Assembly (NCBI GenBank): GCA_030065825.1
Contig: JASJCY010000007.1
Location: 1-64,000, forward strand
Length of the DNA stretch: 64,000 bases
Direction: 5' to 3'
DNA from: Nostocaceae cyanobacterium
Lineage (GTDB): Bacteria; Cyanobacteriota; Cyanobacteriia; Cyanobacteriales; Nostocaceae
Positions 1 through 64,000 of this stretch are shown piece by piece. Position numbers and translations under genes: made by a program. The notes below the pieces were generated by a model. The model had not been told where the DNA came from. It worked only from the letters and a program-made list of their open reading frames with translations, and searched no databases. Position 1 is the stretch's first letter; each line of letters opens with the position of its first letter.

Positions 1-2
1 CG

Positions 3-92
3 GCTAGAGCCGAATTTACGCCTGTGGACAAGAAGATGCCGACATCCTTGGATAAAGCAGGAAGCAGACCCTCTAAAGTTTTCTTTAGTTGA
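3..92 (+). CDS. Possible C-terminal end of an upstream gene (partial)
   Basis: The first bases of the window are open in frame 3 up to a TGA at 90-92, giving about 29 residues rich in Lys, Asp and Ser (for example TPVDKKMPTSLDKAG). This could be the tail of a gene that begins before the window. Frame 1 is also open up to a TGA at 94-96, so the choice of frame is uncertain. No family can be recognised from so short a piece. Confidence 0.25.
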   Translation, partial: ARAEFTPVDKKMPTSLDKAGSRPSKVFFS

Positions 93-609
93 ATGACTAG
101 ATTTGCAGAAGTTTAGTCAACTTTTGTGTCGCACTACAGCGAAAAAATAAGTCCCCTATCAACAAAACAACAAAAAATATAGCAGTTTTCGGTTGGGTGC
201 AATACAAATTTGACCTCACCCTCTTTCCCTCTCCTTACTATAGACACGGAGTGGCTACTTTCAGAAGCCACTTCGTGTCTACCCGTAGGGTAGGAGAGGG
301 ATGTCCGGTCTTGTCAGGGTGAGGTTCCCTCGTGTATTGGACTAAAATGAAATCTGCTATATTTGTTGTAGGCGTTTGCAACGACGGTCCCCAGACGTAG
401 ATGGTAAACCTCTATCCAGTAGAACCTCCGGACTCGAACAGCTAAGTTTGCCAGGTGAAACGTTAGAAACCTCGCAGGTAGGGTAAGCGGAGTGCGTAGG
501 TAGTTCATTTCTGACATGAGGACGAGGGATGCCCATCCCACACAAGATTGTATTTGATAAGCGTGAAAACCGCTATAATTAGAAAAATTCGGTATTGCCG
601 TAGAAAACC
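93..609. other. Intergenic region with palindromic repeat elements, no gene
   Basis: No convincing gene is seen. The stretch holds a MITE-like palindrome at about 178-362. At about 478-583 there is a second repeat whose reverse complement recurs at about 22199-22265. The two overlapping minus-strand open frames here (about 314-545) read through these repeats and look like artefacts. Confidence 0.6.
178..362. repeat. MITE-like palindromic element
   Basis: The ends are inverted copies of each other (atatagcagtttt at the left, aaatctgctatat at the right). Inside, CCTCACCC-type and CTCTCC-type blocks are mirrored by GGTGAGG and GGAGAGGG, and the centre (241-281) is a long hairpin around TAGACACG/CGTGTCTA. 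A related element with the same outer ends and the same Leu-Thr-Ser-like CTCACC/GGTGAG core lies at 19049-19234. No transposase is encoded, so a non-autonomous element is an inference. Confidence 0.55.
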
Positions 610-1158
610 ATGGTCAGAACATTAACAAAGTGGACGGTTGAGGAATACCACCGCATGATCGAGACTGGGCTATTGGTAGGACGAGAGGTGGAGCTTCTAG
701 AAGGCAATATTATCGATATGGTTCCAGAATTGCCGATTCATCGTGCAACTTATCGACGGGGAGTTAGGTATTTAGAATCAATTTTGGGTGATCGGGTGGT
801 GATATTTTCCTCAGCCCCAATCATCTTAGCCAGTAACAGCGAACCACAACCGGATATTTGTATTGCTGTCCCACCTGAGTCCAGTTATGATGAACGCCAT
901 CCGGAACCTGGGGATATTTACTGGCTAATTGAGGTATCTAATTCAACTCTTAGCTACGATTTAGAAGAAAAGGCACTTCTATATGCGCGCAATGCCATAC
1001 AAGAATATTGGGTGATCGATATTCCTAATTCTCAATTATGGGTTCATCGTCAACCTGTTCAGGAACAATATCAGTCTGTGTGGCAATTGCGATCTGGTTT
1101 GATCGCATCCCTAGCATTTCCTGATATAGACCTCCAAGTTGACAAGTTTCTACACTAG
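610..1158 (+). CDS. Uma2 family endonuclease-like protein (DUF820)
   Basis: The 182-residue protein has the usual size and layout of the Uma2/DUF820 family, a restriction-endonuclease-like PD-(D/E)xK fold that is greatly expanded in cyanobacteria. The visible core is PDICIAV (metal-binding Asp), then WLIEVSNST (Glu), YDLEEKALLYA (Lys) and EYWVID near the C-terminus. The N-terminal WTVEEYHRMIETGLL and EVELLEGNI are also typical. The start is the ATG at 610; there is no strong ribosome binding site. It stands alone, with no partner gene that would suggest a restriction or toxin role. The cellular role of the family is not well established. Confidence 0.85.
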   Translation: MVRTLTKWTVEEYHRMIETGLLVGREVELLEGNIIDMVPELPIHRATYRRGVRYLESILGDRVVIFSSAPIILASNSEPQPDICIAVPPESSYDERHPEPGDIYWLIEVSNSTLSYDLEEKALLYARNAIQEYWVIDIPNSQLWVHRQPVQEQYQSVWQLRSGLIASLAFPDIDLQVDKFLH

Positions 1159-1368
1159 TACTCTACCTTTGAAATTTTATCAACCTTGGGTTTTCCTTCT
1201 TGGGTTTTCCTTTGTCAACTCAACCGACAAAAACTACAAAAGCGATCGCCACCCCGGACATGAATCGATTTATAATTAAATATCGATATAAATCTAGAAT
1301 TGAAAATTTCTAACTCCCACAAGAAAAATCTCTCCCACTCTTCCCCCTCTTACTCAATTAGGTAATCT

Positions 1369-2751
1369 TTATAGCGGGACGGGAGTATTTACCAAATCCT
1401 CTACACTACTAGCATCTGTCGGTAAAGCCACCGTCAACACTTCACTCCCATCATCTGTAACTAAAACATCATCCTCAATGCGGATACCACGCACATCTGC
1501 AAATTGCTCAACCCGCTCCCAATCAATGAGATACTTATATTGGGAACGAGCATAATTTATAATTGCTGGAACTTGATAAAAACCAGGTTCAATTGTTACC
1601 AACATTCCCGCACGCAAAGGACGATTTAAACGCAGATAACCCAAACCAAAGCGATCGCTCCTTTTACGTCCCGGTTCATACCCCGATAAATCCCCCAAAT
1701 CTTCCATATCATGGACATCTAAGCCTAAAAGATGTCCAATGCCGTGGGGGAAAAATACTGAGTGGACATCCCTAGCTACCAAGTCTTCGGGGTCACCTTT
1801 TAATATACCCAAATCCACCAAGCCTTCGGCAAGAGTAATACAACCAAGTAAGTGAATATCTTGATACTCAACACCAGGAGAAATTTTAGCAATGCAAGCA
1901 TCATGAGCTGCCAAAACAACATCGTAAATATCTCGTTGAGTAGATGAGAACTTACCACTGACAGGAAAAGTACGAGTAATATCGGCAGCCCAACCTGTCT
2001 TTGTTTCTGCACCTACATCAGCAAGTATTAAATCTCCTGGTTGTAGAGGATGGTGATATTGGTTATTATGGAGGACTTCCCCGTGAACGGTAACAATGCT
2101 ACTGTAAGCAGTAGTCATATTGTGGGCAATAATTACACCTTCCATGGCTGCTCTGACTTCCGCTTCTAGTTTCGCAGACTTGGTTGCAGCCATTCCCGCT
2201 TTATGAGCTTCCACAGAAACAGCCGCAGCTTTGCGTAACTCTGTTAATGCCCCGGCATCGTGGGTCAGGCGTAGTGCGACAATTGCCTTAGCAAGTTCTA
2301 AATCAAGACCTTCCGGTGGTAGTTGCGGCAGAACCATTCTCCCAAGTGTCTGGGTTTGTTGTGTCCAAGTAGCTGCATCCTGTACTGCGATAGTAGCGGC
2401 ACCCTCAAGCTTTGACTCTAACTCTGCTATGGGGTAAGTTAGGTCTGCCCCGATTATCTGAGCTATTTCTTCCCTATTCGGCATTTCTCCATGCCACAGA
2501 GCGCTACCGGGTGCAGGGTCATCCGTGAATAATTCCAGTTTACCTGCTTCCAAGCGAATTACTGCATTTGGTAAGGGAATTCCTGCAAAGTAGAGAAAAT
2601 GACTGCTAGCACGAAATGGAAAGATATTTGCTGGAAAGTTACGGGGACTGCTGTTCCCAGACCAAAAAACTGCCGGAAAATCAATTAATTCTGCTAGTTT
2701 TTGACGTCGCTGCCGTAGGGTATCAATGAGGCAAGTAGAATTGTTTTTCAT
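1369..2751 (-). CDS. pepP: Aminopeptidase P family protein (Xaa-Pro aminopeptidase, M24B)
   Basis: The 460-residue protein is a cytosolic metallopeptidase that should release N-terminal residues preceding proline. It has the two-domain layout of aminopeptidase P: an N-terminal domain starting with RRQKLAELIDFPAVFWSG, and a C-terminal pita-bread domain. All five metal ligands can be placed: the Asp residues in ILADVGAE and GWAADITRTFP, the His in HGIGHLLGLDVHD, the Glu in TIEPGFY, and the Glu in GIRIEDDVLVT. The length is normal for the family. It is transcribed alone, with repeats upstream at 2785-3181. The family call is firm; the exact substrate preference is not visible. Confidence 0.9.
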   Translation of the reverse strand: MKNNSTCLIDTLRQRRQKLAELIDFPAVFWSGNSSPRNFPANIFPFRASSHFLYFAGIPLPNAVIRLEAGKLELFTDDPAPGSALWHGEMPNREEIAQIIGADLTYPIAELESKLEGAATIAVQDAATWTQQTQTLGRMVLPQLPPEGLDLELAKAIVALRLTHDAGALTELRKAAAVSVEAHKAGMAATKSAKLEAEVRAAMEGVIIAHNMTTAYSSIVTVHGEVLHNNQYHHPLQPGDLILADVGAETKTGWAADITRTFPVSGKFSSTQRDIYDVVLAAHDACIAKISPGVEYQDIHLLGCITLAEGLVDLGILKGDPEDLVARDVHSVFFPHGIGHLLGLDVHDMEDLGDLSGYEPGRKRSDRFGLGYLRLNRPLRAGMLVTIEPGFYQVPAIINYARSQYKYLIDWERVEQFADVRGIRIEDDVLVTDDGSEVLTVALPTDASSVEDLVNTPVPL

Positions 2752-2784
2752 GATGGTAAATGGGGAATGGTAAATGGTAAATAG

Positions 2785-2970
2785 TAACTTTTTGTTAAGT
2801 CGTCAAAAAAAGTGCTTTTTCTTGGCAAATTGCAAAATCAGTCAAAATTATCATGTTCTAAATTCACGAGATTTTAAGGTTTACAAGCTACATTTTTTTG
2901 TGATAACATTGATTTGGTTGGCTACTCCTGCAATTTTTTTTGTCATGGTTTCTTAACAAAAATCATTGTA
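2785..2970 (+). repeat. 186-bp intergenic repeat, copy 1
   Basis: This stretch begins TAACTTTTTGTTAAGTCG and ends in AACAAAAATCATTGTA. It is almost identical to the one 211 bp downstream (copy 2), with only a few substitutions. A diverged relative lies at about 9284-9404. The 60-codon open frame through it has no family features and is taken as chance. Confidence 0.8.
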
Positions 2971-2995
2971 TTTGGTTGGGAAATAGGGAATAGGG

Positions 2996-3181
2996 TAACT
3001 TTTTGTTAAGTCGTCAAAAAAAGTGCTTTTTCTTGGCAAATAGCAAAATCAGTCAAAATTATCATCTTCTAAATTCACGAGATTTTAAGGTTTACAGGCT
3101 ACATTTTTTTGTGATAATATTGATTTGGTTAGTTGTTCCTGCAATTTTTTTTGTCATGGTTTTTTGACAAAAATAATTGTA
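2996..3181 (+). repeat. 186-bp intergenic repeat, copy 2
   Basis: Near-perfect direct duplicate of 2785-2970, with the same conserved core (TTCACGAGATTTTAAGG, then CCTGCAATTTTTTTTGTCATGG). The two copies lie head to tail between pepP and the DUF4332 gene and account for most of this 518-bp gap. No coding potential is seen. Confidence 0.8.
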
Positions 3182-3269
3182 TCAAAAATTGGATTTGGTT
3201 GGGGATTGGGGAATAGCGATCGCTTGTGAAAATATAAAAATCAGCCCATTTAATTTATAAATTACACAA

Positions 3270-3710
3270 ATGTCTCCTAAGCATCAAAATAGGGTCAATA
3301 GTATTACATTAAGTGACTGGTCTATTAAGCAATTACCGGGATTAAGTGAAGAGGAGAAAACTCTACTAGAAAACTGCGGAATCTTGACTACAAAGGGTTT
3401 AATTGAACAAGGAAAAACACAACAGTCGAAATTAGCACTGGCGAATAAATTACAAGTACACCTGCAGTATGTGAATAAATGGGTGGCTTTGGCAGATTTA
3501 GCACGTATTCCCAGCATCGGACTGCAATATTGTGGGTTGTTACTTCATGCTGGTGTTGCTTCTGTAGCACAGCTGGCTAATATTCCTCCTCACAGGCTGC
3601 ACAAACAAATTTTACGTTTACAAGTTGCAACCATGCAACGACGAGACTTATGTCCACCAGTAGAACAAGTACAAATATGGGTTCAACAAGCGCAAACAGT
3701 TAGAAATTAG
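3270..3710 (+). CDS. DUF4332 domain-containing protein
   Basis: The 146-residue protein resembles the cyanobacterial DUF4332 family. It carries two helix-hairpin-helix-like stretches: one around LPGLSEEEKTLLENCGILT with TKGLIEQG, and one around RIPSIGLQYCGLLLHAGVAS with VAQLANIPPHRLHKQI. Such motifs resemble DNA-binding HhH repeats of polymerases and nucleases, but no function is established for this family as far as I know. There is no signal peptide or membrane segment, so it should be cytosolic. The ATG at 3270 is the first start after the repeats. It appears to be a single-gene unit. Confidence 0.75.
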   Translation: MSPKHQNRVNSITLSDWSIKQLPGLSEEEKTLLENCGILTTKGLIEQGKTQQSKLALANKLQVHLQYVNKWVALADLARIPSIGLQYCGLLLHAGVASVAQLANIPPHRLHKQILRLQVATMQRRDLCPPVEQVQIWVQQAQTVRN

Positions 3711-3917
3711 GAGTTGGCAGGAAAGGAGTTGGGAGTTATAAATTTGTAACTTTACTATTGCTCACTTTTAATGTTCATTAGACCTCTTGTAAAAGTGCCC
3801 CCTACAAGAGGAAGGCAACAGGGAACAGGCAACAGATTATATAAGGTACTCTTCGGTGTTCCCCATTAAGAGTTTCCGACCTCACGCAAGAAGTCTATTC
3901 ACAACTCATAACTTCCC

Positions 3918-4532
3918 CTACTCCTTGACTAACACACCATTGAGAAATATATCCGCGAGTCCTTCAGCCATTGACTGCATTTGTTGGGGGGAAGCGTCTG
4001 GTTCAATCAGGGTTTGGTCAGAAAATCCGGCGATCGCAAACATTCCCAAGAACACTTTAGCGACTAGTTTAGCATCCATCTGGCGATAGATTCCTCTATC
4101 CATGGCTGTTTGAAAGAAAGCTTCAGCAACATCGGTCATTTTTTCAATTATTTCCGATTGGATGCGTTCGCGCAAATCTGGGTGAAACTGTGCTTCCATA
4201 AAGCAAACCCGCATCATGTCCACATTTTTTTGCATGTTCCACATCCGACGACGCATCACCTGCGCTACGGCTTTATAACTCCCCATTTCACTCAATTCTG
4301 TGAGCAAGTCTGTGAGAATTTCTACCCAGCCAGCAGTTGCAACTTCCACCAAAATAGCCTTTTTATTAGCAAAATGACGAAAGAGGGTTCCTTCAGCCAC
4401 CCCCGCTGTTTGTGCTAAATCCTTGGTGGTAGTACCATCAAATCCTTGGGAGGCAAATAACCTCCTGGCTGCATTTAAAATGCGATCGCGGGTTTGTGCT
4501 TCTGAGGGTGGAGAGGAATTAAAGACTCGCAT
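3918..4532 (-). CDS. TetR/AcrR family transcriptional regulator
   Basis: The 204-residue protein is of the usual TetR length. Its N-terminal helix-turn-helix is clear (RDRILNAARRLFASQGFDG, TTKDLAQTAGVAEGTLFRHF, then ANKKAIL). The C-terminal ligand-binding half is helical and unspecific, with several Met-rich stretches (MRRRMWNMQKNVDMMRV). No divergent transporter or enzyme gene sits next to it: the upstream side holds only a decayed tnpB. The regulon and ligand therefore cannot be guessed, although autoregulation is common in the family. Confidence 0.88.
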   Translation of the reverse strand: MRVFNSSPPSEAQTRDRILNAARRLFASQGFDGTTTKDLAQTAGVAEGTLFRHFANKKAILVEVATAGWVEILTDLLTELSEMGSYKAVAQVMRRRMWNMQKNVDMMRVCFMEAQFHPDLRERIQSEIIEKMTDVAEAFFQTAMDRGIYRQMDAKLVAKVFLGMFAIAGFSDQTLIEPDASPQQMQSMAEGLADIFLNGVLVKE

Positions 4533-4653
4533 GGCAGTTATAGTGAAATCTTCGGAATCAGACCAGTAGCATTATTGTCTAACGTCAAGTACAAAAAGCA
4601 CAAAAAGCTTAATGTTAGATTAACGTCCTGTTCCCCCAAAGCCTGTTTTTCAC

Positions 4654-5640
4654 TCACAAGTGTGTAAAGGGTAAAGGATAAAGTGCTTTAACACTGACTG
4701 TTGGGATTACTTTTCCCATGATGTTATAACTGCGATTCACATTCGCATTAATTCTAATCTTCTCTTGTTCCCTTTAATTTTGTACATTCCCCTGGTTGAT
4801 CGAGAGTCACTAAACTTGACTTTTTTAGCGCCTTTATCACCATAATTAGGAATGGGGTCACCAGGAAGAAAACTAGCTTTTGAGGTATAACTTTCTTCAG
4901 AAGTCTTCAGAAGTGGTAAGAACTTGAATTCCTTTGATTGTTCTTTTATAGATCAACATATCTATAAAACGAGTATGAGGAATATAGACAAAAGACTGAT
5001 TATTTTTTTGCCGTTATTAACTTCTATTAACTTCTTGTTTACACAAAGGATTTTAACCAATAAACAAAAGTGCAAATTACACAAGAATCTAGATAATCAA
5101 TTATACATCTCGAAGCTTAATGCAGTTAATTTTTGAATTTGACTCGATGTTGATTTTTCACCTGGTAACTTTGACTGAAGAATAGCGAAAGTTTTGTTGT
5201 AGAGTAGAGTAGAATTGATTCAAGCTTTTTAATGGTCGTCCGTTAACCAAAACAGGTATAAAGCCCTTTTGGTTTGATGTTAACGCCGCTAAATTATCTA
5301 TGCCAATATCTATTGCTGCTACTCGTTCAGGGTTAGTTACTCTATGGTGTGAGTTTTTTTCATAATCTGTGCCAGATAATTTAACTAATCCTTTTTTTTA
5401 GGCAGGGAAAGCTAATTTCCCCAATAGTGTAAATCAATAACTTTCGTCCTTGGGTTTTGTGTTTGTACTTTGGTAATTTTGGTCTACCAGTAAACTTATC
5501 TGGATTGGATTGATAAGCTTTATTCGCTTCAAAAAAAGACTTCCAGTTTTGTTCTAAAACATACAGGAACTTGTTGACTTACTTTTCTAGACAATGCTTG
5601 ATAATCTGCCTGTTCTTTGACTAAATCAGACCTCGTCCTT
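4654..5640 (-). pseudogene. Decayed IS200/IS605-family tnpB (RNA-guided nuclease/OrfB) remnant
   Basis: Reading the minus strand in all frames gives ordered pieces of one TnpB protein broken by frameshifts and stops. In order they are PDKFTGRPKLPKYKHKTQGR, then VAAIDIGIDNLAALTSNQKG and GFIPVLVNGRPLKSLNQFYS, then IPHTRFIDMLIYK (about 4945-4984), then ESYTSKASFLPGDPIP, and a C-terminal INANVNRSYNIMGKVIP. The RuvC-I Asp (IDIGID) and the RuvC-II Glu region (ESYTSKASF) survive. The third acidic residue, normally Asp in INADVN, is Asn here. The extreme N-terminus and any tnpA are missing. The element is clearly dead as a protein-coding unit. Confidence 0.85.
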
Positions 5641-5660
5641 AAGGACGGGGTTTAAATTGA
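5625..5660. repeat. 36-bp palindromic repeat, copy 1
   Basis: An imperfect palindrome centred on CCTCGTCCTTAAGGACGGGG and followed by TTTAAATTGA. It starts right at the 5' edge of the tnpB remnant. Copies 2 and 3 follow at 5688 and 5874. Hairpins of this kind are typical of IS200/IS605 ends, but the link is an inference. Confidence 0.7.
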
Positions 5661-5687
5661 TTGAAGCCAAAATAAACTTTTTCAAAA

Positions 5688-5723
5688 ATCAGACCTCGTC
5701 CTTAAGGACGGGGTTTAAATTGA
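5688..5723. repeat. 36-bp palindromic repeat, copy 2
   Basis: Identical over 36 bp to the copy at 5625-5660; 27 bp of unrelated AT-rich sequence separate the two. Confidence 0.7.
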
Positions 5724-5873
5724 TGAACTAAATAATTAGCATAATTGTATAGATTTTTAGATAGAAAACATAAGTTATCTATCTGTTTCCACATCGGACT
5801 ACTTTTTTGACTATATGTCTCTTAACATGCCTCATTTGTGAGATTTAATTCATCCATAGTCATGTTATGTCAT

Positions 5874-5907
5874 ATCAGACCTCGTCCTTAAGGACGGAGT
5901 TTAAATC
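5874..5907. repeat. 36-bp palindromic repeat, copy 3
   Basis: Third copy, with one change in the palindrome (GGACGGAGT instead of GGACGGGGT) and a diverged 3' end. It is 150 bp from copy 2. About 140 bp further on the M16 peptidase gene begins; nothing else was recognised in that gap. Confidence 0.65.
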
Positions 5908-6050
5908 AAATTTTTTTATTGATATATTTGACGACATTTAATAACGTTTGACTATATTTGTGTTAAACTAAACTTTTATAATACTTTATAATTTTATGAG
6001 TGAGGTTATTTCATATTTAATTTATTCCATACTCCAGTTATCTTTAGCTT

Positions 6051-7631
6051 ATGAACCAACCTAATTACTCACCTCAAGTTAAGGGCAAACAACAAGGAAA
6101 TCGCCTTTTAGCCTTGTTACTTTCAGCACTTTTATTTTGCTGGGGTTTCCTGCCAGCAGAGGCTGTTGCTAAAACTCAAATTCCCACAGATCAAACTTCA
6201 ATTCAACCCTATTTAGATCGGGTAATCAAGGAGTTGACCCAGTTCCGTCTCGACAATGGCATGAAGTTCATTGTTTTAGAAAGACACCAAGCTCCTGTCG
6301 TGTCTTTTGTAACTTATGCTGACGTAGGTGGTGTAGATGAACCAGATGGAAAGACTGGTGTAGCCCATTTTTTGGAACATTTAGCATTTAAAGGAACCAC
6401 AAAAATTGGTACAAAAAATTACCGAAAAGAAAAACAGTTGTTAGACCGATTGCAAATGCTGGATGCCAGAATTAAAGCTGCAAAGGTGGTTGGTGACAAG
6501 GAAAAAGTTGCCAAGTTAACAGCTAAGTTTGAAAAATTGGAATCTCAAGCCGCTAAAATTGTTAACCAAAATGAACTAGGAAGAATCGTGGAACAAGCAG
6601 GAGGTGTGGGTCTAAATGCTACAACTTCCACAGAGGCAACTCGGTATTTTTACAGTTTTCCTGCCAATAAACTAGAATTGTGGATGTCTCTGGAGTCAGA
6701 GAGATTTCTCGATCCTGTAATTCTCCGGGAATTTTATAAAGAAAAAGATGTGATTTTAGAAGAAAGACGGATGCGGGTGGAGAATTCCCCCATCGGTATG
6801 ATGCTAGAGAAGTTTATTGATACTGCTTATAAAGTCCATCCCTACAGACGTCCAGTAATTGGCTACGATGGAGATATCCGCAATCTCTCACCCGATGACG
6901 TGCAGAAGTTCTTTGATACTCATTATGTACCCAGTAATATAACTATAGCCATTGTTGGTGATGTCAACCCCACCGAAGTTAAGAAACTGGCACAAACTTA
7001 TTTTGGACGCTTCCAATCCAAAGCTAAAGCCCAAACAACTATCCCCACGGAACCCCAACAGACACAGCAACGGGAAGTCACTTTAGAACTACAGTCCCAA
7101 CCTTGGTATTTAGAAGGTTATCACCGTCCAGCCATTACCCATCCCGATGAAGCAGTGTATGACATCATCAGTAGATTGCTCAGTGATGGACGTACCTCTA
7201 GGTTGTATAAATCTTTAGTGGAACAACAGCGCTTAGCACTCACTGCTCAAGGTTTTAGCGGTTTTCCTGGGGATAAGTACCCAAACTTAATGTTATTTTA
7301 TGCTCTTACAGCCCCCGGACATACCGTTGATGAAGTAGCAGCGGCTTTAGGCAAAGAAATTGAAAGGTTAAAAACCGAACCAGTATCACCCCAGGAATTG
7401 GATAGAGTTAAGACACAAGCACGGGCACAATTATTGCGATCGCTTGATTCTAATATGGGTATGGCACAGCAGTTATTGGAATATGAAGTGAAAACTGGCT
7501 CTTGGCAGAACTTGTTTAAGCAGTTAGATCGACTGGCTGCGGTAACCCCTGCGGATATTCAGCGAGTAGCGAAAAGTACATTTAACCCAGAAAATCGCAC
7601 CATTGGTAAGTTGTTATCCAAACAAGCATAA
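6051..7631 (+). CDS. M16 family zinc peptidase (active subunit type), exported
   Basis: The 526-residue protein belongs to the pitrilysin/processing-peptidase family M16. The inverted zinc motif HFLEH is at residues 106-110 (in GVAHFLEHLAFKGT), and ESERFLDPVI downstream supplies a candidate third ligand. An N-terminal hydrophobic stretch (LLALLLSALLFCWGFLPAEA) is a signal peptide, so the enzyme should act in the periplasm or at the envelope. A Lys/Ala-rich charged insert at about residues 125-175 follows the zinc motif. The next gene, 16 bp downstream, encodes a second M16 protein without the zinc motif. Such active/inactive pairs usually form heterodimers. The peptide substrate is unknown. 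Confidence 0.9.
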   Translation: MNQPNYSPQVKGKQQGNRLLALLLSALLFCWGFLPAEAVAKTQIPTDQTSIQPYLDRVIKELTQFRLDNGMKFIVLERHQAPVVSFVTYADVGGVDEPDGKTGVAHFLEHLAFKGTTKIGTKNYRKEKQLLDRLQMLDARIKAAKVVGDKEKVAKLTAKFEKLESQAAKIVNQNELGRIVEQAGGVGLNATTSTEATRYFYSFPANKLELWMSLESERFLDPVILREFYKEKDVILEERRMRVENSPIGMMLEKFIDTAYKVHPYRRPVIGYDGDIRNLSPDDVQKFFDTHYVPSNITIAIVGDVNPTEVKKLAQTYFGRFQSKAKAQTTIPTEPQQTQQREVTLELQSQPWYLEGYHRPAITHPDEAVYDIISRLLSDGRTSRLYKSLVEQQRLALTAQGFSGFPGDKYPNLMLFYALTAPGHTVDEVAAALGKEIERLKTEPVSPQELDRVKTQARAQLLRSLDSNMGMAQQLLEYEVKTGSWQNLFKQLDRLAAVTPADIQRVAKSTFNPENRTIGKLLSKQA

Positions 7632-7647
7632 GTAAAGGACGAGAAAT

Positions 7648-9156
7648 ATGCATAGGTATAAGAGAAAGGGTAAAAAGCAGATGAAGATTCATCATCTTAA
7701 AAGGTTTTCTTATGCGTTGGTAATTGCTTGTGCCTTTCTACTGTTTAGTTTTAACTTTTCTTGGGCAGCCACCGAAGCAAAGCACTACACAGAATTGAAA
7801 TTTGCACCCCTACCTGAGATACAGTTACCCAAATACGAACGCTATACCTTAGATAACGGTATGGTTGTATATTTGATGGAAGACCATGAATTGCCCTTGG
7901 TAAGTGGTGCAGCGGTAATTCGTACAGGCGATCGTTTAGAACCAGCAGCAGAAACTGGGTTAGCTGAGTTGGTAGGGACAGTAATGCGTACTGGAGGAAC
8001 CCGTGAACATACTCCTGATGAATTAAACCAGATGTTGGAGTCAAGGGCAGCAGCAGTGGAAACTGGTATTAGTACTAGCGCTGGTAGTGCTAGTTTTGAA
8101 GCCCTCAAGGAAGATACACAAACTGTGGTAGGATTGTTTGCACAAGTGCTACGAGAGCCAGTTTTTGCCCAAGAGAAGCTAGATTTGGCAAAAACCCAAC
8201 TACGTGGTAGTATAGCTCGTCGTAATGACGATCCAGATGATATTGCTGGTCGGGAATTTAAGAAATTAATTTACGGTCAAGATAGTCCCTATGCCCGGAC
8301 TATAGAGTATGCAACCCTAGATAATATTTCCCGTGCAGATTTGGTGAAGTTTTACCAGGAGTATTTTTACCCCAACAACATGATTTTGGGAATTGTGGGA
8401 GATTTTGAAACCCCAGCAATGAAATCCCTCATTCAAGCTAAATTTGGTGATTGGAAAGCTAATCCCAACCTGAGGAAATCCCAATTACCAGAAGTTTCCC
8501 AAGCTAAAACAGGTGGTGTCTTTGTTGTCGATCAACCCCAATTAACCCAAAGTAGCGTACTGATAGGACATTTGGGAGGAACATTCAAAAATCCCGATTA
8601 TGCAGCCTTAGACGTGTTAAATGGGGTGTTAAATGGCTTTGGAGGACGGTTATTTAATGAAGTGCGATCGCGTCAAGGTTTGGCTTACTCAGTATATGGT
8701 TACTGGAGTCCCCGTCATGACTACCCCGGAATGTTCATTTCTGGAGGACAAACCCGTTCCGATGCTACCGTACAATTTGTGAAGGCAATTCAAGGAGAAA
8801 TCAAGCGTCTGCAAACCCAAAGGGTGCCATCCTCAGAACTTGCTTTTGCTAAGGAATCTACCCTTAATTCCTTTGTGTTTAACTTTCAAGACCCCAAACA
8901 AACCTTGTCTCGGCTGATGCGATACGAATATTATGGTTATCCGGAAGATTTCCTATTTCGCTATCGTCGTCAAGTAGAAGCCACCACAGCCGCTGATGTG
9001 CAACGGGTAGCACAGAAATATCTCCAGTCAGATAAATTGGTAACTCTGGTAGTAGGGAATCAAAAAAGCATCAACCCACCCCTAAAACAGCTATCAGCAC
9101 AGGTAATCCCCATTGATGTCACAATTCCCGGTTCCCCATCACAGGCGAAGAATTAA
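7648..9156 (+). CDS. M16 family peptidase-like protein lacking the zinc motif (partner subunit)
   Basis: The 502-residue protein has the M16 fold: YTLDNGMVVYLMEDHELPLVS at the start of the N-terminal domain and FGGRLFNEVRSRQGLAYSVY in the C-terminal half. Where HxxEH should be it reads GLAELVGTVMRTGGT, so it cannot bind zinc in the standard way. A hydrophobic segment (FSYALVIACAFLLFSFNFSW) is a signal peptide. The start used is ATG 7648, preceded by AAGGACG; ATG 7681 is a possible alternative giving a shorter n-region. The gene follows the active M16 gene by 16 bp, so the two are almost surely one operon and probably one heterodimer. Confidence 0.88.
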   Translation: MHRYKRKGKKQMKIHHLKRFSYALVIACAFLLFSFNFSWAATEAKHYTELKFAPLPEIQLPKYERYTLDNGMVVYLMEDHELPLVSGAAVIRTGDRLEPAAETGLAELVGTVMRTGGTREHTPDELNQMLESRAAAVETGISTSAGSASFEALKEDTQTVVGLFAQVLREPVFAQEKLDLAKTQLRGSIARRNDDPDDIAGREFKKLIYGQDSPYARTIEYATLDNISRADLVKFYQEYFYPNNMILGIVGDFETPAMKSLIQAKFGDWKANPNLRKSQLPEVSQAKTGGVFVVDQPQLTQSSVLIGHLGGTFKNPDYAALDVLNGVLNGFGGRLFNEVRSRQGLAYSVYGYWSPRHDYPGMFISGGQTRSDATVQFVKAIQGEIKRLQTQRVPSSELAFAKESTLNSFVFNFQDPKQTLSRLMRYEYYGYPEDFLFRYRRQVEATTAADVQRVAQKYLQSDKLVTLVVGNQKSINPPLKQLSAQVIPIDVTIPGSPSQAKN

Positions 9157-9179
9157 CAGTCCTCACCCTCCTCACCTCG

Positions 9180-9208
9180 AATCCCTCTGCCAATGGGAGA
9201 GGGATTTT
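9180..9208 (+). terminator. Probable intrinsic terminator of the M16 pair
   Basis: AATCCCTCT at 9180-9188 pairs with AGAGGGATT at 9198-9206, followed by a short T stretch. It lies 24 bp after the second M16 gene. The T run is short, so termination strength is uncertain. Confidence 0.45.
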
Positions 9209-9283
9209 ACCCATTTGATTGTAAAGTTTTATGAAAATTTCAAAAATGATATTTTTCTCCCACATATGCCTATTTGGGAGATT

Positions 9284-9404
9284 CACTCTGATTTTGAATT
9301 AACGAGATTTGAGGGTTTACAGCGCCATATTTTCAGCTATAATAGAGTATCGGTTGGTTTATCCTGCCATTTTTTTTGTCATCATTTATTGACATAGTCA
9401 TATC
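9284..9404 (+). repeat. Diverged third copy of the 186-bp repeat
   Basis: The core of the 2785/2996 repeats is recognisable here: AATTAACGAGATTTGAGGG matches AATTCACGAGATTTTAAGG, and CCTGCCATTTTTTTTGTCATC matches CCTGCAATTTTTTTTGTCATG at the same relative distance. The copy is clearly older or from a different branch of the family. Confidence 0.6.
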
Positions 9405-11168
9405 ATGGTTTCATGACATCCTTGCCTGTATGAGGACTATCAAATTTTGGGATATTTTTTATCTGCCCTACCCTACGGCAAGACTACGCTTACATATTTG
9501 GTGAGGGTTTGTAGCAAGATTCCGCAGGGTATCCCCAACAATAACGCCTTCTTCCTTCTTCCTTCTTCCTTCTTCAATTGTCAGTCCCTAACAGCCCAAC
9601 TTTTTTTCCAATTTATTTGCCAGGAATTTAACGGACTTAAGAATGATTAATCTACAAACAATTGCCTGTTCATTAACTACGATAACCGTTTAATTAGATA
9701 GACATAATTAAATATAAAATAGAACTTTACCCCCCAAGGGTAGCATCCCCCTTCCTGTGAGAGAAAAAGAATGGTAAAGGAGTGAATTTTATATTTATAG
9801 GAGTTACGTAAATGTCATACTTAAAAGTTAATTTTTGGTTCCTAGGGACGTGGAAACCGTGCCTCTACTTTACTCCCTTCGGTGTTCTCAGATTACCTGT
9901 AAAAATTTCTCCCCCTCTTCCCCCTCTTCCCCCTCTTCCCCCTCTTAATTTTATCTGCCCAAATTGAAATCAACAGGGTAGAACAATGCCTTATCCTGTT
10001 GATTTACAGGGTTTTAACACAGTTAATGGATCAAGTGCTAGGGTCTTTTTTAAAGTAATTGTAAAGATTGTGAGTAAAGAGTCTATGATTTTTATCAGAA
10101 TTTTATACGAGTAACAGAGAAAATGCTGATACAATTAGCAGCGAGCTATATCTTTTAAACAACCTGTTATCAGGCAAGTAACTGCTTGTTTGATTTTGAT
10201 ATGTTTATGCTCAAAATACTCGGCTAAGCTCTGTATTGATTGACAGGTAAATATTTTCAAGGCTTTGTGTTCCAAGGTTTGAAAAGTAGAAATAATGATT
10301 TTGTAAAGATTTTTAAGTGTTTCCCTCATTTATCAATTTCACATTCTATTCTGGTATCAGTTAACTAGTGGAGAGAGAATATGAAGACAACACAAGCTCA
10401 ATTGCCTCATCAAGCCGTTTTGAATGTTTTGGGCAAGAGTAATCTGTAAAAATATCCTGTTGTCAACCAGAATCGAGAAAAACATGTTCTGATATCTTGC
10501 CAAATACACTTGCTTCCAATAGGAGATTTGCAGAATTTCATATTTATTCCCAATGGGGGATAACTGCAAGAATTAACCAATGATATAAAATCAACAAATT
10601 GGAACAGGGAGGATAAAAATATGATGTCAAATGTCAAGCTGTAAAGAAACAACTACCCGAATTACCCTGGAGGTATATTGTAAACTTAAAAGCTGTAGAA
10701 TGGGTAACCTGCTTAATTTGAGTTGTCAATAACCATCAAGGATATATTTGTGGGGATTATTAGTAGAAACACAAAGTTGATAATTTTCATCGGTTCGCTT
10801 TCAAAATCTTTACTAAACAATTGATTAAATTTTAGATACAAAAAACTGCATAACTTCATAACCAACTGGAAATCTATCAAAATTGAAAAATTGAGGGTAT
10901 TAATTATAAGATATAAACTCAAAGAAAACAACGATAGTTTTGTTGAAATCTAGGAAACACTAGACTATTCATGGCTATATAACTACAGAGATAACAAACA
11001 TTTTTGCTTTTTCCAGAATATTTAGCATTACCCGCTATCTTGCAATTTTGCTGTTGATAGTTGTTGATAAACCAATTGTGTTACCAACAAAAACCAGTAA
11101 AACCTAATGTTTTAGGTGCAAGCAAGAAGCATAAATTTGATGTTTTGAGATTTTGATTATAAAAAAAT
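9405..11168. other. Long intergenic region upstream of hetC; low-complexity repeats and a possible decayed ORF
   Basis: About 1.8 kb without a convincing gene. It holds CTTCTTC repeats near 9545-9580 and CCCTCTTCC repeats near 9908-9945. Several overlapping short minus-strand frames at 10135-10931 have no family features. A short plus-strand frame with a good ribosome binding site starts at 10381 (listed separately). A long leader before hetC is plausible, since heterocyst genes are often regulated from far upstream, but I could not find a clean GTA-N8-TAC NtcA site near the start. Confidence 0.5.
10381..10566 (+). pseudogene. Possible decayed small ORF upstream of hetC
   Basis: ATG at 10381 is preceded by GGAGAGAGAAT, a good ribosome binding site at normal spacing. 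The frame reads MKTTQAQLPHQAVLNVLGKS, reaches a TAA at 10447, then stays open in the same frame for a further 38 codons (CQIHLLPIGDLQNFIFIPNGG region) to the next stop. A later fragment in another frame reads QLPELPWRYIVNLKAVEW (about 10650). This looks like a gene broken by a stop and frameshifts. No family is recognised. It could equally be a genuine 22-residue peptide gene. Confidence 0.3.
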
Positions 11169-14100
11169 ATGAAGCAGATTTTAGAATCTGAGGATGCAAG
11201 AGAAAGCGATATTAAATCCCTTGAATCTATTCTTGTGAATTTATGTCCAGGACAAGATAGCTTGGTTTCAGAATTTATCCAAGCCTTTGAAATTCGGGAA
11301 TTTCAGTTAGGAGAAGAACTTCTTGATAACAGTATACTTGCTTCACCAAAAAAATATGTTCACGATGAACAAAATGGGAGTGGTTGTTACATAATTTGCC
11401 AGGGTAGAGTGCGACTACTGAGTGTAGACAAAGACGCACAAAGGGAAGTTCCGACTTCATTATTAGAAGTTGGGGAAATTTGTGGTATAGATGAGCTTTT
11501 TTGCGAACAACCCCTGGGTTATCGAGCGATCGCAGCCAGTACAGTTGTTGTTGCTTTTTTACCCCTCTCCCAACTGCAACCATGGTTAGAAAAACTGAGT
11601 TCATTGCCAGAGCATCTACGTAAAAACACATATGCTCGGCAAACCCTGATCTTCTTCAAAACCTGCACAGATTTGCGTCAACGGGCAAGAGAACGCAAAC
11701 AAGCCCCAGAATCCTCTAAGAGTTCTTCTCGTCAGTCATTGCTTTCTAGTCATGCTCTTAAGGAACTGTTGCCTTATCTAGAAGAAATTAAGATTGCTGC
11801 TGGATCGCCATTGTCTGATGCAACTTCTGCTGATGTCGGTCACTTCTGGTTACGCAGTGGTGAGATTGAAAGTACAAAAGAGGAATCCCAGACACCACCA
11901 AGTATTGGTGAGAGTTGGGGACATCCAGAGGAAATACCAAGCAATTGGATTGCTAAGACAGATTTATGGGTTTATAAGCTATCTGTAGAGCATTGGGAAT
12001 CAGCCCAAGGAATTGTTCCGGTATTAGCAGATAGTTCTTCCCAGTCAGGGACACCCAGCAAAGCAATTAACCAAGGGAAACGACGACGACCTGTAACCCC
12101 GACAGTGGTGGTTAATCAGCCTAAGTCGAGAAAAGAGCAGCAACAGGAGAATCTTGACTCCAAATTAAAAACAGAGTCCAAACCAATTGCCTTTGCCAAA
12201 CCAAAAAAGAAAAGTTATCGACGTCCTTGGTTTGCCAAAAGCTATCCATTTATTCAGCAGCAAAGTACTTCTGATTGTGGTCCTACTTGCTTGACAATGA
12301 TTGGTCAGTACTGGGGGAAAAGACTCAGTATTAACCTGCTGCGAAACTTATGCGGAGTTGGTCGTGCTGGAGCATCCCTGAAAAGCCTAGCTGTAGCCGC
12401 TGAAAAGGTCGGTTTTCAAGCCAGACCAGTCAGGGCAAGTTTAAACCGGCTAGTGGATCAAAAACAACCTTGGATTGCCCATTGGGAAGGAAATCACTAT
12501 GTAGTCGTTTACCGGATTAAAGGCAATCGGGTGATCCTTTCCGACCCCGCAATCGGACGGCGAAAGATAAAATTAAGCGAGTTTAAACAAGGCTGGACGG
12601 GATATGCGCTGCTACTAACTCCTACACCGGTATTAAGGCAAGTAGCTTCTGCCAAACCTTCCCTGTGGCGATTTTGGGGCGCATTTTTACCTTACCGTTC
12701 CATGCTATGGCCAATTATTACTGCCTCTGTGCTGCTGCAATTGTTTGGTCTGATAACCCCTTTATTTACTCAGATTATTTTTGACCAAGTATTAGTCCAC
12801 AAAAGCTTAAGCACCTTAAACGTTTTTATTATCGGTTCACTGGTGTTTAGTATTTGGCGTATGGCTTTGGTAGGCATTCGTCAATACATGCTGGTGAATT
12901 TTTCTAACAGGGTAGACCTCACCCTCGTCAGTGGATTTGTCAGCCATGCCTTGAGTTTACCTCTACAGTTCTTTGGCAGTCGCCATGTAGGTGACATTAT
13001 CACCCGTATCCAAGAAAACCGTAAAGTCCAAGCATTTCTCACCCGTCAGGCAATTGGTGCTTGGTTAGATGTACTGACAGCAGTTGTTTACGTAATCTTG
13101 ATGGCGTATTACAACTGGAATTTAACCATATTGGTGCTATCGCTACTGCTACCGATTGTAATTATGACAGTGGTAGCAAGTCCACTGTTGCGCCAAGTTT
13201 CACGGGAAATCTTTAATGCCGCTGCTAAGCAAAACTCCTCCCTGGTAGAAATGCTGACCGGAGTAGCCACAGTCAAGGGAGTTGCAGCAGAACAAGAATT
13301 GCGCTGGCTGTGGGAAGATGACCTGACAAATATGGTAAATGCTCGATTTCGCGGTCAGAAACTGAGCATTGGCTTAAAATTTTTAAGTTCTTTAATTAAT
13401 AGTTTGGGTAGTACCGCATTGCTGTGGTACGGATCTAGCCTAGTAATTCAAGACCAACTGAGTATCGGTCAATTAGTGGCTTTTAATATGCTCATTGGTA
13501 ATGTCATCGGACCAGTTTTATCTTTGGTAGGTCTTTGGGACCAGCTACAAGAAGTCATGGTTTCCGTTGAACGTCTGGAGGATGTTTTTAGCGCTGAACC
13601 AGAAGAAACACCAGAAAAATCAATGCTGGTAATGCCTCCACTCAAGGGGGAAGTGCAGTTTGAAGATGTTACTTTCCGCTATAACGAGGACGATCAACGC
13701 AATATTCTGCAAAATATTTCCTTTACAGTCTACCCCGGTCAGACTATTGCCGTTGTTGGTCGTAGCGGTTCCGGTAAGAGTACTTTGGTGAATCTCCTCC
13801 AAGGTTTATATCATCCCACCAAGGGTCGGGTTTTGGTAGATGGACACGATATCTGCCATGTGTCTCCCCAGTCCTTGCGTCGTCAATTTGGGGTAGTTCC
13901 TCAAGAGTGTTATTTATTCTCTGGGACAATTTTAGATAATATCACCCTTTATCGAGGGGAATATAACCTAGAGGAAGTGATTGAAGTTGCCAAGCTTGCC
14001 GAAGCACACCCCTTTATCCAGAGTTTACCACTGGGTTATAGCACCAAAGTTGGGGAACGGGGTTCTAGTCTTTCTGGAGGACAACGACAAAGAATTGCCA

Positions 14101-14378
14101 TTGCTAGGGCATTACTTGCTAATCCCCGGATTTTAATTTTAGATGAAGCTACCAGTTCTCTAGATACGGAATCAGAACGAAGATTTCAGGAGAATTTACG
14201 CCGCTTCAGCCGCGATCGCACCACATTTATTATTGCCCATCGTCTCTCAACGGTACGACATGCTGACTCCATTCTTGTCCTTGACCGAGGCATTGTAGTT
14301 GAACAAGGTAATCACGATGAATTAATGGCAAAAGGAGGTCTTTACTATCATCTGGCACAGCAGCAAATCGATTTATAG
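11169..14378 (+). CDS. hetC: HetC-type ABC exporter with C39 peptidase and cNMP-like domain
   Basis: The 1069-residue protein is a peptidase-containing ABC transporter of the inner membrane. Domains in order: a cyclic-nucleotide-binding-like region (about 35-165, SGCYIICQGRVRLLSVD); a variable linker (about 165-350); a C39 double-glycine peptidase domain with Cys370 in STSDCGPTC, His443 in GNHYVVV and Asp459 in SDPAIG; a membrane domain (about 500-780); and an ATPase with Walker A GRSGSGKST at 864, LSGGQ at 968 and ILILD at 988. Catalytic residues of both enzymes are intact. This layout and size match HetC of Anabaena, needed early in heterocyst differentiation, and a hetP gene follows downstream. 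Its transported substrate is not established. Confidence 0.85.
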   Translation: MKQILESEDARESDIKSLESILVNLCPGQDSLVSEFIQAFEIREFQLGEELLDNSILASPKKYVHDEQNGSGCYIICQGRVRLLSVDKDAQREVPTSLLEVGEICGIDELFCEQPLGYRAIAASTVVVAFLPLSQLQPWLEKLSSLPEHLRKNTYARQTLIFFKTCTDLRQRARERKQAPESSKSSSRQSLLSSHALKELLPYLEEIKIAAGSPLSDATSADVGHFWLRSGEIESTKEESQTPPSIGESWGHPEEIPSNWIAKTDLWVYKLSVEHWESAQGIVPVLADSSSQSGTPSKAINQGKRRRPVTPTVVVNQPKSRKEQQQENLDSKLKTESKPIAFAKPKKKSYRRPWFAKSYPFIQQQSTSDCGPTCLTMIGQYWGKRLSINLLRNLCGVGRAGASLKSLAVAAEKVGFQARPVRASLNRLVDQKQPWIAHWEGNHYVVVYRIKGNRVILSDPAIGRRKIKLSEFKQGWTGYALLLTPTPVLRQVASAKPSLWRFWGAFLPYRSMLWPIITASVLLQLFGLITPLFTQIIFDQVLVHKSLSTLNVFIIGSLVFSIWRMALVGIRQYMLVNFSNRVDLTLVSGFVSHALSLPLQFFGSRHVGDIITRIQENRKVQAFLTRQAIGAWLDVLTAVVYVILMAYYNWNLTILVLSLLLPIVIMTVVASPLLRQVSREIFNAAAKQNSSLVEMLTGVATVKGVAAEQELRWLWEDDLTNMVNARFRGQKLSIGLKFLSSLINSLGSTALLWYGSSLVIQDQLSIGQLVAFNMLIGNVIGPVLSLVGLWDQLQEVMVSVERLEDVFSAEPEETPEKSMLVMPPLKGEVQFEDVTFRYNEDDQRNILQNISFTVYPGQTIAVVGRSGSGKSTLVNLLQGLYHPTKGRVLVDGHDICHVSPQSLRRQFGVVPQECYLFSGTILDNITLYRGEYNLEEVIEVAKLAEAHPFIQSLPLGYSTKVGERGSSLSGGQRQRIAIARALLANPRILILDEATSSLDTESERRFQENLRRFSRDRTTFIIAHRLSTVRHADSILVLDRGIVVEQGNHDELMAKGGLYYHLAQQQIDL

Positions 14379-15186
14379 TTATACCATTGTGAAACAAGAA
14401 AATTTGTCCTCATTTTCGTTGATAAAGCCGCTTCCTTTGCTTTTGTTGAAAATACTCCTACTTTGACGAAATTATCAAGATAACTATTTGGTAATATAAA
14501 TTTTTCTGATTTTGTTGAAAGCATTTGCAATTACCCAAATAATTTGCACAGAATACCTAAGTTTTGTTACAAGTTATTTGATTTATTGGACTCGTAGAAT
14601 AATCTTAGATTGCATGATGTTCAAGATAAATTAATGAAATTAATCAAAGTATAAAACAGGGATGCGGTAATATATGATTTACAGAGAAAAATGCCAAAAT
14701 GGCATTTTTCATTTCAGAAAAGTGTTATAATGTTTACCAGATGCAGGGAGGTAATATAAACACAATAAAATTGGATTTTTAAAAATAATCAGAGTTGAAA
14801 TTGACAAAATTAAATTGACACTCTTGATTGCTGAAAGTCAGACTCAAAAATTATATTTTTGATATTTTTAAAATAATAGTCATAGTCTGATAGTCTCAAG
14901 TAATGACCAAAAAAGCTATAATTGTGGGAGAATTACCTGAGTAATACTACAACGAGCTACTGCTAGGTAATAATTAACAAACACGATATAGCAAACAAAC
15001 AGTTAACAAATTGTTCCCTATAAACTAGTTTATTCTAATAAAAATTGCTCGAAAAATAATTTACTCTATCAAAAAAAGGCTAGAGTTAAATGAATTTCTG
15101 CCCAATTAATAAAGTCATTGTAGCAAGATTGAATAACTTGCAATTGAACGTAATAACAAAAAGCGAAGTTTATGTAGATAGCTTCC
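14379..15186. other. Intergenic region between hetC and hlyD
   Basis: About 800 bp, AT-rich. A strong hairpin followed by T residues lies at 14687-14709. No open frame of note is seen. The distance suggests that hlyD has its own promoter, but no -35/-10 pair stands out enough to report. Confidence 0.5.
14687..14709 (+). terminator. Hairpin between hetC and hlyD, possible intrinsic terminator
   Basis: AAAAATGCCA at 14687-14696 and TGGCATTTTT at 14700-14709 are perfect inverted copies with a 3-base loop, ending in a run of five T. It is symmetric, so it could work in either direction. It lies 310 bp after hetC. Confidence 0.5.
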
Positions 15187-15228
15187 ATGAAAGAATCGTC
15201 TAAATCTCCAGATCGCAAGGGGGCATAT

Positions 15229-16761
15229 ATGCCGGATATTACATCTGAAATGGAGTCGAGTCTAGATTCAATTCAAGAATTAGATTCTGAGGCATCTTCT
15301 TCAATTTTTGGAGGTACAGCAACACCAGTACAATTTGCACCGAATACCTCCACTGATGAGTCAGATGACTTAACGGCAAACACAGAGGATACAGATGCTA
15401 AAGAAAATAGCAACTGGTCAACATCATTACAAACCGTATTAGACCAGCCACCTTCATCTCTTCCCTATAAAATGCTGTTAGGGGGAATGCTGTTTTGTTC
15501 AGCTTTTGTAACTTGGGCAAGTGTTGGTCAAATTAACGAAGTCGGTAAAGCCTCAGGACAATTAGTTCCCCAAGGAGAGACTTATAAAGTTCATCCAGTT
15601 ACCCCAGGCAAAATTGCTCGCATTCTCGTCAAAGAAGGTGAAGCAGTTAAAGCAGGACAGGTAATCGCAGAACTAGATCAAGAAATAGCCCTAAATGACG
15701 TTGCACGCTTACAGGAAGAGCGAGCATCTTACCAGAAGCAATTGCTGCAAACAGAAGCTTTGATTGAGAAAACCCGTCTAGAAGCTCAAACCCGCGTCAA
15801 AATTGCCCAAGCAGAGGTCAGAGGACAAGAAGCGGTTATTGAGCAAGTTAAAGCCAAAATGGATAGCCAGAAAGCAGCGATCGCTCAAATTGAGGATAGA
15901 GTTGCTACCAGCCAAATGCTAATGAAAGAATTGCGTACAGATGCCGCAGCTCAACAGGAAAGACTAGAAAGACTAAAATCTCTAGTGACAGAAGGGGCAC
16001 TTTCTAGAGATCAATTATTTCAAGCACAGCGGAATTTAGGCGATCGTCAGCGTACAATTATCCAGCAAAGTGGTGACATCAAACAAGCTCTGACAGAATC
16101 CACTCGACTGCAATCTGATTTACAACAAGTAATGGCAGAATCGCAGCGAATGCAAGCTGAATTAGCCCGCAAACAAGCTGAAGTTAGCACAGTTAATTTA
16201 CAAGCACAACAGACAATTCAAAGGCTGGAAGTAGAAAAAATTGACTTGCAAGCCAAACTTCAGCAAACCGAAAAGTTATTGGCACAAGCAAAAACTCGCC
16301 TAAAACAATTAACTTTAACTGCCCCTGTTGATGGATTTGTATTATCCCTGAACCTCAGCAACAGTGGTGAAGTCGTGCAAACTGGACAAACCATTGCCGA
16401 AATTGCTCCCCAGGGGTCACCGTTAGTACTATCGGCAATTTTACCAGACCGGGAAGCAGGTTTTGTCGAGGTAGGAGATTCAGCACAAGTCAAATTAGAC
16501 GCTTATCCATTCCAGGATTATGGAATTATCTCAGGCAAAGTCACATCTATTTCCGCAGATGCTAAACCCAACGAACGACTGGGTGCAGTTTATCGCTTGG
16601 AAATAGTTCTTGACCGCAATCATGTCAGGGCAAATAATCAAGAAATCAAATTTAAAGCTGGTCAGGCAGCCAGTGCTGAAATTATAATCCGTCGTCGTCG
16701 GATTATAGATATACTGCTAGACCCCGTGAAGCAGTTAAAAGAAAGCGGTGTCAATTTATAA
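15229..16761 (+). CDS. HlyD family secretion adaptor with double-glycine-like N-terminus
   Basis: This is a periplasmic adaptor (membrane fusion protein) for a type I exporter, most likely the HetC transporter encoded upstream. From ATG 15229 it has about 510 residues; this start is preferred over ATG 15187 because AAGGGGG sits just before it. The layout is a cytoplasmic N-terminus, a membrane segment (KMLLGGMLFCSAFVTWASVG), a lipoyl half (GKIARILVKEGEAVKAGQVI), a long coiled coil (about residues 150-375), the second lipoyl half (LTLTAPVDGFVLSL) and a C-terminal barrel (DRNHVRANNQEIKFKAGQ). The N-terminus contains SIQELDSEASSSIFGG, which fits C39 leader rules. hetP begins 34 bp later, suggesting co-transcription. 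Confidence 0.88.
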   Translation: MPDITSEMESSLDSIQELDSEASSSIFGGTATPVQFAPNTSTDESDDLTANTEDTDAKENSNWSTSLQTVLDQPPSSLPYKMLLGGMLFCSAFVTWASVGQINEVGKASGQLVPQGETYKVHPVTPGKIARILVKEGEAVKAGQVIAELDQEIALNDVARLQEERASYQKQLLQTEALIEKTRLEAQTRVKIAQAEVRGQEAVIEQVKAKMDSQKAAIAQIEDRVATSQMLMKELRTDAAAQQERLERLKSLVTEGALSRDQLFQAQRNLGDRQRTIIQQSGDIKQALTESTRLQSDLQQVMAESQRMQAELARKQAEVSTVNLQAQQTIQRLEVEKIDLQAKLQQTEKLLAQAKTRLKQLTLTAPVDGFVLSLNLSNSGEVVQTGQTIAEIAPQGSPLVLSAILPDREAGFVEVGDSAQVKLDAYPFQDYGIISGKVTSISADAKPNERLGAVYRLEIVLDRNHVRANNQEIKFKAGQAASAEIIIRRRRIIDILLDPVKQLKESGVNL

Positions 16762-16795
16762 AAGTTGAATTAAAAAATTTATTTAGGGATTAGTC

Positions 16796-17188
16796 ATGAA
16801 CTACCATGTTTCTTCTGCTCAGAAAAATTTGACTAGAGGTTTAAATCCTGAACAATTTAATCAAATTGTGGAAGCAATTGCTGGGGGTAAATATTCCTGG
16901 GCTTGTTTATTGATTTTGCGTTTCGCTGGTTACAATCCACTCCACTTCATTCCCTACCGTACATACAGTCGTTTAATGAAAGAAAATAACCCATATAAGA
17001 AAGAATCCACACATACACAAAATAAAATCAAAGCTGGGATAAAATCCTCTGCAAATAGGTCTAATTCTACAACCAAAATTAATGACTTGGATTATGTAGA
17101 AAATACTGACGAAAAAGAAGCCAGTCTCCAAGGAGGAAATTTATACTATTCATCCTATGAATACATTAACGATCTGAACTGTAATTAG
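16796..17188 (+). CDS. hetP: HetP, heterocyst commitment protein
   Basis: The 130-residue protein carries the conserved HetP block: [19 protein letters not shown], then [19 protein letters not shown] and YSRLMKENN (about residues 19-63). The remaining half is Ser/Asn/Lys-rich and unordered in appearance. HetP acts after HetR in committing a cell to become a heterocyst; its biochemical activity is not known. ATG 16796 follows the hlyD stop by 34 bp, so the two genes are probably one transcript. In Anabaena, as I recall, hetP follows hetC directly, so the intercalated hlyD is a local difference worth noting. A second hetP-like gene lies at 19599-19952 on the other strand. Confidence 0.88.
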
Positions 17189-17242
17189 CCAGACTGATTA
17201 GTTTAAATTCCCTAGGAAAGCCTCTCTCCTTCTAGGAAAGAG

Positions 17243-17393
17243 GTCTTAAATTATAGGATTACTATTTGATTTTTGTTCGCGTAGCCTGCGCTTGCGCTTA
17301 AAAATCTCACTACACTTTCTGTTCCCTGTTAAGAGTTCCCCGTTCCCTACCATCACGAGTAATTTTACAAATCAAACCGGATTCCTATAGTTA
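17243..17393. repeat. MITE-like element after hetP
   Basis: The left end reads TTATAGGATTACTATTTGAT and the right end is its inverted, slightly diverged copy (AATCAAACCGGATTCCTATAG). Another copy of the end sequence, TATAGGAATCCGGTTTGAT, lies at about 18698-18716, so such ends occur on both sides of the foldase gene. Confidence 0.45.
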
Positions 17394-17863
17394 GAGTATC
17401 TTTATAAAATAAATATAAAACTGTGGCGAGAGTCCAGAAACCGGGTTTCTTTTGACACCTATAAAAACCCGGTTTCTTTTATTTATAAACAACCTCTTAA
17501 ATAAAACCTCGATTCTCTTGAGGACTTCTAGCCCCAGGCAAAATTCACACTCTCTCTCAATGACAGAGGAAAAATAGAGAAGGTTAAGTTTCTGCCAATT
17601 TGTCCACAATAATTGAACAAAAACAGGTATATTTTTTGTAAATCATTATGTAATAGCAAGTTTCGTTTTTTATCATGTTGAGTTTTTAGTATATCATCAA
17701 TTTTTAAAACAAATAAATTCTATGAACTAGGTCTATTTTGAAACCCATAGTTTTGATTGACCTGGTTTTGTTTCCAAATCCTATATTTACTTTGAAAAGC
17801 TCTAGTTTTCGACTGGGATAAAGTTTAAATTGTATTTTGAGATAAACAGGTTTTAATAAAAAA
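17394..17863. other. Intergenic region with AAACCGGGTTT palindromes
   Basis: Two inverted copies of the AGAAACCGGGTTTCT palindrome lie at 17436-17450 and 17463-17480 and can form one larger hairpin. Beyond them the sequence is AT-rich with no gene seen. The minus-strand frame at 17391-17609 passes through the palindromes and is rejected. Confidence 0.5.
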
Positions 17864-18595
17864 ATGATTGAATTTAAGGGTGAAATTATACTACCGGAAG
17901 AAATTATTACATTTCTTCAAAGGAACATGAGAATCAAAGAAATATGTAATAAAGTTTTACACCAAAAAATTATAGAACAAGCTGTTAAAGAAAGAGATAT
18001 CACAATCACACCAGAGGAAATTCAAGAAGAAGCAAATAAAGTGCGTTATGCCAATCGTTTAGTCAAAGCCAGTGATACTTTTGCATGGCTTTCAGAACAG
18101 TTGATTAGCCCCGATGACTGGGAAGCAGGCATTCGTGATGCCCTCTTGAGTAAAAAATTATCCGAGGCTTTATTTGCCAAAGAAGTAGACAAATACTTTG
18201 CTCAAAATCAGCTTGATTATGACCAGGTTATACTATATAAAATAGTTGTTTCCTCTCCAGAATTAGCTCAAGAAATATTTTACCAAATCGAAGAAGGTGA
18301 ACTCAGTTTTTATGAAGCTGCTCACCTTTATGATATTGATAAAAAACGCCGAAACTACTGTGGTTATGAGGGTAAATTTTACCGTTGGGCTTTAAAAGCA
18401 GATGTAGCAGCAATTGTATTTAGTTCCAGACCTGGAGATGTATTAGGTCCACTAACAACAGAACAAATTAGTTATTTGTTGATGGTAGAAGAGTTTATCC
18501 CTGCCGAATTAACACCCCAAAGATATCAAGAAATTTTAAATAAAATGTTTCAAGATTGGCTATCAGCAGAGCTTAACTATATTCTACATGCATAA
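17864..18595 (+). CDS. Peptidylprolyl isomerase (SurA/PpiC-like foldase)
   Basis: The 243-residue protein has an N-terminal helical SurA/trigger-factor-like region (about 1-115, with KVLHQKIIEQAVKERDITIT and TPEEIQEEANKVRYANRL) followed by a degenerate parvulin domain (about 120-225, ELSFYEAAHLYDIDKKRR and FSSRPGDVLGPLTTEQISYL). There is no signal peptide, so it should stay in the cytoplasm. In cyanobacteria such leaderless foldases commonly sit next to C39-ABC/HlyD exporters, which fits its place after hetC, hlyD and hetP. A role in keeping the exported substrate competent or folded is an inference. It lies 675 bp after hetP, so it is likely transcribed separately. Confidence 0.8.
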   Translation: MIEFKGEIILPEEIITFLQRNMRIKEICNKVLHQKIIEQAVKERDITITPEEIQEEANKVRYANRLVKASDTFAWLSEQLISPDDWEAGIRDALLSKKLSEALFAKEVDKYFAQNQLDYDQVILYKIVVSSPELAQEIFYQIEEGELSFYEAAHLYDIDKKRRNYCGYEGKFYRWALKADVAAIVFSSRPGDVLGPLTTEQISYLLMVEEFIPAELTPQRYQEILNKMFQDWLSAELNYILHA

Positions 18596-19048
18596 ATACA
18601 AATAAACCACATCTATTTTCTCCGAAGAAACACAGGAAAGAGAAAACAGGGAATAGGGAATCACAATTGCCTGGAAGGAGATAATCAAAAGCAGTTTATA
18701 GGAATCCGGTTTGATTTTTAAATAAAATTAGGTATCTGTAGGGTGCGTTATGACCTGGTTGACTGACAAAAGTCTTGGAAGTGTTGAAATTTCGTAGCCC
18801 CTCCACCCAACGCAATCGGTTGCGGTTGTTGGGTTACTCTGCTCAAAGCCGCTGTTGCGTCTACATGCTACCGCTCCGGGGAAGCAAGCTACAATCCAAC
18901 CTACATCAAAAAGATTTGTCAGTCAATCAAACGCACCAAAACCCTTACATTATGCTGCCGTACTTTCCCCACATAACACAACGGCAGTTTTGCGGGATGA
19001 GTATCCACACCGCAAACTACCTCCCCTACCTGTTCCTCAAAAATCAAA

Positions 19049-19234
19049 TATAGCGGTTTTCTGTTGAGTGTAGACGCACAGGGTCACCTCCCTACGGGTG
19101 GTACACAAATTTTACCTCACCCCGGCTAAAGCCACCCCTCTCCGCAAGTTCGGAGAGGGGAAGAGGGTGAGGGTAGGAGGGGGGAAGGGGGTGAGGTTCA
19201 GGCTGTATTGCACAAAGCGTGAAAACCGCTATAG
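19049..19234. repeat. MITE-like palindromic element, second copy
   Basis: Begins TATAGCGGTTTTCTGTTGAG and ends GAAAACCGCTATAG, an inverted pair. The interior has mirrored CCTCACC/GGTGAGG and CCCTCTCCGC/CGGAGAGGGG blocks. It is the same kind of element as 178-362. Confidence 0.6.
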
Positions 19235-19425
19235 TAATCCTAATATAAACAAAAAACAGAGAAATATTCTCTAGTACTCGACCAAGTAAACTATGCGGGG
19301 TTAATAAGGAAAGAACAAAGTTTTTTCTTCCCCCTCTTCCCCCTCTCTGCCTTTACCCCGCAAAGTTGGTGTGGTGGACTACTAGTCATAGGCGTGGAAA
19401 TTAAATATGCGTCAGCTACAACCCT

Positions 19426-19457
19426 TGTTCCAGACGTAAAATTTTACGTCTGGAACA
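19426..19457. terminator. Perfect 32-bp palindrome, probable bidirectional terminator
   Basis: GTTCCAGACGTAAAA and TTTTACGTCTGGAAC are exact inverted copies with no loop bases left over, followed by TTCTTTTT. It lies between the convergent foldase gene (ends 18595) and the hetP-like gene (ends 19599), so it may end either transcript. Confidence 0.6.
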
Positions 19458-19598
19458 TTCTTTTTCACCAGATGTCTTCTTTACTTGAAGTCACAATAAT
19501 TGAGAGAAAATGTTGATGTTTCGGAGGCTTTTTTCCCGATTTTATAGATTGAGAATCGCGAATTTATGTTGATAATAAAGTATGGTAATTTACCTCCG

Positions 19599-19952
19599 CT
19601 AATTTTGGTTTTTTTGTTGAGCAATTACTTCCAGATAAGCCAATTTTTTCATTTTCCCTAAGCGGTTTTGGGAATGATTGGTATCAGACTTTTTGACAGA
19701 AGATTCCTTGGCAATTTCGACGTTTGTCTGTGGTTGTTGATTTACAACATTTTCCTGGGAATTATCTTTTAGTAATCGGTTATAAGTGCGATAGGGTATG
19801 TAATCTAAGGGATTGTAGCCAGCAAACCTTAACATTAACACACAAGCCCAGGAATACTTGCCTGAAAGAATAGCCTCAACTACTTGGTTGAATTGTTCAG
19901 TATCAACTTTATTGTCAAAAGTGTTAGCCACACCGAGATTATCGTGATTCAT
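19599..19952 (-). CDS. HetP-like protein
   Basis: The 117-residue protein has the HetP block in nearly consensus form ([45 protein letters not shown]; about residues 19-64). The tail differs entirely from the HetP at 16796 and ends [18 protein letters not shown]. Heterocystous cyanobacteria usually carry several HetP paralogues, some with delaying effects on commitment. Which class this is cannot be read from the sequence. It lies downstream of a broken hlyD on the same strand, repeating the hlyD-hetP order of the main locus in inverted orientation. Confidence 0.85.
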
Positions 19953-20206
19953 AGTTTTTGTGCAGTAGACTTTATAGAGTTGTTGAAATCTTGTTGTTCA
20001 AAATCTGTTCGATCAATTCCTATCCATGTGTTTGCAGTTGCTGATTCGCTTTTAGAAAGGGGCAATCGGTTTATAAGTAAAAAGTAAGTATTAACTATTA
20101 ACTAATAAGTAACAAGTAATAACTTTAACCTCTGTCTGTTGGTAATAAAAAAGCTTTATACCATTTTTACGCTTATATTTTTTACTTATTACTTTTGACT
20201 TCTTAC

Positions 20207-20767
20207 TTATTCCTTAAAAGTCCAAATGACTTTGGTAATGGCTGTAAAACCAGATTTAAATTTGAGGCTGTGGTTGTTATCTCTAACATGATTGCGATCC
20301 GCTGCTACGACAACTCTATATGACCGACTATTATTGACATCGAATTGAGAAACTATAGCACTAGATATGACCCTTACTGAAATCCTTGCTCGATTCCTAT
20401 CAAGTTTGATTTTTAGTGACATTCCTTAAAAACTACTCCTTGGAGGTAATTGACTTCCACAATCACCTCCAGTACATGTCCAAATCACAACCATCAGAAA
20501 AAAAGCTACGCTACTTAACAAAACTCCACAGGAAAGAGATGAGGACTGCTGCTCTAATAACCTCTGCAAAGATGAGAAGCGATTACTGATATTGGTAGTT
20601 ACTGGTTCCAGACTTTTAAGAGCTGTCCTTATCAGGTAGCTCCTATACAATATTGCTGTATGTGTAGTCTGTGCAGTTATAGTTGCACCTAGATTGTCAT
20701 AGAGATGCAACACGCTGTCTGATTGGCTTGAGGTTTCCACTGCATTTAAGCTGATGATTCTTTCCAT
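20207..20767 (-). pseudogene. HlyD-like gene with the coiled-coil middle deleted (remnant)
   Basis: Two open pieces lie in one frame, separated by a single TAA. The first (20426-20767) has the HlyD N-terminal region: FSSLQRLLEQQSSSLSCGVL followed by a membrane segment like that of the intact hlyD. The second (20207-20422) matches only the C-terminal barrel: IKLDRNRARIS, then DRNHVRDNNHSLKFKSG, against DRNHVRANNQEIKFKAG in the intact protein. Both lipoyl halves and the whole coiled coil are missing. The N-terminus lacks the GG motif. It is probably a dead duplicate, although the second piece has an AAGGA just before its own ATG. Confidence 0.75.
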
Positions 20768-22071
20768 GAGCTAACCTTTATTCTTTACTTATGTCATGTC
20801 ATGTGACTGGCATGAAAAAGTCTCCCCTTGGCTCTTGGTAGATGCAGTTCCTTGGAAAATTTCACTTTCCTCCTAATTTAATTAGTTTAAGCACAAAGTT
20901 GAGTGTATTTCAAACAACTAATTTTTTAGGAAGAAAACCGTATAAATACTTACACAGGTAATTAACAAAGAAAAAATCTTTGTCTTTGATAGTTAATCAC
21001 AAAATCATCCCTATATTCGTATTTATACTATTTTTTTATGTTAATGTCATCTATTAATTTAGCAAATTTTTGCTGAATTGTACTGAATCTGTTCTGATAT
21101 TTACTTATTTTTTGCAAAACTCTATCTGTTATCCCATATGCATGAGCTTGTGGGGTATCACCCCTCATTTAACATGTTCTTAATAATTGTATCCTCCCCA
21201 TATTTTTAGGAATATTCTCTATTATAAATGTTATTTGCACTCCTGCGGCTATATTGATATTGATACCTTTTAGAGAGTGACAAAATTTGACATATTTTTA
21301 TAATTTTTTTGACTCTGATTCAAGAATAGTTTATGAATATTGTTCAGTGAAACCCTTATGAAATAAAGATTTTAAACCTGTATAGCTAAAAAATGGAGAA
21401 CGGAGAACAGGAAACGGGGAAAAGGCAAGATATAAGAGATATTGTCATACTTGGTTGTAAAAATTTATGGTGAGTGGCTATCTTAACAACCGTACTTTTG
21501 TCTCAAAATAATGACATTGGAAGAATTATTTATTTTCGAGTCTAAATTTTTGTAGTTCAACCATTCATAGGGTCTCTATAAACATCAAAAAACAATGCTT
21601 TTCAAATTAGACACTGTTTTACTTATAAGCTGTTTTTGTAATTTTGTAAGTATCTTGTAAATTTTATATGAAGTTATCAAAATTTTATATATTTAAGTAG
21701 CAAGCAATACAATATATATGCTATTAATTCAAACTCTTGAAACTGATATCAATTGGATACAATACATATCCATGTCATTTTCCTAGAGATGTGGGTATTT
21801 ATAAATAAAAGATAAAGCCCAAAGAAACCCGGTTTCTTTGGGCATACATAGTCAAATTCTCGGTTCTCCACCCATACAATACCTTCACCAAAATACCCTC
21901 ACCTTAGAAAGGTGGGGGTATAGGTAGCTTGCTTCCTCATTGCCTTAGCTTTCCCCAGGATAGCGCTACAAAGGCTGCATACCCAGCCTACAAGGATTTT
22001 AGCCCACCAACCTGGGCTTCATTCCTATACTCATATCTTGCACCATTCAAGGGCAACCATTGAGAAAGCGA

Positions 22072-22120
22072 GGCAGCGCGTTGCTTTGGTTTCCATGCGT
22101 TATAGCGACTGCCGGGGTTT
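22072..22120 (+). repeat. 49-bp inverted repeat, left copy
   Basis: Starts GGCAGCGCGTTGCTTTGG and ends GACTGCCGGGGTTT. Its exact reverse complement lies at 22987-23035, so the pair bounds a 964-bp segment. A diverged copy of part of it is seen at about 61710-61750. Confidence 0.75.
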
Positions 22121-22830
22121 ATCAACGAAAAATTAGGGTTTTGACAGGTAAATATTGCCAATAAACCCGGTTTCTGACCCTGGTGCAAGATGTGTGTATA
22201 GCGGTTTTCACTCTTTATCAAATACATCTTTGTGGAATAGGCATTCCTGCCCGTCCTAATTTCGCAATCTACCAATCTTAGAGATTGTTTATACATAAAA
22301 AGAAACCGGGTTTGGGATAGGTGAAGAACTGAGAATTTGAGTATGTATGCCTTCATAAACCTGGTTTCTAGACCCTCACGGGAGTTTTATATTTATTTTA
22401 TAAACACCCTCTTAGTGCAAAATTGTGACTCCAAGTCAATGTCTGCAATCAACTACTCCAACTTGAAATTTTCCCCCTAAAGCAAACAGCGGTGCATATC
22501 AATAATCTTCTTAGCCCAGCAAATATCATAAAACACTTTTTCAGAATAAAAAAAGTTAATAATGAACACAAGAACTAAAAAATTAGTTATCATTGTTACC
22601 AAAAAAAAAGATAATTGAGTTGATATTTCTGGTGACTAACACCTATACGAACATTCATTTCTGGTGCGATTGCTGAATTCCGTTAAAACTTTGAAAAACT
22701 TAATATATTCAAAAACTCTGTCTTGTGAAACCGGGTTTGGGATAGGTGGAGAACCCGAGGAAATGGCTCAACCCATTCCCCACCAACCAATCATGTGTCG
22801 CATTATTTTTTCAAATTGGTATCATAAACA

Positions 22831-22914
22831 TAACTTGCACCATTTTCAAGAAAAGCCAGAGGTTCCTATGTTCTGGTTACCAAGGTGACGCTGGTAACTA
22901 GGGGAGGGGAGGCT
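22831..22914 (+). repeat. 84-bp dispersed repeat, copy 1
   Basis: Runs from TAACTTGCACCATTTTCAAG to about GAGGGGAGGCT, with the internal palindrome GGTTACCA-GGTGACGCTGGTAAC. Its reverse complement, with a few changes, is at 41530-41614. Confidence 0.65.
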
Positions 22915-22986
22915 ACTCTTTATAAAACCAAAAAAACCGGGTTTCTAAACGCAAAATTTAGGCAAAGAGGATTAGTCATTCTCAAG

Positions 22987-23035
22987 AAACCCCGGCAGTC
23001 GCTATAACGCATGGAAACCAAAGCAACGCGCTGCC
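22987..23035 (-). repeat. 49-bp inverted repeat, right copy
   Basis: Exact reverse complement of 22072-22120. No transposase lies between the two copies, so they are more likely two insertions of one repeat family than the ends of one element. Confidence 0.75.
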
Positions 23036-23199
23036 GAGCTTTTTAACCCAAGTGCAAGATGTGTGTATACCAATTTCAAAAAAGACTACTACACATCAAT
23101 TATCTTATCTGAATCTGTTGCCTGTTGCCTGTTGCCTGTTGCCTGTTGCCCCCTTTAACCGAAGTGTAGCGTTCTTAAATGAAATTGGTATTAGTTAAA

Positions 23200-25695
23200 T
23201 TAAATATAAAACCCTTTGCCTAAATTCAATGTCAAGTAAACAGCCCAAATTGCCATTGCTCTGAGGTAAATACTAGCACGGAAAGTTCCAGTAGCAGTTA
23301 TGGCTTCAGGAGTGCGGAATTGTAGACCATTCTCGTAGACTTGTTTGACTACAGCTTCTGTTAACCTTAATGCTTCATCCTGCATCCCCATCTGCACCAG
23401 AAAAGCCGCCAAACCGAAATTAATCCCAGTCCAAACTTCTAGAGGGTGAGTAGCCTTAGGGTTTTCTGGAGAACCATCAGGACGAACCCCATTGGCAGCA
23501 CCGAATTCACCATTGTGAAACTTGAGGAAGCAAGCCTCATAAACAGTCTTCAGGGCAGAAACAGCGCGATCGCATGGTACAATATCAGGTAAACTCAACA
23601 AACGGGCATAAAACTGTCCGCACAGTTGATCCGCCATCACCACATCCGAACCACTCTCACTATCCAGTCGATAATATTGCCCATTCCATAGTTTCTCCTC
23701 ATACACTGTACGAGACTGTTCCAACCAACCTTCATAGATAGATTTTTGCTCCTCTAACTCCTCTACGTCCTCCTCTACGTCCTCTCTCTTGAAAAGTTGC
23801 TCTTGCGGGAAACCCACAAGACCGCACTTTTCGTTGCGGTCTGTGCGGTTATTTATTAAAATCTCAGCAATTGCGATCGCAGCCTCCAAAGCAGCCAACC
23901 ACAAACCTCCACAATAAGCACTTACACCCCGCAATCGCCAATCATCAAAAGTTTGATCCGGTGCGCCAGAATTTTCGGGAATTCCATCTCCATCTACATC
24001 AAAGCCTTTCAGGTAATTGAGAGTTTGTCCAATTGCATTCCAGCAATCTTCCAGAAACTCCACATCATCAGCACCACTCAGCAGAAAATCCCGGTATACC
24101 TGCAACACAAAATCAGCACCCAAATCTTTCCAGAGATTGCAATCTTGGTAACTGGTATAATTTGTTTTCTCCCACACATGTTCATTCGGTGCCCCCAAAT
24201 CATGGGGTGTAGCACCAGCCACCTTACGAACCGCCAGGGGACTTTCTGCACCAATGGTATAATAATATCCAATTACCCGGGTGCGATCGTCACTTTGAGG
24301 AATTCCCCTGGCAAAAGCACGAATTACCGTCTTTTCCAGTTCCGGGAACAGCATCAACAATCCAAAGGAACCGTAAAGCCGCACATCTAGACTTTCGTAC
24401 CAACGATAATCTAGACATTCCAACACAGCAAATTGACCGATGGGGTCATCTTCAGTCGCCGCACTCCACAGTGTACCACCACTGGTAAGGTCATACAACT
24501 CGTTAAATAACGCCATTTTTAACCAATCAGGCAAATCTTGGCGATTGAGAATCGGTTCTTGCCAAGCTTGAATTTGTTCTCTCCACTGTTGATATTGTTT
24601 CAAAGCCGTGGTGGCTATAGCCCAAGCATTTTCACCGTTTCTGCCAAAAAAATCAGTATATCGACGGAAATAGTTGATTCCGGCTGCAAATTCAGTTACA
24701 GGAAAATCCCAAGCGAGAGTAAAGGGGATTTCTAAAGTTTCCCCTGGTTGGAGAGTAAAACGCACAGCCAAAGCTACCCCTACCTGTTCCTCCTCTGTGG
24801 CTAGGGTTTCATCTGTATGATTGGGCAAAGAACCATCTGCGGCAAAACTCTGCCACACATCCTCACCCGTACCTACGGGATTCCACCTGGCATGGTGAAA
24901 TATTTCTACTTGGGGATGTTTGCGAGTGGCGATACACCAAGTTCCTTCTCCTTCCTGGGGTACGTCTCCCATACCCACCCGACCTAAAATGCAGGCAACA
25001 TATTTAGTATTTTCACTTAAACAATTAAAATTATTATTACTTTCATTTAACCGTGGTTGGTATTCATAAACCGGACTACCATCATCCCGCAGCTTGACTT
25101 CCGGGGACTTGAGAGCATTCGTAAACCAGCCCACCATATTTTGCCAGGTAAGCATAATACTAACAGTTATGAGTGCATCAGTGGGATTGTGTGCCGTCCA
25201 GAGAAATACAGCTATAGGATAACTAGTTTCTTGGTAATTATTGGCACAAATAGGGGAAAACTGCTCGCAGGTTAACTGTGCTTGATATACCCCCTCATAT
25301 ACAAACCAACTGCGAGGATATAAAGCGTGATAAGTTCCTGTAGTGACTGGATTAATGGCGTTATTATTAGAACTAGGATACCATTGCCAAGCTGTTAAAC
25401 TTCCGTCTTCTGGTGCTTGAGTACACAAAGCATATGCTTGGGAAGAGGTATTATTTGATTCAAAGACGCTAAATTGACAAGCGGGGATATTTTTGAAGAC
25501 ATGCTCACCACCATCAATGTGCCAGAGGTTAAAATCTCCCCGGGAAGAACGACCAATACAACCCGCACCGAAGCCACCTAAAGGCATTCCCTGCCAGGGA
25601 CCATCATCGATATTACTAGCATAGCGGACTGTGTAGGGATTGTCCCAGCCTAAACCGATGGGACGACTCCAAGTGCAGGAGGGGATTTCTTTCAT
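23200..25695 (-). CDS. GH116 family glycoside hydrolase (glucosylceramidase/beta-glucosidase type)
   Basis: The 831-residue protein matches GH116 (relatives of human GBA2), retaining beta-glycosidases. The N-terminal domain begins MPLGGFGAGCIGRSSRGDFN and contains LWHIDGGEH; the C-terminal half is the (alpha/alpha)6 catalytic domain. Candidate catalytic residues are the Glu in RWYESLDVRLYGS (nucleophile) and the Asp in GAPDQTFDDW (acid/base). No signal peptide is seen, so it is cytosolic. Around nt 23750-23855 the protein carries an unusual Glu/Asp-rich stretch (FKREDVEEDVEELEEQ) that looks like a repeat inserted in frame. The substrate is not defined by sequence. It has no operon partner. 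Confidence 0.88.
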   Translation of the reverse strand: MKEIPSCTWSRPIGLGWDNPYTVRYASNIDDGPWQGMPLGGFGAGCIGRSSRGDFNLWHIDGGEHVFKNIPACQFSVFESNNTSSQAYALCTQAPEDGSLTAWQWYPSSNNNAINPVTTGTYHALYPRSWFVYEGVYQAQLTCEQFSPICANNYQETSYPIAVFLWTAHNPTDALITVSIMLTWQNMVGWFTNALKSPEVKLRDDGSPVYEYQPRLNESNNNFNCLSENTKYVACILGRVGMGDVPQEGEGTWCIATRKHPQVEIFHHARWNPVGTGEDVWQSFAADGSLPNHTDETLATEEEQVGVALAVRFTLQPGETLEIPFTLAWDFPVTEFAAGINYFRRYTDFFGRNGENAWAIATTALKQYQQWREQIQAWQEPILNRQDLPDWLKMALFNELYDLTSGGTLWSAATEDDPIGQFAVLECLDYRWYESLDVRLYGSFGLLMLFPELEKTVIRAFARGIPQSDDRTRVIGYYYTIGAESPLAVRKVAGATPHDLGAPNEHVWEKTNYTSYQDCNLWKDLGADFVLQVYRDFLLSGADDVEFLEDCWNAIGQTLNYLKGFDVDGDGIPENSGAPDQTFDDWRLRGVSAYCGGLWLAALEAAIAIAEILINNRTDRNEKCGLVGFPQEQLFKREDVEEDVEELEEQKSIYEGWLEQSRTVYEEKLWNGQYYRLDSESGSDVVMADQLCGQFYARLLSLPDIVPCDRAVSALKTVYEACFLKFHNGEFGAANGVRPDGSPENPKATHPLEVWTGINFGLAAFLVQMGMQDEALRLTEAVVKQVYENGLQFRTPEAITATGTFRASIYLRAMAIWAVYLTLNLGKGFYI
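23752..23856. repeat. Repeat insertion inside the GH116 gene
   Basis: The plus strand shows CCTCTACGTCCT twice in tandem, followed by TTGCGGGAAACCCACAAG and an ACCGCAC block. These are of the kind usually found between genes in filamentous cyanobacteria. Here they are read in frame as a charged linker of about 30 residues. Confidence 0.5.
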
Positions 25696-25726
25696 GGCGA
25701 GGTTTCACTGCGTGCGGTTTAGGTAG

Positions 25727-26125
25727 AAATTATCTCACGCATTAGACGCGCAACTGTTATTGAGTAAAATTGTTGGTGGTGAGATTACTGTCTTCGCTAG
25801 GGCTTTCAATATCTTACCGGCACTGGATCAGCCCTATTTTGTTGAACTAGAAGTTATTGACAATCAACTAACTGGGCGTTTCTTTGATGAAACTCGCAGC
25901 AATGAGTTGTTTAACCTCAGTGCAACAGATGATACTTTAACGGCAGGAGTTTCAGGTCTTGCAGTGCAAATCGTGTCTGGCTTTGATGATTCCATCAAGT
26001 CCACCTTTGATAATTTTGGTTCTAGGTCAGTCTCAGTGCCTGAACCTAACAGTTTGTTGAGTCTACTGGCTACGAGCGCGCTTACCATAGCTACTGCAAT
26101 GAACTACCAGCCCTTACTTCGTTGA
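25727..26125 (+). pseudogene. Truncated PEP-CTERM protein fragment
   Basis: The frame is open from 25727 (a TAG precedes it) to the stop at 26123-26125. It has no ATG near its beginning, only a TTG at 25760. The end is a PEP-CTERM-type sorting tail: VPEPNSLLSLLATSALTIAT followed by a short segment ending in Arg. The rest (YFVELEVIDNQLTGRFFDE and the following repeats of T/S/D) resembles the last strands of an extracellular beta-sandwich. The 5' part of the gene, including the signal peptide, is missing, so this is most likely a decayed remnant left beside the GH116 gene. Confidence 0.55.
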
Positions 26126-26795
26126 AGGACTGGTTTCTGCATCCAGCCCAGCAAGGAGTGATTTTTGACGCTTCTTTTGACCCAGTTGCTGCATGTTTCC
26201 CGTATTTTTACGGGTACTTAAAAAGAAAACTCAAAAAGGCGCAACTCAGTCAAAATAAAGATAATTTGCATAAACAGAAATCGACTTTGCAAAGTTAAGG
26301 CATGAAATAATAACGATAAGGCACTGGAACAGGGAGCATCCCAAATGTTTAAATTCCCCTCAGACTATAAGTCTGGGGAAGCATCCCAAATTTTAATAAA
26401 TACTTGTACCCCATACCCTAGAAGGGTTTGGCTAGACGGACAAATGTTGATATCATATCAAAACATCCAAAAACTTAATTATGATATTCTGATTAAATCA
26501 GGATTTACGATATTGTCACAATTGGTCGTCGGTGCGTGACCGAGCGTTGTCAAAAAAATTGGTGACACTACAAACCTTAATTTACCGTACAGTATTTATA
26601 AAAGTGTCACACACCCTACCCTTATAAATGTGCCAGTTGCGTCAATCCTATAAATATCAGTTTCCTTCTCTAAGTACTTTTAACGCCACAATTCTTTACT
26701 AAATCAGCTTTATGTTGATTTATACATTTATATCTTTACCCTCTAAGACTAAGTTGTTTGCTACTTTTTATATAAAGGGAGCGGTAGAACCAAAA
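26126..26795. other. Intergenic region with two repeat families
   Basis: No gene is supported. A GGGAGCATCCCAAAT motif occurs twice near 26333-26390, around a CCCCTCAGACT hairpin, and is followed by CCCTAGAAGGGT; the same motifs appear near 57944-58071. The stretch 26499-26654 is the plus-strand copy of a long dispersed repeat (see 43101-43237). The 64-codon frame at 26345 crosses these repeats. Confidence 0.5.
26499..26654 (+). repeat. About 150-bp dispersed repeat, copy 1
   Basis: Contains CAGGATTTACGATATTGTCA, CAATTGGTCGTCGGTG, then GTGTCACACACCCTACCCTT and AAATGTGCCAGTTGCGTCA. All these blocks recur, in the same order but on the other strand, at 43101-43237 in another intergenic region. 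The spacing between blocks is roughly preserved. Confidence 0.7.
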
Positions 26796-27341
26796 TTACT
26801 TCAAATCCAACAATCCCTCTTCCTTCAATTTAGGATTAAATCGAATTTGCATTTGTAAACCTCGTGCTTGCAATACCTTTAAAATTTCCGCCTCTACTCG
26901 TCGCGCTACATTTTTAATAACCTTAATTTTCGCCATTTCATCATTAGCCGGATTATCATAGTTAGCCTGTTCTTCAGCAGTAATTAAGGCTTTGGCATCA
27001 ATAGGCTGAGTCCATTTTGGTTTATCATCTCTATTCCCCATAGGTACAGCACCATTTTCCGCAATCCATGCCTTTTCAATATTTTCTAAAACAGCACGAT
27101 TGGGACGTTCAATAGTTTGAACTTTTACCCAATAACATGATTGTGGTTGACGGATTAAATGCTGGGTTAAACTGACACAAACATTACGGGAATACCCAAT
27201 AAATTGCAATATTTTTTCTTGATTAAAAATTGCATAAACTCCAATTTTACTTTGAAATTCTGCGGGTAATTTACCATTATTATCAATGTAAGGAATGTAT
27301 TCTAAGTCTGTTAAAGAAAAAATATTGCTATCAATCGTCAT
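26796..27341 (-). CDS. GIY-YIG nuclease family protein
   Basis: The 181-residue protein has a GIY-YIG core at about residues 33-105: GVYAIFNQEKILQFIGYSRN gives the GVY and FIG elements and the conserved Arg, and LENIEKAWIAENGAVP supplies the Glu-containing helix. The rest is a charged C-terminal region (MAKIKVIKNVARRVEAEILK). Similar stand-alone proteins are common in cyanobacteria, and their function is not defined as far as I know. It is a single gene flanked by repeat-rich DNA on both sides. Confidence 0.82.
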   Translation of the reverse strand: MTIDSNIFSLTDLEYIPYIDNNGKLPAEFQSKIGVYAIFNQEKILQFIGYSRNVCVSLTQHLIRQPQSCYWVKVQTIERPNRAVLENIEKAWIAENGAVPMGNRDDKPKWTQPIDAKALITAEEQANYDNPANDEMAKIKVIKNVARRVEAEILKVLQARGLQMQIRFNPKLKEEGLLDLK

Positions 27342-27571
27342 AATTGTCTTGTCAAGGGTAAAGAACTATTGACATAAAACTTCTTGATCTGGAGTTTCAA
27401 GTGTGAAACTACCATCAAAATTGTGAGTGATTATCAGTGAATTCGACTAACCTCTTGGATTCTACAATTTTGTCAGCGTCTAAGAGAGTTTTCAAAATTA
27501 AGAATCTTGAAGTAGGATCATGATACTTCCAATCTTTCGATATATAAAGTAACCTTTTGGGAATCTAACCA
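27342..27571. other. Intergenic region before the hairpin array
   Basis: AT-rich sequence between the GIY-YIG gene start and the repeat array. No gene or signal was recognised. Confidence 0.4.
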
Positions 27572-28175
27572 TAACTATAGCGAAGCGAGTTTTTTGAACC
27601 CCATAACTATAGCGAAGGGAGTTTTTCTGGATACAAGCATTGCAAATTCGCAATAGTTTTAACTATAGCGCTATAGATATAAGCATTGCAATTTCGCAAT
27701 AGTTTTAACTCTAGCGCTAGAATTTTTCTGGCAATGGAACCCTGTAACTATAGTGAAGGGAGTTTTTCCACTTAAAACAATTGCAACTTCGCAATAGTTT
27801 TAACTCTAGCGCTATAGATATAAGCATTGCGATTAGGCAATAGTTTTAACTATAGCGCTAGAGTTTTTCTGGCAATGGAACCCTGTAACTATAGCGAAGG
27901 GAGTTTTTCTGGATATAACCATTGTAATTACGCAATAGTTTTAACTATAGCGCTAGAGATATAACCATTGCAATTACGCAATAGTTTTAACTATAGCGCT
28001 AGAGTTTTTTTGGCAATGGAACCCCGTAACTATAGCGAAGGGAGTTTTTCTGGATACAACCATTGCGATTACGCTATAGTTTTAACTATAGCGCTAGAGT
28101 TTTTCTGGCACCATAACTATAGCGAAGGGAGTTTTTCCAGATACAAAAATTGCGATTACGCAATAGTTTTTTTTG
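27572..28175. repeat. Array of palindromic tandem repeats
   Basis: Two short motifs alternate through 600 bp. Motif A, AACTATAGCGAAGGGAGTTT, starts at 27573, 27605, 27746, 27897, 28028 and 28115. Motif B, ATTGCAATTACGCAATAG followed by TTTTAACTATAGCGCTAG, occurs about eight times. B contains two palindromes (ATTGCnnnnnGCAAT and CTATAGCGCTATAG), and it often occurs as a pair between two A motifs, joined by TTTTTCTGGCAATGGAACCC. Copies differ by a few bases. The spacing of A (32, 141, 151, 131, 87 bp) is irregular. The short plus-strand frame at 27968-28210 is a by-product of the repeats. Confidence 0.85.
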
Positions 28176-28800
28176 GGAATTTCATATCTTGCACTTACAA
28201 GTTTCATTAAAGAAACTAACTCCTGCCCAGACGCTCCGCGAACGGGGTTCCCCGCGTTGAGCAAACTTCGGGGACCCAAACCGACACCCTACCCTACGGG
28301 AAAGCCTACGGCTAACGGGTATCTACTCCCCAGAGGCTACGCCAACGCCACTTTGGCGAAGAGAAGTTGCGTGCGCGGAGAGAAGTTCGTTGGCGGTGAG
28401 ACAGTGTGGTCTTGGGGGTTTCCCCCATGAACAACTGCGAACCCGAAGGGGGTTCCCCCGCTTAAAGAAACTAACTCCTAAGCCCTCCGGGCAGGCTGCG
28501 CCAACGGAGACGCTCCGCGAACGGGGTTCCCCGCATTGAGCAAACTTCGGAGACCCAAACCGACAGGCAAGCGTGGACTCACCGCCAACAACTCTGTGCT
28601 TACGCAGGCTAGAAACCCTGATTTTTCCTAGTCCGCGCAGGCGGACTACTCTGCGAGAAGCCGCACTTCTAGCCTACGGCAATGCTTACGCATACGAGAA
28701 GCCACTCCGTGTCTACCGCGTCTATGTACATGTAGCCGCACCCTTATAGGGTGTCGGCTACTTTGAAAACACGCCCTAGCCCCTATATTTCTTAAGACTT
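28176..28800. repeat. GC-rich mosaic of cyanobacterial intergenic repeats
   Basis: Base composition turns GC-rich compared with the flanks. A block from AAGAAACTAACTCCT to GACCCAAACCGAC occurs at about 28209-28287 and again at 28464-28565, where it carries an extra CCGGGCAGGCTGCGCCAACG insert. Both contain GACGCTCCGCGAACGGGG and TTCCCCGC. Other pieces (GGCTACGCCAACG, GGCGGTGAG) are familiar repeat words. No gene is supported; the frame at 28173-28430 is repeat-derived. Confidence 0.65.
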
Positions 28801-28820
28801 AGCAACTGCCAAAAAATAAA

Positions 28821-28853
28821 CGCAAGCGTCCATTTTAAAGACTAACGCTTGCG
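28821..28853 (-). terminator. Intrinsic terminator of the cellulose operon
   Basis: CGCAAGCGT at 28821-28829 pairs with ACGCTTGCG at 28845-28853. On the minus strand the hairpin is followed by TTTATTTTTTGG. It starts 26 bp after the bcsA stop codon, where an operon terminator is expected. Confidence 0.7.
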
Positions 28854-28878
28854 CTTGTGCAATTCGATTTAAATATTG

Positions 28879-31491
28879 CTACAGGGCTTGTAACATTTGT
28901 TTAATTTTGTCATCTTGACGTTCCTTGAATTTATTTGGGAAATTGAACTCGATGGCAATCTTGTTACCATGGAAGTCTTCATCTACAGAAGCAATTTCAG
29001 CGACAAAACGATTTGATGAGGAACCATTGGTATCCTGACTCAAAAGTAAACCAACTAGTGGTTTAACAGTACGCATCACATGCAATTCATTTTGTCCAAT
29101 AAATTTATCCGCAGCAATGGCTTTTTTACCATCTAATTCTAGGCGTAAACCACTGACTCCCATTTCTGTAACTACACCAGGGAAAAAGTGACCATCCCAG
29201 TACATTTGACCGAAAACGCTAACTTGCTTGCGTACCTTTTTCCGGGTAACGGGTTTGATATCACGCAAGGAACGAGTCAGACTGGTGGCTAAAAACCAAA
29301 TAGATTGTAAGGGTTTGTCTTCGTGTTTTCGTTTTTGAGAATACCATTCCCGAACATCCGAATATAAAACTAGAACTAAATCATCCTGTTGGGCAGGGGT
29401 AATATTGATAAAATCAACTGCCAAATGAGTTTCTGTATCATTGACAGGAGACAGACGCACAACCCTTGCTGTTAATGAAACACGAGCGGTGAAATCTCCC
29501 ATCACCTCTAGTTGGACTTCATCTGGTAAATTGGGCCAAGATTCTAAGGAAATTAAAGCCCCAGTTTCCGAGATATTAACCGTTTCCCCCATGATGGTTT
29601 GGTTATTGCTGGAAATTACCACAGGAAGCCGTCGCTGCAAACGGTGGGCAATACGTATTTGTGGTTGTTCTAATCCAACTAGTACAGCTGCTACCAATAA
29701 CGTCAGGTTAAAACCAGACCAGAGGGTGTTTACTAACACAGCTTCTGTATCCTCTGGACGCAACAGTAACCAGAAGGGAACAGCAACCAAGGAAACAATT
29801 ACCAGTGAGGTGACTATTACCAGACCCCGCATTGATTGCCAGTCAAAGGTACGTTCGGTAATATATCCTCCCTTATCGGTAACGTTAAAAGAACCCATTT
29901 TGGGGTTAATCAGCGCCAACAAGGTTACCCACCCCGCTTGGAAAGACATCACAAATTCAAAAATTTCATTCCAGAGGGAGAAACGGACTTGCTTATAGAT
30001 AATGTGGTTAGTAAATAGTGACAGGAGAACGTGGGGAAGTGCGTAGGCTAAAGTTTCCAAACCCAAACCTTGGATGGGGTTAATCCCGAATAACAAGAAC
30101 AATGTGGGAATAATGGCATAAATCAGCCGGGGATAGCCATACAAAAAATGGGAAGTTGCACTGAAATAACAAATGCGTTGGGCAAATGTCAGATTTAGTT
30201 TCCGGTTGAATAAGGGGTTTTCAATCCGCAGAATCTGCGCCATTCCCCTTGCCCAGCGTACCTGTTGACCCACGTAAGCAGACAAAGTATCTGGTGCTAA
30301 ACCAGCTACCATGATTTTGTCGTAGTAAATAGACCTGTAGCCGCGAGAATGTAATCGCAACGCTGTGTGACAATCTTCTGTTACCGTTTCCACCGCAATT
30401 CCATCCACTTCCAAGGCATGGCTTTTACGAATTACTGCCGCAGAACCACAGAAAAAGGCTGCATTCCAAAAATCGTTACCGTTTTGCAGCACCTTGTAAA
30501 AAAGTTCATTGCTCACAGGCACTTTACCATCTGTAAGCAAATTCCGCTCAAAGGGATCGGGGTTATAAAACCAGTGGGGGGTTTGGACAAATGATACTTT
30601 GGGGTCTTGAAAGAAACCCACTGTATGTAGGAGGAATTGCCGGGATGGGATGTGGTCGCAGTCCAGAATTAAAACTAAATCCCCATCGGTTTTGCGAAAA
30701 GCAGTATTGATATTACCAGCTTTGGCATGTTCATTATCACCCCGCGTCATGTGAATACAGCCCAGTTCTTCACACATTTCCTTGAGCTGTTCCCTGCGTT
30801 TGCGGAATTTTTCCCGACGTGGATCGTCTTCTTTATATCTTTCTGGACGACCATCATCCAGGATATAAACTTTTTTCTTGTTTGGGGCATATTCGCAAGC
30901 TATGGCTGCTAATGCTGTCTTGCGTACTAGCTCCACATCTTCATTGTAAGTGGGAATATAGATATCAACCTTTAACCATTCTTGTTCAGGAATAGTGGCA
31001 AGGTTGATAGGTTGACGATCCTTGATTTTTAGGGTTTGGAAATATGCCAGTACCAGGGTGATGACCGCATAAAGTTCTGCGGCAAACAACAGCACACAAG
31101 CGATGCTGTTAAGAACGCCATCAAAGTTGAGGGTGTAGCTAGTCCGGTAGTAGAGATACCGCATTGTTGTTACTAAGCTTAACCACACCATAAATAGGTG
31201 GTAATACAAGCTCACTTCTGGAGAAGATTCTTTGCCCTCAGCACTAACAACAAAATAACCGAGTAGCACTAAAAATACGGCTATAGCCCCCTGTTGCCAA
31301 CGTTCTAGGGGAGTAGTAATTAGTGGAACTGAGAGTATCAACAGTAAAAGTACTACCCACTTAAACTGTTTTACTCCTAGCTTTCTCAGAACCCTGTCAA
31401 ATAATTTGGGTATCCTATCTACTAGCCAATAGCTGAATGGAGAACGCCGGCTATTGCCTTGCTTATTAGCTCTTTTTACAGAAGAAGACAT
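28879..31491 (-). CDS. bcsA: Cellulose synthase catalytic subunit BcsA (UDP-forming)
   Basis: The 870-residue inner-membrane GT2 enzyme polymerises glucose from UDP-glucose and extrudes the chain. All processive-GT2 signatures are present: DDG at 212, DCDH at 277, TED with Asp373 and QQVRW at 409-413. Membrane helices lie at about 45-160 and 430-600. The C-terminal part has a PilZ domain with RIAHR at 613-617 and NISETG at 639-644, so c-di-GMP activation is expected. About 170 residues follow, with a second PilZ-like segment (FPGVVTEMGVSGLRLELDGK). It is the last gene of the minus-strand operon and ends at a good terminator. Confidence 0.93.
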   Translation of the reverse strand: MSSSVKRANKQGNSRRSPFSYWLVDRIPKLFDRVLRKLGVKQFKWVVLLLLILSVPLITTPLERWQQGAIAVFLVLLGYFVVSAEGKESSPEVSLYYHLFMVWLSLVTTMRYLYYRTSYTLNFDGVLNSIACVLLFAAELYAVITLVLAYFQTLKIKDRQPINLATIPEQEWLKVDIYIPTYNEDVELVRKTALAAIACEYAPNKKKVYILDDGRPERYKEDDPRREKFRKRREQLKEMCEELGCIHMTRGDNEHAKAGNINTAFRKTDGDLVLILDCDHIPSRQFLLHTVGFFQDPKVSFVQTPHWFYNPDPFERNLLTDGKVPVSNELFYKVLQNGNDFWNAAFFCGSAAVIRKSHALEVDGIAVETVTEDCHTALRLHSRGYRSIYYDKIMVAGLAPDTLSAYVGQQVRWARGMAQILRIENPLFNRKLNLTFAQRICYFSATSHFLYGYPRLIYAIIPTLFLLFGINPIQGLGLETLAYALPHVLLSLFTNHIIYKQVRFSLWNEIFEFVMSFQAGWVTLLALINPKMGSFNVTDKGGYITERTFDWQSMRGLVIVTSLVIVSLVAVPFWLLLRPEDTEAVLVNTLWSGFNLTLLVAAVLVGLEQPQIRIAHRLQRRLPVVISSNNQTIMGETVNISETGALISLESWPNLPDEVQLEVMGDFTARVSLTARVVRLSPVNDTETHLAVDFINITPAQQDDLVLVLYSDVREWYSQKRKHEDKPLQSIWFLATSLTRSLRDIKPVTRKKVRKQVSVFGQMYWDGHFFPGVVTEMGVSGLRLELDGKKAIAADKFIGQNELHVMRTVKPLVGLLLSQDTNGSSSNRFVAEIASVDEDFHGNKIAIEFNFPNKFKERQDDKIKQMLQAL

Positions 31492-31769
31492 TTTGGTTCA
31501 ACAGATTTTCAATAGGGAATCTTAAAGTTTTTACCTGTCTTGATTTAGATTTGAAAATTATCAAAAAAGAGTGGATTTTAAGAGCTAATAGCTAATATTT
31601 AAAATCAGCTATTAGCCTTTAATTAGTATGGCACACCCTGAAATTTAAATATATGTCCCCATGTTTGGGGAAACATTAATTGATATCTGTAATTTGCACT
31701 TCTTAAGTTGTAATTACAAATCTAAACTTTGTCAGAATAGGAAACTATTAAAACTCCCTGTTAACAGAT
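31492..31769. other. Spacer between bcsB and bcsA
   Basis: A 278-bp AT-rich gap within the operon. It contains TAAGAGCTAATAGCTAATATT with a nearby inverted AATCAGCTATTAGCC, which could form a hairpin on the transcript. No gene is seen. Confidence 0.4.
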
Positions 31770-34151
31770 TTATTTGCTGTCATTAGGGTTAACACGCTTG
31801 AGATATAACTGACCGATACCATAAAGCAGAAGAGTTACACCCACTATACCCGCAGGTAGCAACAGCCAGTTTTCTTGGATAATCCGCGATGCTTTGCTGA
31901 ATATGGATGTATTCTCCAAGCGACGGGATTCTGGAGCATTTTGGAAAAATGCCAGTTGGTAGGCATCTGGATCGTAAGGAAGTGGGTTTTTCTGGTCGCT
32001 GTCAATTAGTACCGTGTCCTGTTTGAGTTGGAAAAACCAGGGGTCTTGATTTAGAACCTGTCGGACTCTGTCTAAGCCAGTTTCTGTTTGAGCTGTTAAA
32101 GCCAAAACCACGCGATCGCCATTCCAAGGAGAGATAATTTGTTTAATCATCCCTTGTGAATCTTGGGGGGTTTGAATTGTTGAGTCAGCGAAGGAGCGGG
32201 AAAATGCTTGACTGAGATTAAAACCCTGAGACTGGCTTAATACTTCTGGTAAGGGAAAATCATTTATAGTCCCAATGGTCACCAAATGCTCCCCATCCCG
32301 GACTGCCTTTGGTAAGTCTGGGGGGATGTAAACGTCTAATTTGACTCCATCTGCTTGACTCAGACGTCCCAAACGTTCGCTAAAGGCTAGCAGGGTCAAT
32401 ATATCGGTATTGGAGGGATTTGGGGGTAAAACAGCTGCTGTTCTAGATAAGTCCTGGGGTGCGGCAAAAGGAAAACCAAATCGCATTAACTCTAGGTTTG
32501 GTAATTGCACCGAAGTTTCTCGATTTAAATCGAAACTAGTATCGGCATGTACTGTACCTGATAACTGCTGAGTTGGTGGACTGCTACATCTTTCTCTATC
32601 AAAGGGTTCCCTAGGATTCATCCGGAAGAACACTTGCAGTTTCGAGTCGGGCTGAATCAGGTTTGCTGGTAAATCCACCTTGAGATTTTTGCGATTTTCA
32701 CCAGATTCGGAGGTCAGACGGGCACCACCAATAAAAACTCCATCCAGTAAAACTTCTACTGCCGAGGTTCTGGGATTCACTTGGGGACCGTAGCTATAGA
32801 CCAAATTCATCGAACTACCGCGCAAGAACCTGTCATCTGGCAAAGCGCGAAAATCAATTTCTACAGGTGGTGCACCTGAACCACGTACAGTCACATCCCT
32901 AAAAGATTTTCCGTCAACTTGGGTTTTAATGTCGCTGAGTTTAAACTCATTTGACTCTGGTAAATAACGGGGCCACTGTCGCACTCCTGGTGTTCCTATG
33001 TCTTTGATCTGATCTACAAAAATTACTTGACCAGTGCCCATTCTCTGTAAATCTGGCTCCGCCAAAAACTGTGCTGCCTTCTCAACCCCTTTGGGTCCAT
33101 TACCAGTCACAATCAAAATTGGGACTCCACCCTCTTTTTCACTTTTAGTTAGGATGAGTACCCCTGTGTCCGGGGAAACTGGGCTTTGAGAGCGATCAAG
33201 AATTTGAGAGCCAATGATTTTCACAGGCAACTTTAAGGAGGCTAGAATTGGTTGTTCCCTAGGAGTACCTACGATTACTAAGCGATCGTTACCTCTTGCT
33301 GACCCCACATCAGGGACCATATCAGTGTCTATAGGGCGAAACTCTGCCTTTCTGCCTAAAGAAGCTTGCAAGCGAGAAGATGCTGTTAACCAGGATTGGG
33401 TTACTTGGCTGGGTCGTAAATATTTAATCTTGCTGGGTTCTAAACCCAGTTCGTCCAATAAGGGATAGGGATAGCGGCTAAAATTCAGAGGAATTGGCTT
33501 GGGATTAAATTGAAAAGTTAACTTGGAATCTGGTAAGATTTCTGTCCACAAGTCGGGGCTACCGGGGTCGGTACATTCTTCGGAGTTATGCTGCTGCGCC
33601 ACAATCTTAATTTCGTTATAGTCCTGAAGCAGCTTTGGCGGGATATTAAACAGAATTTGCCCGACTTGAGACTGTCTGCGGTTCAGGGGTACACTGCCGA
33701 TGCTGGTATCGTTTATCAGTACTGTCAGATTAGAACGATTGGCATATAAGGCTGGGGAATGTTGAAAGCGGACTAAAGCTTTGAGAGTTTTAACATTCCA
33801 ACTCCGAGGACGGGTAAAACCAAGACGGGCTTCTGCATAAGACCCCCGCAGACGCATACGATTGCCTACAATCGGACTGCGATTAAATTCTAAGTTGTGG
33901 GTAAATACTGGCTGGGATTGTTTGGCTGCACTGGCTGATTTTCTGTTTGCTTGTGCCAACAACATAACCGGCTGTTGCCCTGAATTTCCCAGTAATTGGT
34001 CATTTTGGGGGATAGATAGGGAATCGTCTAATTGCAGGTCACCTCCGCTTTCAGCACGAGCAGATGGGAATGAACTTGGAAACAGTAAAAGACAAAAAGT
34101 AACAATAATGGCTTTTTTACTGATTTGGGACAGTTGAAACAACAACTTCAT
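31770..34151 (-). CDS. bcsB: Cellulose synthase regulatory subunit BcsB
   Basis: The 793-residue protein has the BcsB layout. A signal peptide (KKAIIVTFCLLLFPSSFPSA) leads to a large periplasmic part with two carbohydrate-binding-like and flavodoxin-like modules, and one C-terminal membrane anchor (LLLPAGIVGVTLLLYGIGQL) at about 765-785 packs against BcsA. Recognisable stretches are RLRGSYAEARLGFTRP near residue 100 and PPVEIDFRALPDDRFLRGSS in the middle. It guides the growing glucan across the periplasm and is required for synthase activity. It lies between the GH8 gene and bcsA. Despite the old name, the c-di-GMP site is in BcsA rather than here. Confidence 0.88.
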   Translation of the reverse strand: MKLLFQLSQISKKAIIVTFCLLLFPSSFPSARAESGGDLQLDDSLSIPQNDQLLGNSGQQPVMLLAQANRKSASAAKQSQPVFTHNLEFNRSPIVGNRMRLRGSYAEARLGFTRPRSWNVKTLKALVRFQHSPALYANRSNLTVLINDTSIGSVPLNRRQSQVGQILFNIPPKLLQDYNEIKIVAQQHNSEECTDPGSPDLWTEILPDSKLTFQFNPKPIPLNFSRYPYPLLDELGLEPSKIKYLRPSQVTQSWLTASSRLQASLGRKAEFRPIDTDMVPDVGSARGNDRLVIVGTPREQPILASLKLPVKIIGSQILDRSQSPVSPDTGVLILTKSEKEGGVPILIVTGNGPKGVEKAAQFLAEPDLQRMGTGQVIFVDQIKDIGTPGVRQWPRYLPESNEFKLSDIKTQVDGKSFRDVTVRGSGAPPVEIDFRALPDDRFLRGSSMNLVYSYGPQVNPRTSAVEVLLDGVFIGGARLTSESGENRKNLKVDLPANLIQPDSKLQVFFRMNPREPFDRERCSSPPTQQLSGTVHADTSFDLNRETSVQLPNLELMRFGFPFAAPQDLSRTAAVLPPNPSNTDILTLLAFSERLGRLSQADGVKLDVYIPPDLPKAVRDGEHLVTIGTINDFPLPEVLSQSQGFNLSQAFSRSFADSTIQTPQDSQGMIKQIISPWNGDRVVLALTAQTETGLDRVRQVLNQDPWFFQLKQDTVLIDSDQKNPLPYDPDAYQLAFFQNAPESRRLENTSIFSKASRIIQENWLLLPAGIVGVTLLLYGIGQLYLKRVNPNDSK

Positions 34152-34310
34152 GGCACGGTGTAATAGTTTTGGGTTAACTCAGGGTTGGATATTTTCGTTG
34201 TATGAATTTTTCGTAGTTATAAATGCATAAGTCTGAAATGTTTCTTTTATACCGCAAAATGTGAATTTTTTTTACTTCATAGTCGAATTTTCAAAAATGT
34301 ATCCCTTTTA

Positions 34311-35576
34311 TTAATTTGTCTGTAAGAATTTGCCCTCAATTGCCTCCGGAGGCAGCAAACCCAACCAAGCTAGGTTTTGAGTATAATATGCGGAAATATC
34401 ACCCCAAATGCCGTCTTGGTATTGGGGTATTAGTTTTGTCTCCAACACTTCACCTGCTAGTTGCGGTGCCACTAACCTCCAACCTGCATAGACCATGGCA
34501 TACTGGGATGTGGCTTCATAATCGACTAATGCTGTTCCCTGGAGGTCGATACGGGCTGGCAGTCGGGATTGTTCACGCCACAGTTGTTGTAGGTGAGTGC
34601 TGGCTGTTTGCAAATAAGCCTTAGCCTGAGATGAATTAAACCATTGTGCATCCAGTGCCAGACGCCACCAAACTCGATAAGCATCAAAGCTATACAAACT
34701 CTGAATTTTGCTTGTTGGTGGTAGAGGTTGGTATTTCCCGGTTTGGACATTCAAACTCACCCAGTCACTAGGCAATCCCACTGCTGAAATTTGGGAAGAT
34801 TTCTCCAGAATTTCGTAACTAGTTTCTACCAGACTCAACCAATCACGTTCTTTATCCACTTGGGCAAAGATGCGAAAGGCATAGGGAGCCAGATATGAAG
34901 GATTAAGATGAATGGTAGATGCATTGGGGACAAATGCAGCCTTTGGACCCGGTAGCAAATAACGCTTTCCTCCCACAGCAGAAACCGTGGAAAGCTTCCA
35001 TAAATCCTCCAGCTTGGTTTTTGCCAACTTGAGGTATTCTGGGCGATTCCAGCGTCTTGATGCCAAAATGAGGGCAGTAATGGCATCAATATCGCCATCG
35101 CTGGCAAAGTTGTTATCGATAGTGCCCCAATTGCCATCTGCCTTCGGTCCCCACTTCCATGCCCATAAACTGTCTGTAGGTTTGCCCCCTTCTTGACGTC
35201 GGAGGTTATTTTCCGCCCAGTTTAAGGTGAGGGCAAAAACTGCCGGATCGTTGATAAATACAGCCCGCAGCATGGCATAAGCCTGTCCCTCACTGGTAGA
35301 GCGATCGCTGGCTTCATAATCGATCACCCTGCCATCGTCTTGAATAAATCTCTGGCGGTAGCCTTCCCAACTTTGAGCTAATAACTCTCGATTAGGAATC
35401 GATGGGGATAGTTCTGCCAAAAATACTGATGTAGTTTTGCCATCAGTAAATGGTGTTTTTGCTACCACAGGAGTTTTTTTACCAGTTGTTTCAGGCTTAA
35501 AGACCGGGTATACTGAGTTACAAGCATAAAAGGCGATGGGAAAGGCAATAGCTGCCAAAATTGCCAGGTATCGCAT
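34311..35576 (-). CDS. bcsZ: Glycoside hydrolase family 8 endoglucanase (BcsZ-like)
   Basis: The 421-residue periplasmic or lipid-anchored GH8 enzyme should trim beta-1,4-glucan during export. After a short hydrophobic N-terminus (LAILAAIAFPIAFYACNS, with a possible lipobox FYAC) comes the catalytic (alpha/alpha)6 barrel. SWEGYRQRFIQDDGRVIDYE leads to STSEGQAYAMLRAVF, whose Glu is the expected acid; DGDIDAITALILASRRW and DAYRVWWRLALD are further GH8 signatures. It is part of the five-gene cellulose cluster, 159 bp upstream of bcsB. The gene symbol follows its context and family. Inverting GH8 enzymes of this kind are needed for normal cellulose output in enterobacteria. Confidence 0.85.
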   Translation of the reverse strand: MRYLAILAAIAFPIAFYACNSVYPVFKPETTGKKTPVVAKTPFTDGKTTSVFLAELSPSIPNRELLAQSWEGYRQRFIQDDGRVIDYEASDRSTSEGQAYAMLRAVFINDPAVFALTLNWAENNLRRQEGGKPTDSLWAWKWGPKADGNWGTIDNNFASDGDIDAITALILASRRWNRPEYLKLAKTKLEDLWKLSTVSAVGGKRYLLPGPKAAFVPNASTIHLNPSYLAPYAFRIFAQVDKERDWLSLVETSYEILEKSSQISAVGLPSDWVSLNVQTGKYQPLPPTSKIQSLYSFDAYRVWWRLALDAQWFNSSQAKAYLQTASTHLQQLWREQSRLPARIDLQGTALVDYEATSQYAMVYAGWRLVAPQLAGEVLETKLIPQYQDGIWGDISAYYTQNLAWLGLLPPEAIEGKFLQTN

Positions 35577-35783
35577 GATTAATCAGTTATTTGCAACGTT
35601 GTTATCTTGGGGTTAATTTACTTCTAAGTGTAGACGGTGATTCATTTATAACCTTTGATGGATGGAATTTGACAGATAGGACAGTGATTTTCAAAGAGTA
35701 ACTCCAGAAAGCCTTTGTAGTAATTATTCCCATCCAACTAGTCCCAATTAACTGAGGATGACTAAATTTTCCCAAGCCCTAGG

Positions 35784-38174
35784 TTAGAACCTTTCCCAAG
35801 GAGGTTGAAAACCTCGTCTGCGCAGAAAACCCTCTTGAATTTGCTGCATCCTTTGAGATACACCAATATCCCTTGTGCCACGAGATGCCTGTTGCATTTG
35901 CATTTGTTCAAGCTGTTCTAGGGCTGCCAAAGGCTTATCTAAAACCGCATTTAATTCGGCAAGGGCACGTTGTGCGTCTTTATCTCCCGGCTTGAGCGCC
36001 ACAACTTCTTCATAAATCTGCTGCGCTGACATAAATCGCCTTTGTTCAAAGCGGACTCCTCCCAAAGCTGCTAGGGCATCTACATTATCTGGCTGCTGTG
36101 CCAAAATCTGTTTGTAAATTTCGCTAGCACGGTTGAAATTCCCCGCAGCTCTAGATAACTCTGCCTGTAACTGGTAATTGTTGGGAGTGTTGGGAAGACG
36201 GACAATTAAAGCCCTTGCCAAGGCTCTTGCTCGTACTGGATTGCTTTCTTTGATCGCTTCGATCAGCTTTACTTGCATACGAGTCCTACTAGGATTCACC
36301 TGAGCTAAGTAACTATACAGACCTTCCCGTTGGGGATTGGCAGGTAAGGCTTCTACTAAGCTAAACAGTTCTGGGGGGGTATTAGTTGCAGGTTGGGTTG
36401 CTAACCAACTGTTAAGGACTGCTTCTGCTTGTGCTTGGGAAATGACTTTGGCTTGATAGGCAATGCTAGTCCGTCCCAGTTGCAGGTTGATATCTTGGGG
36501 TTTACGAGCGATTAATTGGTCATAAGCAGCTAAGGCTTCTTGGTAGCGCTGTTGTATTAAACGTATCCCAGCTAACCCCTGCAAAGCAGCATCCAGAATG
36601 TTGCTGCTAGTGGTTTGATTGGCAATTAATGCCTGATAACGTTGGGCACTGCCTTCTAGGTTACCTTCCAAGCGCTCAATATCTGCCGCCAATAATTGCG
36701 GTGCTAAATCTTGCTGTCCTTGGGGAGTTGAAGTATATGCTGCTAAGGCTTGTCTAGCATTATTTGTATCATTTAGCCCTACGTAAATTTGTGCCAAGCG
36801 AAAATACAAAAATGGCAGATTCACTCCGGTATTGTTGACAGTTGAATGTAAAAGAGTTTGATAAATAGTCAACAATTGAGGATCGGGATTCTCTACTTGT
36901 GCCAATGCTTTCCCAACCTCTTGCAGTTCGCTGGGGTTAGAAGGCAAGGTTTGCAATGTCGCCAATAAACGCTGGGTGAGTTCTTGGGAATTCAAAAAAC
37001 CCAGTTTATTTTCTAAGGCAAACTGCCGCACCAGCAAGCTTTGATCGTTGGGGGACTGGGCTACCGCTTGCCGATATAATTGCAGCGCTCTTTGCTCTCC
37101 CTGGGGTAAACCTAAACCGCTAAAGACATCACCCGCTTCTTTTAACAAATTGACAGAAGGGTTAGGATTTTGTGAAAGCGCTTGACTGTAGAGTTGGAAA
37201 ACTTGATTTGCCAAGTCACGGTTATCGGTAACATTACGAATTTCATTTAGTCCCCGTGCTAGGGGTAAAATCGCATCCGTTCTTCCTTGTAAGGGATCTA
37301 ATATCGCTAAAGCCTGCGCCTCCTGTCCATTTTTAAGGTAGGCAGCCGATAATTCTTTACGGGTAAATATAGCTACTTCATCCAGGCTTGTTGAGCGTCC
37401 CAGCTGCGCCTCCAACACCTGTATAGCTGCTGCCACATTACCAGTTTCCCGTAAGGTGGTACCGTAGGCTACAGCAGCATAGCTTTCAATGTTTCTACCA
37501 CTACTGCGGTAGCGGTTAAACAGTTCCAAGGCTTTTTCAAAATTACCAGTGTAGGTATAAGTTTGTGCAGCACCAATGATTGCATCTAGGCTGGGATTAT
37601 TTGCCAGGACAATTTCGTAGTCCGCCAGAGATTCCCCAAATCGTCCCCGGTAAGAATAAAGAGTAGCCCGCCAACCCCGAGCTTCCATATCATCGGGATT
37701 TTGTTGCAAAAATTTTGTCAGGGCTTCAATCCCCTTAAGATGCCGCTGGGGGTTACTAGTGAAAGTACCTAGTAAACCAACTGACTTTAACGCCAATTGG
37801 TTATTGGGGTCAATCTCCAGTACCCGTTGATAAGCATTCCAGGCTTCTTCAATCCGTCCAGCGCGACGATAGGAAATTGCTAGTCCCAACCTAGCTTGTA
37901 AAGATCGGGGCTGACGTTTGAGGGCTTGCTGGAAAGCAGTGATCGCATCATTTACCAGTCCCTTTTCTAACAAATCAAAACCCTTTTTCACCCCTGCTGG
38001 TAAGTTCTGTGCTTGGGCAGTAGCTATTTTACTACCTAAGGCAGGTAGTTCTACAGGGTAAGTAAAAAGGAAAAATGAAACAGTAAAAAGACAAAGATTT
38101 GTTATCCTTTTACCTTTTAGCCCAATTCCCCTACAGGGGAGGCGAATTGTTTTGCCTTTTCGCTTGTGGCTCAT
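35784..38174 (-). CDS. TPR periplasmic protein, BcsC-like scaffold without the barrel
   Basis: The 796-residue protein has a signal peptide (NLCLFTVSFFLFTYPVELPA) and then almost nothing but tetratricopeptide repeats, such as AITAFQQALKRQPRSLQARL, EEAWNAYQRVLEIDPNN and ASEIYKQILAQQPDNVDALA. It corresponds to the periplasmic TPR part of BcsC, which binds the glucan and links the synthase to the outer membrane. Unlike classical BcsC (about 1150 residues), it ends without an outer-membrane barrel. The preceding gene encodes a barrel protein and overlaps this one by 4 bp (ATGA), implying coupled translation. BcsC homology is inferred from layout and context. Confidence 0.8.
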   Translation of the reverse strand: MSHKRKGKTIRLPCRGIGLKGKRITNLCLFTVSFFLFTYPVELPALGSKIATAQAQNLPAGVKKGFDLLEKGLVNDAITAFQQALKRQPRSLQARLGLAISYRRAGRIEEAWNAYQRVLEIDPNNQLALKSVGLLGTFTSNPQRHLKGIEALTKFLQQNPDDMEARGWRATLYSYRGRFGESLADYEIVLANNPSLDAIIGAAQTYTYTGNFEKALELFNRYRSSGRNIESYAAVAYGTTLRETGNVAAAIQVLEAQLGRSTSLDEVAIFTRKELSAAYLKNGQEAQALAILDPLQGRTDAILPLARGLNEIRNVTDNRDLANQVFQLYSQALSQNPNPSVNLLKEAGDVFSGLGLPQGEQRALQLYRQAVAQSPNDQSLLVRQFALENKLGFLNSQELTQRLLATLQTLPSNPSELQEVGKALAQVENPDPQLLTIYQTLLHSTVNNTGVNLPFLYFRLAQIYVGLNDTNNARQALAAYTSTPQGQQDLAPQLLAADIERLEGNLEGSAQRYQALIANQTTSSNILDAALQGLAGIRLIQQRYQEALAAYDQLIARKPQDINLQLGRTSIAYQAKVISQAQAEAVLNSWLATQPATNTPPELFSLVEALPANPQREGLYSYLAQVNPSRTRMQVKLIEAIKESNPVRARALARALIVRLPNTPNNYQLQAELSRAAGNFNRASEIYKQILAQQPDNVDALAALGGVRFEQRRFMSAQQIYEEVVALKPGDKDAQRALAELNAVLDKPLAALEQLEQMQMQQASRGTRDIGVSQRMQQIQEGFLRRRGFQPPWERF

Positions 38175-40378
38175 TGAGAAAGTCTCCCTTTTGGAGTCAC
38201 ATCAAATTCTGATTTCACCCTGACACCGACAACAGTTTCTTCAAATTCATCTCTTCCTTGAACAGTAAAACCTAACCGGAGATTCGGGAGAAATTTAAAA
38301 TCATAGTACAATTCCAACACATCTGGTTGATCTGCACCACGGCGTAAACGATCATTTGATAACGCTCGTCCATAAGCTAAACCCAGTCGATCATCTGGAT
38401 TCAATACATCTAGAAGACTAATACCAAACATATAGGTATCAGCTCCTTCTGCCAAGTCACGGTTTTCATAGCGACCATAGCGCCCAAAAAGACCTATTTT
38501 GGAATTAGGAATAAACACTTCCGCATTAATACCATATGCTTCTTCGCGATCGTCTTCCAAAATTCCAAATCTATCATCTCCCCGTGAAAGTCCAAAGCTT
38601 TCTGCAAAGCTATCGTTATTACCAGCATCGCGAGCAGTTGCATAAGTACCGCGAATAATGGCGTTACCATAACGGACACCAATTTCCCCAGCAAATCCAT
38701 CAAAGCTAAAGTCACTAAGTTTGTCTGATGATGAAAATACAGCAGCTTTAGCGTCAATGTTATCAGTAAGACTCCAGTTAACCAAAAGACCGGGATGAGA
38801 ACTAATACCCGTTGATGATAGGGCTGGATTGGTTTGGAAGACGGGATTGAAAAAGTGGCTGGCTCCGTCTTTAGCAAAGCTGTTACGATCAAAATAAGAT
38901 GTTAAATCTAATTGACCCACCACAAAACGCAAATTGGGCAATCCTGCCAAGGAAGTAGCAAGATAAAGCTCGTTGATACTTAAACCTTCTTGTCGGGAGT
39001 CATCCAAAGAGCTGTCTTCACTGGTTAAATCGAAGGTAGCTCCAAATAAAACTTGGGGAGTAAGTGGGTAAACCCCCGACAATCTTGCCCGTGCGGTAGT
39101 ATCTCCTCCTTGGGTTATATAAACACCTTGTACGAATAAAGAAGGTTCACCCAAGGCAGTACTTTTGAGTAAACGACCTTTTTGGTCGTTAATCGTCTGT
39201 GGTGCAGCTGGTTGATTGTTAACAATCGGGGCTGGGGCTGGAGTAGTGTTGTATTGTGGCGTCCCTGGCTGATTATAGGTTGGTGGTAGTGGCGCTGTTT
39301 GGGGTTGCGCATTGAACATTTGGTTGAAAGTGGGTGCCCCTGGTGCTGTGAATTCTTGCTGTTGAGTAGTGCCAGGAAATGGTGGTACTGAGTTAACTTG
39401 AGCATTCAGTAATTGGTTAAAGGTGGGAACTCCACCGACACCTGCGGTTGTAGGATTACTGCCAGGGAGTGGCGGTAGTGGGGCAACTTGGGTATTGAAT
39501 TGCTGGTTAAAGGTGGGTGTCCCTGTCGCCGAATAGTTGGGCACTGATGGTGCATTTTGACCATTTAGCAACTGGTTAAAGGTGGGTGTTGCCCCTGTGG
39601 CAGCATAACCAGGAGCTGACGGCACAGCTTGGTTATTGAATTGCTGGTTATAGGTGGGTGTTGCTCCTGTGGCAGCATAACCGGGAACTGATGGCACAGC
39701 TTGGTTATTCTGCTGGCTATAGGTAGGTGTTGTCCTCCTCACCCCATAATTGGGCACCGATGGCGCATTTTGACCATTTAACAACTGGTTAAAGGTGGGT
39801 GTGGGGGCAGCCCTACCTACAGTAGCAGGGCTACCGGGAAGTGGAGGCAACGGTGCAGTTGGGGCATTAAATTGCTGATTATTGTAGCTACCTCCTGCAC
39901 CCTGTAAACCGAAACTGACATCAGAACTATCTCCACCAATTGCCAGGGGTGTATTACCTGATAACTGATTCTGATTTGTCAACACCGCTGTTGCTTTTGG
40001 TACATCTCCAGCCACAGGCTGCTGAATGAAGGTATTCTCCTGTTGTTTGAGATCCGCTAGTGGCACCTGTTGTATGCGATTAGTGGTGAAATTTCCTGTA
40101 TTAGAAGACACTGTGCCCGGTGCTGGTGGCACATTTTGGGCAGCAGATTTCTTTTTGACCTTGGGTGGCTTAGGAACTGGTAGTGCTCCTCCTAAGCCTA
40201 ATTGAAAATTACCAGCCCCTTGTTGAGATTGTTGAGAATAATTTACTTGAGCTAAAGAGGCTTCACCTGCGACTAGTAGCCAGAACAGTGAAAACGAAGC
40301 AACACAAAGCCGTAGATATAAATTATGATACCTTTGAGGAAAGGTAAATTTATGACATACTAATCCTTTTTGGATCAT
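38171..40378 (-). CDS. Outer-membrane beta-barrel protein with Pro/Asn/Gln-rich repeats, cellulose cluster
   Basis: From ATG 40378 the protein has about 735 residues; an upstream TTG at 40435 is less likely. The signal peptide contains LYLRLCVASFSLFWLLVAGE. Residues of roughly 80-400 are low-complexity, with units of about 30 residues built on PTFNQLLNGQNAPSVPNY and variants. The last 320 or so residues alternate polar and hydrophobic in beta-strand style (LFVQGVYITQGG, RYGNAIIRGTYATARDAG, VVGVRVKSEFDVTP) and look like a porin-type barrel. It is the first gene of the cellulose operon and overlaps the TPR gene. It is a plausible outer-membrane exit channel for cellulose. The repeat domain may span periplasm or surface. 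Confidence 0.7.
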   Translation of the reverse strand: MIQKGLVCHKFTFPQRYHNLYLRLCVASFSLFWLLVAGEASLAQVNYSQQSQQGAGNFQLGLGGALPVPKPPKVKKKSAAQNVPPAPGTVSSNTGNFTTNRIQQVPLADLKQQENTFIQQPVAGDVPKATAVLTNQNQLSGNTPLAIGGDSSDVSFGLQGAGGSYNNQQFNAPTAPLPPLPGSPATVGRAAPTPTFNQLLNGQNAPSVPNYGVRRTTPTYSQQNNQAVPSVPGYAATGATPTYNQQFNNQAVPSAPGYAATGATPTFNQLLNGQNAPSVPNYSATGTPTFNQQFNTQVAPLPPLPGSNPTTAGVGGVPTFNQLLNAQVNSVPPFPGTTQQQEFTAPGAPTFNQMFNAQPQTAPLPPTYNQPGTPQYNTTPAPAPIVNNQPAAPQTINDQKGRLLKSTALGEPSLFVQGVYITQGGDTTARARLSGVYPLTPQVLFGATFDLTSEDSSLDDSRQEGLSINELYLATSLAGLPNLRFVVGQLDLTSYFDRNSFAKDGASHFFNPVFQTNPALSSTGISSHPGLLVNWSLTDNIDAKAAVFSSSDKLSDFSFDGFAGEIGVRYGNAIIRGTYATARDAGNNDSFAESFGLSRGDDRFGILEDDREEAYGINAEVFIPNSKIGLFGRYGRYENRDLAEGADTYMFGISLLDVLNPDDRLGLAYGRALSNDRLRRGADQPDVLELYYDFKFLPNLRLGFTVQGRDEFEETVVGVRVKSEFDVTPKGRLSQ

Positions 40379-40622
40379 TAGCCTCACTATTACAGAATTT
40401 AAGATTAACGTTATACAATGTCGCCACTTTAGCAAAAAATTTGAGTAAGTTCGACTAGATAGACAGATATTAAAATTGTCCGTCGATTACATCAAGAACA
40501 GATAAAGCTTTACTTGTAAAGAGTAAACTTTTCCAATATTAAGCAAAAATATGGTCTACATCAGGTTATATACAGTTAAATAAGCTGATTTTTCTCTACT
40601 CATAGTCTTTTTATAGCTTTTT
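40379..40622. promoter_or_regulatory. Divergent promoter region of the cellulose operon and a lipoprotein gene
   Basis: The 244-bp gap between two divergent genes must hold both promoters. No single -35/-10 pair stands out. A GAGG lies 3 bp before ATG 40378 on the minus strand. Confidence 0.35.
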
Positions 40623-41384
40623 ATGCAAAAAATTCCAAATTTATCCGTCACTACCCCCTTGACAGCTACTATCCTAACGCTTTTGGTCGGCAGTTATGGC
40701 TGCATCAAAAAAGCACCAGAAGAAGTGAAGTTAGAAATTCAAAGTATCCAGCCTGCTGGTAGTCAAGGTGTATACACAGTGGTAGGTACCACTGATTTGC
40801 CTGAGTATAGTCGAATCTCAGTAATGGCAGTTCGCTATTTGCGTCCGATTGTCCAAGAAGAACGAGTATCTTTGAGATCCCAAGTCATTCCCAATCGTTC
40901 TATTCTTGCCCGTGAGAATGTGGAAGTGAAAAAAGACGGGCAATGGGAGGCTACACTAAGATTGTGGAAAGTTGCACCTAATGGTAGTTTTCAGGAAGTC
41001 TGGCAAGCAGATCAAGGACAAATGAAAGTTTCACCAGAAAGTAGAGTCAATTTTATTGCCGTCTTCAATCCTGGTAGTCAGCAGCAAAAATCAGAAAGGT
41101 TAACCTCAGCAACCAACACACTCGAAAATCAAAACCTCGAAGGTAAGTTGGTTCGCTTTACCAATGAAGGGGAAAAGTTTGTACAAGCAACCCAAGCAGA
41201 ATTTATACCCCTACCAGAGGGCAAAACAGTACCACCCCGTCCCCAACCAGAAGATATCAATGGTGGCTGGGGAAATCGATATCAAATCAGACCCCAACCA
41301 GTAGCTTCTCGAACTATTACACTCCCAGCAACTAAATCCCAGAAGACTAATGCTCCCCTAAGTCCTTCAGAATTTCTACGTTAA
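40623..41384 (+). CDS. Putative lipoprotein of unknown function
   Basis: The 253-residue protein begins with a hydrophobic signal region (LTATILTLLVGSYGC), whose Cys after Gly could be a lipidation site. The body is predicted soluble, with a beta-rich middle (GVYTVVGTTDLPEYSRISVM) that resembles an immunoglobulin-like or DUF-type fold, and a Pro-rich C-terminus (EGKTVPPRPQPEDINGGWGN). No family is recognised. It is divergently transcribed from the cellulose operon and shares its regulatory gap, so a surface or envelope role is possible but not shown. Confidence 0.6.
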   Translation: MQKIPNLSVTTPLTATILTLLVGSYGCIKKAPEEVKLEIQSIQPAGSQGVYTVVGTTDLPEYSRISVMAVRYLRPIVQEERVSLRSQVIPNRSILARENVEVKKDGQWEATLRLWKVAPNGSFQEVWQADQGQMKVSPESRVNFIAVFNPGSQQQKSERLTSATNTLENQNLEGKLVRFTNEGEKFVQATQAEFIPLPEGKTVPPRPQPEDINGGWGNRYQIRPQPVASRTITLPATKSQKTNAPLSPSEFLR

Positions 41385-41394
41385 ACAAATCAGA

Positions 41395-41423
41395 GGGTGG
41401 GTTACGCTGCTGCTAACCCACCC
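41395..41423 (+). terminator. Hairpin after the lipoprotein gene
   Basis: GGGTGGGTTA at 41395-41404 pairs with TAACCCACCC at 41414-41423, 11 bp past the stop codon, followed by TATTTACTT. It is related to the GGTGCGTTA/TAACGCACC repeat family downstream, so it may be a repeat used as a terminator. Confidence 0.5.
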
Positions 41424-41450
41424 TATTTACTTCCGAGTTTATACTTACGT

Positions 41451-41723
41451 TAAACAGATTAAAAGATACGTTAACAGTAGCGTAACGCACCCTACCTGCT
41501 TGCACTTCCTTAAGGATAATCAGGAGGCAGAGCCTCCAAACCCTAGTTACCAGCGTGACGCTGGTAACCAGAACATAGCGACCTCTGGCTCTTCTTGAGA
41601 ATGGTGCAAGTTATCAGTTAAACAGATTAAAAGGTGCGTTAGCAGTAGCTTAACGCACCCTACCTAGTACCTACGTTAAACAGATTAAAAGGTGCATTAG
41701 CAACAGCGCAACGCACCCTACCT
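41451..41723 (+). repeat. Three copies of a 48-bp hairpin repeat with another repeat inserted
   Basis: Units start TTAAACAGATTAAAAG at 41451, 41618 and 41676, and each ends in AACGCACCCTACCT. Within each, GGTGCGTTA-type and TAACGCACC-type arms form a hairpin. The 84-bp repeat at 41530-41614 sits between units 1 and 2. No gene is present between 41385 and 41785; TGTTGCCCGTTGCC heptamers follow near 41734. Confidence 0.65.
41530..41614 (-). repeat. 84-bp dispersed repeat, copy 2
   Basis: Reverse-complement partner of 22831-22914, sharing the GTTACCAGCGTGACGCTGG palindrome, the AGAGGTCGCTATGTTCTGG-like block (read on the minus strand) and the AACTTGCACCATT end. Confidence 0.65.
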
Positions 41724-41785
41724 GCTACCTGCTGTTGCCCGTTGCCCGTTGCCTGTTCCCTCTCCCGAAGAGAGATAAAAGCTCC

Positions 41786-42613
41786 CTAGCGAATCAGTAA
41801 TGCATCGGAGTTGGGAGTTTCGTAATATACGCTAAACTTTTCAGGAGCTTTGACCCCAGTGTTTTTGGCTTGAGGTGCTAGTTGCAGATTTTTCTCCATA
41901 GCCTGCATCTGCAACATCATATCTCTAAGTTGTTTTTGTAATTCCTCGAACTCAGAAGGATTTACTGGTGTTTTGTTGGCTTCATTGACGGTAGCTGTTT
42001 CTTGGCTGCTGTTAGTGTGTTTTGGTACATAACCAAGGAAAGCTTGAGCAGAAGCAAATGCAGAAGCTGCAGTAACAGATGTAGCAGCACGTGAGGTATG
42101 TTGGTTAACTGCACGTCCTTGTATCGCTTCTGTTGGGGGTTCGTATACTTCGACCGGAGTTTGTGCCACAACAGGTTGAGATATTGGTTGGGGGAAGGTG
42201 TTTGAGTTTACAGCTACCTCAAAAGGTATTTCCTCATCCAAAAAACTTTTTAAACCAGAAACTTGTAGCCGAGTCTCTGACTGTTTGAATTCACTGAGCA
42301 ATAGTTCCTTCTCTTGTAAATTTTTCTCCAGAGCGGATACATGTTGTTCAAATTTCGCCGACTTACGAGAAGAATGACGCCAGCCACAAACAGCTGCTAC
42401 AGAAATTCCGGCTCCGATACTAATTGCGGTTGCTCCGATTACATAACTAATCGCTCCTTCTCTCACTCTACCAGAAAAGAAAGGTTCTTGTTCTAACTTA
42501 ATGTCGATTAGTTTATCTCCAACCATACCTAGAGGCACAGTCATGGCTGAAAAAACAGCTACGGAAGCGATCGCAGGGGGTAGAAAAAATTTTTCGAGTG
42601 TAGATAGAGCCAT
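41786..42613 (-). CDS. Membrane-anchored coiled-coil protein of unknown function
   Basis: The start at ATG 42613 is preferred because AAGG lies 8 bp upstream; a longer reading from TTG 42637 is unlikely. The protein has about 275 residues. Two hydrophobic segments come first (LPPAIASVAVFSAMTVPLGM and ISYVIGATAISIGAGISVAA), then a coiled coil (FEQHVSALEKNLQEKELLLS), a Pro/Ala/Thr-rich linker, and a second short coiled coil (FEELQKQLRDMMLQMQAMEK). The family is not recognised. Its layout would suit an envelope-associated structural or tethering protein, but nothing visible fixes a function. Confidence 0.6.
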   Translation of the reverse strand: MALSTLEKFFLPPAIASVAVFSAMTVPLGMVGDKLIDIKLEQEPFFSGRVREGAISYVIGATAISIGAGISVAAVCGWRHSSRKSAKFEQHVSALEKNLQEKELLLSEFKQSETRLQVSGLKSFLDEEIPFEVAVNSNTFPQPISQPVVAQTPVEVYEPPTEAIQGRAVNQHTSRAATSVTAASAFASAQAFLGYVPKHTNSSQETATVNEANKTPVNPSEFEELQKQLRDMMLQMQAMEKNLQLAPQAKNTGVKAPEKFSVYYETPNSDALLIR

Positions 42614-43100
42614 ATTTAAACCTTGGATAACTTGCAAAAGAAAAGACAGATGAAGGATATGAATATATGTGGTAGTTCTTAGAACTGATACAATTTAGCT
42701 GTTTTGTCTGGTTTGCGGTTAGTGAATATGTTGATTGCTATAGTGTCTAATGTATTCTGTATAATCATCATGTTCAATATATTAGTGATAAAGAAGTTGG
42801 CAAAAATCGTAAATTTTTTGCAAACTTTAGACAAAACATATCCTCATAAATAAGAAACCGCAATCTAGAGCAGTCCTCAAGCCTAGTTTTAGGAGTTGGG
42901 AAAAAATTCTGCATCAATATCTTCCAAGAGCTATGTATAAAAACGTATCTCTTGCTTACCTCCTGTGAGAATAGGAAATGGGGAGTACGGAACAAACAGG
43001 TTTATTTGTATTAGCAGTTTGCTCATTTCCATTCCCTTTCCCATGGTTTTTGCTATACGTATCTGAATACTATTACTCATACACCCACGTAATTGCCAAA

Positions 43101-43237
43101 TTATAGTAGGAGTTACCTAACTGGCACACTTATAAGGGTAAGCTGTGTGACACGGGTGATAAACACGCTTAGCTGTAAAACTCCTACTTTGTAGTCTCAC
43201 CCACCGACCACCAATTGTGACAATATCGTAAATCCTG
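43101..43237 (-). repeat. About 150-bp dispersed repeat, copy 2
   Basis: Read on the minus strand it gives the blocks of 26499-26654 in order: CAGGATTTACGATATTGTCA, CAATTGGTGGTCGGTGGG, GTGTCACACAGCTTACCCTT, AAGTGTGCCAGTTAGGTAAC. The inner blocks ACCCTTATAA and GTGTCACA are the best conserved. Confidence 0.7.
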
Positions 43238-43932
43238 TATAGATAAAGGTTGATAAAAAAAGACTTAGCAATGGTAAAAATAGGCAAACTGAATTGTCAA
43301 TTTGTCAATTAGGGTTCTAGTGTTACCACCGTGGAAATTTCTGTTTTTTAGAATCGCACTAATTTAATTCTCTACTGTTCATGTATGTCCTCATCCTCTA
43401 AAAATATGGCTACCGTCTAATCCGGAATCTGTGTTCAGAAATGATACAGCTTTATCAACAGGTTATTAAGTGACAAGTCTCATACAACAAAATATCTTTC
43501 GCTGAAAAAAAGTGATAGTAGTGCTAGCAAGAAACATCATGATTTTGACTCATGAATAAACTTAATAGATGCGATTCCTCGAAAATTAGGATTATGATAC
43601 CAGAACTTTCCCCAGTAAGATAGTCCAACAAAAAAGTCTTTTTCTCAAGAGAGTTTACTGTAGATATACTAACGTAATTTCCCTGTAGTACCATCTGTAA
43701 TCTGGTCAGGAATAATACTTTTATTTCTACGGGCAGGGGATAATCAACCACTACCACCGCAGCCACTACCCTGTGGTTTTGGGTTATGATAAATGTGAAA
43801 AAACTTCTTGGTAATTTACCAGCCCCTTGCCAAGAACAAACTCATCCAGTCCACAGGGGGTGAAATCCGTTGACGTTGGCAATCAGAGCGAATGTCAGCA
43901 AAAATATTTTGTCAAGATTTTGCAAATTAACC

Positions 43933-43960
43933 TTAACATTGGCATTGTGGATGTTATAGT
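43933..43960 (+). promoter_or_regulatory. Candidate sigma-70-type promoter of rpsT
   Basis: TTAACA at 43933-43938 and TATAGT at 43955-43960, 16 bp apart, resemble -35 and -10 boxes. The predicted start would give a leader of about 45 bases before the GTG of rpsT. Confidence 0.4.
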
Positions 43961-44014
43961 AGTAAGTCTAGTAATGTGTGTACATAATTAAAGACTATAT
44001 TCTGGAACTGACCT

Positions 44015-44320
44015 GTGGCGAATTCAAAGTCTGCTCTCAAGCGCGCCCAAATTGCAGAGCGCAATCGACTGCGTAATAAAGCTTATAAGTCGGCTGTAAA
44101 AACCCTGACGAAGAAATATATTACAGCCCTAGAGAACTATGCATCTAATCCAACCCCAGAGTTAAAAGCAGAAGCTATTTCTCGGTTATCGGATGCTTAC
44201 AGCAAGATCGATAGATCTGTCAAGCGAGGTGTACTTCATCCCAACAATGGGGCAAGAAAGAAGTCAAGGTTGGCTAAAAAACTCAAATCATTAACACAAG
44301 CAGCCGCAGGGGCTGATTAG
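44015..44320 (+). CDS. rpsT: 30S ribosomal protein S20
   Basis: The 101-residue protein is a typical bS20: [20 protein letters not shown] at the start, a basic helical body and [19 protein letters not shown] near the end. It binds 16S rRNA early in 30S assembly. The start codon is GTG at 44015, fixed by the conserved ANSKSA N-terminus. The length is normal for cyanobacteria, which carry a slightly longer C-terminus ([14 protein letters not shown]). It is followed by a long hairpin and by tatD 70 bp later. Confidence 0.96.
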
Positions 44321-44325
44321 TCCGC

Positions 44326-44371
44326 AGTCATTAATCATTAGTTTTCCACTCAAGATTAATGATTAATGACT
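44326..44371 (+). other. Long hairpin between rpsT and tatD
   Basis: AGTCATTAATCATTA at 44326-44340 and TAATGATTAATGACT at 44357-44371 are perfect inverted 15-mers with a 16-base loop. No T run follows, so it is more likely an RNA-stability or processing element, or a repeat, than a terminator. Confidence 0.5.
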
Positions 44372-44389
44372 CACAATTGATAACGACAA

Positions 44390-45175
44390 ATGCAGCTGAT
44401 TGACACCCACGTTCATCTCAATTTTGATGTTTTTCAAGCCGATTTAGCAGAGGTAAGATCCCGATGGCAAGCAGCAGGAGTAGTACATTTAGTACATTCT
44501 TGTGTAGAACCAGGGGAATTTGCCAGTATTCAAGCCATAGCACAACGTTTTCCTGAAGTCAGCTTTGCTGTAGGGTTACACCCTCTAGATGCGGATAAAT
44601 GGCAGAAGACAACAGCAAAGGAAATACTTTCTTTGGCGGCTTCTGACTCCAAGGTAGTAGCAATTGGGGAGATGGGGCTGGATTTTTATAAAGCTGATAA
44701 TTATGAGCAACAAATAATGGTACTTGAGCAACAGTTAGCGATCGCTGCTGAGCTCAATTTACCAGTGATTATCCACTGTCGAGAGGCAACAGCACAATTA
44801 AGACAGGTGTTGCAAAAATGGCATCAACAACAAGGGGAGAGGATTCGGGGGGTAATGCACTGCTGGGGTGGAACTAAAGAAGAAACTCAATGGTTTCTGG
44901 ATTTAGGGTTTTACATTAGCTTCAGTGGAACAGTAACCTTTAAGAACGCCAAAGCAATACAGGAATCAGCTGCTATGGTTAGTAAAGAACGGCTGTTAAT
45001 TGAAACGGATTGTCCTTTTTTAGCACCCGTTCCTAAGCGGGGTCAAGGACGCAATGAGCCATCATACGTGCGTTATGTAGCAGAACAGATAGCTCGTTTA
45101 CGTCAGGAAACAGTGGAAGAGATTGCACATACAACCACTCAAAATGCCTGTACCTTGTTTGGACTAGCGCTATAA
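44390..45175 (+). CDS. tatD: TatD family hydrolase (metal-dependent DNase type)
   Basis: The 261-residue TIM-barrel hydrolase has the whole TatD set of metal ligands: DTHVHLNF at the N-terminus, the Glu in [11 protein letters not shown], the His in IIHCREA, VMHCWGG, and the Asp in ETDCPFLAP near the C-terminus. Members are Mg-dependent 3'-5' exonucleases or deoxyribonucleases; the physiological substrate is uncertain. The length is normal. It lies between rpsT and the rpoB operon, an arrangement I remember from other cyanobacteria. The start is the ATG at 44390. Confidence 0.92.
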
Positions 45176-45240
45176 ATTCTGTCATCGACTGTAAATTATA
45201 AATTGCCAGTTCAATTCAATTTATCGAGGAGGACAAAATT

Positions 45241-45366
45241 GTGGTAGTATTGTATCTTCCAAAAAATTTTACATGGGCAATAATGGTTAAGAAAGCCATA
45301 GCTTTGACCATTTTCCCCGTTCTCTACAAGGCATGTCGTCGGTTTACAGCTAACTACAGGAAGTAA
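45241..45366 (+). CDS. Candidate 41-residue small protein
   Basis: A GTG at 45241 follows AGGAGG with an 8-base spacer, one of the best ribosome binding sites in the window. The frame codes 41 residues: it begins VVLYLPKNFTWAIMVKKAIA, continues with a hydrophobic patch (ALTIFPVLY) and ends in a basic tail (KACRRFTANYRK). It looks like a small membrane-associated amphipathic protein. No family is recognised. The initiating codon would be read as Met. It sits between tatD and rpoB, 65 bp after the tatD stop, and could be on either transcript. Confidence 0.45.
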   Translation: MVVLYLPKNFTWAIMVKKAIALTIFPVLYKACRRFTANYRK

Positions 45367-45669
45367 ACGGGAGCGATATTTTTGCTGCTCTCCAGCAGCT
45401 ATCTGAATAACCTATACAAAACTGCTAAATTGAATAATCCTGTAAAGTGCGATGGTTAACCACCAAGCCATAGATATAGCAAACAGGCTGAGGACATATG
45501 CCCAGCAAACCTAGAATATCATCACTTTGGGTGTAAATACATCACTGTGAGTATAAATACAGCGCAAAAGTCTATATAGGACACAAAAGTTTAGAGCTGG
45601 GTAAATGCAAATCACCAGCTTTTGGGAGGGGAAGTGAATCAAGCAAAACAAATGCAGCTAGAGAGTTGT

Positions 45670-45704
45670 CAAGGGATATTCTATCCCTTGCAAAATTTTT
45701 TCTT
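45670..45704 (+). terminator. Terminator or attenuator in the rpoB leader
   Basis: CAAGGGATA at 45670-45678 pairs with TATCCCTTG at 45682-45690 around a 3-base loop, followed by CAAAATTTTTTCTTT. It lies about 110 bp before rpoB. Either it ends upstream transcription or, if the promoter lies further upstream, it attenuates rpoB transcription. Confidence 0.55.
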
Positions 45705-45731
45705 TCCAGGTTTAATTAAAACTTTTGCCAA

Positions 45732-45750
45732 CACCTGCACCCAGCAGGTG
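45732..45750 (+). other. Small hairpin in the rpoB leader
   Basis: CACCTGC (45732-45738) and GCAGGTG (45744-45750) pair around ACCCA and are followed by GTGTAAGGAG. It lies between the terminator-like hairpin and rpoB. Confidence 0.4.
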
Positions 45751-45815
45751 GTGTAAGGAGAAGTTCCCACATTTTACGCGCTAACAAGTTTATCCAGGTT
45801 GACAAAGGTAGAGGC

Positions 45816-48800
45816 ATGACTAACGAATCAATTATGGCACCCGCCTTTTTGTTGCCCGACTTGATTGAAATCCAGCGTTCTAGTTTTCGCTGTTTTTTGG
45901 AAGAAGGGCTGATAGAAGAACTAAACTCCTTTAGTCCGATTACAGACTACACAGGCAAATTAGAACTACATTTTTTGGGTCAGAATTACCGGCTGAAAGA
46001 GCCAAAATACAGCGTCGAAGAATCCAAGCGACGTGATAGTTCCTATGCGGTGCAAATGTATGTTCCTACACGTTTGATTAATAAAGAAACGGGGGAAATT
46101 AAAGAACAGGAAGTGTTTATTGGGGATCTGCCTTTGATGACCGAGCGGGGTACCTTTATAATTAACGGTGCCGAGCGGGTGATTGTCAACCAGATTGTCC
46201 GTTCTCCAGGAGTTTACTATAAATCGGAAATTGATAAAAACGGGAGACGTACTTATTCAGCTAGTTTAATCCCTAACCGGGGAGCATGGCTCAAATTTGA
46301 AACAGACCGTAACGACTTGGTATGGGTACGCATTGATAAAACCCGTAAACTATCGGCACAGGTATTGTTAAAAGCCTTGGGCTTATCAGACAACGAAATC
46401 TTTGACGCTTTACGTCACCCGGAATATTTCCAAAAAACTATCGAAAAGGAAGGGCAGTTTTCCGAGGAAGAAGCCCTAATGGAATTATACCGTAAATTGC
46501 GTCCTGGTGAACCACCAACGGTATTAGGAGGACAACAGTTATTAGATTCCCGCTTTTTTGACCCCAAACGCTATGATTTGGGGCGTGTGGGACGCTACAA
46601 ACTCAACAAAAAATTACGGTTGCAAGTTCCAGAAACCATGCGGGTGCTAACTCCCCAAGATATCTTGGCTGCGGTGGATTACCTGATCAACCTGGAATAT
46701 GACATTGGTAGCATAGACGACATTGACCACCTTGGAAATCGCAGAGTTAGAAGTGTGGGAGAACTGCTGCAAAACCAAGTTAGGGTTGGTTTAAACCGCT
46801 TGGAACGGATTATTCGGGAACGGATGACGGTATCAGATCCAGAATCTTTGACCCCTGCATCCCTAGTCAACCCCAAACCTTTGGTAGCGGCAATTAAGGA
46901 ATTCTTTGGTTCCAGCCAATTGTCCCAGTTTATGGATCAAACTAATCCTCTAGCAGAATTGACCCACAAACGGCGTCTTTCTGCCCTTGGTCCGGGTGGT
47001 TTAACCAGGGAACGGGCTGGCTTTGCGGTACGGGATATTCATCCCTCTCACTACGGACGGATTTGTCCCATTGAAACCCCAGAAGGACCCAACGCGGGTT
47101 TGATTGGTTCCTTGGCAACCCACGCTAAAGTCAACCAATATGGATTCTTGGAAACCCCCTTCCGACCGGTAGAAAACGGAAAGGTGAGGTTTGACCTGGA
47201 AGCAGTTTACATGACTGCCGACGAAGAAGACGACCTGCGGGTTGCTCCAGGGGATACCCAATTAGATGAAAATGGCTGCATTATCGGTACCCAAGTACCC
47301 GTGCGCTATCGCCAAGACTGGTCAACCACAACCCCAGAGCAGGTAGACTATGTAGCGGTTTCCCCGGTGCAGATTGTATCGGTGGCAACAAGTATGATTC
47401 CCTTCTTGGAACATGACGATGCCAACCGGGCATTGATGGGATCGAACATGCAACGGCAAGCAGTACCCCTGTTAAAACCAGAGCGTCCTTTGGTAGGAAC
47501 GGGCTTAGAGGCTCAAGCCGCTAGGGATTCGGGGATGGTGATTGTCTCCCGCACTGGGGGGAATGTGACCTATGTGGATGCCACAGAAATTCGCGTCCGT
47601 CCCGAACCAGATAGTCCGGAAATAAAGTATAAACTTTCTAAGTACCAACGTTCTAACCAAGATACCTGCTTAAACCAAAAACCCTTGGTGCGGATTGGGG
47701 AGAGAGTGGTAGCTGGGCAGGTATTAGCTGATGGTTCCTCTACCGAAGGGGGAGAATTGGCGTTGGGACAAAACATCATCGTGGCATACATGCCTTGGGA
47801 AGGGTATAACTACGAAGACGCGATTTTGATTTCCGAGCGATTGGTACAGGATGATATTTATACCTCAATTCACATTGAAAAATACGAAATTGAGGCGCGA
47901 CAAACCAAGCTCGGACCAGAAGAAATTACCCGAGAAATTCCCAACGTTGGGGAAGATGCCCTGCGGAATTTAGATGAGCATGGAATTATCCGCATTGGTG
48001 CCTGGGTAGAAGCCGGGGATATCTTAGTAGGAAAAGTCACTCCCAAGGGCGAATCTGACCAACCCCCAGAAGAAAAACTCCTGCGGGCAATCTTTGGGGA
48101 AAAAGCCAGGGATGTAAGAGATAATTCTCTGCGAGTACCCAACGGAGAAAAAGGACGGGTAGTAGACGTGCGTCTATTTACCCGGGAAAAAGGGGACGAA
48201 CTGCCCCCCGGAGCAAATATGGTGGTACGGGTATACGTAGCACAAAAGCGTAAAATCCAAGTGGGCGACAAAATGGCAGGACGTCATGGGAATAAAGGGA
48301 TTATTTCCAAGATTCTGCCCATGGAAGATATGCCCTATTTACCGGATGGTTCCACAGTGGACATTGTTCTCAATCCTTTGGGTGTACCTAGCCGGATGAA
48401 CGTGGGACAGGTGTTTGAATGTCTATTAGGTTGGGCTGGTCACAATTTAGGAGTGCGGTTTAAACTCACCCCCTTTGACGAAATGTACGGTGAAGAATCA
48501 TCCCGGAGAATCGTCCACGAAAAATTACAAGAAGCCAGGGATGAAACAGGCAGAAAATGGGTATATAATCCCGACGATGCCGGCAAAATCATGGTTTATG
48601 ACGGTCGCACCGGAGAACCCTTTGACCGACCGGTAACGGTGGGTGTAGCTTACATGCTGAAGCTGGTGCATTTGGTGGACGACAAGATTCACGCCCGTTC
48701 TACAGGTCCCTACTCCTTGGTAACTCAGCAGCCTTTGGGTGGAAAAGCACAGCAAGGGGGACAGCGATTTGGGGAAATGGAAGTATGGGCATTGGAAGCA

Positions 48801-49112
48801 TTCGGTGCAGCTTACACTTTGCAGGAATTGCTAACGGTGAAATCCGACGACATGCAGGGAAGAAACGAGGCATTAAATGCCATTGTCAAAGGAAAAGCGA
48901 TTCCTCGACCCGGTACACCAGAGTCCTTTAAGGTATTAATGCGAGAACTACAATCCTTGGGATTAGATATTGCCGTTCACAAAGTAGAAACCCAAACCGA
49001 TGGCAGTTCCTTGGATGTAGAAGTGGATTTAATGGCAGATAATAGCAGCCGTCGCACCCCCTCTCGTCCTACCTACGAATCTCTGTCCCGGGAGTCCCTG
49101 GAAGAAGAGTAA
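45816..49112 (+). CDS. rpoB: RNA polymerase beta subunit
   Basis: The 1098-residue beta subunit contains the expected blocks in order: [20 protein letters not shown] at the N-terminus, [20 protein letters not shown] with [19 protein letters not shown] (rifampicin-pocket region), [20 protein letters not shown], and [20 protein letters not shown] with the active-site Lys near the C-terminus. The C-terminal region with [20 protein letters not shown] contacts RpoC1. The length is typical of cyanobacteria, which lack some proteobacterial inserts. ATG 45816 has GTAGAGG upstream. It is the first gene of the rpoB-rpoC1-rpoC2 operon. Confidence 0.97.
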
Positions 49113-49302
49113 GGAATTAGGGGTTAGGGGTTAGGTGTTAGGGATTTCCCTCCCCCCTGCCCCCTTCTGGAGTAACACAGGCAAGATGCCTGTGTAGTAG
49201 TGAGGAATCCCTGGCAGAAGAGTAAAACAAGTAAAAAGTTAAAAGAAATACTTACTACTTTTTACTTATTACTTATTACTTATTACTTATTACTTTTTTG
49301 AG
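49113..49302. repeat. Repeat-filled spacer between rpoB and rpoC1
   Basis: The 190-bp gap holds GGGGTTAGGTGTTAGGG heptamer-like repeats near 49119-49142 and four or more TTACTTATTAC units near 49258-49291. A short CAGGCAAGATGCCTGTG hairpin lies near 49179. They do not disturb either gene. Confidence 0.6.
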
Positions 49303-51180
49303 ATGAGAAACGCCCAAAGCAATCAGTTTGACTACGTCAAAATCGGCTTGGCATCACCAGAACGCATTCGAGTGTGGGGTGAGCGTACATTACCTAATGG
49401 TCAGGTAGTTGGAGAAGTTACCAAGCCAGAAACCATTAACTACCGGACTCTCAAACCGGAAATGGATGGCTTATTCTGCGAGCGAATTTTTGGTCCTGCA
49501 AAGGATTGGGAATGCCATTGCGGGAAGTATAAAAGGGTAAGACATCGGGGGATTGTCTGCGAACGCTGTGGTGTGGAAGTCACCGAGTCCCGGGTACGTC
49601 GTCACCGTATGGGTTATATCAAACTTGCTGCCCCAGTGGCACATGTGTGGTATCTCAAAGGTATTCCCAGCTATATTTCTATCCTGTTGGATATGCCTTT
49701 GCGGGATGTCGAACAGATTGTTTATTTCAATTCCTATGTAGTTCTTAGTCAAGGTAATGCTGAAACTTTAAGCTACAAACAGCTATTAACAGAAGACCAA
49801 TGGCTGGAAATTGAAGACCAAATTTATGCTGAAGATTCTACTCTCCAGGGGGTAGAGGTAGGCATTGGTGCTGAGGCTTTGCTACGACTGCTTGCGGATA
49901 TTAACCTGGAACCAGAAGCGGAAAGCCTGCGAGAAAACATCACCACAGCCAAGGGACAAAAGCGGGCAAAGTTAATTAAGCGTCTGCGGGTGATTGACAA
50001 CTTTATCGCCACTGGTTCTAAACCAGAATGGATGGTAATGGCGGTGATTCCGGTGATTCCCCCGGATTTGCGTCCCATGGTACAGCTCGATGGTGGTCGT
50101 TTTGCTACTAGTGATTTAAACGATTTATATCGCCGGGTAATTAACCGTAACAACCGTCTGGCAAGACTGCAAGAAATTCTGGCACCGGAAATTATTGTCC
50201 GTAACGAAAAGCGGATGCTGCAAGAAGCGGTGGATGCCTTAATTGATAATGGTCGTCGGGGACGCACAGTGGTAGGGGCAAATAACCGTCCCCTCAAGTC
50301 CCTGTCGGACATTATTGAAGGTAAGCAAGGAAGATTCCGCCAGAACTTGTTAGGTAAACGGGTAGACTATTCCGGACGTTCCGTAATTGTGGTGGGACCC
50401 AAGTTACAAATTCACCAGTGCGGCTTACCCAGGGAAATGGCAATTGAGCTATTCCAGCCCTTTGTGATTAACCGTCTGATTCGCAGCGGCATGGTGAATA
50501 ACATTAAAGCGGCGAAAAAGCTGATTTCCCGTTCCGACCCCAGCGTTTGGGATGTCCTAGAAGAAGTAATTGAAGGGCACCCAGTCATGCTTAACCGGGC
50601 ACCAACCCTGCACCGTTTGGGTATTCAAGCATTTGAACCGATTTTGGTCGAAGGACGGGCAATTCAACTGCACCCCTTGGTGTGTCCAGCATTTAACGCT
50701 GACTTTGACGGCGACCAAATGGCGGTTCACGTACCCCTGTCCTTGGAAAGTCAGTCAGAAGCCCGGTTATTGATGTTAGCCTCTAACAATATCCTCTCTC
50801 CAGCTACAGGAAAACCCATTGTTACCCCCAGCCAAGACATGGTATTGGGAGCATATTATTTAACCGCAGAAAATCCAGACGCCACTAAAGGAACAGGACG
50901 CTACTTTTCCTCTTTAGATGATGCGATTATGGCTTACGAACAGGGGATAGTTGACCTGCACGCTTATGTATATGTCCGTTATGACGGCGAAGTAGACACA
51001 GATAAAGACGACACGGAACCATTAGAAATAACGAAAAATGATGATGGTAGCCGGACTTTACGCTATAAGTTCCGTCGGCTGCGAGAAGATGCCCAAGGAA
51101 ATTTAATTTCTCAGTATATATACACAACTCCAGGTCGCGTAATTTATAACAAAGCGATTCAGGAAGCCCTGGCAAGTTAG
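49303..51180 (+). CDS. rpoC1: RNA polymerase gamma subunit (RpoC1, N-terminal half of beta')
   Basis: The 625-residue protein is the N-terminal half of beta', which in cyanobacteria and plastids is a separate subunit. The zinc site uses Cys71, Cys73, Cys86 and Cys89 (CHCGKYK and CERCG). The catalytic NADFDGD is at residues 465-471, with Asp467, Asp469 and Asp471 holding the active-site Mg. [18 protein letters not shown] and [13 protein letters not shown] are also canonical. The open frame starts [20 protein letters not shown] as expected. It follows rpoB across a repeat-filled 190-bp spacer and precedes rpoC2 by 81 bp. Confidence 0.97.
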
Positions 51181-51261
51181 TCATTTGTCATTTGTCGAAT
51201 AACTAATGACTAAAAACCAATGACCAATTACCAATGACCAATTACCAATTACCAATTACTA
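51181..51261. repeat. Short tandem repeats between rpoC1 and rpoC2
   Basis: The whole 81-bp spacer is built of heptamer-like words: GTCATTT twice, then alternating AATGACC/AATTACC blocks (AATTACCAATGACCAATTACC) and ACTAATGACT. This is the short tandemly repeated type typical of Nostocales. The last unit, ACTAATGACTAATGAAAAA, runs directly into the rpoC2 start. Confidence 0.7.
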
Positions 51262-54200
51262 ATGACTAATGAAAAAATGATTTTCCGCAATCGCGTCGTT
51301 GACAAAGGTCAACTGAGAAATTTAATTGCTTGGGCATTTACCCATTATGGTACAGCGCGCACTGCTGTAATGGCGGACAAGTTAAAAGATTTGGGTTTCC
51401 GCTATGCTACTAGAGCTGGGGTTTCCATTAGCGTTGATGATTTAATGGTTCCCCCTTCCAAACGATCACTGTTGGATGCTGCAGAGGAAGAAATTCGGGC
51501 TACGGAAGAACGTTACCAACGGGGTGAAATTACGGAGGTAGAGCGTTTCCAGAAAGTAATTGATACCTGGAATGGTACCTCTGAAGCACTCAAAGATGAG
51601 GTGGTGAAACACTTTAAGCAGACTAACCCCCTCAACTCCGTGTATATGATGGCATTTTCCGGGGCACGGGGAAATATCTCCCAGGTGCGACAGTTGGTGG
51701 GAATGCGGGGGTTGATGGCAGATCCCCAAGGGGAAATTATCGACTTACCCATTAAAACCAACTTCCGGGAAGGGTTAACCGTCACAGAATATATTATTTC
51801 CTCCTATGGTGCCAGAAAAGGATTGGTAGATACGGCACTGCGTACCGCTGACTCTGGTTACCTTACCCGGCGTTTGGTGGATGTATCCCAAGATGTGATT
51901 ATTCGGGAATTTGACTGCGGCACCACCAAGGGCATTCCCATTGGGGCAATGAAGGAAGGGGAAAAGACCTTAATTAAGCTTTCTACCCGGTTAATGGGAC
52001 GAGTAGTAGCAGAGGATGTGATTCATCCCACTACCGGGGAAGTAATTGCTGCCCGCAATACCCCCATTGATGATGATTTGGCAAAAGACATCGAAAAAGT
52101 AGGGGTGAAAGAAGTAATGGTGCGATCGCCCCTCACCTGTGAAGCTGCCCGTTCTGTGTGTCAACATTGCTACGGCTGGAGTTTGGCACATGCGAAGATG
52201 GTGGACTTGGGTGAAGCGGTGGGAATTATTGCAGCACAGAGTATCGGGGAACCGGGTACTCAGTTGACCATGCGTACCTTCCACACTGGGGGTGTATTCA
52301 CTGGGGAAGTTGCCAGACAAGTGCGGGCAGAAACCGATGGAACTATCCAAATTCCCCGGAAATTGCGTACTAGACCATTCCGTACCCGCCACGGGGAAGA
52401 TGCTTTGTATGTGGAGACCAATGGCACTCTGGTCTTAGAATCCGAAACAGGCACCATGGAAATTCCCGTTACCCAAGGCTCAACTCTGTATATCACCGAT
52501 AAACAGGAAATTAAGCAGGGACAATTGGTGGCAGAAGTTGCCCTGCGGGTCATGCGGGGAAATACGGAGAAAGCAGTTAAAGATGTGGCTTCAGATTTAG
52601 CAGGGGAAGTCAAATTTGCCGATGTCGTCTCAGAACAGAAAACCGACCGTCAGGGTAATACCACTATCACCGCTGCTAGGGGTGGTTTGATTTGGATTTT
52701 GTCAGGGGAAGTGTATAATCTGCCTCCTGGTGCGGAATTAGTTGTCAAAAATGGCGATTACATTGAAAGCAATGGTGTCTTAGGGGAAACAAAATTAACT
52801 AGCCAGCATGGAGGGGTGGTAAGGCTGCCAGAAGCAGTTCCCGGTAGAAGTACTAGGGAAATTGAAATTATCACCGCTTCGGTAGTTTTAGACCGGGCTA
52901 CAGTCACCGTTCAAAGTTCCCAAGGTCGGAATAACTACTTAGTTACTACTGGTAACAACCAGGTATTTAACCTCCGGGCAACTCCAGGCACAAAGGTGCA
53001 AAATGGTCAAGTAGTTGCTGAATTAATTGATGACCGCTACCGCACCGCTACTGGTGGCTTGCTGAAATATGCGGGGGTAGAAGTCCAGAAAAAAGGCAAG
53101 GCAAAGCAGGGTTATGAAGTGGTGCAGGGAGGGACATTATTGTGGATTCCCGAAGAAAGCCACGAGGTAAATAAGGATATTTCCTTGCTGTTGGTGGAAG
53201 ATGGGCAGTATGTAGATGCTGGTACAGAAATAGTTAAGGATATTTTCTGTCAAAACAGTGGGGTGGTAGAAGTCACCCAGAAGAACGATATTTTGCGGGA
53301 AGTGGTGGTTAAGCCCGGAGAACTGTTGATGGTGGATGATCCAGAGGCAGTGATTCAAAAAGATGGCACATTAATCCAAGCTGGTGAAGAATTTTTGGGT
53401 CAGAACTTCACAGAATTACGCTATATCCAGTATGTAGAATCTCCCGAAGGTCCGGCGATGTTAAGTCGTCCGGTGGTGGAATTCCCCGTACCTAATGACC
53501 CTGCTGTGCCATCTACTACCTCAGTTAGCCAGCAAACCGGACGTTCTATCCAATTGCGTGCCGTACAGCGCCTACCCTATAAAGATTCTGAACGTGTCAA
53601 ATCTGTGGAAGGGGTAGAATTACTACGTACCCAACTGGTATTGGAAATCGAAACCGAAGGGGAAGAACATAGCAGTTCTCCTCTGGCAGCGGATATAGAA
53701 TTAATACCCGATGGGGATAACGAAGATATTCAACGGCTGCAAATGGTGATTTTGGAGTCCTTGGCAATCCGTCGTGATGTGGCTGCTGACGCAACCCAAG
53801 GTAGTACCCACACCACCTTAGAGGTAGAAGAAGGGGACACCATTGAACCAGGGGCTGTAGTTGCCCGGACTCAAATTCTCTGTAAAGGAGGGGGTATAGT
53901 GCGGGGGGTGCAACAAGGTGCCGAAACAGTCCGCCGCTGTTTGGTGTTGCGAACCCAGGATACGGTGACAATTAACACCCTGGAACAGCCAAAGGTAAAA
54001 GTTGGAAACTTACTGGTAGAAGGTACAGAAATTGCAGCGGGAGAATTTACCGCTGATTCTGGGCAAGTTGTAGAGATTAAAAATCGGGCTGCTGCTGGGG
54101 GTGGTGATGCAGCTTTAGCTACCCAAGGTTATGAAATAACCCTGCGCTTTGGTCGTCCTTACCGGGTGAGTCCTGGTGCCGTTTTGCAGGTAGAAGACGG

Positions 54201-55281
54201 CGGTTTAGTCCAACGAGGTGATAACTTGGTATTATTGGTATTTGAACGTGCCAAAACTGGGGATATCATTCAAGGTTTACCTAGGATTGAAGAACTTCTG
54301 GAAGCACGGAAGCCCAAAGAAGCCTGTATTCTGGTAAAACGGGGTGGAGAAGCGAAGGTAGTGTATGGCGATGGTGATGAAGCGATCGCAGTCAAGGTAG
54401 TTGAATCCAATGGTGCAGCTACAGATTATCCCCTTGGTCCGGGACAGAATTTAGTGATTTCTGACGGACAAATGGTAACTGTGGGACAGCCGTTGACAGA
54501 TGGTCCTGCTAACCCCCACGAAATTTTGGATGTCTTCTTTAGCCTGGGTTCGGAAGAAGGGGTTTATGCCTGTGCTAGCAATGCATTGCAGAAGGTGCAG
54601 ACTTTCTTGGTGAACGAAGTACAGTCAGTGTATCAGTCCCAGGGGATTGATATTTCTGACAAACACATTGAGGTGATTGTCCGCCAAATGACTGCAAAAG
54701 TCCGGATAGATGATGGTGGTGATACTACTATGCTACCGGGAGAATTGATTGAACTGCGGCAAGTTGAACAGGTGAACGAAGCAATGGCAATTACTGGGGG
54801 TGCAAGGGCAGAATATACCCCTGTGCTATTGGGGATTACCAAGGCATCTTTGAACACCGATAGCTTTATTTCTGCTGCTTCTTTCCAGGAAACCACTAGG
54901 GTGTTAACGGAAGCAGCCATTGAAGGTAAATCTGACTGGTTACGGGGTTTGAAGGAAAACGTAATTATTGGACGTTTGATTCCTGCGGGTACTGGATTTA
55001 ATGCCTATGAAGAAGTAAACCCCATTGATGATTATGCTGCGGATTTGAGTAATAGTGTGTTAGATGAGGTGGACGATCCATTGGATATGGTTCTGGATGA
55101 CCGCACGGCACGCAGTTACAATTTAGACTCGCCTACATTGGGTGATTCTGGATTTGGTAGCATAAAATCAGAAAAGTCCATCTTAGATGATGATGATTTT
55201 TTGAGCGAACAAATGGCGGATATGGTGTCAGAGGATGATTACGATCGTGATGACGATGATGTTAATGATTTTGAAGATTAG
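51262..55281 (+). CDS. rpoC2: RNA polymerase beta' subunit C-terminal half (RpoC2)
   Basis: The 1339-residue protein carries the trigger loop and bridge-helix region (GAVGI-type context ending [16 protein letters not shown], about residue 325-345), followed by the very large cyanobacterial insertion SI3 (about 345-975) made of sandwich-barrel hybrid motifs, and then the C-terminal jaw and omega-binding part ([52 protein letters not shown]). It ends in a highly acidic tail ([11 protein letters not shown], then [10 protein letters not shown]). The length is normal for the group. A strong terminator follows 34 bp downstream. Confidence 0.96.
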
Positions 55282-55315
55282 GATTAAACTTCACCCCTAG
55301 ATTGATACAATAATT

Positions 55316-55341
55316 CCCGGGTATAACCCGGGTTTTTTATT
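55316..55341 (+). terminator. Intrinsic terminator of the rpoB-rpoC1-rpoC2 operon
   Basis: CCCGGG at 55316-55321 and CCCGGG at 55327-55332 pair around TATAA and are followed by TTTTTTATTTTT. It lies 35 bp after the rpoC2 stop: a textbook terminator. Confidence 0.85.
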
Positions 55342-55469
55342 TTTATGTGGGGACTTTAGTATGAATATCCGACTTATTTTTTTCATACAAGCACTCCCTG
55401 AATACACTATGAGGTAAAACCTGATAATGATAGCTGAGCGAAACTATTATTTCGGGCTTTCATTAACTG

Positions 55470-57119
55470 CTATTTACCCTTAACTTCCACTCTTTGAGGT
55501 TGATAATCCGAACCAAGTTTATTAGCACAAAAACCAACATTAATAACTTGATTTTTTTCAATTATTCGTCCCCATGTTAAGGGAGTTGCAATATATTTTG
55601 CATTTCTTGTTTTGATAAAATTAGCATTCCAAGAGTTATTAATAGCAGCTTGTCTCATATTAAATGAAAGTTGCCAATTACGAACTTGTCTACTACCTTG
55701 ATTGCTAATTTTAAAAGTTACACAAAATCCAGTTTGCCAATCAGAATATATATCCGTTTTGACTTGTAATTGGGCAGAAGAAGTAGTAACTCTTAAGGGA
55801 AGAGGAGGAGGTAATGGGACAATTTTATTTCTATTTTCCCTAATATTTAGTATCCTATTCCTCACATCTATTGTTCTACGATTCATCTGTGCTATCAGTG
55901 TGGGAGTTAGCTTAACAGGAAGCAGTTGGGATAGTAATTGTTGTTTGGGAATATCTATACTTTGCCAATCATCTGTGAGAATTCCTGCTGTATCAGGACT
56001 GTTTGGATTCCAACTCCAGTAAGCAAAGCTCAATTTTTGTTTTTGAATATATTTCACCAATTTATTTTGCCAAATTCCTTCTTGAGAATTTGTGTCTACT
56101 TGTCTTCCTCCAAATTCACCAATTAAAATTGGAGCGATATTTTGACTGGCAATATAATTAAATCCTATCTGCCAACGATTGATAAGATTTTTGGGAAAAT
56201 TTTTATCTTGAAAATAGGGTTGATTATATACCCCAGGACCATATTCATGGGGGGAATAAACTAGTTTATTCCGACGCAATAAACGTACTGGAAAACGCTT
56301 AACACCTTCTAAATTTCCCCCTTGCCAGTGATGTTGAAGTTTTTGCCCTGGAACATTATTTTCTACCCCTTCTACAACAATTAACCAATTAGGATTAATA
56401 GTGAGAATAGCATTACCAGCACGTTCCGCTGCTAATCTCCAATCAGTTGTTAAGTCACCAGTTCCCCAACTTGCTTTTCCATGGGGTTCATTTTTTAAAT
56501 CTGCACCAATCACATTCGCTTGATTTTTATATCTTTGGGCTAACATTTTCCAGGTGTCAATCCAGTCAGCTTCTGTAAAGCCATCTCCGTACCATAATTC
56601 GGGAATGCGCTGGTCATTTAAACGGTGACAATCTAGTAAAATTAATAATCCTTGACGTTCGGCTTCTTGGATAATTAAATCCATTACTTCTAAGGATGTT
56701 TTACCTTCTAAATCTTTATTATTGCCAATACTAAAATCAACACCACTAATATCAGTACTTCGCAATCCTTTCACAGAAAAAGGTAATCGGATAAAGTTAT
56801 ATCCCAAGATTTTGATCTGTGCCAACATTTGTTTATAATCACGCTTCCATAAACCATGGGGTGCGTATGTTTCTGTTTCCATCCCAAACCAATTAACACC
56901 CTTGAGCAAAAATGTTTTGCCTTTAGCATCAACAATTTTGGCACCACGGGTAGAAAGGGGTAGCTGTTGTGCAATCCTAGGTTTGAGAAAATCTGGTAAA
57001 TTACGGGCAAATGATGTTGTCAACGTACTGCCAAAAACGATTGTTAAACTGAGTGTAAATATCAATAAATACTTGAAAATTTGGGTTTTTTTTTGATTCT
57101 TTTTGTGTGAGTGTATCAT
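55470..57119 (-). CDS. Secreted GH5 cellulase with C-terminal CBM2-like domain
   Basis: The 549-residue exported protein has a signal peptide (YLLIFTLSLTIVFGSTLTTS). Its GH5 barrel (about 50-385) starts FLLKGVNWFGMETETYAPHG; the acid/base Glu211 is in LKNEPHG and the nucleophile Glu335 in IGEFGG. A Pro-rich linker (PLPPPLPLRVTT) leads to a C-terminal domain of about 100 residues (SDWQTGFCVTFKISNQGS, WQLSFNMRQAAINNSWNANF, INVGFCANKLG) with the Trp pattern of cellulose-binding CBM2. It should hydrolyse beta-1,4-glucan outside the cell. It is a single gene, but a cellulose synthesis operon lies 15 kb away. Confidence 0.9.
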   Translation of the reverse strand: MIHSHKKNQKKTQIFKYLLIFTLSLTIVFGSTLTTSFARNLPDFLKPRIAQQLPLSTRGAKIVDAKGKTFLLKGVNWFGMETETYAPHGLWKRDYKQMLAQIKILGYNFIRLPFSVKGLRSTDISGVDFSIGNNKDLEGKTSLEVMDLIIQEAERQGLLILLDCHRLNDQRIPELWYGDGFTEADWIDTWKMLAQRYKNQANVIGADLKNEPHGKASWGTGDLTTDWRLAAERAGNAILTINPNWLIVVEGVENNVPGQKLQHHWQGGNLEGVKRFPVRLLRRNKLVYSPHEYGPGVYNQPYFQDKNFPKNLINRWQIGFNYIASQNIAPILIGEFGGRQVDTNSQEGIWQNKLVKYIQKQKLSFAYWSWNPNSPDTAGILTDDWQSIDIPKQQLLSQLLPVKLTPTLIAQMNRRTIDVRNRILNIRENRNKIVPLPPPLPLRVTTSSAQLQVKTDIYSDWQTGFCVTFKISNQGSRQVRNWQLSFNMRQAAINNSWNANFIKTRNAKYIATPLTWGRIIEKNQVINVGFCANKLGSDYQPQRVEVKGK

Positions 57120-57491
57120 ATTATTTATACTAATTAATTATAAACTTATGTGATAACAATTGTGTTTAATTATTGAATAAATTCATAATTTTGCATCATT
57201 TTCAATAAGACAAAATGGCACCCTTGTTAAGAGGTAAACCTTGTTAAATCTAACAGTCTCTAATATAAGGGCTTAAGTTTATCTTGGTACCATTCCTATT
57301 AGACATAAGAACAATATTTATTGTTCCTCTAATTGTAGGGACAGGCATAACTTGCCCCTACCCAATCATGTGTCGTATTCTTTTTTCAAATTAATATAAG
57401 TTTTAGGACTAAAGTTATGACTAGAAAATAGTCTTTCTTTGCCTTACTGAATTACTGAAGTTCTCAACATCCATTACGGTGGCTACATATT
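57120..57491. other. Intergenic region, AT-rich with one repeat fragment
   Basis: No gene is seen. The stretch CCAATCATGTGTCGTATTC (about 57361) followed by TTTTTTCAAATT recurs at about 22786-22816, so it is a dispersed repeat piece. Confidence 0.5.
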
Positions 57492-57845
57492 TCATCCTGC
57501 GAGAGAAAACGAGTTACCACAGCCACAAGTAGCGCTAACTTGGGGGTTATGGAAGCGAAACCCACCACCCATCAAATCTTCTGAGTAATCTAACTTTAAA
57601 CCTTTGACATATTCGTAAGTCTGAGAATCTATAGCGACTTGAATACCATTAGACTCAATAATATGATCCCCTAGGGACTCTTGTGGAGTATTACCATCTG
57701 TTGCAGCGACATCAAAAGACATATGGTAGAACCAACCAGAACAGCCCCCTGGTTTCACTGCTAATCGAAATATAAGCTTAGACTGCTGTTGCTTTGACAT
57801 TAATCGCCGAATTTCAGTTGCGGCTGCTAGACTGAGTTGAATCAT
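57492..57845 (-). CDS. Iron-sulfur cluster assembly accessory protein (IscA/HesB family)
   Basis: The 117-residue A-type carrier has the three conserved cysteines: Cys35 in VKPGGCSGW, and Cys107 and Cys109 in ATCGCGNSF. It should hold or transfer Fe-S clusters in the cytoplasm. The N-terminus IQLSLAAATEIRRLMSKQQQ is typical. Cyanobacteria have several such proteins (IscA, SufA, HesB), and the sequence alone does not say which one this is, so no symbol is given. There is no nif or suf gene next to it; the nearest neighbours are the GH5 gene and a cupin gene. Confidence 0.9.
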   Translation of the reverse strand: MIQLSLAAATEIRRLMSKQQQSKLIFRLAVKPGGCSGWFYHMSFDVAATDGNTPQESLGDHIIESNGIQVAIDSQTYEYVKGLKLDYSEDLMGGGFRFHNPQVSATCGCGNSFSLAG

Positions 57846-57943
57846 AATTAGAATATTTTAAACCCCACCTTAATTCTGACAGATGGGGTAGGCAGTTGAA
57901 AATTATTTAGGGACTTCCAATTCAAAAATATCCAATTTGTAGG

Positions 57944-58071
57944 GGGAGTATCCCAATTTTTATGCAATACCCTAGAAGGGTATCGCTACAGAAACTAAGC
58001 CCACCTACGTGGGCTTTTGGCTGTGAGCAAGAGGCTTATAGCCTGTGGGCTTTAGAAATTGGAATACTCCC
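57944..58071. repeat. Small MITE-like element
   Basis: The left end GGGAGTATCCCAATTT (57944-57959) and the right end AAATTGGAATACTCCC (58056-58071) are inverted copies with one change. Inside are CCCTAGAAGGGTATCG and a strong AAGCCCAC/GTGGGCTT hairpin at about 57996-58015. Related words occur near 26333-26430. Confidence 0.55.
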
Positions 58072-58129
58072 TTTGTAGGTGCCCTGTGCTGTCGCTAACG
58101 CTAAAAATACAGTGCCTTAGGACGATAGT

Positions 58130-58555
58130 TCAATCATCGTTACTGACGCGGTTATAGTCATCTTGATAGCGGACAATATCATCTTCTCCCAAATATTCCC
58201 CATTTTGAACTTCAATCAAAACCAAGGGAATTACACCAGGATTTTCTAAACGATGGGGTGTACATTGGGGTACATAGGTAGATTGATTATTGCTCAGCAT
58301 TACTTCTTTATCGCCACAAACCACTTTCGCTGTACCAGAGACAACAATCCAGTGTTCGCTACGATGATGGTGCATTTGTAGGCTGAGACGTTCCTTGGGT
58401 TTAACTTCGATACGCTTAATTTTGTATCCCCGTCCTTCTTCTAAAACTGTGAAAGAACCCCAAGGACGCAATTCAGTTGCTGCAACACCCCTGGGAGTTA
58501 CCGCAGGAGGTAGGGGTAGTGAGGAAACTTGGGTTTTTTCTTGAGATTGAGTCAT
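58130..58555 (-). CDS. Mannose-6-phosphate isomerase type II-like cupin
   Basis: The preferred start is ATG 58555, because AGGAG lies 6 bp upstream; a longer frame begins at 58576. The protein of 141 residues matches the C-terminal cupin domain of bifunctional mannose-1-phosphate guanylyltransferase/mannose-6-phosphate isomerase. RPWGSFTVLEEGRGYKIKRI leads to the metal-binding LQMHHHRSEHWIVVSG, then STYVPQCTPHRLENPG and LIEVQNGEYLGEDDIVR. It should interconvert mannose-6-phosphate and fructose-6-phosphate, or bind a related sugar phosphate, in the cytoplasm. The guanylyltransferase half is absent here. Confidence 0.87.
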   Translation of the reverse strand: MTQSQEKTQVSSLPLPPAVTPRGVAATELRPWGSFTVLEEGRGYKIKRIEVKPKERLSLQMHHHRSEHWIVVSGTAKVVCGDKEVMLSNNQSTYVPQCTPHRLENPGVIPLVLIEVQNGEYLGEDDIVRYQDDYNRVSNDD

Positions 58556-58576
58556 AGTTAGCTCCTGAGAAAACAT

Positions 58577-58978
58577 AAAAAGTTGTTACTAGTTGTTCTT
58601 AACAATTGTTTAATGAAAAAATGTGGCGTAATTCTGCAACCGTAAAAATCAGCAAATTAGTCTCTCTTTGCCCAACATATCAAAATCCATCTAGATGCTG
58701 GCATAAATAACTGCCAAAATGGCTGATTTTAAACAAAGTCTTCATCAAACAAAATAGCTGCTTATTCTCAACTTCAAGAAGGGAGTTAGAAGGACGGGTG
58801 TCAAGCTAATGTCAGAAACCGGGTTTCTTCTCAATTAAATACAAAAATTTTGGATGTTTTGCCCAAATAAACCCGGTTTCTCGGACTTTACGAGAGTTTT
58901 TGGAGTTGAGTAATGGCTACTTTCTTGTGGGATGGGTGTCTTGCCCATCCTGAATATACAATTTAAATGTGGAATAGC
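58577..58978. other. Intergenic region with AAACCGGGTTT inverted repeats
   Basis: No gene is seen. AGAAACCGGGTTTCT (about 58814) and AAACCCGGTTTCTCGG (about 58870) form an inverted pair that could fold as a hairpin of 70 bases. This is the same palindrome family as at 17.4 kb and 21.8-22.9 kb. Confidence 0.55.
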
Positions 58979-60949
58979 TTATTCCCTATTTCTGAGAAAA
59001 ATCCCTATTCCGTTATGCACCCGGGCAGCTGTATTCGGAGAACGATCTAGTAACTGTCCTCCTAAGTAAAGTCCCGTAGAACTTCCACCGTCTAAATTCA
59101 GGGCATTTACACATCCCATCTGCTGCATTAGTTGAGCATGTTCTGCTAAAGTCGGACCAGCACCACCAACACGGTTATGTACGGCAGCAATAATTAGGTT
59201 GCCAGTGCTAGTGCTACAAATGGCACTACGTATAGCTTTTTGGGCAATAAAGGCTTTGCTAAAATTTTCCCTTTCCGCATCCAAGACTATTTGACGATTT
59301 TGTACCAATAAAGGTCCGGCACCAAGAATGTGGGGATAATACCTAAAATTTACAGGAGTGGTAGTACTGGTAATACGTACAGTGGTTTCTTCGGGTAATT
59401 TGGCAGCAATGTTAACTGCATTAGCACGTAGGGTTAAGAGATAACCATCCCTGGGTATGGGAATCGGGGTTTCCCCAGCTTTACCCCCTGGCAATTGATT
59501 GGTGATTTGATTTTTCTGGACGGTAAGAATAATTTCGTTGTCAGTCAGGGGAGTGTAGGTTTGTCCCCAAACCGGAGTGTAACGGGATATTCCAGCTTGG
59601 ACGTAGCCACTGTTAAGGTATAAAATTGGAAACTTCTGGTTGTCTTGAGTGATTAAAGTTTCTTCTAATCTCAGGCGACCTACGTAAAATTGCCCAGAAT
59701 AATTCCAAGCGATCGCACCCCTGTTTAAAATTGGACTCGATAACCATTTACCGTCCCGACGAATGGCACCTAAGGGTAAGCGGTTGTTGCGGTTAAAAAA
59801 GCCACCGTTAATTGCTGTTAGTGCTAGCTGTTGTTGGGCAGTTTTGATTAGGGGTGCTGTACCAACTAAGCTATTGGAGGCAGATACAAAGGGTCTAAGT
59901 TTTAACCCTGAGGTGCGGGGATTTACTTCTACGGACACAACCCCAAATTTATCTGTGCCTAAATTGACAAATTCTTGTCGCCAATTTATCCCTTCTGCCC
60001 AGGCAATATCTTTCTCGACAAAGGCATCGGGGCGAATTTCAATCTGTAAACTATTGTTTGATAAACTACTAACTAGGGGCGCGGAACCAAAGGGAACGCT
60101 TAAGGTAATAATGGTTTTATTATTTACCACATCTACCTGCTTAATCATTGGTTCCGGCTTCGGTGTTGCTGCGGGTATGGGGAATGGTAGAGGTAGAAAT
60201 TGTTTCAGCAGGTTTGGTAAGGTTAAGGTTGGTGATGGTTCTGGGGCAGGTGTATAACGTTGTACTATACTGGGGTTAGCAATCCCATCTAAGGTAATTC
60301 TCCATTGCCTGTTCGGTGGTGATTTGGGTTTGGAGGGGAGAGTGTCCCGTTTGTTTAGTGGTAACTTTTTTGGCTTGGGTTTTTTAGTTGGTAATTCTTG
60401 TCTAATTTGCCAAGGTGTAGGATGTTCTAACTCTACCAAGATAGTTTCACCTACAGTAGTTTGAGTTTGACGAATATTTTTTACTTGCCCTATGGGAGTG
60501 ACGATCGCTAAGGTGCTATCATTAGCTTGTATTTGCCATCCGGCTTTGGTAGCAAAATTGGTCATTTCTAAATAGCGATATCCCCCCAGCAACAAGCTAG
60601 TTAAAATCTCTGGTTGTTGAGGAGATGAAAACCATTGGACTGGCTGTTTGGCTGGATTATTGCTGTTTAATAAATTGACGCCAATTAATTGCCTCACAGC
60701 ACCATCACTGAGATAAGTGCTAATTTTACCTGTTTTTTCTTGCCGCTGAAACCAAACTCCGGGTAAGGTACGACCATTGAGGAAAATTTGATGTCCATGG
60801 GATAATACTCCCTTTGGAAGTCCAGTTTTTGGTTGTTTTAGGGAGGGTGAATGCTGGGCATTAGCATTGCTGGTAGGGATTAACCATAGTAAAGTTGCTA
60901 GTATTGGTAAAATTAGAGTCTTGATGTAACTATTACTTTGATTAGACAT
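58979..60949 (-). CDS. Exported phosphodiester glycosidase family protein (NAGPA/DUF2233)
   Basis: The start at ATG 60949 gives about 656 residues and a clean signal peptide (LILPILATLLWLIPTSNANA). Upstream ATGs at 60985 and 60994 and a TTG at 61003 remain possible. The N-terminal half has a copper-amine-oxidase-like or AMIN-like beta region and a Pro/Lys-rich linker. The C-terminal part is the phosphodiester glycosidase domain, with AINGGFFNRNNRLPLGAIRR, PHILGAGPLLVQN, RSAICSTSTG and ALNLDGGSSTGLYLGGQ. The domain occurs in exopolysaccharide-related proteins and the lysosomal uncovering enzyme. The natural substrate here is unknown. It probably acts at the cell surface. Confidence 0.85.
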   Translation of the reverse strand: MSNQSNSYIKTLILPILATLLWLIPTSNANAQHSPSLKQPKTGLPKGVLSHGHQIFLNGRTLPGVWFQRQEKTGKISTYLSDGAVRQLIGVNLLNSNNPAKQPVQWFSSPQQPEILTSLLLGGYRYLEMTNFATKAGWQIQANDSTLAIVTPIGQVKNIRQTQTTVGETILVELEHPTPWQIRQELPTKKPKPKKLPLNKRDTLPSKPKSPPNRQWRITLDGIANPSIVQRYTPAPEPSPTLTLPNLLKQFLPLPFPIPAATPKPEPMIKQVDVVNNKTIITLSVPFGSAPLVSSLSNNSLQIEIRPDAFVEKDIAWAEGINWRQEFVNLGTDKFGVVSVEVNPRTSGLKLRPFVSASNSLVGTAPLIKTAQQQLALTAINGGFFNRNNRLPLGAIRRDGKWLSSPILNRGAIAWNYSGQFYVGRLRLEETLITQDNQKFPILYLNSGYVQAGISRYTPVWGQTYTPLTDNEIILTVQKNQITNQLPGGKAGETPIPIPRDGYLLTLRANAVNIAAKLPEETTVRITSTTTPVNFRYYPHILGAGPLLVQNRQIVLDAERENFSKAFIAQKAIRSAICSTSTGNLIIAAVHNRVGGAGPTLAEHAQLMQQMGCVNALNLDGGSSTGLYLGGQLLDRSPNTAARVHNGIGIFLRNRE

Positions 60950-62036
60950 CCCGTTGTGGTTTTTTTTGAAGCACAGAATTGCCATTTCCACCATAATTTT
61001 CAAAGTACATTAGAAAACTATCACCACCGATAGAGACTAACCGAGTTTTCTAGAAAAAATCAAAAATTATGACTTTTGTTTTGCACCGAAACATGATATA
61101 TTTGATATTGGCTTGTTGTCTCTTATTCAAGCCAAGACTGATTTTCTATGGAAACTGTTTGTAATTAGGTGCGTTAAGTCACAAAATAGCTAAGTAGATT
61201 GTCACAGACCCTACCCCTAAAGGCAGGGACTTAAAACCCTTAATCTGACCAGACTAATTACCTTGCCTACTGGGTTAGAGGTAGAAGTTGAGGTTGATGA
61301 TTAAGTAATACTAGAACCGGGAGCAAAACAAATGTTAATTGGTGATCGAATAAATATCAAGTAGAAGAAATTCAAACAGAGATATTTGGGAAGCGTACAA
61401 ATGGGTATATAGTGTTAATACGCTAATTTAGTTGCTAAATCAGGATAATTTCCGTCTTTAGAGTCGTGAGAGTAGTGAGTTCTGTATCTGGAATTTTGCT
61501 CCCGGTCAAGGGGACAGACTATGGTTAATAAATTGCTTATGTGTGAAATATAGCTTTACTATCAAGAACAAAAAATAAAAGGGCATTGTTGAATTAACGG
61601 ATGAATATGAGTGAGGTAGGCAGCGTTCGACTGAGCTCACGCCGAAGTCTTACCTGCCTGGTGAAATATAGAAAACGGGCAGGGATGCCCGTTCCACAAA
61701 CCAATATACCCCGCAGTCGCTACAACTTTGGAAAAGCAACGCGCTGCTGTTCATCCCACAAAACCATCAAAATCATCCCGGATTTATGCAACGCCAATAA
61801 AAGAAGTACATAGTGCCAGTATCCAGATTAGGGACTGCTAGAAAAATAAAGATTTTGCTGAATTCAGGATAAATACATAAATCAAGACGAAATAATTTTA
61901 ACAAGGGCAATAATAATTAGTCCAAAGTTAGAATTTTTTTTTCCCTAATTTTTCGGGTGTTACATGTGTTAAGTTAGCAAAATTTTCTCTTAAGTATAAA
62001 AAGACAGAAATTTAACTCAGGTGTCAGGGATAGCCT
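60950..62036. other. Intergenic region upstream of the glutamate synthase gene
   Basis: About 1 kb. Frames in the stretch 61240-61420 yield broken but protein-like pieces (LPTGLEVEVEVDD, then LEPGAKQMLIGDRI), perhaps a decayed gene. A diverged copy of the GCAACGCGCTGC repeat lies near 61735. The promoter of the following gene must lie within the last few hundred bases. I did not find a clear NtcA site. The frame at 61601-61813 is not accepted. Confidence 0.45.
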
Positions 62037-64000
62037 ATGAATAACCAGTCAATGAATCAACACCAAAAAATGACATTCTCCGATAACGATTCCGGGTGTA
62101 CTTACCAAGGACAAAAGTGGTTAGTAGAAGAAAGAGATGCTTGTGGTGTGGGCTTTATTGCCCATCGTCAGAATCATTCCAGCCATGAAATTGTCACTAA
62201 AGCCTTAACAGCTTTGACTTGTCTGGAACACCGGGGTGGTTGTAGTGCTGACCAAGATTCCGGCGATGGTGCAGGCATATTGACGGCTATTCCTTGGGAA
62301 TTGTTCCAAAATGATTTTGCTAGTCGGGGTGTAAATTTTTCCAGCAGTGGCAATTTGGCTGTGGGGATGATATTTTTACCCCAAGATGCCCAATCGGCAC
62401 AAAAGGCAAAAGCAACCTTTGAAAAAGTTGCAGCACAGGAGGGGTTGACTGTTTTGGGTTGGCGAGTAGTACCCGTACAGCCACAAGTATTGGGAGTACA
62501 GGCAAAAGAAAATCAACCCCAAATCGAACAAGCTTTCATTATATCATCAGAAAAAAGTGGTGATGAACTAGAACGGCATTTGTATATTAGCCGTCGTCGG
62601 ATTGTCAAGGCAATTCGCCAGCTTGATGATAATTGTGCCCAAGAATTTTACGTCTGTTCCCTGTCTGGACGCACAATCGTTTACAAAGGCATGGTGCGAT
62701 CGGCAGTATTGGGAGACTTCTACGACGATTTAAGAAATCCCCTTTACAAAAGTGCCTTTGCAGTATATCATCGGCGCTTTAGTACCAACACTATGCCCAA
62801 ATGGCCCCTAGCGCAACCAATGCGGCTATTGGGACACAATGGGGAAATTAACACCCTGTTGGGAAATATTAACTGGATGACAGCGCGGGAATCGACTTTA
62901 AATCATCCAGTCTGGGAACAACGTCTGAGGGATCTCAAGCCTTTTGTCAATATTAATAATAGCGACTCAGCCAACTTAGACAATGTGTTTGAGTTACTAG
63001 TACGTTCCGGACGCAGTCCCTTGGAAGCCTTAATGATTATGGTTCCAGAGGCTTACCAAAACCAGCCTGCACTGCGTCAATATCCAGAAATTGTGGACTT
63101 TTACGAATACTACAGTGGAATGCAAGAGGCTTGGGATGGTCCTGCACTGTTAGTATTTAGTGACGGTCTGAAAGTAGGTGCGACTTTAGATCGTAACGGT
63201 TTAAGACCAGCACGCTATTGTATCACCAAAGATGACCATATCGTTGTCGGTTCCGAAGCAGGGGTAGTCAACTTCCCAGAGTCAGAGATTGTCGAAAAAG
63301 GTAGATTAGGTCCGGGACAAATGATTGCAGTGGACTTAGAATCTCAGGAAGTGCTGAAGAATTGGGAAATCAAGCAGCGAATTGCTAAACAGCAGCCTTA
63401 CGGACAATGGTTGCAACAGTACCGTCAAGATATTAACTCCTTGGTAAGTAGGGAAACCTCTAACAATGGCAATGGCAATGGCAATGGTAGGGTGTATGAA
63501 CCAGAAACCATAGACAGACAAAACTTACTGCGTCAACAAGTCGCCTTTGGTTATACCACCGAAGATGTGGAAATGGTAATTCAGCCTATGGCGATTGATG
63601 GGAAAGAACCCACTTTCTGTATGGGTGATGATATTCCCCTAGCGGTATTGTCAGAAAAGCCCCACCTGTTGTATGACTATTTCAAACAGCGGTTTGCCCA
63701 AGTTACCAACCCAGCAATTGACCCCCTACGGGAAAAATTGGTTATGTCCCTGAAGGTGGAATTGGGAGAGGTGGGTAACCTATTAGAACCAAAACCAGAA
63801 TATGCCCGCAGACTGAAATTAGATTCTCCAGTGTTAATGGAGACTGAATTAGAGGCAATTCACAATTCAGGCTTTGCTACCGCACAGTTATCCACCTTAT
63901 TTGCCATTGGTAATGGTCCACAAGGGTTAAAAGCCGCAGTCCAGAAATTACAAGCAGACGCAGCAGAATCAGTACGTGCGGGTGCGAAAATTTTAATCCT
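62037..64000 (+). CDS. gltB: Glutamate synthase large subunit (partial, cut by window end)
   Basis: The frame is open from ATG 62037 to the end of the window (654 codons, no stop). The N-terminal glutaminase domain is clear: RDACGVGFIAHRQN, whose Cys36 becomes the catalytic N-terminal residue once a 35-residue propeptide is removed. LEHRGGCSADQDSGDGAGIL, LGHNGEINTLLGNINWMTAR and SDGLKVGATLDRNGLRPARY follow. The enzyme makes glutamate from glutamine and 2-oxoglutarate. In heterocystous cyanobacteria it is often the ferredoxin-dependent form (GlsF), but the insert that would decide this lies outside the window. A short Asn/Gly repeat (GNGNGNG) sits near nt 63466-63488. Confidence 0.93.
   Translation, partial: MNNQSMNQHQKMTFSDNDSGCTYQGQKWLVEERDACGVGFIAHRQNHSSHEIVTKALTALTCLEHRGGCSADQDSGDGAGILTAIPWELFQNDFASRGVNFSSSGNLAVGMIFLPQDAQSAQKAKATFEKVAAQEGLTVLGWRVVPVQPQVLGVQAKENQPQIEQAFIISSEKSGDELERHLYISRRRIVKAIRQLDDNCAQEFYVCSLSGRTIVYKGMVRSAVLGDFYDDLRNPLYKSAFAVYHRRFSTNTMPKWPLAQPMRLLGHNGEINTLLGNINWMTARESTLNHPVWEQRLRDLKPFVNINNSDSANLDNVFELLVRSGRSPLEALMIMVPEAYQNQPALRQYPEIVDFYEYYSGMQEAWDGPALLVFSDGLKVGATLDRNGLRPARYCITKDDHIVVGSEAGVVNFPESEIVEKGRLGPGQMIAVDLESQEVLKNWEIKQRIAKQQPYGQWLQQYRQDINSLVSRETSNNGNGNGNGRVYEPETIDRQNLLRQQVAFGYTTEDVEMVIQPMAIDGKEPTFCMGDDIPLAVLSEKPHLLYDYFKQRFAQVTNPAIDPLREKLVMSLKVELGEVGNLLEPKPEYARRLKLDSPVLMETELEAIHNSGFATAQLSTLFAIGNGPQGLKAAVQKLQADAAESVRAGAKILI

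Follow-up and report, generated by a model that had tools for sequence, protein, structure and literature searches.

Two adjoining hetC-hlyD-hetP cassettes in a Nostocaceae genome and the association of a HetP double-glycine motif with hetC

Two hetP-family genes lie on opposite strands in the window, the 64,000-nucleotide stretch of Nostocaceae DNA analysed here, and each stands behind hlyD sequence. How did the two units arise, and why should a heterocyst regulator lie beside parts of an exporter? A preliminary description answered the first question with a local inverted hlyD-hetP duplication within this genome, followed by decay of the minus copy, in which selection maintained hetP alone. 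With high confidence we instead identify the units as two ancient sister cassettes of the hetC-hlyD-hetP-peptidyl-prolyl isomerase (PPI) type that adjoin in the window (Table 1). It is nearly certain that the minus unit is the canonical heterocyst locus (HetR box, relic hlyD and true HetP orthologue), which has lost hetC in this genome. It is equally near certain that the plus unit, a complete exporter cassette, is an addition, inverted and now adjoining the canonical locus. The overall explanation we favor, at a probability of roughly 0.7, joins these adjoining ancient cassettes to cutting of HetP by HetC at a double-glycine (GG) site.

Table 1. Coordinates of the two units and their neighbors in the window
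Feature	Positions	Strand	Basis
M16 peptidase pair	6048..9156	+	Pfam Peptidase_M16 and M16_C; 6048 is the open-frame start, and the first gene's start codon is possibly further in
Exporter of the plus cassette: hetC-like ABC transporter with a peptidase domain (cNMP + C39 + ABC), paralogous to Anabaena HetC	11169..14378	+	Pfam and tree
Intact HlyD adaptor, plus cassette	15187..16761	+	TIGR01843 above cut-off
Plus-type hetP	16796..17188	+	NF037966; plus clade 99/96; motif
Fourth plus-cassette gene, a SurA/PPIC-like peptidyl-prolyl isomerase	17864..18595	+	Rotamase 23.4 bits, cut-off 21.7
Anabaena HetP (alr2818) orthologue, 117 aa	19599..19952	-	Tree, primers, family-wide matches
hlyD relic, canonical locus	20207..20767	-	N-terminus, membrane segment, in-frame TAA, C-terminal barrel
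Conserved DNA element across the relic 5' end	20714..20780	-	nhmmer
Place of canonical hetC in relatives	20781..23199	-	No hetC trace found by tblastn
HetR-box-like palindrome GAGGGGTGATACCCCAC	21150..21166	-	Comparison with the 7120 hetP site
GH116 glucosidase	23200..25695	-	Pfam DUF608 (GH116 catalytic) 438 bits, Glyco_hydr_116N 377 bits; synteny

Identity and history of the two units

The exporter of the plus cassette contains C39 (140.9 bits), ABC_membrane, ABC_tran and cNMP domains, and a motif check found its catalytic Cys, His and Asp motifs all present. It is thus a PCAT by definition, with a C39 domain bearing catalytic residues and an ABC transporter. In the HetC tree it groups with the plus type (94) and outside the canonical clade of 27 rows (99), and so is not the canonical HetC of the alr2817 clade. 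As the preliminary description had proposed, NCBIfam models identify an intact plus-strand HlyD and two hetP-family genes. The HlyD is a type I secretion adaptor matching TIGR01843 over its full length (237.2 bits, cut-off 208.65), and the plus and minus hetP genes score 114 and 117.2 bits with NF037966 HetP_family (cut-off 45). The plus HlyD matches the cassette HlyDs of five other genomes at 43–64%, and the PPI has counterparts at 59–72% in four of these five. The four-gene order is the same in G029, G107, G012 and G126, while the G020 cassette is without the PPI and has a truncated hetP. In G029 a single contig carries both HetCs, separated by 675 kb. A HetR box was looked for in front of the plus cassettes and found in 0 of 6, the window's included. 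The plus HetP tail reads KINDLDYVE-x10-GG (motif 17075–17101, GG 17132–17137, 16 residues after), and at the motif level this GG site beside a C39 exporter marks it as a putative PCAT (double-glycine) substrate.

The minus hetP is the orthologue of Anabaena HetP, lying in the canonical order GH116-hetC-HlyD relic-hetP, here without hetC. It was matched in 142 of 145 Nostocaceae genomes and in all 56 of 56 genera, and the published PCC 7120 alr2817/alr2818 primers map to the minus-type locus in G216, L152, L164 and L180. By clade and locus together the minus copy is the alr2818 orthologue; the plus copy belongs to another clade. The tail of the minus HetP, previously described as diverged, is in fact cut short. 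The protein aligns with its orthologues to about residue 115 (mostly 54–63% identity) and then stops, its last 18 residues being encoded at 19602–19655, so that it ends before the GG present in orthologues and lacks the site expected of a PCAT substrate. A tblastn search of 20781–23199 with 27 canonical HetC sequences found no hetC remnant above chance (best E 0.025). GH116 is the upstream neighbor of canonical hetC-hetP in relatives. The M16 pair comes next after canonical hetP in G051; in the window the plus unit sits between the two.

The palindrome precedes both the relic and the minus hetP, the latter by 1.2 kb. It differs at 4 positions from the 17-bp HetR site of 7120 hetP (PMC4192349) and keeps the GGGG-N5-CCCC core. 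Such a box occurs in 51 of the 61 canonical family loci, and upstream of the relic in 31/31 loci having both. As a control, the box was found upstream in 41/49 loci, downstream in 0/49 and in none of 20 shuffle rounds; 12 of the 61 loci, missed by the block pattern, were left out of this control and of the dN/dS work below. Of 20 hetP loci from other families of the order, 18 have hetC and hlyD as neighbors of hetP, 15 of them arranged hetC-hlyD-hetP, and in 17 of the 18 HlyD is a single ORF of at least 483 aa. None of these 20 loci has a HetR box.

Three trees place the duplication far back. In the HetC tree the 27 canonical and 6 plus-type rows separate together from 7 other exporters (100), and in the HlyD tree, which 31 of 52 HlyD rows entered, relics and plus type separate from the rest (86/93). 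Thus the shared duplication node that had been predicted for the two pairs does exist, and it is ancient. Within the HlyD tree the window relic joins the relics from the other canonical loci (93/87) and stands apart from the intact HlyD of the window. The HetP tree (83 rows) splits 21 plus-type sequences, including the window gene at 16796, from 60 canonical ones plus the window gene at 19599 (99/96). The preliminary description had itself named this outcome, old separate HetP clades and a relic not closest to the neighboring adaptor, as speaking against a local origin. The order and orientation of the window genes suit a local inverted duplication, and the copies are indeed paralogous. Against it stand the old separate clades in all three trees, the synteny of the minus unit with relatives' canonical loci, whose relics share its N-terminus, and the occurrence of the plus cassette elsewhere in five genomes. 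A recent inverted duplication is rejected on the trees and synteny together, and a local one followed by decay of the minus copy is extremely improbable.

The hlyD relic and its 5' end

With the window's HlyD as tblastn query, the relic shows the C-terminal barrel (E 2.6e-6, 35%) and the membrane end (E 0.007), and the lipoyl and coiled-coil parts are missing. No Pfam or NCBIfam HlyD model matches the stretch, and TIGR01843 matches neither part. The earlier view of it as a minus-strand hlyD remnant therefore stands as to its HlyD origin, but it forms one reading frame, broken by a single in-frame TAA (20426–20428), rather than two unrelated ORFs. Likewise, the barrel and membrane end do match those of the intact HlyD as claimed, but the N-terminus (MERII..NAVETSSQ) is that common to other canonical loci and unlike the plus HlyD. 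HlyD-like stretches occur in 37 of the 61 canonical family loci; the longest ORF is 438 aa, and none holds a full-length HlyD.

The 5' end of the relic is conserved as DNA. An nhmmer model built from 43 other loci, the window excluded, finds the element with E 3.3e-16, and the element is found in 48/61 loci, many of which are in the model. Conservation is flat over codon positions (0.81/0.80/0.78), unlike that of the HetP block, measured over the same 62 loci (0.94/0.99/0.60; 58 close pairs dropped). This pattern, and a dN/dS of ~0.41 for the long relics of other genera, would suit a stretch that still has a function, as a short protein or as a regulatory leader, and is more than a relic. Against this stand the in-frame stop of the window copy and the ~200-aa relic versions, whose dN/dS of 0.82 compares with 0.14 for the hetP genes of those 7 loci. 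Also against it, neither relic nor element was detected in the 7120 group loci, RNAalifold placed 0 pairs over the element in 26 sequences, and Rfam gave no match there. We consider such a function unlikely, if still a serious contender.

That hetP can outlive hlyD, as had also been suggested, is supported by the plus type: among 14 solo plus-type hetP genes outside the window, 3 still have an hlyD-end stub of 19–43 aa just upstream. One of the loci, L101, is a cassette row in the HetP tree and is counted as solo, having only the hlyD stub, in the stub and GG counts. Some hetP paralogues are thus survivors of whole export cassettes.

The HetP double-glycine motif and hetC

Across the survey of canonical loci, 24 of the 27 with hetC intact retain the GG of the HetP motif KIxDLxYLEx10GG, compared with 6 of the 31 that lack an intact hetC (Fisher p 8e-8). 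Among named loci the counts are 27/30 and 18/45 (p 1e-5); the two sets share species and cannot be treated as independent. These counts are alignment-based, with contig-edge loci dropped (3 survey, 5 named); a pattern-based count, which misses variant motifs, gives 20/27 versus 4/31 and 20/30 versus 8/45. The plus type has GG in 5 of 6 loci with the exporter and in 0 of 14 without, uncorrected for kinship, 13 of the 14 solo rows falling in one set of the HetP tree with 4 cassettes and the window. In other families, 16 of 18 loci with the exporter have GG and the remaining 2 have GS, against 0 of 2 without it. Two loci are in none of the GG counts: L109, whose plus-type HetP has GG but adjoins a different exporter pair, and L268, with a 68-aa HetP-like piece that lacks GG. 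Among survey loci that have intact hetC but no detected relic, 6 of 7 keep GG, so it follows hetC and not hlyD. Catalytic C39 motifs are present in 25 of 27 canonical HetC proteins.

Loss is largely confined to the tail. In the survey the N-terminal block of HetP scores 0.937 with hetC intact and 0.926 with hetC lost (p 0.40), while the tail after the GG falls from 0.525 to 0.156; in the named set the block differs slightly (0.944 versus 0.916, p 0.0008). On a GH116 tree, motif changes number 2 on hetC-intact rows (length 7.65) and 12 on hetC-lost rows (length 9.44; p 0.018), or 1 and 14 with GA/GS taken as intact (p 0.0018).

The association has exceptions. The GG persists without intact hetC in the 6 survey and 18 named loci above, three of the latter (L137, L151, L177) retaining hetC ORFs of 726–893 aa, and counting GA/GS as sites weakens the named association to 27/30 versus 27/45 (p 0.008). 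One clade with hetC (L139, L148, L181), and also L220, has RGR for GG, and L117 retains the exporter beside a truncated hetP. Other C39 exporters (hetC') are still present in hetC-less genomes. The motif lies ~113–120 residues into HetP, a placement unlike that of the usual double-glycine leader.

Could shared ancestry and general tail loss produce the association, HetC cleaving nothing? Large Nostoc groups share one state, GG survives in many hetC-less loci, and the strict independent-pairs test is not significant alone (9 pairs on supported branches of the GH116 tree, built from 106 distinct loci of known hetC state out of the 118 of 146 with sufficient GH116 sequence: 2.8 on average the same way, 0.0 the other way with 1 in a few pairings, 6.2 without difference; sign test median p 0.25). 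However, the association recurs in canonical, plus-type and other-family sets, at least 12 motif changes fall on hetC-less rows against 2 on hetC-bearing ones, pairs almost never run in the opposite direction, and the loss is concentrated in the tail. Shared ancestry as the whole cause is thus credible but rather unlikely.

Cutting of the GG by a neighboring M16 peptidase, as proposed by Wang et al. 2011 (PMC3140520), appears quite improbable. M16 pairs do lie by the locus in the window, G051 and G048, and a single M16 gene does in G019. In G048, however, the M16 pair is present and both hetC and GG are absent (but G051, also with M16 and no hetC, has GG), and of 60 survey loci, covered to 4–9 kb downstream, only 3 show an M16 match.

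The tendency of GG to be kept with an adjoining HetC and lost without it points instead to HetP as the missing substrate of HetC, and we think it probable, on these sequence comparisons, that the neighboring C39 exporter cleaves HetP.

A possible route for HetP and its relation to known systems

HetP would be made with a C-terminal tail behind the GG site at about residue 113–120, and HetC would cut it there and export the tail. Where HlyD is intact, in other families and the plus cassette, the tail would leave through HlyD; in canonical family loci, where HlyD has decayed, it would reach the periplasm. Once HetC is lost the GG tail would be unneeded and erode, and the N-terminal regulatory block would stay. 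More tentatively, and at somewhat less than even odds, HetP may be the physiological HetC substrate in a commitment switch derived from an ordinary peptide-secretion operon put under HetR. The outer conduit HlyD having decayed, the peptide cut from HetP would in that reading be released into the filament-shared periplasm, the remainder acting as an intracellular regulator, and hetC-less lineages such as this one would use the uncut regulator alone.

The passages of PMC3140520 on bacteriocin-type clusters with HetP-like precursors describe a C39 exporter, HlyD, SurA and a HetP-like gene with KIxDLxYLEx10GG, which fits the plus cassette well; a survey of Subsection V covers such clusters too (PMC4558948). 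For the motif that paper suggests an M16 peptidase, and HetC is named nowhere in it; added here are the tie of GG to a neighboring HetC and the erosion of GG after hetC loss. The minus unit resembles hetC-hetP (alr2817-alr2818) of Anabaena (Nostoc) sp. PCC 7120 in HetP clade and HetR box, and in its GH116 neighbor as seen in the primer-matching G216. Unlike PCC 7120, the window has no hetC, a visible hlyD relic and a HetP ending before the GG tail, whereas 7120-like loci have hetC and GG intact and no detected relic. In Nodularia spumigena CCY9414 hetC was not found and HetP (69%) was kept, according to the relevant part of PMC3610870; that is one species, whereas hetC is not intact in 31 of the 58 loci with enough upstream sequence in our 56-genus sample.

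The sections of PMC10986499 on HetC as a PCAT report that its C39 peptidase is needed for heterocysts and that the purified N-terminal domain is active in vitro; in 2024 they stated the substrate to be open and raised HetP-derived peptides as possible substrates. Extra hetP rescues a hetC peptidase-domain deletion, as one passage of PMC4133259 reports. In PMC10986499, where the hetC neighborhood is described, neither a double-glycine-leader protein nor a membrane fusion protein gene is found nearby; here HetP bears a double-glycine motif, and an HlyD-like stretch is present in 37 of 61 canonical loci. PCC 7120 hetC may have no adaptor gene beside it because one stood there and decayed. The question of the HetC substrate is the question of why completing a heterocyst needs an exporter, and the tie between GG and hetC names HetP, with one short site, as the first candidate.

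Two hetP units in the window

The window carries two hetP units, a plus-strand cassette and a minus-strand unit (Table). Matches to the minus HetP occur in 142 of 145 family genomes, covering 56/56 sampled genera; the best ones are mostly at 54–63% identity and mostly span residues 1–115. Across 20 neighbourhoods the order GH116 - hetC - ORF - hetP - PPI was mostly held among the genes present, the complete set occurring in few only. Published primers for alr2817 (hetC) and alr2818 (hetP) of PCC 7120 (PMC4133259) fall on this same canonical locus in G216, L152, L164 and L180; alr2818-16 and alr2818-17 have no mismatch in G216, and alr2818-17 matched 5 of 217 family genomes with up to two mismatches allowed. 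Based on the family-wide matches, the conserved order and the primer matches, we identify the minus copy as orthologous to the true HetP. Kin of the plus copy lie at other places: four genomes (G029, G107, G012 and G126) have hetC-hlyD-hetP-PPI in identical order, and G020 has hetC-hlyD with a truncated hetP. On the single contig of G029, canonical HetC is found at 1.77 Mb and plus-type HetC at 2.45 Mb. The window's genome has a third HetP-like gene (contig C280, 21169–21360), and genes for HlyD and a C39 exporter (30415–31812 and 32910–35153) stand ∼9 kb away from it.

Features of the two units, with related features at other loci
Feature	Position	Strand	Unit or basis
C39-peptidase ABC exporter (hetC-like)	11169-14378	+	plus cassette
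HlyD, full length	15187-16761	+	plus cassette
HetP-family gene	16796-17188	+	plus cassette
PPIC/SurA-like gene	17864-18595	+	plus cassette
Second HetP-family gene	19599-19952	-	minus unit
HlyD-derived stretch (relic)	20207-20767	-	minus unit
Conserved DNA element over start of relic hlyD	20714-20780	-	survey model matches
GH116 glucosidase	23200-25695	-	minus unit
hlyD-end stubs upstream of solo hetP paralogues	L101:6074-6202, L107:9858-9965, L100:8229-8285		

In a HetC tree of 40 rows built by a quick method, 27 canonical rows formed one clade (99), the window's HetC joined the plus type (94; 100 with G029 and G107), and both types together were split from seven other exporters (100). A tree of the HlyD membrane end and barrel (31 rows) grouped the window's relic with canonical-locus relics (93/87, a set that excludes L213), its closest row being L061 (87/83). 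The intact HlyD grouped weakly with the plus type (58/77), and relics plus plus type were split from other HlyDs (86/93). The HetP tree (83 rows; C280, a short, long-branch row, was excluded from the change count) separated 21 plus-type rows from the window's minus copy and the 60 rows of canonical loci (99/96). By the preliminary description's own criterion, the trees refute a recent duplication; they support one shared but ancient duplication of the unit.

G051 has the two M16 peptidase genes after canonical hetP and, beyond them, homologues of window 3921–4571 and 3261–3707, a succession matching the window except that the plus cassette is missing. The window's cassette is thus inverted and has canonical hetP on one side and the M16 pair on the other, at the site of the canonical PPI in relatives such as L210 and L051. 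None of five other plus cassettes had canonical hetP nearby in 18-kb stretches. The cassette may have inserted at this place, or the surrounding genes may have been rearranged.

The HlyD adaptor and hetC at the canonical locus

The HlyD remnant and hetP-like gene of the preliminary description are both present on the minus strand, but the two ORFs that it had joined are one frame, interrupted by a single TAA and retaining the N-terminus, membrane segment and C-terminal barrel. We surveyed 61 canonical loci including the window, drawn from 56 genera with one or two loci each. An HlyD-like stretch occurs in 37 of the 61 and the barrel in 13. The longest such ORF (438 aa, G047) scored 126.5 bits against a cut-off of 208.65; this ORF (L239:4494–5807, minus strand) exceeds the HlyD_3 cut-off with a weak lipoyl match, and may still be working. 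Short relics (∼200 aa, seven loci) have a dN/dS of 0.82, with 0.14 for hetP of those loci, and evolve nearly free of protein constraint. Longer relics (six loci; 0.41 versus 0.16 for hetP) may still be working.

Beyond the family, the comparison covered 20 loci of other families in the order, selected from the better matches. In 18 of them HetC and HlyD adjoin hetP; 15 of these 18 have the order hetC-hlyD-hetP, and 17 have HlyD as a single ORF no shorter than 483 aa. The adaptor thus decayed at the canonical locus of the window's family, which is Nostocaceae by named matches. Nostocaceae are heterocyst formers. Such decay gives a reason for the remark that a membrane fusion protein gene is absent near hetC (PMC10986499).

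We scored hetC as intact when its ORF was at least 950 aa. Of 58 survey loci with enough upstream sequence, 27 had it intact; in the other 31 it was missing or broken, the window included, whose canonical locus showed no trace of a hetC remnant. Best matches to canonical HetC in the 31 hetC-less genomes were no better than E 5.5e-245, the range of the other exporter type, except in the window's genome and G043, where the best match is the plus-type gene; G017 had no match at 1e-200. Diverged copies elsewhere could be missed at these thresholds, as G129's own canonical HetC scores only 1.9e-232. Absence of hetC is already published for Nodularia spumigena, a heterocyst former (PMC3610870). PCC 7120 requires hetC to make functional heterocysts; at the loci where the gene is lost or broken, hetP and mostly the HetR-box-like palindrome remain (for example L060, L056, L066, L069 and L225).

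Of the 61 canonical loci, 51 have this palindrome upstream. Among 49 loci placeable by block pattern it was upstream in 41, downstream in none, and found 0 times in 20 rounds of dinucleotide shuffles. In all 31 loci showing both, the box precedes the relic (box at 21150–21166 in the window), and it was found in 0/20 outside-family loci and 0/6 plus cassettes. We infer that HetR control arrived with the heterocyst lineage, initially spanning hlyD and hetP together.

The relic's first 45 bases are conserved evenly over codon positions (0.81/0.80/0.78, 62 loci), and the HetP block of the same loci gives 0.94/0.99/0.60; selection of these loci by peptide pattern biases toward positions 1 and 2, not 3. 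Parts of the preceding sequence are likewise conserved. A model of this element, built from 43 loci with the window excluded and many survey loci included, matched 48 of 61 survey loci (E <1e-3), broken-frame loci included, and 50 of 80 named loci. We found no RNA fold for the element and no match in Rfam; the simplest guess is that it serves hetP as a promoter or leader.

Three of 14 solo plus-type hetP genes are directly preceded by a stub from the plus-type HlyD end (19, 43 and 36 residues in G002, G045 and G133; E 9e-4, 2e-8 and 3e-7), which marks them as survivors of whole cassettes. Because of these stubs, the earlier proposal that hetP paralogues survive from duplicated units holds for some of them, although its reading of the window was the wrong way round.

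The double glycine of HetP and hetC

Wang et al. 2011 (PMC3140520) described the motif KIxDLxYLEx10GG from HetP-like proteins encoded close to bacteriocin-type clusters; they proposed an M16 peptidase for this motif and did not name HetC. The window's plus HetP, whose exporter is present, carries KINDLDYVE-x10-GG, and its minus HetP, without hetC, stops nine residues past KMKKLAYLE. GG is present in 24/27 survey loci with intact hetC (plus two GA/GS) versus 6/31 without (plus eight; Fisher p 8e-8). In the named loci, whose species overlap those of the survey, the figures were 27/30 versus 18/45 (p 1e-5), or 27/30 versus 27/45 when GA/GS were counted (p 0.008). Plus-type proteins have GG in 5/6 cases with an exporter and 0/14 without (one GA), and outside families in 16/18 (plus two GS) and 0/2, respectively.

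In the survey, conservation of the HetP N-terminal block was the same with and without hetC (0.937 versus 0.926, p 0.40), while the part past GG fell from 0.525 to 0.156. For named loci the block showed a slight difference (0.944 versus 0.916, p 0.0008) and the tail fell from 0.522 to 0.307. Because GG is present in 6/7 hetC-intact survey loci without a detected relic, the motif tracks hetC, not hlyD.

To account for relatedness, we used a GH116 tree of 106 rows, which has at least 13 changes of hetC state. Nine independent pairs on supported branches averaged 2.8 changing the same way, 0.0 opposite and 6.2 without difference; the sign test on these nine was not significant (median p 0.25). 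Changes of the GG motif numbered 2 on hetC-intact rows (length 7.65) versus 12 on hetC-lost rows (9.44; p 0.018), or 1 versus 14 with GA/GS taken as intact (p 0.0018). The picture is one of GG being lost repeatedly, some time after hetC loss.

Neither a tie of the GG motif to HetC by presence or absence nor an HlyD relic at hetC-hetP is reported in the accessible portions of PMC3140520, PMC4558948, PMC4133259, PMC3610870 and PMC10986499, subscription papers being mostly outside this coverage. Short of proof of cleavage, these sequence comparisons are good evidence for a functional tie of GG and hetC. At L109 (G022:C59), the exporter pair upstream of a GG-bearing plus-type HetP is a different one, hetC' and hlyD', so C39 exporters other than HetC may also be tied to GG-bearing HetP.
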